Virus record (IMG/VR): IMGVR_UViG_3300047311_000244
Span: 1 to 36,941 of that record
Direction: 5' to 3' (one strand)
Source of the DNA: a virus
DNA: 36,941 nt
Notes under the pieces: generated by a model
Seen by the model: the letters and a program-made list of their open reading frames with translations, nothing else
Database searches by the model: none
What the model was told of the DNA's origin: nothing
In this document: positions 1-36,941 of the stretch, one piece after another
Layout: every line of letters begins with the position of its first letter
Numbering within the stretch: position 1 is the stretch's first letter
Made by a program: the position numbers and the translations under genes

Positions 1-1
1 C

Positions 2-646
2 AAGGCGCTCGACGTCAAGACCGTCAACGTGCGCAACTTCGCCCACTGGATTCCGGTCACCACGCGCGCGCTGTCCGACGCCGGCCAGATCCGCAGCCTC
101 ATCGACGCGTTCCTCACCTACGGGCTCGCCGAGGAGCTCGAAGATCAGATCGTGAACGGTGACGCGACCGGCAGCAACTTCGACGGCCTGCTTCACAATG
201 CGTCCGTGCAGGTCGAGGACGCCACCGGGTTCGACTTCCTCAAGGCCGTCCGCCGGGCGCGCACCCTCGTGCGCGTCGTCGGTCGCTCGCTGGCCACCGC
301 GTACCTCATGCACCCGTACGACTGGGAGCGGCTCGACCTCCTGACCGACAACAACGGCCGTTACTACTTCGGCGGCCCCGCCCAGCTGGGCACGCCGCAG
401 ATTTGGGGTCTGCCCGTTGTCGAGTCCGAGGCCGTTCCCGAGGGCACGATCGTGTGCGGCGACTTCCGCAAGGGCGTCGTGTGGGACCGTCAGGACTCGA
501 CGCTCACCGCGTCGAGCGAACACGCGGATTTCTTCATCCGCAACATGGTCGCCATCCTCGCGGAAGACCGGTACGCGTTCGGACTCATCCAGCCCAACGC
601 GTTCGTCAAGTGCGACGTCCACCTCACCACCGGCTACGACGCGTAA
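2..646 (+). CDS. Major capsid protein, HK97 fold (5' truncated)
   Basis: The last 214 residues of the shell protein are present; the frame is open from the first bases, so the N-terminus lies outside the window. The C-terminal signature is typical of the HK97-type Phage_capsid family: a segment reading HADFFIRN then a hydrophobic stretch and AEDRYAFGL, followed by an NAFVK motif near the end. The protein would form hexamers and pentamers of the icosahedral head. Small head-associated genes and head-tail connectors follow, as usual. The scaffold/delta domain or protease is not visible because of the truncation. A 24-nt piece of this gene (521-544) recurs exactly at 26608-26631. Confidence 0.9.
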   Translation, partial: KALDVKTVNVRNFAHWIPVTTRALSDAGQIRSLIDAFLTYGLAEELEDQIVNGDATGSNFDGLLHNASVQVEDATGFDFLKAVRRARTLVRVVGRSLATAYLMHPYDWERLDLLTDNNGRYYFGGPAQLGTPQIWGLPVVESEAVPEGTIVCGDFRKGVVWDRQDSTLTASSEHADFFIRNMVAILAEDRYAFGLIQPNAFVKCDVHLTTGYDA

Positions 647-662
647 GGGGAGGTAGACCATC

Positions 663-926
663 ATGGGATTCAACTTCGGACGCAACAACGGCCCGACGGC
701 CGCCACGGTGGCGGCCCCGGCCGCACAGACCTCCGTCGCGCCGGCCGCGCTTACCTCGGCCGCGGCCGCCGGTGGCACGCCGACCAAGACCGAGTTCGAC
801 AAGACCGTTGTCGACCTCGGCGTACTCCGTACGCAGCTCGTCGCCGCCATCGTCGACATCGGCGTACTCCGCACCTACGACGTTGCGTTGCGCACATCAC
901 TGCGCAACGCCGCGATCGTCGCGTGA
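663..926 (+). CDS. Small Ala-rich protein after the capsid gene, possible head fibre/decoration
   Basis: This 87-aa protein starts at an ATG with a strong SD (GGGGAGG, 646-652). The first half is a low-complexity Ala/Thr/Pro stretch. The second half carries an internal duplication: VVDLGVLRT is followed 14 residues later by IVDIGVLRT (DNA 810-833 and 852-875). A flexible N-terminus plus a short hydrophobic helix, directly downstream of the capsid gene, recalls small head-fibre or decoration proteins of actinophages. That role is inferred from position and size only. The stop overlaps the next GTG start by 4 nt. Confidence 0.6.
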   Translation: MGFNFGRNNGPTAATVAAPAAQTSVAPAALTSAAAAGGTPTKTEFDKTVVDLGVLRTQLVAAIVDIGVLRTYDVALRTSLRNAAIVA

Positions 927-1300
927 CCTATCCGGGCCGGTGCCTGGTGTGCGGCGTCGCTCACGCGACGTGCGGCACGCCGAGCGCCGGCCCGGCTCTC
1001 GACCTACCCGAACGCATGGAAAGGCCGGACATGGCCGAGCAAGGTGAGAAAGAGCGCCGGTGGCACAACTCCGGTAGCGACCGGCGGCCGCTATGGGGTC
1101 TGTACGACATGTACCCGACGGACCGCCGTTACGCCGCTTCCGAGCCATGGACACCCGGCCAGCGTGGGCCGGCCAAGCCCGGCCGCGTCGAGGACGTGCC
1201 CGAGCAGCCCGAGACGCCCGAGGCCGACAACAAGGCCGCTACGCCCGGCCGGCCCGTCCGGGCGCCCCGCAAGACGACTCGAGGGAAGGCCACGACGTGA
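923..1300 (+). CDS. Small protein with N-terminal CxxC zinc-ribbon-like motif
   Basis: This 125-aa protein starts at a GTG overlapping the previous stop (GTGA). The N-terminus reads GRCLVCGVAHATCG, with Cys spacing that fits a zinc knuckle. The middle (WGLYDMYPTDRRYA) looks ordered; the C-terminal third is Pro/Lys/Arg-rich, probably disordered and basic. Proteins of this look occur between capsid and connector genes in actinophages, but their function is not established. An alternative start is the ATG at 1031, which would drop the Cys motif; the 4-nt overlap and the conserved-looking N-terminus favour 923. Confidence 0.65.
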   Translation: MTYPGRCLVCGVAHATCGTPSAGPALDLPERMERPDMAEQGEKERRWHNSGSDRRPLWGLYDMYPTDRRYAASEPWTPGQRGPAKPGRVEDVPEQPETPEADNKAATPGRPVRAPRKTTRGKATT

Positions 1301-1683
1301 GCGACAACCTCACCGACGCCGCCGAATCGCGCGTACTCAACTGGATCACCGGCAACACGACGACGGCGCCGACGCTGCCTCTCAAGATGCGGCTCATGAC
1401 GGCAAACGGCTCGGACTCGGCCGCCGGCACCGAGGTAACCGGCGGCTCGTACGCGCCCGTCTCGGTCACCGTCAACGCCGCGTCGGGTGGCGGCGCCGTC
1501 ACGATCTCGGCCGACGCCGTTTTCGCCGGCATGCCGGCCGCCACGGTCACCGGCGTCGAGATTTGGGACAGTGCCGGCACGCCGTTCCGGTGGCTGTACG
1601 GCGCCCTCACCGCGAACAAGACGACCGGCGCCGGTGACGACCTCAAGATTGCAACGACAGACTTTTCGCTGTCGATCGGCTGA
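1297..1683 (+). CDS. Small virion protein, actinophage tail-fibre-like/Gp80-like family
   Basis: This 128-aa protein starts at a GTG sharing GTGA with the previous stop. It opens with a short helix (ESRVLNWITGNTTTAP) followed by beta-rich sequence containing RLMTANGSDSAAGTEV and VEIWDSAGTPFRWLYG. This pattern recurs in small structural proteins of actinophages usually annotated as fibre-like or head-proximal proteins. The family resemblance is recalled, not searched. It sits between capsid and connectors and immediately precedes the large repeat protein, so the two could act together on the head surface (inference). Confidence 0.6.
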   Translation: MSDNLTDAAESRVLNWITGNTTTAPTLPLKMRLMTANGSDSAAGTEVTGGSYAPVSVTVNAASGGGAVTISADAVFAGMPAATVTGVEIWDSAGTPFRWLYGALTANKTTGAGDDLKIATTDFSLSIG

Positions 1684-1685
1684 CC

Positions 1686-2990
1686 ATGGCCGAGCTCCGG
1701 TGGACGGCCGAGGGTGGCTCAAACGGCACCACCATCAACACGAGCGACACCGGCTCGGGCACGGCATTCGACTCGCAGCAAGACGGCACCGGCACCACGT
1801 GCACCTATTCGAGCACCGGCGGGTGTAAGCGCGGCTCACTCGTCATGTCGTGGACGTCGAACGCCACCGTGTCGAGCGTCTCTCGGCGATGGAACGTCAA
1901 CGCCGGCAACACGGCAGCCACGCAGTATTACGGCTGCTACCTCGACCCCGGCGACTTCGCGCACGCCGTCAATAACGTCCTCATGCGCGGCACCGACACG
2001 GCATTTACGCAGCGTTGGCGGCTACTGCTCGACACGTCCAATCACGTCGTGTTCAACAACGCCGCCAACGGCACCGTTGCCACGTCGACGGCGCTCACGA
2101 ACGGCACCCGCTACCGGGTGCGCCTCGAGGTGGCCGGCTCGACGACCGGGGCGGCCCGGTTGCGCATCTACGTTGGCGACTCGGCCTCGACGTTCTACGA
2201 CTCGGGCGCGCTCTCGGACAACTTTGGCGGCACCATTCAGCGGCTCGCGTTCGGGCAAGCCGTCTCGCTGGCCAACACTGCGGGCAAGCTCGACGATCTC
2301 GCCTATTCGGACACGGCCGAACCCGGCCCGAGCACCGTGTCGGCCGTCGTCGCCCTCACGTGCGCCAGCACCCTCACCGCCGCGGGCATCGTCCAGCGTC
2401 GCGCCGCCATCACGCTCACCCCGGCGGCCGCGCTCACCGTGGCCGGCATCGCCGTCCGCCGGGCGGCCGTCACGCTGGCCGGCGCCGCCGTGCTCACCAC
2501 CGCGGCCGTACCCGTCCGCCGGGCGGCCGTCGCCCTCACCCCGGCCGCCGCGCTCGCGGCCGCCGGCACCGTCCAGCGGCGCGCCGCCGTCGCCCTCGCC
2601 GCCGGCACCGTGCTCACCGCGGCCGCCACACCCGTCCGACGCGCAACGGTTGACCTCGCCTCATCCGTTCAGCTAGGCGCCGGCGCGACGCGCGTGGCTC
2701 GCGGCGCCGTCGACCTCGCCGCGCTGCTCGAGCTCGCCGCGGCCGGCATCGTCCAACGCCGCGGCGCCGTGCAGCTCGGCGCCGACGTCGACATGTTGGC
2801 CACCCTCACCGCGGCCCACTCGACGATCTCGGCCGCCCTCGCCCTCGCCGCTTCCGTGCAACTCACCGCGGCCGCGCACGTCGTACACCGCACGGCCCGG
2901 CCAGCCGGCGCGCCCACCGTCCGGCCGTCTACCGTCGGCACGGCGCGACCGGCTACCGTAGCCACAGCTAGACCAGTGGCGGAAGGCTGA
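1686..2990 (+). CDS. Lectin-like head-region protein with 20-residue repeats
   Basis: This 434-aa protein starts 2 nt after the previous stop. Residues about 1-210 are beta-rich with alternating strands (RYRVRLEVAGSTTGAARLRIYVG; YYGCYLDPGDF), like a concanavalin/LamG jelly-roll domain. Residues about 220-380 form a 20-residue repeat built on A-V-x-L-x(5)-L-x-A-A-x-x-V-x-R-R; Arg pairs fall at 238-239, 258-259, 278-279, 298-299, 318-319 and 358-359, with a weaker copy at 338-339. The tail of the protein is RP-rich. A lectin domain plus a repeat stalk suggests a head fibre or decoration that binds sugars or the capsid. No known family was recognised for the stalk. Confidence 0.6.
   Translation: MAELRWTAEGGSNGTTINTSDTGSGTAFDSQQDGTGTTCTYSSTGGCKRGSLVMSWTSNATVSSVSRRWNVNAGNTAATQYYGCYLDPGDFAHAVNNVLMRGTDTAFTQRWRLLLDTSNHVVFNNAANGTVATSTALTNGTRYRVRLEVAGSTTGAARLRIYVGDSASTFYDSGALSDNFGGTIQRLAFGQAVSLANTAGKLDDLAYSDTAEPGPSTVSAVVALTCASTLTAAGIVQRRAAITLTPAAALTVAGIAVRRAAVTLAGAAVLTTAAVPVRRAAVALTPAAALAAAGTVQRRAAVALAAGTVLTAAATPVRRATVDLASSVQLGAGATRVARGAVDLAALLELAAAGIVQRRGAVQLGADVDMLATLTAAHSTISAALALAASVQLTAAAHVVHRTARPAGAPTVRPSTVGTARPATVATARPVAEG
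2343..2880 (+). repeat. 60-nt coding tandem repeats (20-residue period)
   Basis: Within the 434-aa gene the sequence repeats every 60 nt. For example, a segment like CCGTCCGCCGGGCGGCCGTC starts at 2452 and again at 2512, with related versions at 2392, 2572 and 2632. About eight copies are visible, the last ones degenerate. Copy number could vary by slippage or unequal recombination and would change the stalk length. Confidence 0.75.
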
Positions 2991-2993
2991 CCG

Positions 2994-3647
2994 GTGGATG
3001 AGCTCTCGACGTACGACCCGTTCGCGACCGCGGCCGACTTCGCCGCGTACGCGCGCATGCCGCTCAACGAGTTCGACACGGCGAGCGCCGAGCTCTACCT
3101 CGCCGCGGCGTCGCTCGCCATCCGCAACGTGTGCGGATGGCAGGTTTGGCCGCAGCTCGTCGACGACGAGCTACTCGTCGAGGGGCGTGGCGGCCGGCAC
3201 TTGATGCTGCCGGCGTCGCGCGTCGCCGACGTCTCATCGGTAGTGCTGCACTGGCAAAACGCCGACGACACCGAGCTCGACCCCACCGCCTACCGGTGGA
3301 CACGCGCCGGCCTCATCACCCTTTTCCCGACGTCGACAAGCTCGTTTTGGGGTCCGGGCGCCCTCGTATGGGACGAGGCGTGCGCCGGCTACACGTGGCC
3401 GTTCCGCCAGAACGCCGCCACGATCACGGCCACACACGGCCTCGTCAACAACCCCATCGACCTCAAGTTGTTCGCGTGCCAGCTGGCCGGCCGCGCGTTC
3501 GCGAGCCCGTTGCCCATCGGCCGCCAGCAGGCCGGACAGATCCTCATCGCCGGACCCACCCCGCGGCCCGACGGCACTCTCGCCGGCATCGAGATCAGCC
3601 CGGCCGAGCGCGCCCGGCTCACCGGCTACATGGGCGGCTACCGATGA
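2994..3647 (+). CDS. Head-tail connector / adaptor protein
   Basis: This 217-aa protein starts at a GTG with SD GGAAGG (2981-2986). The N-terminal half is helical (AADFAAYARMPLNEFDTASAELYLAAASLAIRNVCGW), the pattern of HK97 gp6/SPP1 gp15-type adaptors that bind under the portal. The middle is beta-rich (RVADVSSVVLHW, AYRWTRAGLITLF) and the C-terminus is helical. It is followed by coupled genes of the sizes expected for stopper, completion and terminator proteins, which supports the call. The overlapping ATG at 2998 is in another frame. Confidence 0.75.
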   Translation: MDELSTYDPFATAADFAAYARMPLNEFDTASAELYLAAASLAIRNVCGWQVWPQLVDDELLVEGRGGRHLMLPASRVADVSSVVLHWQNADDTELDPTAYRWTRAGLITLFPTSTSSFWGPGALVWDEACAGYTWPFRQNAATITATHGLVNNPIDLKLFACQLAGRAFASPLPIGRQQAGQILIAGPTPRPDGTLAGIEISPAERARLTGYMGGYR

Positions 3648-3988
3648 TCCTGCCTCTGTCGTTCGCCACGCAGACCATCACCCGGCTACGCGGCACCGAG
3701 GACACCGACGGCCTCGGCAACACGGTGCTCGACTGGACGGCGCCCGACGAGCTCGACCTCACCGGCTGTTCCGTGCAGCCCGTCGCCGCCCCCGAGACCG
3801 TCGACGGCCGCTCACGCGACGCCGTAGGCCGCCGGTGGCTCGTCATCGCCCCGCCGGGCGCCGACATCGGCGCGCTCGACCGCGCACGGTTCAGCGGCCG
3901 CGTCTACGACGTCGACGGCGAGCCGCTCGCGTACTCCACCGGCGTCCTAGATCACGTCGAGCTCTATCTCGTGGACGTGGCCGGATGA
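3644..3988 (+). CDS. Head-tail stopper (head closure) protein
   Basis: This 114-aa, beta-rich protein starts at an ATG overlapping the adaptor stop (ATGA). Segments such as TITRLRGTEDTDGLGNTVLDW and the C-terminal VYDVDGEPLAYSTGVLDHVELYLVDV fit the small beta-barrel stopper family (SPP1 gp16/HK97 gp7-like), which closes the DNA channel after packaging. Assignment rests on gene order, size and the ligand-ring-like C-terminus. Confidence 0.65.
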   Translation: MILPLSFATQTITRLRGTEDTDGLGNTVLDWTAPDELDLTGCSVQPVAAPETVDGRSRDAVGRRWLVIAPPGADIGALDRARFSGRVYDVDGEPLAYSTGVLDHVELYLVDVAG

Positions 3989-4311
3989 CCTGGCAGACTG
4001 GCGAAATCCGCATCGAGCTCAACCGCGAGGGCATCCGGGCGCTCTTGCTGTCCGACGGCGTGGCCGTCGACATCGAGCAGCGCGCCGACCGGGTGGCCGA
4101 GGCCGCGAACCGGCGGTACGAACAAATCGACGTCGGCGCGCGCGACGCCGGCCAAACCGTGCCCGACTCGCCGGCCCGCGTAAAAGCCAAGGTCATCATG
4201 GGCAAGGGCAAGAATCGGTCACGCGCGCGCGTCGTCGCCGAGCACCCGGCCGCACGCGCCATCGAGGCGCACCACCGCGTTCTAGGACAGTCGACGGACG
4301 CCGCCCGATGA
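3985..4311 (+). CDS. Neck / tail completion protein (HK97 gp10-like)
   Basis: This 108-aa protein starts at an ATG overlapping the previous stop by 4 nt. It has an N-terminal helix typical of HK97-gp10-like minor proteins (NREGIRALLLSDGVAVDIEQRADRVAEAANRR) followed by basic beta strands (RVKAKVIMGKGKNRSRARVV) and a C-terminal helix. It lies between stopper and terminator in the standard siphovirus order. It would act at the head-tail joint. Confidence 0.65.
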   Translation: MTWQTGEIRIELNREGIRALLLSDGVAVDIEQRADRVAEAANRRYEQIDVGARDAGQTVPDSPARVKAKVIMGKGKNRSRARVVAEHPAARAIEAHHRVLGQSTDAAR

Positions 4312-4754
4312 CCGAGCTCGTAATCGGCGCACCCGCCGAAAAGACCATGGTCCGCATGCTCACCGACGCGCTCGCCGGCCTCGACCCCGGCACGTACCCG
4401 TTCATCGTCGGCGTCAAGGTCGGCACCAAGTACCCGCCGGGTAACCTGCCGGCCAAGTTCGTCCGGGTGCGACGCTCGGGCGGCGTGCGCGTCGGCGTCG
4501 CCGAGACGGCGCCCCGCATCGACTACCAAATTTGGTATTTCTCCGACAGCAAGGACGACGACGAGAACGCCGCCAAGCTCGGCGAGCTCGTGCTCGGCCT
4601 CGTCACACAGTCTCGCGGCCTCGTCGTCGCGGGGGTCCGGATCGGCCAATCTACCGAGTTCATCGGCCTCGGACGGTTCGAGGACCCAATCAATCCGGCG
4701 CGTGAGATCATTCTTTTCACGGTCGAGACACGTCTACGCGCCAGCGGCGCCTAG
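4308..4754 (+). CDS. Tail terminator protein
   Basis: This 148-aa protein starts at an ATG coupled to the previous stop. It has alternating alpha/beta structure with VRMLTDALAGLDPGTYPFIVGVKVGTKYP near the N-terminus and a final strand (REIILFTVETRLRA). Size, fold pattern and its place directly before the tail tube gene match the lambda gpU-like/gp17-like terminator that caps the tube and joins the head. Confidence comes mainly from gene order. Confidence 0.65.
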   Translation: MTELVIGAPAEKTMVRMLTDALAGLDPGTYPFIVGVKVGTKYPPGNLPAKFVRVRRSGGVRVGVAETAPRIDYQIWYFSDSKDDDENAAKLGELVLGLVTQSRGLVVAGVRIGQSTEFIGLGRFEDPINPAREIILFTVETRLRASGA

Positions 4755-4771
4755 CAGGGAAGGGACACAGC

Positions 4772-5335
4772 GTGAGCACTTCATCCGCAAACGTGAATGT
4801 CGCCGTGACGGGCGCCGTTTATGGAACGGCGAACGGCGACGCGCCGACGCCGCCGACGACGGCAATCAGCACGCTCGATGTGCTGTTCGCCGACCTCGGT
4901 TACATCTCGGACAACGGCATCACCGAGGCGTACAACGACACGACGACCGAGATCAAGGCGTGGCAGGGCGGCACGATCGTCCGCACGGTCATCTCGGCGA
5001 GCAAGGCCACGATCAAGTTCATGATGATCGAGAACAAGCGCGAGGCGGCCGAGCTGTTCCACAAGGGCAGCGTCGTCGTCTCGGACGGTTCCACCGGCTA
5101 CCGGATGGACGTCATGGTTCCGAGCCCGGACCGCCGCAAGTTCGTGCTCGACATCATCGACGGAAACGACCACCTGCGCATCTACATCGCGGACGGCGAG
5201 GTTTCCAACCGGTCGGACATCACCTACAAGTCGGACACGCAGATCGGCTACGAGGTCGAGATCACCATGTACCCGGTGGCCGGCGTCGTGTGCACCAAGT
5301 TCAGCGATAAGGCGTCGTGGGCGCCGGCCGCATAA
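4772..5335 (+). CDS. Major tail (tube) protein
   Basis: This 187-aa protein starts at a GTG with a strong SD (CAGGGAAGGGAC, 4756-4767). It has the pattern of actinophage tube proteins: an early Ala/Thr-rich arm, then a beta sandwich with DLGYISDNGITEAYNDTT, IKAWQGG and KATIKFMMIEN, and a conserved C-terminal part (VLDIIDGNDHLRIYIADGEV, YEVEITMYP). It would polymerise around the tape measure. The chaperone genes and tape measure follow directly. Confidence 0.85.
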   Translation: MSTSSANVNVAVTGAVYGTANGDAPTPPTTAISTLDVLFADLGYISDNGITEAYNDTTTEIKAWQGGTIVRTVISASKATIKFMMIENKREAAELFHKGSVVVSDGSTGYRMDVMVPSPDRRKFVLDIIDGNDHLRIYIADGEVSNRSDITYKSDTQIGYEVEITMYPVAGVVCTKFSDKASWAPAA

Positions 5336-5380
5336 CGGCCTAGCTCGACGCACCAACCACACCCGAAAGGACCATCACCA

Positions 5381-5785
5381 GTGGCTAACACCATCAAGGC
5401 ACGGCCGGCCGCCAAGTCGGCTAAGCCGCGCAAGCTCGCCGCCGTCGGGAGCTCACGAGAGGCGTTCAACCTCGACGAGCTCACCGGCGGCGACGGTTTC
5501 ACGTTCGTACTCGGCGGCGAGGATTACAAGCTGTGCGACCTCGGCGACATCGACCTCAACGTCGTTGCCGTGGCCGACACCGGCAACCTCGAGGGCATCC
5601 TCGTCGCCATCCGGTACGGCCTCGGCGACGCGCCCGACGACGAGCTCGAGGAGCGCGGCGAGGAAGTCGACGAGGCCGCGCGTGAGCGTTGGCTTTCGTT
5701 CAGCAAGGGTCGCAAGTCGCTACGCCAGGCCAACGCGCTTTTCGAGGAATGGGTACGTATCTCGGGGCTGCGCCAGGGGGAATAG
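5381..5785 (+). CDS. Tail assembly chaperone, short form (G-like)
   Basis: This 134-aa protein starts at a GTG; the SD is GAAAGGA (5365-5371). It is charged and acidic in the second half (DELEERGEEVDEAARERW) and ends RISGLRQGE. Such proteins bind the tape measure during tail assembly and are not kept in the virion. The position between tube and tape measure genes and the overlapping second frame are diagnostic. The stop lies just after a G-run that allows a -1 shift. Confidence 0.8.
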   Translation: MANTIKARPAAKSAKPRKLAAVGSSREAFNLDELTGGDGFTFVLGGEDYKLCDLGDIDLNVVAVADTGNLEGILVAIRYGLGDAPDDELEERGEEVDEAARERWLSFSKGRKSLRQANALFEEWVRISGLRQGE

Positions 5786-6267
5786 CCGGCGTCGTCGCCG
5801 AGCTACGTGACCACGGCGACGCCATACAAGCCGACCTCTTGCGAGCCGGCTGGCACGTACGAGATTTGACGCTAGCCGAGCTCGTGAGCTGGATACGCAA
5901 CCCGCACAGGGACTCGGCCCACGCACGACAGCTACTCGCGGACGGATTTGAGTGGACGCTCGAGACGCACCTACTTGCCGGACTGCACGACCGGCTCGCA
6001 GAGGCGAATTGGCAGCGCGCCGGCAAGGGTCCGAGGCCGACGCCGCTACCGCGGCCCGGCGTGCAGCACGACGACGGTAAGACGCGTTTCGGTGGCTCGG
6101 CCGGCCGTTCGCCGGCTGAGATGATGGCAGAGTTGGCGCGCATGGCAGGCCGCGCGCCGATGCACGAACGGGCGCCGGGTTTGCCGGCGCCAGGGTACGA
6201 GCCCGGCCAAGACGCTCGAGAGCAGGCAGCTCGAGACATTGAACGGGCCATACCCCCGACAGAGTGA
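5381..6267 (+). CDS. Tail assembly chaperone, frameshifted long form (GT-like)
   Basis: A -1 shift near 5776-5782 would join the first 133 residues of the short form to a second frame that stays open to 6267, giving about 295 aa. The second part begins GIAGVVAELRDHGDAIQADLL and includes LTLAELVSWIRNP, typical of T-domains of actinophage chaperones, then ends in a Gly/Pro/Arg-rich tail. The second frame has no convincing SD or start of its own, and the tape measure follows, so expression by frameshifting is the simplest reading. Confidence 0.8.
5776..5782 (+). other. Probable -1 programmed frameshift site (G-GGG-GAA)
   Basis: The heptamer GGGGGAA lies at codons GGG-GAA immediately before the TAG at 5783-5785. 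Slipping back one base leaves GGG paired with GGG and moves the next codon to GGA, entering the frame that runs to 6267. The heptamer is not the lambda type (GGGAAAG), but G-run slip sites just before the stop are common in phage chaperone genes. Confidence 0.6.
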
Positions 6268-6282
6268 CGGGAGGTCGGCGGC

Positions 6283-9222
6283 GTGGCCATCGAGGTCGGT
6301 ACCGCGTACGTCACGATCATCCCGAGCGCCAAGGGGTTCGCCAGCAAGCTACAGAGCGAGATTGCTGGCGAGCTCCGGCGTTCCATCGGCCCGGCCGTCG
6401 AGGGCGAGGGCGACCGAGCCGGCAAGTCGTTCGGGCAGCGATTCAAGGGCGGCGCCCGTTCCGCGCTCGGCGGACTCGGCAGCATCCTCAAGACCGGCCT
6501 CACCGCGGCAACCGTCGGCATCGGCGTCGGCCTCGCCGCCCTCACCGGGTTCGGCCTCAAAACCGCGGCGTCCCTCGAGCAAACGCAAATTTCGTTCAAC
6601 TCGCTCACCGGCTCGGTTGCCAAGGGTCAAGCGCAGTTCAAAGAGCTGCAAAAGTTCGCCGCCGTAACGCCGTTCCAATTTACCGACCTCACGACCACCG
6701 CCGGCCGTTTCGACGCCATGGCCAAGAGCATTGGCCAGACACAACAGCAGCTAGTGCCGTTCCTCACCACGATCGGCAATGTCGTCTCGGTCACCGGTGG
6801 CGGCGCGCAAAACCTCGACTCGGTATCGCTGGCGCTCTCGCAGATCACGAGCCGCGGCAAGCTCACGCTCGACAACATCAACCAGCTCAGTAACGCCCTA
6901 CCCGGATTCTCGGGTGTCGCCGCCCTCGCCTCGGTCCGCGGCGAGACGCAAGCGAAGGTAATGGACGAGATTTCGGCCGGCACCATCAACGCGAGCGACG
7001 GCGTAAATCAGCTGCTCAAGGGCATGCAGCAGTTCCCCGGCGCCGCGGGTGCGATGGAAAAGCAGTCGCTCACCCTGCTCGGCGTTTTCTCCACATTCAA
7101 GGACACCATTGGACAGGCGCTATCGGGTGCGTTCCAAGGCGTCATTCCGGACATCAAGTCGGCGCTCACCGAGGTAACGCCGATCATCGGGCAGGCCGTG
7201 AGCGTGCTGGCGCCGGCCATCGGCGGCGTCCTGTCTTCCGTGCTGCCTCTCATCGGCTCGCTCGTCGCCGGTATCACCCCGATTTTGACGCCGCTACTCA
7301 ACTCGCTCGGGCCGGCGCTCAAGACGCTCGCCCCCGCCATCGCGCCCCTCGGCGCCGCCCTCGGCTCGATAGCCGGCGCCCTCGCCCCGGTGCTGCCCGT
7401 CATCGCCGAGCTCATCACCGCGCTCGTCCAAGGGCTGTCCCCGATCATCGCCGCGCTCGCTCCGGTGATCTCTGGCCTCGTCAACGGGCTCACGCTCGCG
7501 CTAACGCCGTTGCTGCCGATCATCGTGCAAGTTGGCACCGTGCTCGCCACGAGCCTCGCCCCGGTGCTACAGGTCATCGGCAATATTTTCTTGCAGCTCG
7601 GCGGCCCCATCGGCGCCATCGTCGCCGCGCTCGGCTCGGCGCTCGCCCCGATCCTGCAAGTGCTGGCGCCGATCGTCGGCACGCTGCTCGAGGCACTCGC
7701 CCCGCTCATCCCGGCGCTCTTGCAGCTGCTTCCGCCGGTTGTCGACATCGTGGTTGCCCTCACGCCGCTTATCGACGTCATCGCGCAACTACTCGTCATC
7801 GCCGTCGACATCATCGCGCCCGTCATCAAGCTCGCGGCCGTGCTGGTCTCGCTGCTCGCGTCCAAGGCGATCGCGCCGCTGCTCGAGCTCATCGCCAAGG
7901 CGCTCACGTCGATCCTGTCGCCACTAACCAAGATCATTGGGCCGCTCGAGCACTTCGGCAAGTTCATCCAAAGCATCAATTGGGCGTCCGTCGGTAAGGC
8001 CATCCTCAACGGCCTCGGCACGGCTTTCTCGGCCATCGGCAAGTTTTTCGCCGGCATCGGTAAGAGCATCGGCGATTTCTTTAGCAAGCTGCCCGGCCGC
8101 ATCGGCGGTTTCTTTGTCGGCATCGGCAAGAGCATCGGCGGATTTTTCGCCCGGCTCGGCACCGACATTCTCGACTTCCTCAAGGCGCTCCCCGGCCGAG
8201 CGCTCGCCGCCCTCAAGGCGCTCCCCGGCGTACTCATCGGCGCCCTCAAGGCCGCCGGCCTCGGCATGCTCAAGGCGCTCGGGTTCGCCATCGGCCTCAT
8301 CATCGGCCTACTCGTCGGCCTGCCGATCAAGGCCGCGCAGCTCATCCAAAGCCTTTTTGACAAGGCCGTCGCGCTGTTCAAAAAGGGCGTCGGGCTCGTC
8401 GTCACCGAGGCCAAGGCGCTCCCCGGCCAAGTTGTCGCCCTCGTAACCTCGCTGCGCGATAAGGCCATTGCCGTCGTCACAAACCTCGTGACGCGGTTCG
8501 TGACCGGCATCTCGAATCTCTGGACGAACGTCAAGACCAAGTTCACGACCGGCGTCAGCAACGCCGTTGCGCTCGCCAAGGCGCTACCCGGCCGCGTCGT
8601 CGCCGCCATCGCCGCCCTCGGCTCGCTCATCGGTGGCAAGGTGGCGGCCGCGTGGTCGTATCTCAAGACCAAGTTCACGACCGGCGTCTCAAACGCCGTC
8701 GCCATCGCCAAGGGACTACCCGGCAAGGTTGTCGACGCTTTCTCATCGCTGCCCGGCAAGATCACAACATTCGTGAACGGGTTCATATCCGACGTCAAGC
8801 AGCTCGGAAGCGACATCATCAACGGCCTCGTCAACGGCATCAAGGACAACGCCGGCAAGGTGCTCGACGCCATCGTTGGCGCCGTAAAAGACGGATGGAA
8901 CGCCGCCAAGAAATTCCTTCACATCGGCTCGCCCAGCAAGCTATACGCCGAGATGGGCATGTTTACCATCGAGGGCTACGCCGTCGGTATCGAGCAGCAC
9001 GCGCCGAGGGCGCACGCCGCCCTCGTGCGCGCGCTACAGCCACCGACGGCCGCCACCCTAGGCATCGGGCGCGCCGGCACGTCGGCGCTCGCTACGGCCG
9101 CCGTGAGGGCAGTGTCGAACAACTGGACGATCAACGCCGCCGGCACCACAATCGGCGTGACCGAGCTCGCCGCGATCACGGCCCGCCACGACGCCCTACA
9201 ACGCGCGGACAGGAGTAACTGA
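6283..9222 (+). CDS. Tape measure protein
   Basis: This 979-aa protein is by far the longest in the window. It starts at a GTG with SD GGGAGG (6269-6274). The N-terminal part holds the tape-measure domain (SLEQTQISFNSLTGSVAKGQ; FAAVTPFQFTDL; LTLDNINQLSNALPGF). A very hydrophobic centre (about residues 300-560) has many LAPVL/LTPLL/IAPL repeats. The later part has KALPG and TKFTTGVSNAV repeats about 43 residues apart, and the end has the usual LHIGSPSKLYAEMG motif. It sets tail length and is ejected at infection. Using the rule of about 0.15 nm per residue, the tail would be near 150 nm (estimate). Confidence 0.95.
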   Translation: MAIEVGTAYVTIIPSAKGFASKLQSEIAGELRRSIGPAVEGEGDRAGKSFGQRFKGGARSALGGLGSILKTGLTAATVGIGVGLAALTGFGLKTAASLEQTQISFNSLTGSVAKGQAQFKELQKFAAVTPFQFTDLTTTAGRFDAMAKSIGQTQQQLVPFLTTIGNVVSVTGGGAQNLDSVSLALSQITSRGKLTLDNINQLSNALPGFSGVAALASVRGETQAKVMDEISAGTINASDGVNQLLKGMQQFPGAAGAMEKQSLTLLGVFSTFKDTIGQALSGAFQGVIPDIKSALTEVTPIIGQAVSVLAPAIGGVLSSVLPLIGSLVAGITPILTPLLNSLGPALKTLAPAIAPLGAALGSIAGALAPVLPVIAELITALVQGLSPIIAALAPVISGLVNGLTLALTPLLPIIVQVGTVLATSLAPVLQVIGNIFLQLGGPIGAIVAALGSALAPILQVLAPIVGTLLEALAPLIPALLQLLPPVVDIVVALTPLIDVIAQLLVIAVDIIAPVIKLAAVLVSLLASKAIAPLLELIAKALTSILSPLTKIIGPLEHFGKFIQSINWASVGKAILNGLGTAFSAIGKFFAGIGKSIGDFFSKLPGRIGGFFVGIGKSIGGFFARLGTDILDFLKALPGRALAALKALPGVLIGALKAAGLGMLKALGFAIGLIIGLLVGLPIKAAQLIQSLFDKAVALFKKGVGLVVTEAKALPGQVVALVTSLRDKAIAVVTNLVTRFVTGISNLWTNVKTKFTTGVSNAVALAKALPGRVVAAIAALGSLIGGKVAAAWSYLKTKFTTGVSNAVAIAKGLPGKVVDAFSSLPGKITTFVNGFISDVKQLGSDIINGLVNGIKDNAGKVLDAIVGAVKDGWNAAKKFLHIGSPSKLYAEMGMFTIEGYAVGIEQHAPRAHAALVRALQPPTAATLGIGRAGTSALATAAVRAVSNNWTINAAGTTIGVTELAAITARHDALQRADRSN

Positions 9223-9223
9223 C

Positions 9224-10150
9224 ATGCCCGTACGCGCAGGTTCCGGCGGCACCATCGTCGACGTCCGGCCACCCGGCCGCACGTTTGAGTACGCCTATGC
9301 CGGTTGGATCGACCCGACCGGCCGCGAGTGGTCGCTCGTCGACGCCGACCAGGGCTATTTCCTCGCGGCCGGCGTCACCGGCCTCGGCTCGCAACCGATC
9401 ACCCTGTCGACGTCGCCGCGGCCCCGTGGCGGCGCCGGCATCAACTCGGCCCGCTACGAACCGCGCATCGTCACGCTCCCCATCGCCGTCGAGGGCGTCG
9501 ACCAAGACACGTTTCTAGCGCCGTGGCGCGACGTCGAGGACGCGTTTACCCGCACCACCGAGGAAGGGCTCGGAACGCTGCGCATCGTCCGGCCGGACGG
9601 CAGCGAACGCCGCATCGACGGCACCTATTACGCCGGATGGGACAACGGGCAGGGCGACGACTGGTCAAACGACCTCGTGGCCGTCCAGCTGTTTTGCCCC
9701 CGCGGCTATTGGTACGACCCGGTGCCCGTGCGCGTCGTCCGCGAGTCGACCTCGGGCGGCTCATTCTTCGCCCCGTACCCGCGCGTCTCGTCCGGGCGCA
9801 CCCTCGGCAACTCGACGCTCGTCAACGCCGGCCAACTACCGACCTCCGCGGACTGGACGATTGACGGCCCCATGACCGGCATCACGGCCACCATCGTCCG
9901 ACCGGACGGCACCACCGCGGCGTTCACAATCACGCACACCCTCACCTCGGGCCAGTCGGTACGGATCACCTCGGACCCGCCGCGCATCCTCGACGACGCC
10001 GACTTGTCGCTACTCGACAAGCTCACGCTGCCCGGCTCGACGTTGTGGGGCGTTCCGCGCGGAACATCGGCGATTGACTTTGCCGTGTCCGGCTCGGGCG
10101 CAGACACCAAGGTCACGCTCGAGTTCGTCAAGCGCTACAAGCAGGCGTGA
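9224..10150 (+). CDS. Distal tail protein (Dit-like)
   Basis: This 308-aa protein starts 1 nt after the tape measure stop, with SD AGGAG (9211-9215). The N-terminal half is the siphovirus tail-component type (GWIDPTGREWSLVDADQGYF; ARYEPRIVTLPIAVEG; LFCPRGYWYD); the C-terminal half is a beta domain like the galectin-type Dit extension (NAGQLPTSADWTIDGPMTG). It would form the hub ring joining the tube to the baseplate. Position after the tape measure supports this. Confidence 0.8.
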   Translation: MPVRAGSGGTIVDVRPPGRTFEYAYAGWIDPTGREWSLVDADQGYFLAAGVTGLGSQPITLSTSPRPRGGAGINSARYEPRIVTLPIAVEGVDQDTFLAPWRDVEDAFTRTTEEGLGTLRIVRPDGSERRIDGTYYAGWDNGQGDDWSNDLVAVQLFCPRGYWYDPVPVRVVRESTSGGSFFAPYPRVSSGRTLGNSTLVNAGQLPTSADWTIDGPMTGITATIVRPDGTTAAFTITHTLTSGQSVRITSDPPRILDDADLSLLDKLTLPGSTLWGVPRGTSAIDFAVSGSGADTKVTLEFVKRYKQA

Positions 10151-10153
10151 TAG

Positions 10154-11329
10154 ATGAACACCGATTACATCGTCTACTTCACCGGCGCCGACCTCGTACC
10201 CATCGGCAACGTCATCGACTCGTGGACGGCGCTCGACATCGCGCTACGGCTCAACTCCGTCGACACGATGGCCGTGACCGTACCGACGTCGCCGAGCTGG
10301 ACCGACCTCGCCCAGCCCGGCAACCGGCTCGAGGTTTTGCGCGACGACGGAACCGGCTGGACGTACCTCACCGGCGGCCCCATCGAACGACCCGGTGACC
10401 AAGACTGGAGTGCGGACGGACAGAACGCCGACCCCGGCACCATGGTCATCTACGCTGGCGACGACCGGGCCGCGCTCGCCGGCCGGCTCACCTACCCGAC
10501 GCCGGCCAACGACAGCGAACACCAAACCGTCACCGCGCGCCGCACGTTCACCACCACCAACGCCAAGACGATCATGCGGACGCTCGTCAACGAAAACGCC
10601 GGCCCCGGCGCCCTACTGAACCGGCGCGTGCCCGGCCTCGCCCTCGGCAGCTCGGCGGCCGCCGGCACCACGATCACCTACTCGTCACGGTTCGGGCTAC
10701 TCACCGACGACCTACGCGCCGTCGCCGCGGCCGGTGGCGGACTCATCTACCGCATCGACCGGTCAACCGGCGTCCTACTGTTCGAGGTCGAGGCGCCGAC
10801 CGACCGTAGCGGCCTCATCCGCTACTCAAAGGCAATCGGCAACCTGCGCGCGTACAGCTTCCGCCACCAGGCGCCGACGTTCACCGTGGCCATCGTCGGC
10901 GGCGACGGCACCGGCACCGGCCGCACCATCGTCGAGGTTGAGAACACGGCCGCGCTCGCCGCCGGCTGGCCGCGCATCGAATCGTTCGTAAGCAACGAAT
11001 CGAACGACGTCACCGAGCTCACCAACGCCGGCCTCGACGCCCTCGCCCAAGCCGCCGAACAAGGATCGATCAGCGTCACCGCGATCGACAACGCCGACCA
11101 GCGTTTCGGCCGTGACTACGGCCTCGGCGACGTCGTAACCGTCGAAATCGATGGGGCCGGCGCCCTCGTCGCACCCGTCACCGCGGTAAACATCGCCGTA
11201 CGTACCGACGGGCAAGACCAAGGTGAGACGATTAGCCCGCAGATTGGCGGCGACCCGATCACCGACTCGAGCACGCTCCGCAAGTTGCGCGACCTCGAGC
11301 GACGTCTAGGAAGGAAAGAGCGTGGCTGA
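10154..11329 (+). CDS. Tail hub protein, ReqiPepy6 Gp37-like / Tal-like
   Basis: This 391-aa protein begins just after the Dit stop. It shows features of the Siphovirus ReqiPepy6 Gp37-like family: an N-terminal strand region with WTALDIALRLNSVDTMAVTV, RPGDQDW, and a later module (SNESNDVTELTNAGLDALAQ; DYGLGDVVTVEIDG; ISPQIGGDP). The family corresponds to the gp27/Tal-like tail hub. The C-terminus ends in a charged helix (LRKLRDLERRLGRKERG). The next GTG overlaps by 8 nt. Confidence 0.8.
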   Translation: MNTDYIVYFTGADLVPIGNVIDSWTALDIALRLNSVDTMAVTVPTSPSWTDLAQPGNRLEVLRDDGTGWTYLTGGPIERPGDQDWSADGQNADPGTMVIYAGDDRAALAGRLTYPTPANDSEHQTVTARRTFTTTNAKTIMRTLVNENAGPGALLNRRVPGLALGSSAAAGTTITYSSRFGLLTDDLRAVAAAGGGLIYRIDRSTGVLLFEVEAPTDRSGLIRYSKAIGNLRAYSFRHQAPTFTVAIVGGDGTGTGRTIVEVENTAALAAGWPRIESFVSNESNDVTELTNAGLDALAQAAEQGSISVTAIDNADQRFGRDYGLGDVVTVEIDGAGALVAPVTAVNIAVRTDGQDQGETISPQIGGDPITDSSTLRKLRDLERRLGRKERG

Positions 11330-12311
11330 GGACTCCTACCCCTCTGGCGGCCGTGCGTCGGGTGTCCTCATCGACGCCGAGACCGAGGCACTGTGGATGG
11401 CCTACGTGCCCGACGGCATCATTGGCACGCCGGCCGACCCGTACCCCGTGTTCTGCTCGGGCGACGCCAGCCGCGGCGTCCGCTTCCGCGCACACGCACC
11501 CGTCATGTTCCGCGGCATCCGTTGGGAAGCCGACGCCGATGAGATCCTTTCGGCGGCCGCCAACCCGGCATCGCAGGCACGGCTAGACCTCGCGTGCCTC
11601 GAGATGGACCACGCCGCCGACAACGCCGTACGGGCCAAGCTCGTCACCGGCACGGCCGGCTCGGCGAGCGGCCCGACACCACTGACCGAGGCGCCCGGCG
11701 GAACCGGCAAGGTGCAATTCCCCCTCGGCTGGATTCAGGTACCGCCGGGCGCCGTCTCAATGAGCAGCTCGGCCGTCCAACGCCGCGGCGTATGGCTCGG
11801 CACCGACGGCCGGCTCATCTCGTCCACCACGTCGGTACGGCCCGCAGCGCTCGCCGGCCGGCTCATCACCGAATACGAGTCGGGTGACCTACTGCTCGGC
11901 AACGGCGTCTCGTGGGCAACGGTCGCCGGTGACACCGGCCCCGTTCCGATCGTCACCGGCAACGCCAACGGCTGCCCGGACTGGAATGTTCCGAGCTCGG
12001 GCTACGGTGCGCAGTGCCGGCGCAAGAATGGGCTCGTGACGTTCGTCCTCGAGGTTCAGCGTGGCGGCGACGGCTCGCGGCCCGGCGGCACCCTCGCCGC
12101 CAACACCAACGCGTTCGTCGGCAAGGTGCCGGCCGGCATGGAACCACCGGCGGCGACGTACCGAGCCGGCGTGCCCATCTACGGGTTCATCGGGAACACG
12201 ATGCTTCGCGGCGCCGTCCGCTCTGACGGCAAGGTCGAGATTCGGGACTACTCGGCCACGATCCCGAACGGCACCAACCTCACTTTCGAGTCCGCTAGTT
12301 GGCAGGTGTAG
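11322..12311 (+). CDS. Minor tail protein
   Basis: This 329-aa protein starts at a GTG with SD AGGAAAG (11309-11315). It is beta-rich with a segment LDLACLEMDHAADNAVRAKLVTG and a C-terminal domain (GLVTFVLEVQRGGDG...; PIYGFIGNTMLRGAV) resembling receptor-binding or baseplate beta-sandwich domains. Located between the hub and a tail glycosidase, it is likely part of the baseplate. No enzymatic motif was seen. Confidence 0.65.
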   Translation: MAEDSYPSGGRASGVLIDAETEALWMAYVPDGIIGTPADPYPVFCSGDASRGVRFRAHAPVMFRGIRWEADADEILSAAANPASQARLDLACLEMDHAADNAVRAKLVTGTAGSASGPTPLTEAPGGTGKVQFPLGWIQVPPGAVSMSSSAVQRRGVWLGTDGRLISSTTSVRPAALAGRLITEYESGDLLLGNGVSWATVAGDTGPVPIVTGNANGCPDWNVPSSGYGAQCRRKNGLVTFVLEVQRGGDGSRPGGTLAANTNAFVGKVPAGMEPPAATYRAGVPIYGFIGNTMLRGAVRSDGKVEIRDYSATIPNGTNLTFESASWQV

Positions 12312-12313
12312 AC

Positions 12314-12871
12314 ATGGCCCGGCATCCTCACGGCGCGTCATCGGACGCGTGGGTTTTCACCATCGCAGGCGACGGCGTGACGCCGCAGCTGCTCGGCGGC
12401 TCGGACGTCACGTGCTGGTCGGATCAGACCGGCGGCACGCAGTACACCGACCTACTCGACGGCGACGGCGTGACCCCCATTACGAGCGTCACCACGTCGG
12501 CCGGTGGCGTCGGCGTCTACACCATCGGGCAAATCCCGCTGTTCTACGGCCCCGACAGCATCTCGGGCATGTGGATCTCGGCCGACCTCGGCCCGCGGGT
12601 GTGGCTGCCATCCAACGACCTCGACGCGCGAGTCACGGCGAATGAGGACGAGGTTGCGAACAACGGCAACCGGCTCGACGCGCTCGAGGATCTCTCGCTG
12701 ATTACCGTGCTGTTCACGAACAACGACGGCTCGGGCTGGCCCGTCGGCGGCCGGCCGGCCATCGCCGGTGACCGGTTCATGTTGTGGCCCGGCCCGACGC
12801 CGCCCGGCATCGGCGGCACGCCCGAGTTCATGCGCGACAATCTCGACGTATTCATTGATCGGACGCCGTAG
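12314..12871 (+). CDS. Minor tail protein, small
   Basis: This 185-aa protein starts at the ATG 2 nt after the previous stop; an in-frame TTG at 12299 lies inside the upstream gene and is less likely. It has a beta-rich N-terminal half (GDGVTPQLLGGSDVTCWSDQ; TDLLDGDGVTPITSV), a short helical stretch (LDARVTANEDEVANNGNRLD) and a loop-rich end. The helix may trimerise. It is probably a baseplate or fibre component. Function is inferred from context. Confidence 0.6.
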   Translation: MARHPHGASSDAWVFTIAGDGVTPQLLGGSDVTCWSDQTGGTQYTDLLDGDGVTPITSVTTSAGGVGVYTIGQIPLFYGPDSISGMWISADLGPRVWLPSNDLDARVTANEDEVANNGNRLDALEDLSLITVLFTNNDGSGWPVGGRPAIAGDRFMLWPGPTPPGIGGTPEFMRDNLDVFIDRTP

Positions 12872-12873
12872 CG

Positions 12874-13842
12874 ATGGCGCGTGGATGGGCCGCGGAACAC
12901 GGCTTGTTGGTTCCGCTCGACGGCGGCACGCCCGAGACGCCGCCGGACCCCGGTGGCGGGGGTGGCGGGGGTGGCGTGACGCCGCCACCGCCCGGCGGAA
13001 CCGGCATGCTCGTCGGCGCGTCCGTGTCCCGCGGCCGCGTCGCGTACGACGCCATCCGGGCGACGGCCGGACCGTGGTCAATGTCGCGTACGTACCAAAA
13101 GGCAAACTTCCTGTCGACGTTCGCCGCCGATGCGGCCGGCGCCGACGTCGGCAAGGTGGCCAGCGTCTACAGCGCCAAGCCGCCCCTTGCCGGCATGGCG
13201 TCCGGCGCGTACGACACGCTCGTTGAGGGTTGGATCAACTCCATTCCGACCGGTCACCCCGTGTTTTGCTGCATTTGGCACGAGCCCGACGTCAAGTTGC
13301 GCAGCACGTCCGGCCTCGACGTGCCGTTGTGGCAATCGGCCACGTCGCGGTTCCTCGACATCGTGCGCAGCATCAACAAGCCGCACGTCTACTCGCAGTT
13401 GATCTTTACCAACTGGTCACTCATCGGCGGCGTCAGCAAGGGCGTACCCGACGACTTTTGGTTGCCGGCGTGGGCCGGCAAGGTGGATTGCGTCGGATGG
13501 GACCTCTACGACCTCCACAACACCGTGACCACCTCGGCGCACGAGCTCAAGCCGTGTCGCGACTGGTGTGACGGCAAGGGCGTCGCATGGGGCATCGCCG
13601 AGATTGGTATCCGGGCCGCGGTAACCGACCACACGACGGCCGTGACGTGGACAAACGACATGTTTGAGTACGCGCGCACGCACGGCGCCGGCCCGCACGG
13701 AAGCGCGGCCTACTTCGCCATGTTCGACTACGCCGCCACCGCCCCGAACACGCCACTACCATCGGGAGATGCGACGTGGGGCACCATGTCGGCGGCGTTC
13801 AGTTCGGCGCACTACCTGCCGTATACCTCATTCACCCTGTAA
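12874..13842 (+). CDS. Probable tail-associated glycosidase (GH26-like TIM barrel)
   Basis: This 322-aa protein starts 2 nt after the previous stop. Residues 1-18 could be a small anchor; residues 20-43 are a Pro/Gly linker with eight consecutive Gly (27-34). Residues about 44-322 look like a TIM-barrel glycosidase: WHEPD at 135-139 gives a candidate acid/base Glu137 and GIAEIGI at 240-246 a candidate nucleophile Glu243, the layout of clan GH-A families such as GH26. It probably cuts a cell-surface glycan during adsorption. The substrate cannot be told from sequence. Confidence 0.7.
   Translation: MARGWAAEHGLLVPLDGGTPETPPDPGGGGGGGGVTPPPPGGTGMLVGASVSRGRVAYDAIRATAGPWSMSRTYQKANFLSTFAADAAGADVGKVASVYSAKPPLAGMASGAYDTLVEGWINSIPTGHPVFCCIWHEPDVKLRSTSGLDVPLWQSATSRFLDIVRSINKPHVYSQLIFTNWSLIGGVSKGVPDDFWLPAWAGKVDCVGWDLYDLHNTVTTSAHELKPCRDWCDGKGVAWGIAEIGIRAAVTDHTTAVTWTNDMFEYARTHGAGPHGSAAYFAMFDYAATAPNTPLPSGDATWGTMSAAFSSAHYLPYTSFTL
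12952..12975 (+). repeat. 9-nt tandem repeat coding a Gly linker
   Basis: GGTGGCGGG occurs twice and a third time partially in tandem, giving eight Gly codons in the linker of the tail glycosidase. Loss or gain of units keeps the frame and would only change linker length. Confidence 0.8.
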
Positions 13843-13851
13843 GGGGGCGTT

Positions 13852-14937
13852 GTGACCGATACCTTTGTGGCGAGCTCGGGGCTAGCCGACGTGTCGACAA
13901 CCGGCACGCCCTCAATCACCATCCCATCCGTGGTGCAGGGCGGCGACCTCATGCTCGCCATGGTGTCGAGCGCGCAAGCCACGATCACGTTCCCCGCCGG
14001 CTGGACCGTGCTACGCACCATCAACCCGCCGTCGGGCGGCTCGGGCATGACGGTTACCGTGGCATACCGGAAGGCTGCCGGCACCGTCGGCTCGCCGAGC
14101 TCCGACAACGGCTCGGCCGTCACCGCGACACCCGGCACCACCGGCAGCAAGACGAGCATGACGTTTGCGGCGTGGCGAGGAATCGACGCCACAAGCCCAA
14201 TCATGGATTTCGATACCATCGAGACGGACAGTGGCACCGGCCTCACGTCGTTCGCCACGCCGACCGTCACCACCTCGACGGACAACGCGATCATCATCAC
14301 CGGGTACACCGACAAGAATTCGGTTGTCCTCACGATCGGTTCGCCGACCGGCTACACGACCCGCGCGAGCGAGGTGCCGGCGTCCGGAACCGGCAAGTGC
14401 GACAGCGTGATGGCTTCCAAGCAGGCCGGCGCCGCGGGTGCGTACGGCGGCGAGGCGTTCACGACGACGGCCAGCCCGGCGCAGATCGTCACGTGGACGA
14501 TTGCTTTGGCGCCGCTGTCGACCACCACCATCCTCAAGCCGATCAGCGACATCACGGCCACGAACGTCACCGGCGTCACCGACAACACCAACAAGTACGC
14601 CAACGTCGACGAGACGACCACGAGCACCGGCGATTACGTCGAGGCCATCGTCACCGGCGTGTACCGGGCCGGCCTCACCACGGTCACCGACCCCGGCACC
14701 ACGGCCGGATGGACCGTCGAGTTCGCGCTCGGCCTCGGCTCGGGTGCGAGCTCGACCACGTGGACGGCCAAGCTCATCCAAAACACGACGACGCGCGAGA
14801 CGTGGACGGAGACCGTTACCGCGGACCCAACCGAGATCGTGCACGCGCTCAACCCGACGAACGTGGCAGCCATCACGTACGCGTCGGGTGTCGCCAACGA
14901 CCTCCGTCTCGAGCTCACCCTCACGGCCGCGAGCTAG
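13852..14937 (+). CDS. Beta-rich minor tail protein (paralogue 1)
   Basis: This 361-aa protein starts at a GTG with SD AAGGGGG (13841-13847). It is made almost wholly of Ser/Thr-rich beta strands, with the fibre-like pattern SVVQGGDLMLAMVSSAQATITFPAGWTVL followed later by VTWTIALAPLS. The next gene has the same opening pattern (GDVLVAF, VTFTPPSGWTLL), so the two are probably paralogues. A second domain (about 220-361) is again beta-rich. A role in host binding is likely from position. No enzyme motif was seen. Confidence 0.6.
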   Translation: MTDTFVASSGLADVSTTGTPSITIPSVVQGGDLMLAMVSSAQATITFPAGWTVLRTINPPSGGSGMTVTVAYRKAAGTVGSPSSDNGSAVTATPGTTGSKTSMTFAAWRGIDATSPIMDFDTIETDSGTGLTSFATPTVTTSTDNAIIITGYTDKNSVVLTIGSPTGYTTRASEVPASGTGKCDSVMASKQAGAAGAYGGEAFTTTASPAQIVTWTIALAPLSTTTILKPISDITATNVTGVTDNTNKYANVDETTTSTGDYVEAIVTGVYRAGLTTVTDPGTTAGWTVEFALGLGSGASSTTWTAKLIQNTTTRETWTETVTADPTEIVHALNPTNVAAITYASGVANDLRLELTLTAAS

Positions 14938-14940
14938 CCG

Positions 14941-15849
14941 ATGACAACGCCGTCGCTACGCGCCAAGACGAATTTCGATCATGACACCGGCGCCACCGGC
15001 GGATGGGTAGTCACCAAACCGGCCGGCACGGTGTCGGGTGACGTCCTTGTCGCGTTCATCGGCGCCATCGGCACCACGGTCACGTTTACGCCGCCGTCGG
15101 GCTGGACGTTGCTCGCCGCCGAGACGTCCAACGCCAACATCAATTACAGCGTCTATTACAAGGTGGCCGGTGGCAGCGAGCCGGCTAACTACACGTGGAC
15201 ACCATCGATCGGCGCCAAAGGGTCAATCCAGCTCGGCGCCTACATCGACGTAGACAACACGACGCCCATCGATGCGCACAACAACGGGCTCAACTCAACC
15301 GGCACCGTGACCACCGTGCCGGTTGCCGTGACCGTGGTCACCACCGGTTCGGAGTTGCTCACCGCGGCGTTCGGCCGGCACGCGTTCGCGGCCGCGCACA
15401 CGACGACCACCTCGGACGGCTCGGACGTCGAGCAGTACGACCACGGCTCGACGTCGGGCTCGGGTTTCGACTACGTGCACGCGGTCTACGATTCCGCGCG
15501 CTCGACGACCTCGGGCGCCGCCACGCGGACCATCACGTCATCGGGAACAGAGAACGCGTACGCGTGGCACGCGGTCGCGTTGCGTCCGGCGGCCGCGGCG
15601 TTGACTGGCCGGATTTACCGGATGGCTGTGGATGTGCCGGCGCCGCCCCCGGCGTTGCGCGGCCGGATTTACCGGATGGGTTTGCGTGCCCCGGCGGCCG
15701 CCGGGGGCAAGACTGGCCGTATCTACCGGATGGCCGTTGTGGTGCCGGCCGCCGGTGGCGCATCCGGTAAGTCGGGTTTCTACGCCGCGGCCGGTGGCTC
15801 GCTCGGTAACGTGACCATGTTGGCGGCGACCAATGGCGAGCTTACCTAG
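14941..15849 (+). CDS. Beta-rich minor tail protein (paralogue 2) with GRIYRM repeats
   Basis: This 302-aa protein begins 3 nt after the previous gene. Residues 1-220 repeat the beta-sandwich pattern of the upstream protein (GDVLVAFIGAIGTTVTF; WHAVALRPAA). Residues about 223-276 carry three tandem 18-residue units, each opening GRIYRM, followed by a weak fourth copy. It is the last gene of the tail block; a hairpin follows. A receptor-binding or fibre role is inferred. Confidence 0.6.
   Translation: MTTPSLRAKTNFDHDTGATGGWVVTKPAGTVSGDVLVAFIGAIGTTVTFTPPSGWTLLAAETSNANINYSVYYKVAGGSEPANYTWTPSIGAKGSIQLGAYIDVDNTTPIDAHNNGLNSTGTVTTVPVAVTVVTTGSELLTAAFGRHAFAAAHTTTTSDGSDVEQYDHGSTSGSGFDYVHAVYDSARSTTSGAATRTITSSGTENAYAWHAVALRPAAAALTGRIYRMAVDVPAPPPALRGRIYRMGLRAPAAAGGKTGRIYRMAVVVPAAGGASGKSGFYAAAGGSLGNVTMLAATNGELT
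15607..15768 (+). repeat. Three 54-nt coding repeats (GRIYRM units)
   Basis: Copies start at 15607, 15661 and 15715, exactly 54 nt apart. Each encodes G-R-I-Y-R-M followed by a Val/Pro/Ala-rich dozen residues. Third positions in the opening codons are largely the same, so the duplication looks recent. Confidence 0.8.
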
Positions 15850-15864
15850 ATCGTAACTCTGTGT

Positions 15865-15905
15865 GCCGGCGTTTTTGGTGACCTGCGAAAACTCACCGCG
15901 CCGGC
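15865..15905 (+). terminator. Hairpin after the tail genes, possible terminator
   Basis: The outer arms GCCGGCG (15865-15871) and CGCCGGC (15899-15905) and the inner arms GGTGA (15877-15881) and TCACC (15893-15897) form a two-part hairpin with a T5 run in the left arm. No clear T-tract follows. It could end tail transcription or act as an operator at the junction to the lysis genes. Confidence 0.45.
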
Positions 15906-16090
15906 GCCTAAGTTACTTCACAGTATGTATAACTTCACGGAGACCGACGAACGGTCACAGGCCAGCATGGTCGGATGGGTAGATTGTGATCTTGGCCGTA
16001 CGGAGCTCTCAAGGCCGTTAGTGCACGTTCACCGTGCAGGCTGCTACAGTCGGCACCATCCGCATCACCCGCCCCGGAAGGAAAACGATC
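15906..16090 (+). promoter_or_regulatory. Junction region between tail and lysis genes
   Basis: No gene was found between 15850 and 16090. The region is less GC-rich than its surroundings and holds a 9-nt direct repeat TWACTTCAC at 15913-15921 and 15930-15938 around TATGTAT, a small hairpin GACCG/CGGTC (15942-15956), and an extended -10 candidate TGC-TACAGT (16042-16050) 40 nt before the next start. It probably carries a late promoter. Confidence 0.4.
16042..16050 (+). promoter_or_regulatory. Extended -10 promoter candidate (TGC-TACAGT)
   Basis: TGC followed by TACAGT fits an extended -10. The matching -35 (TGCACG at 17 nt) is weak. The same TGC-TANNNT layout recurs at 18529 and 27819, each ahead of a gene start. 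It would drive the lysis cassette. Confidence 0.35.
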
Positions 16091-16303
16091 ATGGGACACC
16101 CGACCACCGTGACCACGTGGCAGCGACGCGAACACGCGCGGAAGGCCGCCCGGCGCGCCGCCGGCAACCGCGCGGCCGCCGTCACCATCGGCGCCGTCCT
16201 CGCCGCTCTCGGCGGCACGCTCGCCGTCCTCGGCGCCGGCTACGCCGGTGGCATCGTCGCCGTCCTCGGCGCCCTCATCGTCACCGGCGCCGTCGTCTCG
16301 TAG
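16091..16303 (+). CDS. Two-TM membrane protein, possible holin
   Basis: This 70-aa protein starts at an ATG with SD GGAAGGA (16076-16082). The N-terminus is basic and soluble (QRREHARKAARRAAGNR), followed by two predicted membrane segments (about 29-49 and 51-69) rich in Ala, Gly, Val and Leu. Its size, topology and place directly before the endolysin gene suit a class II holin or antiholin. Other membrane proteins follow the endolysin, so which one is the holin is open. Its stop codon overlaps a promoter-like TAGGAT. Confidence 0.6.
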   Translation: MGHPTTVTTWQRREHARKAARRAAGNRAAAVTIGAVLAALGGTLAVLGAGYAGGIVAVLGALIVTGAVVS

Positions 16304-16306
16304 GAT
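16278..16306 (+). promoter_or_regulatory. Promoter candidate overlapping a stop codon, close to the endolysin start
   Basis: TCGTCA (16278-16283), a 17-nt spacer and TAGGAT (16301-16306) resemble a sigma-70-type promoter. The endolysin ATG lies 6 nt further on, where transcription would begin, so a leaderless mRNA is possible. The AGGA inside the -10 could equally serve as an SD on a longer transcript. Confidence 0.35.
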
Positions 16307-16312
16307 CGGCCC

Positions 16313-17368
16313 ATGCCACTACAGTCCGGAAAGGCCACGGCCACCGCGGCGCGAACCTACGGGTGGGACACGTCCCACTACGACGGCGCGCTCACGGTGG
16401 CCGTCATGCGCCAGGCCAAGGCCGAGGGCATCGAGTTCGTCACCGGCAAGGTAGGCGAGGGCGCCTCGTACGACGACCCCCTCGACAGCATCAACCTCAC
16501 CGCGGCCCGCGACGCCGGCATACAGCTCATCGGCGGCTACTACGTGCCGCGTTCCTCGCCGACCATCGCCGCGCAGGTGGCCAACTGCATTGCGCTCGCC
16601 GACAAGTCCGAACCGTGGTGGCGCACGTTCCCCGGATGGTTCTGGCAAACCGACCTCGAGCGCTGGCCAACCGACAGTGTGCCCCCATCCGTCGGCATCG
16701 CGTTCGGCAACGCGCTACGCGCCGCCACCGGCAAGCCTGTCGTCATGTACGCGTCGCGCGGACAGTACGGCGACACCCTCGGCGCGTGGGCCGGCCACCT
16801 GTGGAACGCGCACTATCCGAGCAGCCGGCAAGCACCGTTCAAGCTGCTCTATCCGGGTGACGATTTCGTTGGCTGGTCTGAATACTCGGGCAAGGTGCCG
16901 CTGATCTTGCAGTACGCGAGCACGGCGACGATCGCCGGCAAAACCACGTGCGACGCCAACGCCTACCGCGGAACCCTCGCCCAACTCATCGCCGCAATCA
17001 TGGGAGGAACCCCGATGTCCAGCCTCGACGCCGGTGACGCCAAGACCGTTTGGTACACCAAAAACATTCCGTCAACGAACCCGACCGAGACGCCGGCCAC
17101 CGCGCTACTCGACACGCAGACGAACGTGCGCAGCCTGCTCGCGTCGCAGGCCGCGCAGGACAAGCAGCTTACGGCGCTGCTCGCCGCCGTCACCGCGTTG
17201 TCGGGCGCCGGCACGAACGTCGACACGGCGCTCATCATCAAGGCCGTCAAGGACGTCGGCGCCACCGAGTCGGCGCTCATCACGCAGCTCGCCGCCGAGC
17301 TCGCCGACACGCGCGCCCGGCTCGCGGCCGCCGAGCAGGCCGCGCACGACATCCTCACGGCGCCCTAG
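16313..17368 (+). CDS. Endolysin, GH25 muramidase
   Basis: This 351-aa protein has an N-terminal GH25 lysozyme domain (about 14-230): YGWDTSHYDG gives the first catalytic-site Asp (D19), QTDLERW gives D114 and E116, and LWNAHYP plus ILQYASTATIAGKTTCDANAY match the end of the barrel. It would cut the glycan strands of peptidoglycan. The C-terminus (about 235-351) has a VWYTKNIPSTNPTETPATA linker and an Ala-rich coiled coil (SLLASQAAQDKQLTALLAAV), perhaps for oligomerisation. No signal peptide, so a holin is needed. The start has only a weak AGGA. Confidence 0.9.
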   Translation: MPLQSGKATATAARTYGWDTSHYDGALTVAVMRQAKAEGIEFVTGKVGEGASYDDPLDSINLTAARDAGIQLIGGYYVPRSSPTIAAQVANCIALADKSEPWWRTFPGWFWQTDLERWPTDSVPPSVGIAFGNALRAATGKPVVMYASRGQYGDTLGAWAGHLWNAHYPSSRQAPFKLLYPGDDFVGWSEYSGKVPLILQYASTATIAGKTTCDANAYRGTLAQLIAAIMGGTPMSSLDAGDAKTVWYTKNIPSTNPTETPATALLDTQTNVRSLLASQAAQDKQLTALLAAVTALSGAGTNVDTALIIKAVKDVGATESALITQLAAELADTRARLAAAEQAAHDILTAP

Positions 17369-17643
17369 TGGACCCGTTGGCCGCAGCGTTCGCCGGCACC
17401 CTCGGTACCGTCATCGGCCTCACCGCATGGCTCGTCCGATGGATCGTGCGCACGCTGCGCGCCAACTACGACGAGCGAATTGTCGAGATGCGCGCCCACA
17501 ACGCCGAAACCGTCGACACCCTCAAGGCGCAGATAGCAACCGGCCAGTCGTGGGCGTCGTCCCTCGAGCGCATCCTCACCGGCCAGGAAACCACGCAACG
17601 GCTCGTCGAGGCGTTGCCCGTCCGGGCACGGGATGCGGCGTGA
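17368..17643 (+). CDS. One-TM protein with coiled coil, holin-like
   Basis: This 91-aa protein starts at a GTG that shares one base with the endolysin stop. Residues about 5-25 form a membrane segment (AAAFAGTLGTVIGLTAWLVRWIV); the rest is a charged helix (YDERIVEMRAHNAETVDTLKAQIATG). The topology and position after the endolysin fit holin accessory or single-TM holin proteins of actinophages. Direct evidence for pore formation cannot be seen. Confidence 0.6.
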   Translation: MDPLAAAFAGTLGTVIGLTAWLVRWIVRTLRANYDERIVEMRAHNAETVDTLKAQIATGQSWASSLERILTGQETTQRLVEALPVRARDAA

Positions 17644-17858
17644 TGGCGGCCGTGCGGCGTTGGCTGCACCTAGACGAGTCGCCCGTTTCCGACGAGTCGC
17701 GCGCCGAGCTCGACTCGCTGCGCGCGGAAGTGACCGAGCAGGCCGCGGCCGCGGACACGACGGCCGAGCGTTCCGTCACCCTGGCCAGGTACTTTGAACG
17801 GGTGAACGACAGGAATCATCTGGCCGAGCGGCTACGCGCGGCAATGCGAGGGGGATGA
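17643..17858 (+). CDS. Small helical protein of the lysis cassette
   Basis: This 71-aa protein starts at an ATG sharing one base with the previous stop. It is charged and helical (DESRAELDSLRAEVTEQAAAAD; RSVTLARYFERVNDRNHLAERLRAAM) and soluble. It is probably translated together with the upstream membrane protein. No family recognised. A partner or regulator of the holin is possible but unsupported. Confidence 0.55.
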   Translation: MAAVRRWLHLDESPVSDESRAELDSLRAEVTEQAAAADTTAERSVTLARYFERVNDRNHLAERLRAAMRGG

Positions 17859-18224
17859 ATGGGCGTGTTGGGCGTCGTGGGAAACGTCGAGCTCGTTACG
17901 GCGTGGCTGCTCGTTGTGCTGTTCCTCGCCCACTACGTGACCGTAGTCCGCTGGCGCGACGCCAAGCGGTCGCTCACCTCGTGGTATCTGCTCGGCTCAA
18001 ACCTCTCTTGGGCGCTCATCCTCGGCCTCGGAGTGCTCACCCTGGCCGTCGGTCAGTTTCCCGCCCGTGACGTGATCCGAGTCGGTATCTACGCTCTCAT
18101 CGTCGGGAAGTTCGCGACTCAATACGTGCTGCTCGTCGACTCGACCCGCAGGCGTCACAAGGAAGGGGAACCCAACGATGGCGGTAACGCCGATTCCGGT
18201 GAACACATATGGCCGGGGGAGTAG
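17859..18224 (+). CDS. Three-TM membrane protein, possible holin
   Basis: This 121-aa protein starts at an ATG with SD AGGGGG (17849-17854). Three hydrophobic segments lie at about 10-28, 41-63 and 73-93, with motifs SLTSWYLLGSNLSWALIL and RDVIRVGIYALIV that recur in actinophage lysis-region proteins. The C-terminus is hydrophilic and overlaps the next gene by 47 nt in another frame. It may be a holin or a second membrane component. Confidence 0.65.
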   Translation: MGVLGVVGNVELVTAWLLVVLFLAHYVTVVRWRDAKRSLTSWYLLGSNLSWALILGLGVLTLAVGQFPARDVIRVGIYALIVGKFATQYVLLVDSTRRRHKEGEPNDGGNADSGEHIWPGE

Positions 18225-18525
18225 CAAGCTCGCAGTGTCCGCGATCACGCCCGTTGCCGGCAACGCCGCCGATGGCATGTCGCTCGTCAACGACGGCAAC
18301 GTTGTGCTCGACCTCCACAACACCAACGGTGCCAGCACGGCGCGTACGGCGACGTTCCACCCCACCGGCACCATCGAGGGACAGTCGGTCACGGTGGTCG
18401 CGTCCGTGGCGGCCGCGGCGACGGACGGGTATGGCCCGTTCCCCGTGGACATCTACGGCACGTCGATGCACATCGACGCGTCGCACGCCGAGCTCACTTT
18501 CGTCGCCCGACGCATCCCCCGATAG
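18178..18525 (+). CDS. Small beta-rich protein after the lysis genes
   Basis: This 115-aa protein starts at an ATG with strong SD AAGGAAGGGG (18160-18169), inside the end of the preceding gene. It reads as a compact beta domain (GMSLVNDGNVVLDLHNTN; YGPFPVDIYGTSMHIDASH) and has no Cys. Similar small proteins lie near lysis or fibre genes in actinophages; a virion role is possible. No function is assigned. Confidence 0.65.
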   Translation: MAVTPIPVNTYGRGSSKLAVSAITPVAGNAADGMSLVNDGNVVLDLHNTNGASTARTATFHPTGTIEGQSVTVVASVAAAATDGYGPFPVDIYGTSMHIDASHAELTFVARRIPR

Positions 18526-18528
18526 GGC

Positions 18529-18537
18529 TGCTAGGCT
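18529..18537 (+). promoter_or_regulatory. Extended -10 promoter candidate (TGC-TAGGCT)
   Basis: TGC-TAGGCT lies 28 nt before the next ATG (18566) and after the previous stop. No good -35 was found. TAGGCT-type -10 boxes are frequent in high-GC actinobacteria. Confidence 0.35.
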
Positions 18538-18565
18538 CGGCCGGTTCGATGAAACGAGGTAGCCA

Positions 18566-19117
18566 ATGGAGGACATCTCCATTCTCAAGGACAGCGCGCT
18601 AGCCGCGGCCGTGCTCGACCACGGTTGGCCGCGGCGACCGGCTCGAGGCCAGGCCGCGGCCGAGTTCTACGCGGACCGTGACCGTGCGATCCTGGTCACC
18701 GCGGCGCGCTTCCTCGCGTGGTTGCGCGGCCCGCAGGTCATCCGGCTCACGGCCGGACCGGTCACCGATCAGTCAACGGGCGCACCCGTCGCCCCCGCTA
18801 TGGAAGGCACCACCATGCAGATTCAGGACCACCAGCAGTTCGATCTCACCGTCACGGCGCTCGACAGCGAGGGCCAGCCGACCACGGCCGGCACTCTCAC
18901 GTGGGCGTCGGACAACGAGGACGCCGTGCCGGTGAACGTGTCCGAGGACGGCGCCACGTTCCACGTGGTCGCGGGCAACCCCGGCTCGGCCGTCGTCACG
19001 GTGACGATGACCAGGGATGATGGCGAGACGATCTCGGCCACGGAAGCCATCGACGTCGTGCCGGGTGGCGCCACCACGATCGCCATCGCCGAGGGTCCGG
19101 TCACCGACCAGCCGTAA
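18566..19117 (+). CDS. Ig-like (BIG2-type) domain protein
   Basis: This 183-aa protein starts at an ATG with SD GAGG (18556-18559). Residues 1-55 are helical; residues about 57-183 look like a bacterial Ig-like domain (DHQQFDLTVTALDSEGQP; TLTWASDNEDAVPVNVSEDG; FHVVAGNPGSAVVTVTM). The peptide GPVTDQ occurs before and after the Ig domain. Such domains decorate heads or tails and bind carbohydrates weakly. It is the last gene before a strong terminator, so likely late-expressed. Confidence 0.65.
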   Translation: MEDISILKDSALAAAVLDHGWPRRPARGQAAAEFYADRDRAILVTAARFLAWLRGPQVIRLTAGPVTDQSTGAPVAPAMEGTTMQIQDHQQFDLTVTALDSEGQPTTAGTLTWASDNEDAVPVNVSEDGATFHVVAGNPGSAVVTVTMTRDDGETISATEAIDVVPGGATTIAIAEGPVTDQP

Positions 19118-19133
19118 GGCGCACGATCGGAGG

Positions 19134-19174
19134 AACCCGGCCACCTGCCGCGAAACCGGTGGCCGGGTTTCTTT
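19134..19174 (+). terminator. Strong intrinsic terminator
   Basis: A perfect 12-bp stem, AACCCGGCCACC (19134-19145) and GGTGGCCGGGTT (19158-19169), with a 12-nt loop is followed by TCTTTG. It separates the late block from the early/replication block. Confidence 0.8.
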
Positions 19175-19187
19175 GTGCCAAAATTAT

Positions 19188-19229
19188 GCACGGTGACAGC
19201 GCACGTTGCGTGTTGACCGGTCACCGTGC
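19188..19229 (+). promoter_or_regulatory. Operator/promoter-like region before the first early gene
   Basis: TGCACGGTGAC (19188-19198) and TTGACCGGTCACCGTGC (19213-19229) contain inverted copies of GTCACCGTGC around a gap. The second element is nearly the same as one at 27797-27813. A TTGAC core suggests a -35, but no well-spaced -10 was found, so a repressor or activator site is also possible. Confidence 0.45.
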
Positions 19230-19275
19230 TTTACTTGCCTTTCGAGTTGCCCAACGACACAGGATGGAACCCGAA

Positions 19276-20544
19276 ATGCTGAACCTCACGAACCTCGGCC
19301 CCGTCGCCCGCCGGATCGCCAACACCCTCATCAACGCCGAGCGCTGGCCGAACGCTGAGGCCGGCATCAAGATCCACCAGCAGACGGCGCAGGCGCTCCG
19401 CAACCGCGGCATCGCCAACGGCACCAAGGTTGCCAAGCACATCCGGGCGTCCGCCGAATGGATGGCCTACGCCATTGAGCGTGCCGAGGTCGCCGCGTAC
19501 GCCGAGGCCAAGCAGCGTAACGCCGCCGACAAACTGCGCGCCCAGCGCAACGCCGAGCCGGTCGCCAATCTCGCCGCGTCCCTCGGCATCGGCCGCACGT
19601 TCGCCAAGCAGGCCAACGAGCAGGCCAACGAGCAGATCAAGGCATGGCACCGGACGCACGTTGCTGCCGGCCGTGATAGCAACATCCTCGGCGGATGGGC
19701 GCCCATGATCGAAGCCGACGAGGCCGAGGCGTATCTCGACGAGCGCCAGATTGGCCCCACCCACCCGTTCAGCCTCGACTACCTCGCCACCGAGGGATTC
19801 AACGGCGCCCTCACCCCGTCGTTCGCGACGTGGGCCGCGGCCGCCATCACGCACCGGTGGTTCAGCGAGATCGTCGTCGAGGCCGGCCCCGGCGCCTACG
19901 GTGAAACCACGTTCATTGCGTGGGACGGCCCGATTACCGACGCCGACGGATGCGCCACCGTCGGCGGTCGCTGGCACCGCTACTACTTCTGGTCGCCGAT
20001 GGCGCGCGAGGATGCTCTCGACGAGGTGCACGCCAAGGCGCGCGTACTCAACATGTTCCTCGACTTCATGGGCGCGTTCGTCCCGAACCCGGTGCCCGGC
20101 TCGCGCGTCGACGAGGCCGACCAATTCGTCATGTGGACTCGCCGCAACCACACCATCGGCGCCGGCACGGAAGCGTGGTACGTGGCGTTCCTTGCCGACG
20201 AGGCCACCGCGCACGAGATGAACCCTCACCGCGGTCGCTGCATGTGGGATGACAACCTTGCCACCGCGGTCGGCGTCGGCGACTACGGCCAGCCGCGCGG
20301 CCCGCTGTGCAGCCGGCATGTCCGGCCGGCAAAGACGATCACCGACCGTGACATCGAGTGGCAGGCGCGCCGTGCCCTCGACGGCTCGGCCGACGAGTTC
20401 GACGTCAAGGCCATCGTCCGCGAGTTCATTCACCGGTTCGGCCTCGTCGACGTCGACAGCATCGCGGACGCCGACTGGACCGAGCTCGTGCAGCGGTACG
20501 ACCTCGCCGCCGCGGCCGACTACGAGGCCGCGCACGAGGGTTAG
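19276..20544 (+). CDS. Unknown 422-aa protein, first early gene
   Basis: The ATG at 19276 follows AGGATGG (19261-19267) at good spacing; an ATG at 19264 is too close to any SD. The N-terminal 150 residues are helical and basic (TLINAERWPNAEAGIKIHQQ; AKQANEQANEQIKAW), the centre is mixed (THRWFSEIVVEAGPGAYGETTF; WHRYYFWSP), and the C-terminus has a few Cys and an acidic helix. No family recognised. It follows a terminator and an operator-like region, so it may be among the first genes expressed (inference). Confidence 0.7.
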   Translation: MLNLTNLGPVARRIANTLINAERWPNAEAGIKIHQQTAQALRNRGIANGTKVAKHIRASAEWMAYAIERAEVAAYAEAKQRNAADKLRAQRNAEPVANLAASLGIGRTFAKQANEQANEQIKAWHRTHVAAGRDSNILGGWAPMIEADEAEAYLDERQIGPTHPFSLDYLATEGFNGALTPSFATWAAAAITHRWFSEIVVEAGPGAYGETTFIAWDGPITDADGCATVGGRWHRYYFWSPMAREDALDEVHAKARVLNMFLDFMGAFVPNPVPGSRVDEADQFVMWTRRNHTIGAGTEAWYVAFLADEATAHEMNPHRGRCMWDDNLATAVGVGDYGQPRGPLCSRHVRPAKTITDRDIEWQARRALDGSADEFDVKAIVREFIHRFGLVDVDSIADADWTELVQRYDLAAAADYEAAHEG

Positions 20545-20557
20545 GCCATCCACCCCG

Positions 20558-20587
20558 GCCGGGGCCGCGCACGACGGCGGCCCCGGC
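20558..20587 (+). terminator. Intergenic GC hairpin
   Basis: Arms GCCGGGGCCGC (20558-20568) and GCGGCCCCGGC (20577-20587), 11 bp with an 8-nt loop, are followed by TCGTTTCG. It may attenuate transcription or protect mRNA ends. It is one of several similar hairpins in the early half. Confidence 0.55.
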
Positions 20588-20611
20588 TCGTTTCGCCCCG
20601 AGAGGACGATC

Positions 20612-20923
20612 ATGGAAGACAGTGCGGAAGGGCAGCGCCGGCCAGGCGTCGGGTTCACCGCGCCGGCCGCCCGAGACATGGGCAACAACGAACGCGCCGC
20701 ATGGCTCGCCGGCATCTACGACAACCCGGCGGTACGCGACCACATGACCGAGGTGTGTCTCGACCTGATGACGTGGGCGAGCATGCGCGGCCGCGGCGAC
20801 GAGGCGCGTACGTGGCTCATGCTGCACCGCACGCTCAAGCTGTCCCTCATCGCATGGCCCGTTGCCGCCCGTCACGGTGCTACGGTGACCGTGCAACCCA
20901 CAACCCGGAAGGCCACCTCATGA
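20612..20923 (+). CDS. Small helical protein, unknown
   Basis: This 103-aa protein starts at an ATG with SD AGAGGA (20601-20606). The central part is helical (MGNNERAAWLAGIYDNPAVRDHMTEVCLDLMTWASMRG) and followed by a Leu-rich helix (LMLHRTLKLSLIAWPVAA). No family was recognised. The last codons overlap the next ATG by 4 nt, so the two genes are translationally coupled. Confidence 0.6.
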   Translation: MEDSAEGQRRPGVGFTAPAARDMGNNERAAWLAGIYDNPAVRDHMTEVCLDLMTWASMRGRGDEARTWLMLHRTLKLSLIAWPVAARHGATVTVQPTTRKATS

Positions 20924-21240
20924 CAACCACCACCGCTCACGCCGCCATGGTCGCGTGGCCGGCAACCACGATGGGCAAAGGGCCGGCGCTGTCCAAGCGC
21001 AACGCCGCCACCCGGCTCGGCCGCAAACTGTCCGCCGTCGAGACTGCGATCCGCCGGACCAAGGCCGGCGCGTCCGTCGTGCAGCCGTTCCCGACCCCGG
21101 ACGGCTACGCCATCGACCCCGAGACCGACCGCGACGTGATGGTGCCCTACTGGTACGACCGCACGATTGTCGCCTACGGCATCGCCGCCAACATCCTCGA
21201 CAAGCACGGCAAGCCGCGGCGTGACCTGTCGGCCGCATAG
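20920..21240 (+). CDS. Small protein, unknown
   Basis: This 106-aa protein starts at an ATG within the end of the previous gene; SD GGAAGG lies at 20907-20912. The N-terminal part is Ala/Thr-rich, then a basic helix (KRNAATRLGRKLSAVETAIRRTK), then a compact segment DPETDRDVMVPYWYDRTIVAYGIAANILDKHG. No Cys or catalytic motif is evident. A strong hairpin follows. Confidence 0.6.
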   Translation: MTTTTAHAAMVAWPATTMGKGPALSKRNAATRLGRKLSAVETAIRRTKAGASVVQPFPTPDGYAIDPETDRDVMVPYWYDRTIVAYGIAANILDKHGKPRRDLSAA

Positions 21241-21243
21241 CAA

Positions 21244-21281
21244 CGACGGCGGACCCCCACCCGAATAAGGGTCCGCCGTCG
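21244..21281 (+). terminator. Intergenic GC hairpin with 13-bp stem
   Basis: Arms CGACGGCGGACCC (21244-21256) and GGGTCCGCCGTCG (21269-21281) pair perfectly around a 12-nt loop. No T-run follows. It is followed by TCCCGCACA (21292-21300), a trailer also seen after two other hairpins. Confidence 0.65.
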
Positions 21282-21310
21282 CCATCCACCGTCCCGCACA
21301 AGGAAGGTCT

Positions 21311-21334
21311 ACGCGCAGGATACACGCGCGTTTT
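21311..21334 (+). terminator. Short terminator-like hairpin
   Basis: ACGCGC (21311-21316) and GCGCGT (21326-21331) flank a 9-nt loop and run into TTTT. A good SD (AAGGAAGG, 21300-21307) just before it has no start codon behind it, so a decayed or regulatory leader is possible. Confidence 0.4.
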
Positions 21335-21376
21335 ACCAGGTGCACAGCGTCACTTACCGCAAGGGGAGACAGCGCC

Positions 21377-22327
21377 ATGAACCTCGTACACCCGCAGGCC
21401 ATCGGCCTCGGCCTCATCGGAATCGCGTTCATCGTCGGCGGCGCCGGCTGGTACTTCCTCGCCCCCGCCGGGCGCCGGCCCAAGGCCGACACCGTGCGCG
21501 ACGTCGTACGCGAGCGCATGCGGCCGGTCATGTTCGCCGACACGCTGCCGGCGCCCCGCCACGAGCTCACCATGCCGGCGTGGGCCGGCCCCACCCGAGT
21601 CGCCGTCGTCGACCGGCCCGAGCGTTGGGCGCGCGTCTCGCCGACGTCCGTGATGATGCTGCGCGCCGGCACGCCGCGCGCCGGCACGCCGGCATTCGCC
21701 GACACCGTGCGCCGCGTCCTTGACGACGGCTACGACGCCGAGCTCGAGGCCGCGGCCGCCCGCGACAACATCAAGCACGGCCTCACGCCCGACGGGCACG
21801 TGTCAGTGGAATCCCGGTACGCCGCCCTCGACGCCGCCGGCTGGACACCCGGCACGAACGGCAACGGCTTACGGCCCGACGTCGCCGCCCACGTTGGCGA
21901 CATCACAACGCCCGGCTCGCTCGCCGCGCTCGCCGCCACCGGCCCCGGTTCCCTGCTCGCCCCCGGCGTACCCGCCGTCAACCGCGCCGACCTCACCGAC
22001 GACGAGCTCGACGATGCCCGGTGGGCCGAGGAATTCCGCAAGCTCGACGCCCGGCTCGCCGCCGAATCGCGCCGCGTCACGCACTGGATTGCCGAGACGT
22101 TCGGCCCGGCCGTCGCCATCGACGCCCTCGCCATGCAGCAGCGCGACCAAGCCCGGACGCGGAACGCGCGCCGGCAGGCCGTCGAGTGGGTCACCGGCGA
22201 GCACCGGGCGCCGGCCACCTCGAGCGGCCCCGGCCGCGTCACGCCACGGCAGGCCAAGCGCGCGCGGAAGAATGACAACCGTCTCCGCGGCCGCGTCGAC
22301 CGGGTGCTCGTCGAGGTCGGCGCGTGA
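21377..22327 (+). CDS. Membrane-anchored protein, unknown
   Basis: This 316-aa protein starts at an ATG with SD AAGGGGAG (21361-21368). Residues about 8-30 are a membrane segment (GLGLIGIAFIVGGAGWYFL) followed by a basic stretch, so the bulk is probably cytoplasmic. The body contains a short duplication RAGTPRAGTP, Ala-rich helices (DAELEAAAARDNIKHGL) and a basic C-terminus (RVTPRQAKRARKNDNRLRGR) that may bind nucleic acid. No family recognised. Confidence 0.65.
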   Translation: MNLVHPQAIGLGLIGIAFIVGGAGWYFLAPAGRRPKADTVRDVVRERMRPVMFADTLPAPRHELTMPAWAGPTRVAVVDRPERWARVSPTSVMMLRAGTPRAGTPAFADTVRRVLDDGYDAELEAAAARDNIKHGLTPDGHVSVESRYAALDAAGWTPGTNGNGLRPDVAAHVGDITTPGSLAALAATGPGSLLAPGVPAVNRADLTDDELDDARWAEEFRKLDARLAAESRRVTHWIAETFGPAVAIDALAMQQRDQARTRNARRQAVEWVTGEHRAPATSSGPGRVTPRQAKRARKNDNRLRGRVDRVLVEVGA

Positions 22328-22539
22328 CCGACGACCTTTGTAAACACGAGCTCATGCTCGGCACGTGCGTCGACTGTCGGCCGCGGCCGCCGGCCGGCGC
22401 CACAATCGCCCGGCCGCGGCCGGTCACGTTTGAGGCGCGCTACCCCGGCCGATGCGCGGCATGCACTGAACGGTTCGATGTCGGCGACGACATGATGCGC
22501 GACGACGGCGAGCTAATCCACCCCGAGTGTTTCGAGTAG
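22324..22539 (+). CDS. Small zinc-finger protein with two Cys/His sites
   Basis: This 71-aa protein starts at a GTG overlapping the previous stop by 4 nt. It contains CKHELMLGTCVDC near the N-terminus and CAACTERFDVGDDMM...HPECF near the C-terminus. The two sites are each complete enough to bind one zinc ion. Small proteins of this type are common in actinophage early regions and usually uncharacterised. Confidence 0.7.
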   Translation: MTDDLCKHELMLGTCVDCRPRPPAGATIARPRPVTFEARYPGRCAACTERFDVGDDMMRDDGELIHPECFE

Positions 22540-22553
22540 AGAGAGATCACACG

Positions 22554-22682
22554 ATGGCCAAGACCAAGCCGCCGGCTGATAAGGGCGGCAACGTGCTGCA
22601 CCGTCGCGGGTGCTCGTGCGACGCGTGCGAGCTCATCCGCAAGGGCGACATCAAGCGCACCGACGACGCGAGGACGAAGTAA
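22554..22682 (+). CDS. Very small Cys-rich protein
   Basis: This 42-aa protein starts at ATG 22554 with a weak SD (GAGAGA) and stops with TAA sharing its last A with the next ATG. It reads NVLHRRGCSCDACELIRKGD in the middle, a C-x-C-x2-C site with nearby His. Good codon use and tight coupling to the next gene support it. Confidence 0.55.
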   Translation: MAKTKPPADKGGNVLHRRGCSCDACELIRKGDIKRTDDARTK

Positions 22683-23065
22683 TGCCGCGGCGTAACCGGC
22701 GGCCCGACAATGTTGGCCTCGGCGTCGAAACGCTGCCCGGCCTCGACGTGGCGGATACGCCCGTCGGGCTCGGGTTGCGCGGCCGGCACGGTGGCCCCGA
22801 ACGGGCCGGCACGAGCCGACCCCCGAGGCAGGCTGAGACGCTCGTCGACCGGCCACGGTGGTCCGCGTATCACGGCCGCCCGACGGCCTGCCAGAACGGC
22901 GTCAGGCTGGCGCACGACGGCAATCCGGCCGGCCACGCCACGCACGCCCGGTACCGGCGGAAGTACAAGGGCGAGGAACATCTCATCTGCCAGCCGTGCG
23001 CGACCGTCCAGCACGCGGCCGACGGGTTCACGACGCCACTACCGTCGACCATGCGCCGCTCATGA
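22682..23065 (+). CDS. Small basic protein with zinc-binding-like C-terminus
   Basis: This 127-aa protein starts at an ATG sharing one base with the previous stop (TAATG). The N-terminal half is Arg/Gly/Pro-rich and probably disordered. The C-terminal half has Cys and His in an order suited to zinc (TACQNGVRLAHDG; HLICQPCATVQHAAD). The next gene overlaps by 4 nt. Function unknown. Confidence 0.6.
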   Translation: MPRRNRRPDNVGLGVETLPGLDVADTPVGLGLRGRHGGPERAGTSRPPRQAETLVDRPRWSAYHGRPTACQNGVRLAHDGNPAGHATHARYRRKYKGEEHLICQPCATVQHAADGFTTPLPSTMRRS

Positions 23066-23244
23066 GGCAAAGCCTTGTGGGAAGGATCTTCCTATGGCTG
23101 CTTGACCAGGCGTGTCTACGGTCCGGCCAACCTTGCCGGGCGTACGGCGGCACCATGCTCGACGGCAAGATCCGTCTATGCGACAGGCCGCGTTGGCATT
23201 GGGATTCGCACGCGTACGAGATCACCACCCCGTTCCCGCACTAA
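23062..23244 (+). CDS. Small Cys/His protein
   Basis: This 60-aa protein starts at an ATG overlapping the previous stop. It has a hydrophobic N-terminal helix (VGRIFLWLLDQACL), then C, C and a WHWDSHAYE end. The order C...C...C...H-W-D-x-H resembles the small C/GH-x-x-H zinc motif seen again in the gene at 26455. No function is assigned. Confidence 0.5.
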   Translation: MRQSLVGRIFLWLLDQACLRSGQPCRAYGGTMLDGKIRLCDRPRWHWDSHAYEITTPFPH

Positions 23245-23270
23245 CCGCCCCACACCCGAAAGCAGGATCG

Positions 23271-23894
23271 ATGTACGTCTCTGGTATCGACTGTTCCGTC
23301 ACGGCCGCCGGCATCGCCGTCGCGCCCCTCAACCCCACCGACCCGTGCACGCCGCCCCCGTTCGCTACGCATGTCATCGGCGTCGACGGCGTGCAGAACA
23401 TGGCGCCGGCCGTCCTCATCGCCACCCTCGACGATCTCGCCGAGCGCATCGTGCGGCTCGCCTGTCCCGTCGAGCTCGTCTCGTCCGGCAACGTGTACCC
23501 CGAGGCCGTGCTCATGGAAGCGCCAACCGCGGGCAAGCTCGTATCCGGCGGCGTATTCGAGCGCGGCTATCTGTTCTACACCGTGGCCAAGCTCGTCCTC
23601 ATGCGCAACGTGCGGCTCATCGTCGCGAACAACTCGCACATCAAGCAGTACGTCACCGGCAAGGGCAACGCCGGCAAGGGCGCCGTAATCGACGGCATCG
23701 CGCGCCGGTTCCCGATGTTCGACACCGACGGGCACGACGGCCGAGCCGACGCCGCCGGATGCGCCGCGTTGTGCGCGGCCGTGCTCGGTTCCCCGCTCGT
23801 CGACCGGCTGCCGGCGCCGCACCTGCTCGCCGTCGAGGCCGTCACCGGCGGCACCAAGCGCCGGCCCGCCCGGACCAAGGTGGCGGCGCGATGA
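23271..23894 (+). CDS. RuvC-like Holliday junction resolvase
   Basis: This 207-aa protein starts at ATG 23271 (SD AGGATC). RuvC-like RNase-H-fold residues are present: D7 in GIDCSVTAAGIAV, E83 in VLMEAPTAG, and D156/D160 in HDGRADAAGCAALCA. A helix-loop with KQYVTGKGNAGKGAV (125-139) is typical of phage RuvC-like nucleases. It would cut branched DNA during recombination or before packaging. It is coupled to the next gene and lies upstream of the Cas4-like exonuclease, consistent with a recombination set. Confidence 0.8.
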   Translation: MYVSGIDCSVTAAGIAVAPLNPTDPCTPPPFATHVIGVDGVQNMAPAVLIATLDDLAERIVRLACPVELVSSGNVYPEAVLMEAPTAGKLVSGGVFERGYLFYTVAKLVLMRNVRLIVANNSHIKQYVTGKGNAGKGAVIDGIARRFPMFDTDGHDGRADAAGCAALCAAVLGSPLVDRLPAPHLLAVEAVTGGTKRRPARTKVAAR

Positions 23895-24337
23895 GACGCA
23901 CCGACCCGGCGCTCGGCGTATCCGGCCGCTTGCTGTTCGACGAGCACACCGACGCGTCGCTCGTGAACGCCCGATGCGGCGCGACGTGGGGTGAGATGGC
24001 GCCGCCCGGCGACAAGCCCGGCACGCTGCATTGGTGCATGCGGCCGATGGTGACCGTGCCCGACCCGGACAACCCCGAGGACGGCTCGCCGGCCGTCTCC
24101 CACCCCGGCAAGCACCGGTGCACGTGCGGCGAATATCACGGATTCGAGCCGGCGCCCGTCGTCGTGTGCCGGTTCCCCAAGACCGGCCTCGACGGCGAGG
24201 AATGCGGCGCCGTCCTCGCCGGGTTCCGTCGTGAGGTGCACGAGGTGCCCGGCTCGGTCATGGCCGGCCGCGCGGCTTACAAGTACTCCATTGTGACGAG
24301 CAACCCGTGCAATCACGTCGTACGTAGGGGGTTCTGA
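23891..24337 (+). CDS. Cys-rich small protein, probable zinc-binding
   Basis: This 148-aa protein starts at an ATG overlapping the resolvase stop by 4 nt. Cys/His clusters occur at NARCGATWGEM, LHWCMRPM, GKHRCTCGEYHG and RFPKTGLDGEECGAVL. The arrangement could bind two zinc ions. Function unknown; coupling to the resolvase suggests co-expression. Confidence 0.6.
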   Translation: MRRTDPALGVSGRLLFDEHTDASLVNARCGATWGEMAPPGDKPGTLHWCMRPMVTVPDPDNPEDGSPAVSHPGKHRCTCGEYHGFEPAPVVVCRFPKTGLDGEECGAVLAGFRREVHEVPGSVMAGRAAYKYSIVTSNPCNHVVRRGF

Positions 24338-24645
24338 TGACCGAGCCGCGGCTCAACTGGATCGGCACCGACGCCGACCCGACGGACGGCATGTGCAAGT
24401 GCACGCCCACACCCGGCATCCCGATCAACATGTGCCCGTACCCGGCCGAATGGCACGTGCTGGTACTCGACAACGGCGCGCCCGTTTCCCTGCTCGTATG
24501 CACCGGCCACTACGACGTCGCCACCGAGCTCGGCGAGCGCGTGCTCACGTTCCACCGGGTTGACCGGGCGTGCCTGTTCCCTGGCCTCACCCGCCGGACG
24601 CTCGTCAACCCGGACAACAACGTCTCGCACTGTCAGTCCCGTTAG
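24337..24645 (+). CDS. Cys-rich small protein, probable zinc-binding
   Basis: This 102-aa protein starts at an ATG sharing one base with the previous stop. It has MCKCTP, NMCPYPAEWHVLVL and LLVCTGHYD, in the C-x-C...C-x5-H...C-x2-H order of a small zinc domain found in many actinophage proteins. A GC hairpin follows the stop. Role unknown. Confidence 0.6.
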   Translation: MTEPRLNWIGTDADPTDGMCKCTPTPGIPINMCPYPAEWHVLVLDNGAPVSLLVCTGHYDVATELGERVLTFHRVDRACLFPGLTRRTLVNPDNNVSHCQSR

Positions 24646-24653
24646 CGATACTC

Positions 24654-24681
24654 GGGCGGCCGGCCACCGCGTCGGCCGCCC
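24654..24681 (+). terminator. Intergenic GC hairpin
   Basis: Arms GGGCGGCCG (24654-24662) and CGGCCGCCC (24673-24681) pair around a 10-nt loop. TCCCGCACA (24683-24691) and an SD follow, the same layout as at 21244 and 29367. Confidence 0.6.
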
Positions 24682-24706
24682 ATCCCGCACACGAAAGGCG
24701 CACCCG

Positions 24707-26458
24707 ATGCGCTACGCCGCACCCATTCAAGTCGCCGACGAGGACGAGTGGATCACACCCGACCCGGCTGGCGGACTACCCCCGCCGTCCCCGTGGCACG
24801 CCCCGATCGTTGTCGACGAGCGAGACGAGGCATGGAACGAGCGCGCGGCCGCCGCGATGGCCGGCTACGAGGCCGGCCTCGTCACCCCGGAAGCGATGGC
24901 CGACCGGCTCGGCGTTCCTCTGTCGCACCTACGCCCGGCGGCCGAGCCCGGACACCCGATGCTTGACTACCTTGCCGGCACCCGCGACGACATGCCCACC
25001 GACGCCCAACTCGAGGCGCATGCCCGGCTCACCGCGGCCGACGTCGCCGCGATGTACGACGTGCCGGGTGAGTTCGTCGACCCGGTGCTACGCAGCTTGA
25101 CCGAATACCCCGGCCTCACCGGTAACGAGCCGATTGGGACCGAGGTCACCGTTGGCGGCATCGCGTTCACCAAGATTGGCGACAATCCGTTTGGGCCGGC
25201 CGACGCCGACGAGATGCGCACGGCCATCCACGACGCCGAGACGGCACTCGCCACCGGCCACATCGTCGGCAACGGCCCGCTCACCGAGCCGCTACGGGCG
25301 GCCGCCACCGACGTCGCGTTGCCGCCCGACTGGGCGCGCCAGGTTGACCGGGCCACCCCGTTCCGTGACTGGCCGCTCGACGGCCGCTCGCCGAGCGAGG
25401 CCGGCATGCCCATGCCCGTCGTCGTCGAGGGCGGCCCCGGCTGGCCCGAAAACCTGATCGTCGCCGGCCCGGCCGAACCGTGGACATCCGACCTCATCGC
25501 CGCCGGCCCCGGCGCGTTCGCGGCCGCGCTCGACCTCGCGACCCCGGTGCCCGGCCGAATCGAGCCCGTCGTGTTCGCGCCCGTCCGGTTCGCCGCCCCC
25601 GTCATCGTCGACAGCGACGGCGCCACCGTCCCGCCGAAACTCGCCGCGAAACGGCAACGCATGATCGACGTCGTTAAGGCGTACGCGCAGGCCGACCCCC
25701 GATCCAACCAAGTCGAAATCGGCCCGTCCGAAATCGGCGACCCGTGCGACGCGCGCGTGATGCGCCGTGCGCTCGGATTCCCTGCCGTGACGTGGCCGGA
25801 CCCTTGGGCGTCGTTCGTCGGCACGGCCGTGCACGCCAAGCTCGCCGAGGCGTTCGCCGCCGTCAACGAGGCCAACGCCGGCCCGGCCCGCTACCTACTC
25901 GAGCGGCGCGTGTGGATGACCGACGGCATGAGCGGCTCAACCGACCTCGCCGAGCTCATCTCGACAACCGAGGTGACCGTCGAGCAGGGCGCGCCCGTCG
26001 GCACCGTCGACATCTACGACCACAAGGTTTTAGGCACCGACACGTTCCGGTCGACCAAGGCCGAAAAGCTGGCGCCGACATCCAAGTACGGCGTGCAGCT
26101 GGACACGTACGCCCTCGGCTGGCGGCGCGCCGGCTACACGGTGCGAACCATCAACCTCGCACTCTGGCCGCGGTCCGGGTTCCTCGACGGCCTGCTCGTC
26201 ATCGAGCGCGAGCCGGACTACGGCAACGCCGAGGCCGCGCTCGACCGGGTGTCGGCGTTGCGGCAATGGGCGCTCGAGCGCGGCGCCGACGAGGCCGACG
26301 AGCCTTGGCAGGATGTGCCCACCGCCCCCGGCAAGGGTTGCGGTTTCTGCTCGTACTACAACCCGCACCGGCCGCTTGGTCGCGAATCGTGCGACAAGGG
26401 ACGCGACTTCATGGCCGGCGCCAAGGCCGGCACCGGACCGAGGAAGGCCACACCGTGA
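24707..26458 (+). CDS. Cas4/RecB-like exonuclease with large N-terminal extension
   Basis: This 583-aa protein starts at ATG 24707 with SD GAAAGG (24692-24697). The C-terminal part (about 340-565) is a PD-(D/E)XK nuclease of the Cas4/RecB family: C347 (EIGDPCDAR), H376 (GTAVHAKL), D413 (GSTDL), D435/D438/K440 (VDIYDHK), the QLDTYALG helix at 464-471, and C545, C548, C562 that with C347 could hold a 4Fe-4S cluster. Residues 1-310 are unassigned, acidic and Pro-rich. It probably resects DNA ends for recombination. Confidence 0.85.
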   Translation: MRYAAPIQVADEDEWITPDPAGGLPPPSPWHAPIVVDERDEAWNERAAAAMAGYEAGLVTPEAMADRLGVPLSHLRPAAEPGHPMLDYLAGTRDDMPTDAQLEAHARLTAADVAAMYDVPGEFVDPVLRSLTEYPGLTGNEPIGTEVTVGGIAFTKIGDNPFGPADADEMRTAIHDAETALATGHIVGNGPLTEPLRAAATDVALPPDWARQVDRATPFRDWPLDGRSPSEAGMPMPVVVEGGPGWPENLIVAGPAEPWTSDLIAAGPGAFAAALDLATPVPGRIEPVVFAPVRFAAPVIVDSDGATVPPKLAAKRQRMIDVVKAYAQADPRSNQVEIGPSEIGDPCDARVMRRALGFPAVTWPDPWASFVGTAVHAKLAEAFAAVNEANAGPARYLLERRVWMTDGMSGSTDLAELISTTEVTVEQGAPVGTVDIYDHKVLGTDTFRSTKAEKLAPTSKYGVQLDTYALGWRRAGYTVRTINLALWPRSGFLDGLLVIEREPDYGNAEAALDRVSALRQWALERGADEADEPWQDVPTAPGKGCGFCSYYNPHRPLGRESCDKGRDFMAGAKAGTGPRKATP

Positions 26459-26832
26459 TCCGACAGGTATGGACCGACCTTCCTCGACGCGAGGCCGACA
26501 GCGTTGTTGAACGTGAGCGGCTCTTGATGACGCTCATGCACGAGATCGACGCCGCGGGCGAGATGATCGCCGATGGCGCCGCCGTCGAGTTCCGCGTCAA
26601 CGAGCAGCACGCGGATTTCTTCATCCGCAACCGTGTCCAACTGATAGCCGAGGTGAGCGTCATGCCCCGACGTAAGTGCGGCGCCACGTACAACGGCCAT
26701 ACGTGCACGCTCAAGGTCGGGCACGGCGGCTCGGTCCATTCCGAGCTCGTGCGCATACCGGATGAGCGGAACACGCTTTCGTACTCGTGGGCGACCGGCA
26801 TGGGCGAACCCGGCCCGGACGGCGGCGCGTGA
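26455..26832 (+). CDS. Chimeric small protein: capsid-like segment plus zinc motif
   Basis: This 125-aa protein starts at a GTG overlapping the exonuclease stop. Residues 1-50 are an acidic helix. The stretch EFRVNEQHADFFIRNRVQL looks like the C-terminal signature of HK97 capsid proteins; its DNA at 26608-26631 equals 521-544 of the capsid gene base for base. The end carries a zinc motif (CGATYNGHTCTLKVGHGG then VHSE). An internal ATG at 26662 has SD GAGGTGA (26650-26656), so the zinc part may also be made alone. It looks like a fusion. Confidence 0.65.
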   Translation: MIRQVWTDLPRREADSVVERERLLMTLMHEIDAAGEMIADGAAVEFRVNEQHADFFIRNRVQLIAEVSVMPRRKCGATYNGHTCTLKVGHGGSVHSELVRIPDERNTLSYSWATGMGEPGPDGGA

Positions 26833-27068
26833 TGGCCCGACACCAAGGCCGGCCGACGTCGATGCACCCATGCCCCGGCGGGTGCGCACACAACATCCAC
26901 CGCGGCCTGTTCGCGTGCCGGCCGTGCTGGCAGCGTCTGCCCCTGCAAATCCGAGACCGGATCACGTACGGGTACGCCCGGCGGGCATCGCACGCCACCG
27001 AGCACCGGCAGGCTATGGCCGAGGGAAGCTCGTGGTTCCGGCTACACCCGGCAGGATCGCCGTCATGA
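26832..27068 (+). CDS. Small Cys/His protein
   Basis: This 78-aa protein starts at an ATG sharing one base with the previous stop. It carries MHPCPGGCAHNIHRGLFACR then PCWQ, i.e. C-x3-C...C-x2-C with His between, a plausible zinc ribbon. The rest is a basic helix (LQIRDRITYGYARRASHATEHRQ). The next gene overlaps by 4 nt. DNA or RNA binding is possible. Confidence 0.6.
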   Translation: MARHQGRPTSMHPCPGGCAHNIHRGLFACRPCWQRLPLQIRDRITYGYARRASHATEHRQAMAEGSSWFRLHPAGSPS

Positions 27069-27244
27069 GCCAAGCCGACCAACTGCTATTTACCGCCCTG
27101 CTCGGCCTCGCCGTCGCCGCCGTCGTCGGCGTCATCGGTGGCGGCTCGCGCGCCATCCGCGGCCTCGTCGGCCTGCTCGTGTTCCTCGCCGCGTGCGTCC
27201 TTGTGGCGTCGTTCATCACTCGCGCCCGGTACGGCGCACATTGA
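27065..27244 (+). CDS. Two-TM small membrane protein
   Basis: This 59-aa protein starts at an ATG coupled to the previous stop. Two hydrophobic segments (about 6-25 and 32-52) are separated by a short basic loop (GGGSRAIRG) and a basic tail follows. No family recognised. It lies in the early half, so it is more likely involved in host takeover or exclusion than lysis (inference). Confidence 0.55.
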   Translation: MSQADQLLFTALLGLAVAAVVGVIGGGSRAIRGLVGLLVFLAACVLVASFITRARYGAH

Positions 27245-27288
27245 TTGTCCGGTCGCCGTCCGGGTGGCCGGGTTAGGTAGGGAGCAAG

Positions 27289-27756
27289 ATGCGTTACAAA
27301 ATTGCGGCGCTGTTCGCGGCCGCGCTCATGCTGGCCGGACTGTCGGCGGCCCCGGCCGCCGCGGGTACGCCGGTTGCCAACCCCGATACGGCGTGCCGGG
27401 TAACGACCAACCTGGGCTTCACCTCGCACGGGCTGGCCACGCTCGACGGGAACACGGTGTGGGCCGTCTGGCAGCCGGCCGCAACCAAGCCGGCCAACAA
27501 CTGCAACGGCGTCGCGATCAAGAATTGGCAGGATCACTACCAGGGAAAGAACACGGTCGTATGGGCCGTCATCTATCCCAATTACCCCTCATCGACCGGC
27601 TCGTATCAGGTCCAGACGGGTGCGGGGATCGTCCAGGGAACAACGTTCTGGACGTCGCTCGGGTTCGTGGGTGACGGCAAGATCTACCGGATTTTCGCCG
27701 TCGACCAGTATGCCGGGGGAAACCCGGCTACCCCAACCGGGACGCGCGAGGACTAG
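27289..27756 (+). CDS. Secreted protein with signal peptide, moron-like
   Basis: This 155-aa protein starts at an ATG with SD GGGAG (27280-27284). Residues 1-26 form a Sec signal peptide: MRYK, a hydrophobic core, and AAPAAAG before the cleavage site. The mature part is small, Trp/Tyr/Asn-rich and has two Cys that could form a disulfide. Codon use is more mixed (GGG, GGT, AAT) than in neighbours. It stands alone with a hairpin after it, the layout of a horizontally gained moron. Its function is unknown; superinfection exclusion or host-surface change is possible. Confidence 0.65.
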   Translation: MRYKIAALFAAALMLAGLSAAPAAAGTPVANPDTACRVTTNLGFTSHGLATLDGNTVWAVWQPAATKPANNCNGVAIKNWQDHYQGKNTVVWAVIYPNYPSSTGSYQVQTGAGIVQGTTFWTSLGFVGDGKIYRIFAVDQYAGGNPATPTGTRED

Positions 27757-27763
27757 CGGCGTG

Positions 27764-27793
27764 CGGGCCGGTTGGGGCAACTCGGCCGGCCCG
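27764..27793 (+). terminator. Hairpin after the secreted-protein gene
   Basis: Arms CGGGCCGG (27764-27771) and CCGGCCCG (27786-27793) enclose a 14-nt loop. No T-run follows; a promoter-like element begins 4 nt later. Confidence 0.5.
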
Positions 27794-27796
27794 GCG

Positions 27797-27827
27797 TTGA
27801 CGGGTGACCGTGCACTTGTGCTAAGTT
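27797..27827 (+). promoter_or_regulatory. Promoter/operator-like element
   Basis: TTGACGGGTGACCGTGC (27797-27813) is nearly identical to 19213-19229. An extended -10 candidate TGC-TAAGTT (27819-27827) lies 19 nt after TTGACG, slightly long. It is 40 nt before the next ATG and after a hairpin, so it is a good candidate for a separately controlled early promoter. Confidence 0.5.
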
Positions 27828-27867
27828 GACAGCTCGACCATCTGACACGCACAACCGGAGGAACCCC

Positions 27868-28293
27868 ATGCACACGCTCATCGCGTTCTACGAGGCGCTC
27901 GCCGCGGCCGTCGTTGGACACATCGCGCTCGTCCTCGCCGCCATCGGCGTCGCCATCCTGCTCGCCGCCGTGTACCGGCTCGGCCGCTACGTCCAGCACG
28001 GCGCCGACCTCGCCGGCATGAACGCCGCATACGGCAACGGCTACGACGACGGCCTCGCCACGCCGCGGCCCACCAACCGCATCAAGCTCGAGGGTGCGCA
28101 GGTTCGCGGCACCGTCGGCGGCGTCGAGGTGCGCGGAATCGTGCCGGCCGACATGTTCGCCTACGACGGCGAGTTTGGCGGCATGTCGCTCGCCCCGGTG
28201 GCGTTGACGCCGTGGCGTGACGTGCCGGCCAAGCTCAAGGCCGACGACGCCGTACGCGAGTGGCGTGCCGAGCGCGGCCTCGTCGCCGACTAG
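27868..28293 (+). CDS. One-TM protein, unknown
   Basis: This 141-aa protein starts at an ATG with strong SD GGAGGAA (27857-27863). Residues about 16-38 are a membrane segment (GHIALVLAAIGVAILLAAVY); the rest is soluble with a beta-like part (RIKLEGAQVRGTVGGVEVRG) and an acidic helix at the end. It is the first gene behind the element at 27797. No family recognised. Confidence 0.65.
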   Translation: MHTLIAFYEALAAAVVGHIALVLAAIGVAILLAAVYRLGRYVQHGADLAGMNAAYGNGYDDGLATPRPTNRIKLEGAQVRGTVGGVEVRGIVPADMFAYDGEFGGMSLAPVALTPWRDVPAKLKADDAVREWRAERGLVAD

Positions 28294-28297
28294 TACT

Positions 28298-28376
28298 CGG
28301 GTGGGCATGGCGCTACGGATTGGCCGTCTATCGATTGGCCGGCCGCCGTACCGGGTTCGAGTCCCGGCCATCCACG
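28298..28376 (+). tRNA. tRNA-like element (degenerate tRNA or attachment-site core)
   Basis: A perfect T-arm is present: CCGGG-TTCGAGT-CCCGG at 28351-28367. CCATCC (28368-28373) can pair with GGGTGG (28299-28304) as an acceptor stem with one G-T pair. A possible anticodon arm GCCGT-CTATCGA-TTGGC (28323-28339) has one mismatch. No normal D-arm is visible and the variable loop would be 11 nt. So it may be a decayed or unusual tRNA, or the 3' end of a host tRNA kept as an attachment core. No integrase is seen in the window. Confidence 0.35.
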
Positions 28377-28433
28377 CCAACCGAGCAACACGCTCACACG
28401 GCAGCCCAAGAAGAAGGAACGAGGGAAAGCCAA

Positions 28434-29360
28434 GTGCAGCCCTACCCGCAACCGCAGTACCCGCAGCCCGGACCCGGCCCGCAGTACGGGCCGCCCCCGC
28501 CGCAGTACCAGCCCGGCCAGCCGGCGCCACAGTACGCGCCCCCGCAGCCGGCACCCGTCGCCCCGCAGCCCGGCACCGGCCGGTGGGCGGCACCCGAGGC
28601 CGCCCCCGACGGCGACCGCGTGACGGCCACCAGCCTCGACAACCACCTACTCATCGTGGTCGCCGACTCGCTGCACCCGTCATTCTTCGCCGGCCGGCCC
28701 GCCACGTACGACGCGCAGGGCACCGTGAAAGAGGCCGAAAAGCCGCCGTCGGACGCCATCAAGGTCAATGTGGTCGACCTCGACGACCGTGACCAGTACG
28801 GCCAGCCCGGCAAGACTTACATCGGCGTCATGTGGGGTGGCAAGGTGCTCGCCAAGGGACTCGCACGGCAGCTCGGCGTGCCCGTCCTCGCCCGGATGGG
28901 CAAGGGGCAGGCGCGCGGCGCGAACGCTGCGCCGGCCGTGCTGCTCGACCAGTCGGGCGACCCGTCGGCGTGTGCTCGGGCTGACGAGTTCGTGAACCGG
29001 CGGCCCAACTGGCAGGCCGAGCCGTCGACCGTGCCGGCCGCCCCCGTGGCGCCCCCGGCGCCGCTGGTGAACCCGTACCAGCCGCAGCCGTACCCGCAGG
29101 GCCAGCCGGCCCCGTACGGCCAGCCGCAGCCGGCCTACGCGCCGCAGGGCATGCCCCCGCAGTACGGTCAACCGGCGTTCGCGCCGCAGCCCGTCTACGG
29201 ACAGCAGCCGGCGCCGCAGTACGCCCAGCAGCCGGCCCCGGCCGGCTACCCGCCGCAGGGCGCCTACCAGCCCGGCACGGCCGGCCCCGGCTCGCCCGAG
29301 GCCGTCGCCGCGTACGGCAACGTCGCCCAGCAGCAGGCGCCGCAGTACTACCAGCAGTAG
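28434..29360 (+). CDS. Pro/Gln/Tyr-rich protein with central globular domain
   Basis: This 308-aa protein starts at a GTG with SD AGGGAAAG (28422-28429). Residues 1-50 and about 200-308 are low-complexity P/Q/Y/G/A (PQYPQPGPGPQYGPPPPQY-like units). A globular middle (about 60-195) reads LDNHLLIVVADSL, DAIKVNVVDLDD, TYIGVMWGGKVLAKGL and VPVLARMGKGQARG, a pattern I associate with actinophage single-strand-DNA-binding-like proteins; this is a weak assignment. The tails recall SSB-type flexible tails. It lies upstream of the replication genes. Confidence 0.6.
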   Translation: MQPYPQPQYPQPGPGPQYGPPPPQYQPGQPAPQYAPPQPAPVAPQPGTGRWAAPEAAPDGDRVTATSLDNHLLIVVADSLHPSFFAGRPATYDAQGTVKEAEKPPSDAIKVNVVDLDDRDQYGQPGKTYIGVMWGGKVLAKGLARQLGVPVLARMGKGQARGANAAPAVLLDQSGDPSACARADEFVNRRPNWQAEPSTVPAAPVAPPAPLVNPYQPQPYPQGQPAPYGQPQPAYAPQGMPPQYGQPAFAPQPVYGQQPAPQYAQQPAPAGYPPQGAYQPGTAGPGSPEAVAAYGNVAQQQAPQYYQQ

Positions 29361-29366
29361 CCCGGC

Positions 29367-29398
29367 GGCCGGCCGTCTCCACCTCGGGGCGGCCGGCC
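29367..29398 (+). terminator. Intergenic GC hairpin
   Basis: Arms GGCCGGCCG (29367-29375) and CGGCCGGCC (29390-29398) enclose a 14-nt loop; TCCCGCACA (29402-29410) and an SD follow, as after the hairpins at 21244 and 24654. Confidence 0.55.
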
Positions 29399-29425
29399 CC
29401 GTCCCGCACAACGAACGGAGCAGCA

Positions 29426-29509
29426 TTGAACGCCATGAAAGCCAAGGTGCTAATGCACCTGATCTACGTGAGTGCCGCTGTCGGCCTCACGATTTGGTTC
29501 ACCCGTTAG
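29426..29509 (+). CDS. Very small membrane peptide
   Basis: This 27-aa peptide starts at a TTG 5 nt behind GGAG (29417-29420); an ATG at 29435 would give 24 aa but is far from the SD. It has a basic start and one hydrophobic helix (VLMHLIYVSAAVGLTIWF). It is preceded by an intergenic hairpin and followed by a gene with its own SD. Small single-TM peptides often escape annotation; expression is unproven. Confidence 0.45.
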   Translation: MNAMKAKVLMHLIYVSAAVGLTIWFTR

Positions 29510-29527
29510 ACACCCGGAAGGATCACC

Positions 29528-31540
29528 ATGACCGACCCCAAGCGGCGCGACCCCGTGCCCGCCGACTACGACCCGGCGCACGCCGCGGCCGTCATCGAAA
29601 CCCTCGACCAGCACGGCGCCCGACTCGACGGCGCCCACCGCGTACTCAGTGACCACGAGGGCAAGCTCAACGGCCTCGACGAGCGGCTCGACGCGATGGA
29701 CGGCCGCCACCTCACCGCGGCCGAGCGTTTGCTCGAGCACCGGACCGAGCTCGACGAGCACGGCAAGCGGTTCGACCGGGTGGCCGAGGACTTGCGGCGA
29801 GACGTCGCCAGCCTCGACCACCACGACAAACGGCTCACCAAGCTCGCCGGCCGCGTCGACAACGCCAACCGGATCATCACCGAAACCCGCGGCGAGCTCA
29901 CCGGCCACCGTGCCGAGGTCACCAAACTCCGCGAGCTCGTCGTCGCCATCGACGATCACCAGACGGAACACTGTGGCAGCTTCCTCACCGCCACCAACCA
30001 CGTCAACGAGCTCACCGCCACCGTCAACGACCTCACGAACCACGTTCACCACATCGGCGACCGTCTCGACGCAGCCGAGGCGTACCGGCAACTCGGCGAC
30101 GACGAGGCCACGATCAGCCGCACCCGGTTCGCCAACGTGTCCGAGCTCGCCGAGACGATCTACGCCCGCGTACGCGCCGCCGACGCGTGGATGATGCAGG
30201 CGGTCGACCCGGCGCCCGTGGACGTCGCCAGCCATCACGCCCGGATCGCCGCCGTCCTCGCTACGGTGCACGCCACGCAGTGTGTCGACGACCGGCGGCG
30301 TGAGGATGAGTTGCGCGCGGCCGCCGACTCGCTCGACGAGTGGCGCGTCGAGATCGAGGCGTACGGCAAGCACCGGCGCCACCCCGGCGGCTACCGGTTC
30401 GAGCAGTGCCCGGCCGAGCCGTGCGTCAACCTGACTGAGCGCCGCCGGGCAGCCTACGAGCAGTCGCGCGGTACCGTGCCGACCCGCTCGACGTTCACCG
30501 ACGACGAGCTCGCCACCGTCCTCGACGTCCACCGCACCCGCCACGCCAAGAGCACGCACCGGGCGCTCGCCGAGTGCACCCTCGCCCCGTGCGTCGAGGT
30601 CGACCAGTTGAGCCGTGAGGCGTTCGCGCAGCGCGTCAGCCGGCAGCCCGGCGCCGGCTACGTCGCCCGGCCCGCCGGCAGCGCGTTCGCCACCGAGGCC
30701 GCCGACGCCATGCAAGCCGCCAGCAACCCGCCCAACGCCGCCGCGCTCGCCGAGGTCGCCGACGCGCACCGGGTGCACGGCATGCCCGGTGCCGCCGGCC
30801 ACCGCCAGGAATTCGCCGACTGCACGAACGGGCATTGCGCCAGCGTCACGCGCGCCATGCGCTACATCTACGCCAACTCGACGATCGGCCTGCGCTTCGC
30901 GATCATCAGTCACGCGATGAACGATCACGGCCTGTCGTTTTGGGCGTGCGAGGTTGAGCCGTGCTGTTCGGCCGACGCCGGCAACCGTGAGCAGTACGCC
31001 GGCACCGTCCGCATCGACCAGGACGAGGCGCGCGTCGAGATGCGCGTCGGTCCGGCCGTCGAGTTCCACGGCGGCCCCGGCATGGCCGTCCACATCGCCG
31101 CCGACGGTTCCACCGTCCACCAGGGCAAGGCCGCCGAGTGCACGGCGTCGGGCTGCATGCAGGCGCGCGCCGGCCGCGACGACTCGATGGCCGACATGGA
31201 AGCGGCCGCCATCGAGCAGGCTTGGACGGCGCACGCCGGCCATCACCGGCAGGGCGAACGGCCGTACGTCGGCCTCGACTCGTTTGAGGCGTGCATCATC
31301 GCCCCGTGCCGCGACATCGACGTGATGGCCCGTGTGGCGTACGCCGGTGAGCACTACGTCGCCGCAGCCGCCAACGACCTCGAGGCCGCGTGGAACATCC
31401 ACGGCGAGCACAAGCCGACCGACGGCCCGAGCTCGTTTGAGTCGTGCGACCTCATGCCGTGCTACGGCCTGTCGGTGGCCGATCGTGAGACGTTCGCCAG
31501 TGAGCGCGGCGAGCCCAACGACCCGCACCGGGAAGGCTGA
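29528..31540 (+). CDS. Coiled-coil protein with seven C-x4-C (probable zinc) modules
   Basis: This 670-aa protein starts at an ATG with SD GGAAGGA (29516-29522). Residues about 20-190 are a long charged coiled coil. From residue 285 a module repeats: one or two His, then often F-x2, then C-x4-C, then Arg/Tyr. Cys pairs lie at 294/299, 350/355, 432/437, 474/479, 538/543, 589/594 and 640/645, commonly with PC as the second Cys. His precedes each pair (for example 285, 339/344, 425, 467, 531, 572/573, 624/627). Each module could bind zinc. I know no family with this layout. It precedes four small genes and the replicative helicase. Confidence 0.75.
   Translation: MTDPKRRDPVPADYDPAHAAAVIETLDQHGARLDGAHRVLSDHEGKLNGLDERLDAMDGRHLTAAERLLEHRTELDEHGKRFDRVAEDLRRDVASLDHHDKRLTKLAGRVDNANRIITETRGELTGHRAEVTKLRELVVAIDDHQTEHCGSFLTATNHVNELTATVNDLTNHVHHIGDRLDAAEAYRQLGDDEATISRTRFANVSELAETIYARVRAADAWMMQAVDPAPVDVASHHARIAAVLATVHATQCVDDRRREDELRAAADSLDEWRVEIEAYGKHRRHPGGYRFEQCPAEPCVNLTERRRAAYEQSRGTVPTRSTFTDDELATVLDVHRTRHAKSTHRALAECTLAPCVEVDQLSREAFAQRVSRQPGAGYVARPAGSAFATEAADAMQAASNPPNAAALAEVADAHRVHGMPGAAGHRQEFADCTNGHCASVTRAMRYIYANSTIGLRFAIISHAMNDHGLSFWACEVEPCCSADAGNREQYAGTVRIDQDEARVEMRVGPAVEFHGGPGMAVHIAADGSTVHQGKAAECTASGCMQARAGRDDSMADMEAAAIEQAWTAHAGHHRQGERPYVGLDSFEACIIAPCRDIDVMARVAYAGEHYVAAAANDLEAAWNIHGEHKPTDGPSSFESCDLMPCYGLSVADRETFASERGEPNDPHREG
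30377..31475 (+). repeat. Seven degenerate H/C-x4-C coding modules
   Basis: The modules lie inside the 670-aa gene with spacings of 56, 82, 42, 64, 51 and 51 residues between successive first Cys. Similarity is at protein level (His, Phe, C-x4-C, Arg) and not visible as a DNA repeat, so the duplication is old or under selection for the metal-binding residues. Confidence 0.6.
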
Positions 31541-31542
31541 CC

Positions 31543-31821
31543 GTGACGACGCTCGAGATCACGGTCAAGTTCGACCGCATCGGCCGCTACCGGCCGGCCG
31601 ACATCGTGCTCGACGTGCCGGCCGGCCTCGACCCCGAGGCACTCGCCGGCCGCATCGAGGATGGCGTCGTGGACTACGCCGTTCAGTTCATCGTCTCTAA
31701 CGAGTTCAACGTCGACCTCGTGGACGGCGACAGCAACGGCGGCCGCGTGCTCATCGGTGGCGGCCGGTTCGGTGGCGGTACCTGGCAAGTCACTGCGAGC
31801 AAAGAGGATGGCACCCCATGA
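31543..31821 (+). CDS. Small beta-rich protein, unknown
   Basis: This 92-aa protein starts at a GTG with SD GGAAGG (31530-31535) inside the end of the 670-aa gene. It alternates strands (LEITVKFDRIGRYRPADIVLDV; YAVQFIVSNEFNVDLVDG; GGTWQVTASKED). No Cys. The next gene overlaps by 4 nt, so a translational unit runs from 29528 to 32784. Function unknown. Confidence 0.6.
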   Translation: MTTLEITVKFDRIGRYRPADIVLDVPAGLDPEALAGRIEDGVVDYAVQFIVSNEFNVDLVDGDSNGGRVLIGGGRFGGGTWQVTASKEDGTP

Positions 31822-32171
31822 CCGAGGGCAAGACCGTCGGCAACTTCAATGGCGACGTACCCGTGGCCAAGATCGTCGTCACGTTCGTCAACTCCGAGCG
31901 CGCCCCCATCAACATCGAGATTCCCGAGCTACTCACCGGCGGCATCGACACCGTGAAAATCTCGATGGCCATCATGTCCCTCGTCACCGGCGCCACCGCG
32001 GCCCCCGTAGGCCAGCACGGCACCGGCGTCGTGTACTTCCCCGAGGGACGCCGGCCGGCGTACGAGCGGTTCGTGTGGGCGCGCGCCAGCGAGCTCGACC
32101 CCGAGCCGCCGTCGACCGGCCTCAAGGACACCGTGTCGTTCCACCCCGACGACCTCGAGGGCGGCGAGTGA
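31818..32171 (+). CDS. Small beta-rich protein, unknown
   Basis: This 117-aa protein starts at an ATG overlapping the previous stop. It has strands (VAKIVVTFVNSERAPINIEIPELL), a Met/Ala-rich segment (VKISMAIMSLVTGATAAP) that is moderately hydrophobic, and an acidic end. It shares one base with the next start. No family recognised. Confidence 0.6.
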   Translation: MTEGKTVGNFNGDVPVAKIVVTFVNSERAPINIEIPELLTGGIDTVKISMAIMSLVTGATAAPVGQHGTGVVYFPEGRRPAYERFVWARASELDPEPPSTGLKDTVSFHPDDLEGGE

Positions 32172-32527
32172 TGGCCGTCGACCCGCTCGACCGCAAGCAG
32201 CCCGAAACCGATGAGGAGTTTGCCACCCGCCGGTTCGTCGAGCGCGTCAGCGCTCGCGGCGCCGGCTGGACGCGAGCCACGCTCACCAAGGCGCTCACTG
32301 ACGCATACGCGCCCATCCCCGCCGAGCCGGCCCACGACACCGTGCTCACCATCGGTGGGCATCTGTTCGCGTTCGTGACGTTCGAGGCGACCGGGTGGAA
32401 AGAGGCCGGTTGGGGCATGGTCGGACATAACAAGCTCATGCAGTGGCGCGAGCTCGTCGAGTTCGCCCGCACCCAAGAGGCCGAGATCACCGTCGTGTGC
32501 ATCGTCCCGGCCGAGCCGCCGGCATGA
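32171..32527 (+). CDS. Small alpha/beta protein, unknown
   Basis: This 118-aa protein starts at an ATG sharing one base with the previous stop. It has an acidic N-terminal helix (ETDEEFATRRFVERVSARG), a strand TVLTIGGHLFAFVTFEA and a final helix-strand (LVEFARTQEAEITVVCIVP). The next gene overlaps by 4 nt. No family recognised. Confidence 0.6.
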   Translation: MAVDPLDRKQPETDEEFATRRFVERVSARGAGWTRATLTKALTDAYAPIPAEPAHDTVLTIGGHLFAFVTFEATGWKEAGWGMVGHNKLMQWRELVEFARTQEAEITVVCIVPAEPPA

Positions 32528-32784
32528 GCGCCACCGTCGTACACGTCGTGTTCGCGGACACGAGCATGGGGCCGCTCGTGCTACCCGGCGCCCTCGGCGC
32601 CGTCCTCGGCCGGCCGCTATCCCTCGCCGAGCATGTCGAGGTCGAGCTCGCCCTACGCGTACCCGGCTACATGGACGTCGAGTGCGGCCGGGCCGCCCCG
32701 ACCGAGACGGGCGTCGGCACCTTGCGCTCGGGCGCCAAGGGCGACAACGTGCACCCGTTCCGATGGGCGCGCATCACGCACTAG
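32524..32784 (+). CDS. Small protein, unknown
   Basis: This 86-aa protein starts at an ATG overlapping the previous stop. It has hydrophobic strands (TVVHVVFADTSMGPLVLPG) and an acidic helix (SLAEHVEVELALRVPGYM). It closes the coupled group that began at 29528; a 12-bp hairpin follows. Function unknown. Confidence 0.55.
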   Translation: MSATVVHVVFADTSMGPLVLPGALGAVLGRPLSLAEHVEVELALRVPGYMDVECGRAAPTETGVGTLRSGAKGDNVHPFRWARITH

Positions 32785-32801
32785 CTCGACCCGCGCCACC
32801 A

Positions 32802-32835
32802 CGCGGCCCGACCGTCACCACGAGGTCGGGCCGCG
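32802..32835 (+). terminator. Intergenic GC hairpin with 12-bp stem
   Basis: Arms CGCGGCCCGACC (32802-32813) and GGTCGGGCCGCG (32824-32835) pair perfectly around a 10-nt loop. No T-run follows. It separates the small coupled genes from the helicase-primase gene. Confidence 0.6.
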
Positions 32836-32866
32836 CCCGTCCAACGCCCGCCATCGACGCCGAGGA

Positions 32867-35188
32867 ATGAGCCGCCCAGTGACACCCGAAATCGAAGCCG
32901 CACACGCATGGCTCGCGGCCGGCTGCACACCCGTCCCCATCCGTCTCGACGGCACCAAGGCACCCCTCGTCAACTGGCGAGAGCTCACCGGCGGCGTACC
33001 GCCCGGCCGTGACCCGTTCCTCGACTTCACAGGCCACGAGGGCGTCGCCATCGTGTGCGGCGCCGCGAGCGCGAATCTCGAAATGCTCGAAATCGAAGGC
33101 ACCGGAATCCGCGAGGGCATCGACGTCCAGCTCGCCGCGCTCGCCGACGCCGCCGGAATCCGTGAGCTGCTCGACCGGGTGGCGGCCGGCTACTACGAGA
33201 TGTCGCCCAAAGGCGGCGTGCACATGTTCTACCGCGTCAGCGACGAGCCGGTGCCCGGCAACATCAAACTCGCCGAACGGCCCGCCCGCGACGACGAGCT
33301 CACCCCGGCCGAGGCCGAACGCAAAGCCAAAGGGCTCACGCCCAAGCGCACCCTCATCGAAACGCGAGGGCAGGGCGGCTACGTCATCGTCGCCCCCACC
33401 CGCGCGGAAGCCTCGGACCCGGCCGGCCCCTACGGTCAACAACCGTGGTCCTACCGGTGGGGGTCGCCGGCCACCATCGCGACCATCACCGCGGCCGAAC
33501 GGCGCGAGCTACACGCCCTCTGTCGTTCCATGCACGTCGCGCCGCCCGAACGTACCGGCGCCGGCGTTTCTGATCGCCAACCGTCAATACCCGGCATTGA
33601 GGGCGAGCGGCCCGGCGACGTGTTCGCCCGAACAACCACATGGGCCGCCATCCTCGAGCCGCACGGCTGGCGACAGCTCTACGTCCACGGCGGCAAAACC
33701 TATTGGTGCCGGCCCGGCAAAACCTCCGGGGTATCCGCCACCACCACCGACGACGGCCCCGGCGACCCCGGCGGACTGTACGTCTTCTCGAGCTCCACCT
33801 CGTTCAACCCGGAGGAGCTCTACACCAAGTTCGGCGCCATGGCCCACCTCGAGCACGGCGGCGACATGCGCGCCGCGGGCGGCGCGCTCGGCGGCCCCCC
33901 ACCCCTCTCCAGCGACTTTTTCGGCACGTGGCGCGCGCCACAACCGCCCACCGCGGCTGCCGTGAGCAACGCCAGCGGCCCGCCGGCCGGCAACCCTGAC
34001 AACCCGTGGCAGGCCGCCCGAGACCGGCTGTACGGCCGAATGCGCACCACCGCCACCATCGACGACCGGACGCTACCCCGCTACATCGTCGACGGATGGC
34101 TCAAGTACGACGAAATCGCGCAGATCATCGGCGCATCCGGCTCAATGAAATCCTTTGCAGCCATCGACCTCGCCGCAGCCATCGCCACCGGCATCCCATG
34201 GCACGGCGCCACCGTCGAACGCCACGGCGTCATGTTCGTCGCCGCCGAGGGCGGCTCGGGCATCCGCAAACGGCTACGCGCATGGGAGAAACACCACGAA
34301 CGCCGAGCCGACGGAATGCTCATCCTCGACGAGCCCGTACAGATAGCCACCCGACTCGGCCGCGGCCTACAACCGTCAATCGAATGGCAAGCACTCGCGC
34401 AAATCGTCTACGAGACGAAAACGCGAGTCCTATTCGTCGACACCCAAGCACGCAGCACCGTCGGAATCAACGAAAACGACAACAGCGAAATGGGCGTCGT
34501 GTTCGATGCCGTCGACCAGCTGCGCCGCGCGGTCCGCAATCAACCCGACGGCCACGAGGTCACCGTCGTACTCATCCACCACACCGGAAAGGCCGGCGCC
34601 GAGGGGCGTGGCGCATCGGCCATGTACGCCGCCGTAAACACCGAATTGCGCGTGGCCAAGAAAAAGGTTGGCCACGAAACCGGCATCACCGTCAGCAACT
34701 CCAAAAACAAAGACGACGAGGAAGCCGCGGCCGTCTACCTCACCGCGCAAATCGTCAGCTTGGAACCGGCCGACCTCACACACGACGGCGGCGTGCGCCA
34801 GAGCGACGAGGCCACCTCGAGCGTCGTCCTCATGCCGTCCCGCTGGCGGCCGCCGCGCGACGACCTCTCGGGCGGCCGCACGGCCGACGTGCCCGAGGCA
34901 TCGCAGTCCGTCGAGGCCGTGCTCGAGGCGTTCGACCGCATCGGCGGCGACGGCCGACAGAGCTCGACCAAGGGCGAGATTCGCGCCGTGCTGGCCAGCA
35001 TGCCCAAGACGACGTTCTACGACTCGTGGAACGCTGCCAGGGCGCGCCACCTCATCGCCAACGGCGCGCCAGGAAAGGGCGACTGGCGGCTCACGGACAC
35101 CGGCCGAACCCTTGTGGATCATGCCCCGGAATCCGTGACCGGAGTCGCGTCAACGGCCGTCCGGAATTCCGGAGATTCCGGGTCATGA
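32867..35188 (+). CDS. Prim-pol / replicative helicase fusion
   Basis: This 773-aa protein combines two domains. The N-terminal primase-polymerase domain (about 8-215) shows AAHAWLAAGCTPVPI, a LEMLEIEG segment at 71-78 where the metal ligands are expected, and SPKGGVHMFYR at 113-123. The C-terminal RecA/RepA-like helicase (about 400-640) has Walker A GASGSMKS (422-429), Walker B VLFVDT (521-526) and VVLIHHTGK (567-575). A winged-helix-like end (about 680-755) may bind DNA. It would unwind and prime replication. The ATG 32867 lacks a spaced SD; GTG 32879 is an alternative behind GAGGA. Confidence 0.85.
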   Translation: MSRPVTPEIEAAHAWLAAGCTPVPIRLDGTKAPLVNWRELTGGVPPGRDPFLDFTGHEGVAIVCGAASANLEMLEIEGTGIREGIDVQLAALADAAGIRELLDRVAAGYYEMSPKGGVHMFYRVSDEPVPGNIKLAERPARDDELTPAEAERKAKGLTPKRTLIETRGQGGYVIVAPTRAEASDPAGPYGQQPWSYRWGSPATIATITAAERRELHALCRSMHVAPPERTGAGVSDRQPSIPGIEGERPGDVFARTTTWAAILEPHGWRQLYVHGGKTYWCRPGKTSGVSATTTDDGPGDPGGLYVFSSSTSFNPEELYTKFGAMAHLEHGGDMRAAGGALGGPPPLSSDFFGTWRAPQPPTAAAVSNASGPPAGNPDNPWQAARDRLYGRMRTTATIDDRTLPRYIVDGWLKYDEIAQIIGASGSMKSFAAIDLAAAIATGIPWHGATVERHGVMFVAAEGGSGIRKRLRAWEKHHERRADGMLILDEPVQIATRLGRGLQPSIEWQALAQIVYETKTRVLFVDTQARSTVGINENDNSEMGVVFDAVDQLRRAVRNQPDGHEVTVVLIHHTGKAGAEGRGASAMYAAVNTELRVAKKKVGHETGITVSNSKNKDDEEAAAVYLTAQIVSLEPADLTHDGGVRQSDEATSSVVLMPSRWRPPRDDLSGGRTADVPEASQSVEAVLEAFDRIGGDGRQSSTKGEIRAVLASMPKTTFYDSWNAARARHLIANGAPGKGDWRLTDTGRTLVDHAPESVTGVASTAVRNSGDSGS

Positions 35189-35303
35189 TCCAATCCTGTG
35201 AGCTGCGATATTCCGGCGATTCCGGTTCCGTCCGGCCGGTGGGTCCGAGAGATTCCGGGTTTTCCGGCCGGACCGCCCCTATAAGGGGGCGGCCGGAAAC
35301 CGG
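35126..35303 (+). other. Candidate replication origin: ATTCCGG iterons and large hairpin
   Basis: ATTCCGG occurs at 35166, 35175, 35210, 35219 and 35252, with an inverted copy at 35126 and a variant TTTCCGG at 35261. Two pairs are spaced exactly 9 nt apart. A 10-bp inverted repeat, TTTCCGGCCG (35261-35270) and CGGCCGGAAA (35290-35299), with inner CCCC/GGGG pairs closes the region around TATAAG. It lies directly after the helicase-primase gene, overlapping its end. The location and iterons suit an origin; a terminator is the alternative. Confidence 0.45.
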
Positions 35304-35342
35304 ACTCGGACTAGAACAAGATCACGACGAGGGGCGGCCGAC

Positions 35343-35855
35343 ATGACGGCCATGGAGACGCCCGAGCCACTTTCCACGCCCATCGCCATCCGCTACGGCG
35401 TGTGGCTCATCGCCGGCACTCTCGTCGCCGACCCGTACCCGTGCCGCTGCACGCCACCCTGCCGGACCAAAGGCGAGCGAACATGCCCATGCATCGGCCG
35501 GACCGACCTCGGCCACGTCCCCCCGTCATGCTGCGCAGCTATCGCCGCCAAGTCGACCGCATGGCGGGCAACCACGCTGACCACCGTGGCGCCCGTTCCT
35601 CGCCGATGGGCAGCGCCGGCCCACCACTGGCACGCGCCGGCCGAGCCGCTCGGCGCCGACATTCGGCGGCCGCCACGCTGGGCGGCGCCCATCACCGAGC
35701 AGCAACACGATTGGGCGTGGCCAATCCGCGTCCTCGAGCCGTGGCAGCGCCAAAGCCGCCATCCTCATCCCGGCGAGGCCGATTGCGACATTTGCGGCGA
35801 GCTCTTGGCCGAGCAGCTCGTCAGGCAGGGATACACAACCCATGTCGGGTGCTGA
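35343..35855 (+). CDS. Cys-rich protein, probable zinc-binding
   Basis: This 170-aa protein starts at an ATG with SD GAGGGG (35330-35335). The N-terminal half has a dense Cys cluster (CRCTPPCRTKGERTCPCIG; SCCA), the C-terminal end DCDICGELL and THVGC. At least two zinc sites are likely. The middle is Trp/Pro/His-rich. It overlaps the next start by 14 nt. Function unknown. Confidence 0.6.
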   Translation: MTAMETPEPLSTPIAIRYGVWLIAGTLVADPYPCRCTPPCRTKGERTCPCIGRTDLGHVPPSCCAAIAAKSTAWRATTLTTVAPVPRRWAAPAHHWHAPAEPLGADIRRPPRWAAPITEQQHDWAWPIRVLEPWQRQSRHPHPGEADCDICGELLAEQLVRQGYTTHVGC

Positions 35856-36183
35856 CATCTGGCCGAGCCGCCCGGCCCGCCCGGCGGCGTGCAAATGCGG
35901 CGCCGCCATCATCGCCGGACTCGCCGAGGGCATCCCCGAGCGAGTCGACATCGACGCCCTCACCCCGGAGGGCGAATACGTCGCACTTTGCGCCGGCCGC
36001 CAAACATTCGAGCTATTCCGAGGCGTATTGACAATTCGCGACCAATTCCGCATTAAATCGAAACCCAAAGGGCCGATATTCGCAAGCCACAAATGCAATA
36101 CGCGAATTCGCCCCCAATTCCGCAAGCCGCTTTCAACTCCTCACCTGAAACCGGAGTACGAAAATGACGAACCCCCATTCTGA
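35842..36183 (+). CDS. Small protein with CKCG motif
   Basis: This 113-aa protein starts at ATG 35842 inside the end of the previous gene. It has ACKCGAAIIAGLAEG and, later, GEYVALCAGRQTFEL, a pattern seen in small actinophage proteins of unknown function. The second half (from about 36000) is lower in GC and uses more A/T-ending codons than the first. It overlaps the HTH gene by 20 nt. Confidence 0.6.
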   Translation: MSGADIWPSRPARPAACKCGAAIIAGLAEGIPERVDIDALTPEGEYVALCAGRQTFELFRGVLTIRDQFRIKSKPKGPIFASHKCNTRIRPQFRKPLSTPHLKPEYENDEPPF

Positions 36184-36442
36184 ACCGATAACAACGAAAC
36201 AAGCCGCTATCACTTACTTCGTCACCACGGCCGCCGTCCGGAATTGGGTTCGCCGCGGCAAGCTCGAAATAGTGGGCAAACGCGGAAAGGCCAACCTCTA
36301 CGACCCGGTGCACGTCCACGAGGCCGCCACCACAAGACGTCCCCAGCACCGAGGCACCGGCGGCCGCTACGGAACCCACCCACCCCACCCGCAGGAAACA
36401 CCCCACCCCACCATGGCCAGTAGTGCCTACCCCCATGCCTAG
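36164..36442 (+). CDS. Helix-turn-helix protein (MerR/excisionase-like)
   Basis: This 92-aa protein starts at an ATG with SD CGGAG (36152-36156). Residues about 10-55 form a helix-turn-helix (TTKQAAITYFVTTAAVRNWV then RRGKLEIVGKRGKANLYD), the winged-helix order of MerR-type and excisionase-type proteins. The C-terminus is Pro/His-rich and likely disordered. It may be a transcription regulator or a terminase-adjacent DNA binder. Its end overlaps the HNH gene. Confidence 0.65.
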   Translation: MTNPHSEPITTKQAAITYFVTTAAVRNWVRRGKLEIVGKRGKANLYDPVHVHEAATTRRPQHRGTGGRYGTHPPHPQETPHPTMASSAYPHA

Positions 36443-36461
36443 CAGGCCACTACCCCCATGC
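36427..36461 (+). repeat. 12-nt direct repeat at the HNH start
   Basis: CTACCCCCATGC occurs at 36427-36438 and 36450-36461, perfect copies 23 nt apart spanning the HNH start codon. It could mark an insertion junction. Confidence 0.6.
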
Positions 36462-36863
36462 GGGCACCACGGATATCCACCCTGTAGCGAGCGCGCTACA
36501 GAGGGCAGCCACCTGTGCACTACCCACACCGCAGAGGCGCGCCATGAGCAGGACCTATCTAGGGCAGGCAGGCCAGAGCGTGTCTACGGGCGTGCCCATA
36601 GAGAGCGCTTTAGGGCAGGGGTATTAGCAGCTCAAGGGTCATGCATGTGTGACTATCCATGTGTGGATCATGGTGAGGGACAGTGCCTCATCGCTCCCAC
36701 CGTGGCCGACCACTGGCCACGCACTAGGCTCGAGCTCATCAAGGCTGGCGAGGATGAGAACGACCCTCGCTTTGGGCGCGCCATGTGCAAGCCATGCCAT
36801 GATAGGCATTCGAGCAGGTCAGAGGGGGTGCATGGCTATCGTCGAGGCCGTCGGGTAGGGTAG
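36435..36863 (+). CDS. HNH endonuclease
   Basis: This 142-aa protein is read from ATG 36435; a GTG at 36423 is in frame. The HNH fold is clear: two Cys sites (CMCDYPC), ADHWPRTR with the catalytic-type His, N/D region, then MCKPCHDRHS. HNH proteins next to terminase genes cut at the packaging site in HK97-like phages; homing is the alternative. Codon use differs from the rest of the genome: AGG, AGA, TTA and ATA are used where other genes use CGC/CTC. The gene probably arrived recently. Confidence 0.8.
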   Translation: MPSRPLPPCGHHGYPPCSERATEGSHLCTTHTAEARHEQDLSRAGRPERVYGRAHRERFRAGVLAAQGSCMCDYPCVDHGEGQCLIAPTVADHWPRTRLELIKAGEDENDPRFGRAMCKPCHDRHSSRSEGVHGYRRGRRVG

Positions 36864-36941
36864 GGGCGTCTAGATCGCTAGAAACGGACATAAGGGATGC
36901 CGCCGCGATAGGGAAGCGCACGCACGGTCTGAACAGAGATC
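36864..36941 (+). other. Right end, no gene; possible packaging-site region
   Basis: The last 78 nt hold no supported gene. A small palindrome TCTAG-ATCG-CTAGA lies at 36869-36882. In cos-type phages the stretch between HNH and terminase genes often contains the packaging site, but no cohesive-end structure can be shown here. Confidence 0.3.

Follow-up and report, generated by a model that had tools for sequence, protein, structure and literature searches.

A coiled-coil phage protein with seven putative H2C2-type modules as a candidate new protein family

Introduction

The locus described here raises the question of what kind of protein is encoded by a 670-aa open reading frame in a DNA stretch of 36,941 nt from an uncultured bacterial virus (called the window in the following). 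A preliminary description of the sequence had proposed a long coiled coil followed by seven modules, each consisting of a His and a C-x4-C pair, and had named no phage or cellular family with such a layout. Tandem arrays are familiar in eukaryotic zinc-finger proteins, and few such arrays are known in phages.

Gene and genomic setting

The open reading frame at 29528-31540 on the plus strand represents a real gene as judged by its codon bias and a GGAAGGA sequence upstream of its ATG codon, which resembles a ribosome-binding site. The GC content at the third codon position amounts to 0.92, compared to 0.69 for the window, and the bias extends along the entire gene. In length, the gene ranks behind those for the tape measure protein (979 aa) and the primase/helicase, which fits its earlier description as one of the longest of the window. 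It is placed between the genes for an exonuclease and a phrog_870-like protein on one side and that for the primase/helicase on the other, hence before the helicase as previously noted. The four small genes downstream (31543-31821, 31818-32171, 32171-32527 and 32524-32784) either overlap or are almost contiguous, in line with the proposal that the gene leads a group of small coupled genes (31543-32784). An identical copy of the protein was detected in record IMGVR 3300046516_000756, which is the one other copy of the whole protein found. The features of the locus are as follows:

29528..31540, plus strand: 670-aa coiled-coil protein with seven putative H2C2-type modules (translation, codon-position GC, ribosome-site-like GGAAGGA)
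31543..31821, plus strand: 92-aa gene directly 3' of the 670-aa gene, synteny anchor with the related phage L003 (pairwise z of 6.7 vs. shuffles)
31818..32784, plus strand: three overlapping small genes (31818-32171, 32171-32527, 32524-32784) without an assigned family (ORF list, profile searches)

Several observations were made on the neighbouring genes. Immediately before the 670-aa gene, a possible 24-aa membrane peptide is encoded at 29435-29509 (MKAKVLMHLIYVSAAVGLTIWFTR). The phrog_870-like protein (28260-29360) carries a Pro/Gln-rich tail and is 51% identical to its counterpart in L003 and 71% to that in the related locus L041; its gene always adjoins that of the exonuclease, and binding of single-stranded DNA by its product is a guess. 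The listed start of the open reading frame at 32633-35188 is probably too early, and the alignment with L003 suggests that the primase/helicase starts near 32867 (MSRPVTPEIEAAHAW). A Cys-rich protein of 170 aa (35343-35855; CRCTPPCRTKGERTCPC ... CDICGELL) is 42% identical to the product of an L003 gene and showed no PHROG match.

Coiled coil and repeat modules

The N-terminal third of the protein represents a heptad coiled coil (residues ~16-225), as indicated by a strong heptad periodicity with a power of 15.3 at 3.5 residues and by helices predicted at residues 16-147 and 152-225 with pLDDT values of mostly 58-85. The full-length single-sequence AlphaFold model from which the coil can be read has a mean pLDDT of 46 and is useful for this part alone. 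The long coiled coil postulated ahead of the modules was thus recovered.

The seven C-x4-C pairs are located exactly at the residues claimed before (294/299, 350/355, 432/437, 474/479, 538/543, 589/594 and 640/645). Shuffling the protein 100,000 times yielded a mean of 0.41 and a maximum of 6 such pairs, compared to the 7 observed. An ungapped alignment anchored on the Cys pairs gave the consensus F-x2-C-x3-P-C-x7-R-x2-[YF]-A, with F at -3 and P before the second Cys each present in five of the seven modules, as expected from the F-x2-C-x3-P-C motif described as frequent, while R at +8, Y/F at +11 and A at +12 after the second Cys are each present in six. Counted from the first Cys, these columns correspond to F(-3), P(+4), R(+13), Y/F(+16) and A(+17), and their conservation is far above chance. 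Even with the Cys columns excluded, the BLOSUM62 sum over the core of the modules is 109, whereas 20,000 random anchor sets drawn from the same region and aligned without gaps gave a mean of -326 (sd 58) and never reached 109; the range of columns was set after the modules had been inspected, and the margin is large. Judged by these residue patterns, the seven Cys pairs mark homologous repeats and not cysteines that are spaced alike by themselves. The core identity between modules is 12-38%, indicating that the duplications are old.

The His residues are similarly concentrated: 18 of the 20 present in residues 262-660 precede a Cys pair by no more than 25 residues, usually as H-x2-4-H, and every module contains at least two His and at least two Cys. 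The proposed order of His followed by C-x4-C was therefore retained, but with two His and two Cys per module and not a single His. Spacing between the His residues and from His to Cys is variable (x2 to x8), and the loop is long in modules 5 and 6. Module 5 is degenerate, keeping its Cys and His and lacking the F, the R at +8 and the aromatic residue at +11. The coil and the modules are located as follows, all assignments except the first and the last resting on Cys pairs, module alignment and core score:

29573..30202, plus strand: coiled coil, residues 16-225 (heptad periodicity; predicted helices 16-147 and 152-225)
30317..30469, plus strand: module 1, residues 264-314 (C294/C299)
30491..30637, plus strand: module 2, residues 322-370 (C350/C355)
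30731..30883, plus strand: module 3, residues 402-452 (C432/C437)
30875..31009, plus strand: module 4, residues 450-494 (C474/C479)
31049..31195, plus strand: module 5, residues 508-556 (C538/C543), degenerate
31199..31354, plus strand: module 6, residues 558-609 (C589/C594)
31367..31513, plus strand: module 7, residues 614-662 (C640/C645), the sequence modelled by AlphaFold (module alignment, AlphaFold)

Relatives in other phages

The closest related phage, IMGVR 3300036786_000016 (L003), contains a gene for a 231-aa protein with one module (7625-8320). The protein has a helical-looking N-terminus, and its module reads HQRESH-ATG-FSSCGRWGC-SQFDHGE-R-AE-Y. L003 shares the gene order of the window: exonuclease (50% identical overall) and phrog_870-like protein (51%) are followed by the one-module gene, a small gene and then, as second gene 3' of the one-module gene, a gene related to 31543-31821 of the window, after which come the primase (61% identical over 366 residues) and further shared genes. 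With a profile of the seven window modules, the L003 open reading frame ranked first among 27,223 viral open reading frames at an E value of 0.25, so the link to L003 rests on motif and synteny.

A second probable relative was found in IMGVR 3300032199_000008 and 3300032396_000057 (L214 and L223), which contain a 51-aa gene with the module RHLDERH-NAD-FEVCRRPLC-RLAAAAE-R-TL-YA. The gene overlaps its upstream gene by ATGA and is located near genes for a DnaC-like loader and an endonuclease. This protein is probably a stand-alone relative of the modules, with chance still possible, as its His spacing led to its selection, on visual inspection, among about 30 in-frame matches of the motif scans. 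Directly upstream in L214, an 82-aa Cys/His protein without PHROG match is encoded at 2198-2446 (CYRCVHCDGEYCPVLDIHELHNYDQ). The two Cys in C-x4-C spacing are invariant in all nine modules (the seven of the window and those of L003 and L214/L223), and both relatives likewise have at least two His and two Cys. Together, the L003 and L214/L223 sequences support a module family. No module was found in about 95 other loci whose exonuclease or primase is related, several of these loci being fragments; L041, whose exonuclease is 86% identical, ends immediately short of the module gene. L017 was rejected as a relative, matching the L003 protein outside the module only.

Searches for known families and folds

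Searches against Pfam, PHROGs, NCBIfam, PADLOC and PDB sequences yielded coiled-coil similarity or sub-threshold matches only; those of PADLOC, searched for known anti-phage defence proteins, were weak and confined to residues 23-216 in the coiled coil. Matches to DM, SMC, Rad50, syntaxin and tape-measure proteins were rejected for these reasons. Nothing convincing was obtained by tblastn against phages (whole protein, consensus module, modules 6+7, L003 protein, L214 module) or plasmids (consensus module, L214 module), matches in Vincenzo and skuden at E values of 9-10 lacking a matching Cys/His module, and blastn of the L214 module gave short unrelated matches only. A degenerate DNA motif for the P-C sequence retrieved 22 stretches from viral contigs, with the window's own copy as the only real one, and 30 from genome contigs, none of them convincing. 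Two looser motif scans of the viral contigs returned 6 and 41 stretches, with L214/L223 as the sole plausible addition.

In 297 Actinomycetes genomes, the profile search gave 9 matches at E values of 0.01 or below, where chance would give about 3; in none of the 9 did H-x2-4-H occur together with the Arg and the aromatic residue. A fixed-spacing pattern was absent from 397 genomes of the phylum. Because modules this short and diverged are easily missed, the absence of a cellular homologue from the 297 genomes and the motif scan of the genome collection is to be read with caution. A scan of the genome contigs for the exonuclease gave no relative, and literature searches returned nothing relevant. 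The claim that no phage or cellular family is known is thus consistent with the sequence libraries, the phage and plasmid searches and about 300 actinobacterial genomes, and profile searches with the protein and single modules likewise matched no known repeat family.

The fold of one module (49 aa) was predicted by AlphaFold from an eight-row alignment of the seven window modules and the L003 module, with a pLDDT of 88 and a pTM of 0.69. In this model, which does not include metal, a helix (residues 2-15) ends at H-x2-H and is followed by a loop with F-x2-C-x4-C and a second helix (37-46) bearing the Arg and the aromatic residue. In a Foldseek search with the model, the best E values were 5.1 in PDB and 1.8 in BFVD, neither of which counts as a match. 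The module is accordingly modelled as a confidently predicted small unit without a known fold match in these two collections.

Comparison with known systems

Integrase-type HHCC zinc domains carry two His on a helix, then two Cys, then a helix, and the modules resemble Integrase_Zn and Integrase_H2C2 in this order. However, C-x4-C replaces C-x2-C in all nine modules, the distance from His to Cys is shorter, an integrase domain is missing, and neither family was matched at E values up to 10 by the protein or single modules, nor by Foldseek. Classical C2H2 zinc-finger arrays likewise consist of small tandem modules, each having a Cys pair and a His pair, but are defined by C-x2-4-C before H-x3-5-H and a beta-beta-alpha fold, whereas the order is reversed here (His first, Cys last), the model is helix-loop-helix without a beta hairpin, and Pfam gave no match. 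The similarly Cys/His-rich DM DNA-binding domain (PF00751) matched module 1 weakly, at 15.1 bits compared to a cut-off of 27 and in one of seven modules. SMC/Rad50-type similarity extends over residues 21-277, but SMC_prok_B of NCBIfam scored 28.4 bits against a cut-off of 567, with the coil alone matching. A coil with tandem metal-type modules is a known kind of architecture; the module itself matched nothing in the collections searched.

Discussion

We tentatively favour, at slightly below even confidence, a role of the protein as a multivalent early adaptor or sink for a protein partner, built from a coiled-coil stalk and seven H2C2 modules. The protein would probably oligomerise via its coil. 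In each unit, ordered as helix, H-x2-4-H, loop, F-x2-C-x4-C and helix, two His and two Cys most likely coordinate one zinc. With two or three chains in the coil, a particle would present 14-21 modules and thereby many binding sites, and the array may act on a host or phage protein in the early phase. Oligomerisation, binding of protein rather than nucleic acid, and early expression are all deduced.

A doubtful alternative is an accessory scaffold of replication whose modules would contact phage nucleic acid (DNA or RNA) or provide docking sites for the adjacent primase/helicase and the phrog_870-like protein, organising a replication complex. The gene adjoins that for the primase/helicase both in the window and in L003, and the one-module gene of L214 is near the loader and endonuclease genes. 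However, the absence of a module from the about 95 other loci noted above argues against a core replication part, and the array (residues 263-670, 408 residues) is acidic, with a pI of 5.5, 58 acidic vs. 39 basic residues and 4 Lys. With this composition, a protein partner is more likely than a general affinity for nucleic acids; acidity alone is still compatible with nucleic-acid binding, but positive charge is a less likely basis for it.

Less probable still is that the modules are small helical repeats held together by hydrophobic contacts without metal, with Cys pairs that are free, redox-active or disulfide-bonded. The irregular His spacing and a fold predicted without metal would agree with this, but both Cys are invariant in nine modules, the His are strongly concentrated just upstream, and the N-terminus, inspected by eye, has no evident export signal, which leads one to expect a reducing cytosol. 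Two His at a helix end and two Cys in a loop, retained across all nine modules, together with the lack of such a signal, would point to an H2C2 site for Zn(II) in each module. That the protein is a structural component of the virion or tail with the coil as its basis is very unlikely, since the weak tape-measure and tail-needle matches are restricted to the coil and the recognised head and tail genes (29-12311) are far from this gene, which lies in the replication block.

An accessory early gene for the favoured adaptor or sink would fit the position in the replication block, the expansion from one to seven copies and the absence from most relatives; a host-takeover or anti-defence role is a guess. 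The more specific proposal, held with considerable reserve, is that these small H2C2 metal modules constitute a new class, single in some phages and seven-fold on a stalk here, which would engage a host factor in early infection as a multivalent sink or hub. The protein looks like a candidate new protein family. Such a family would contribute a small unit, probably metal-binding and seen both singly and in tandem, for which the searched family and structure libraries contain no match. At this size, single modules can be expressed and their structures solved, which makes zinc binding and the partner directly testable.
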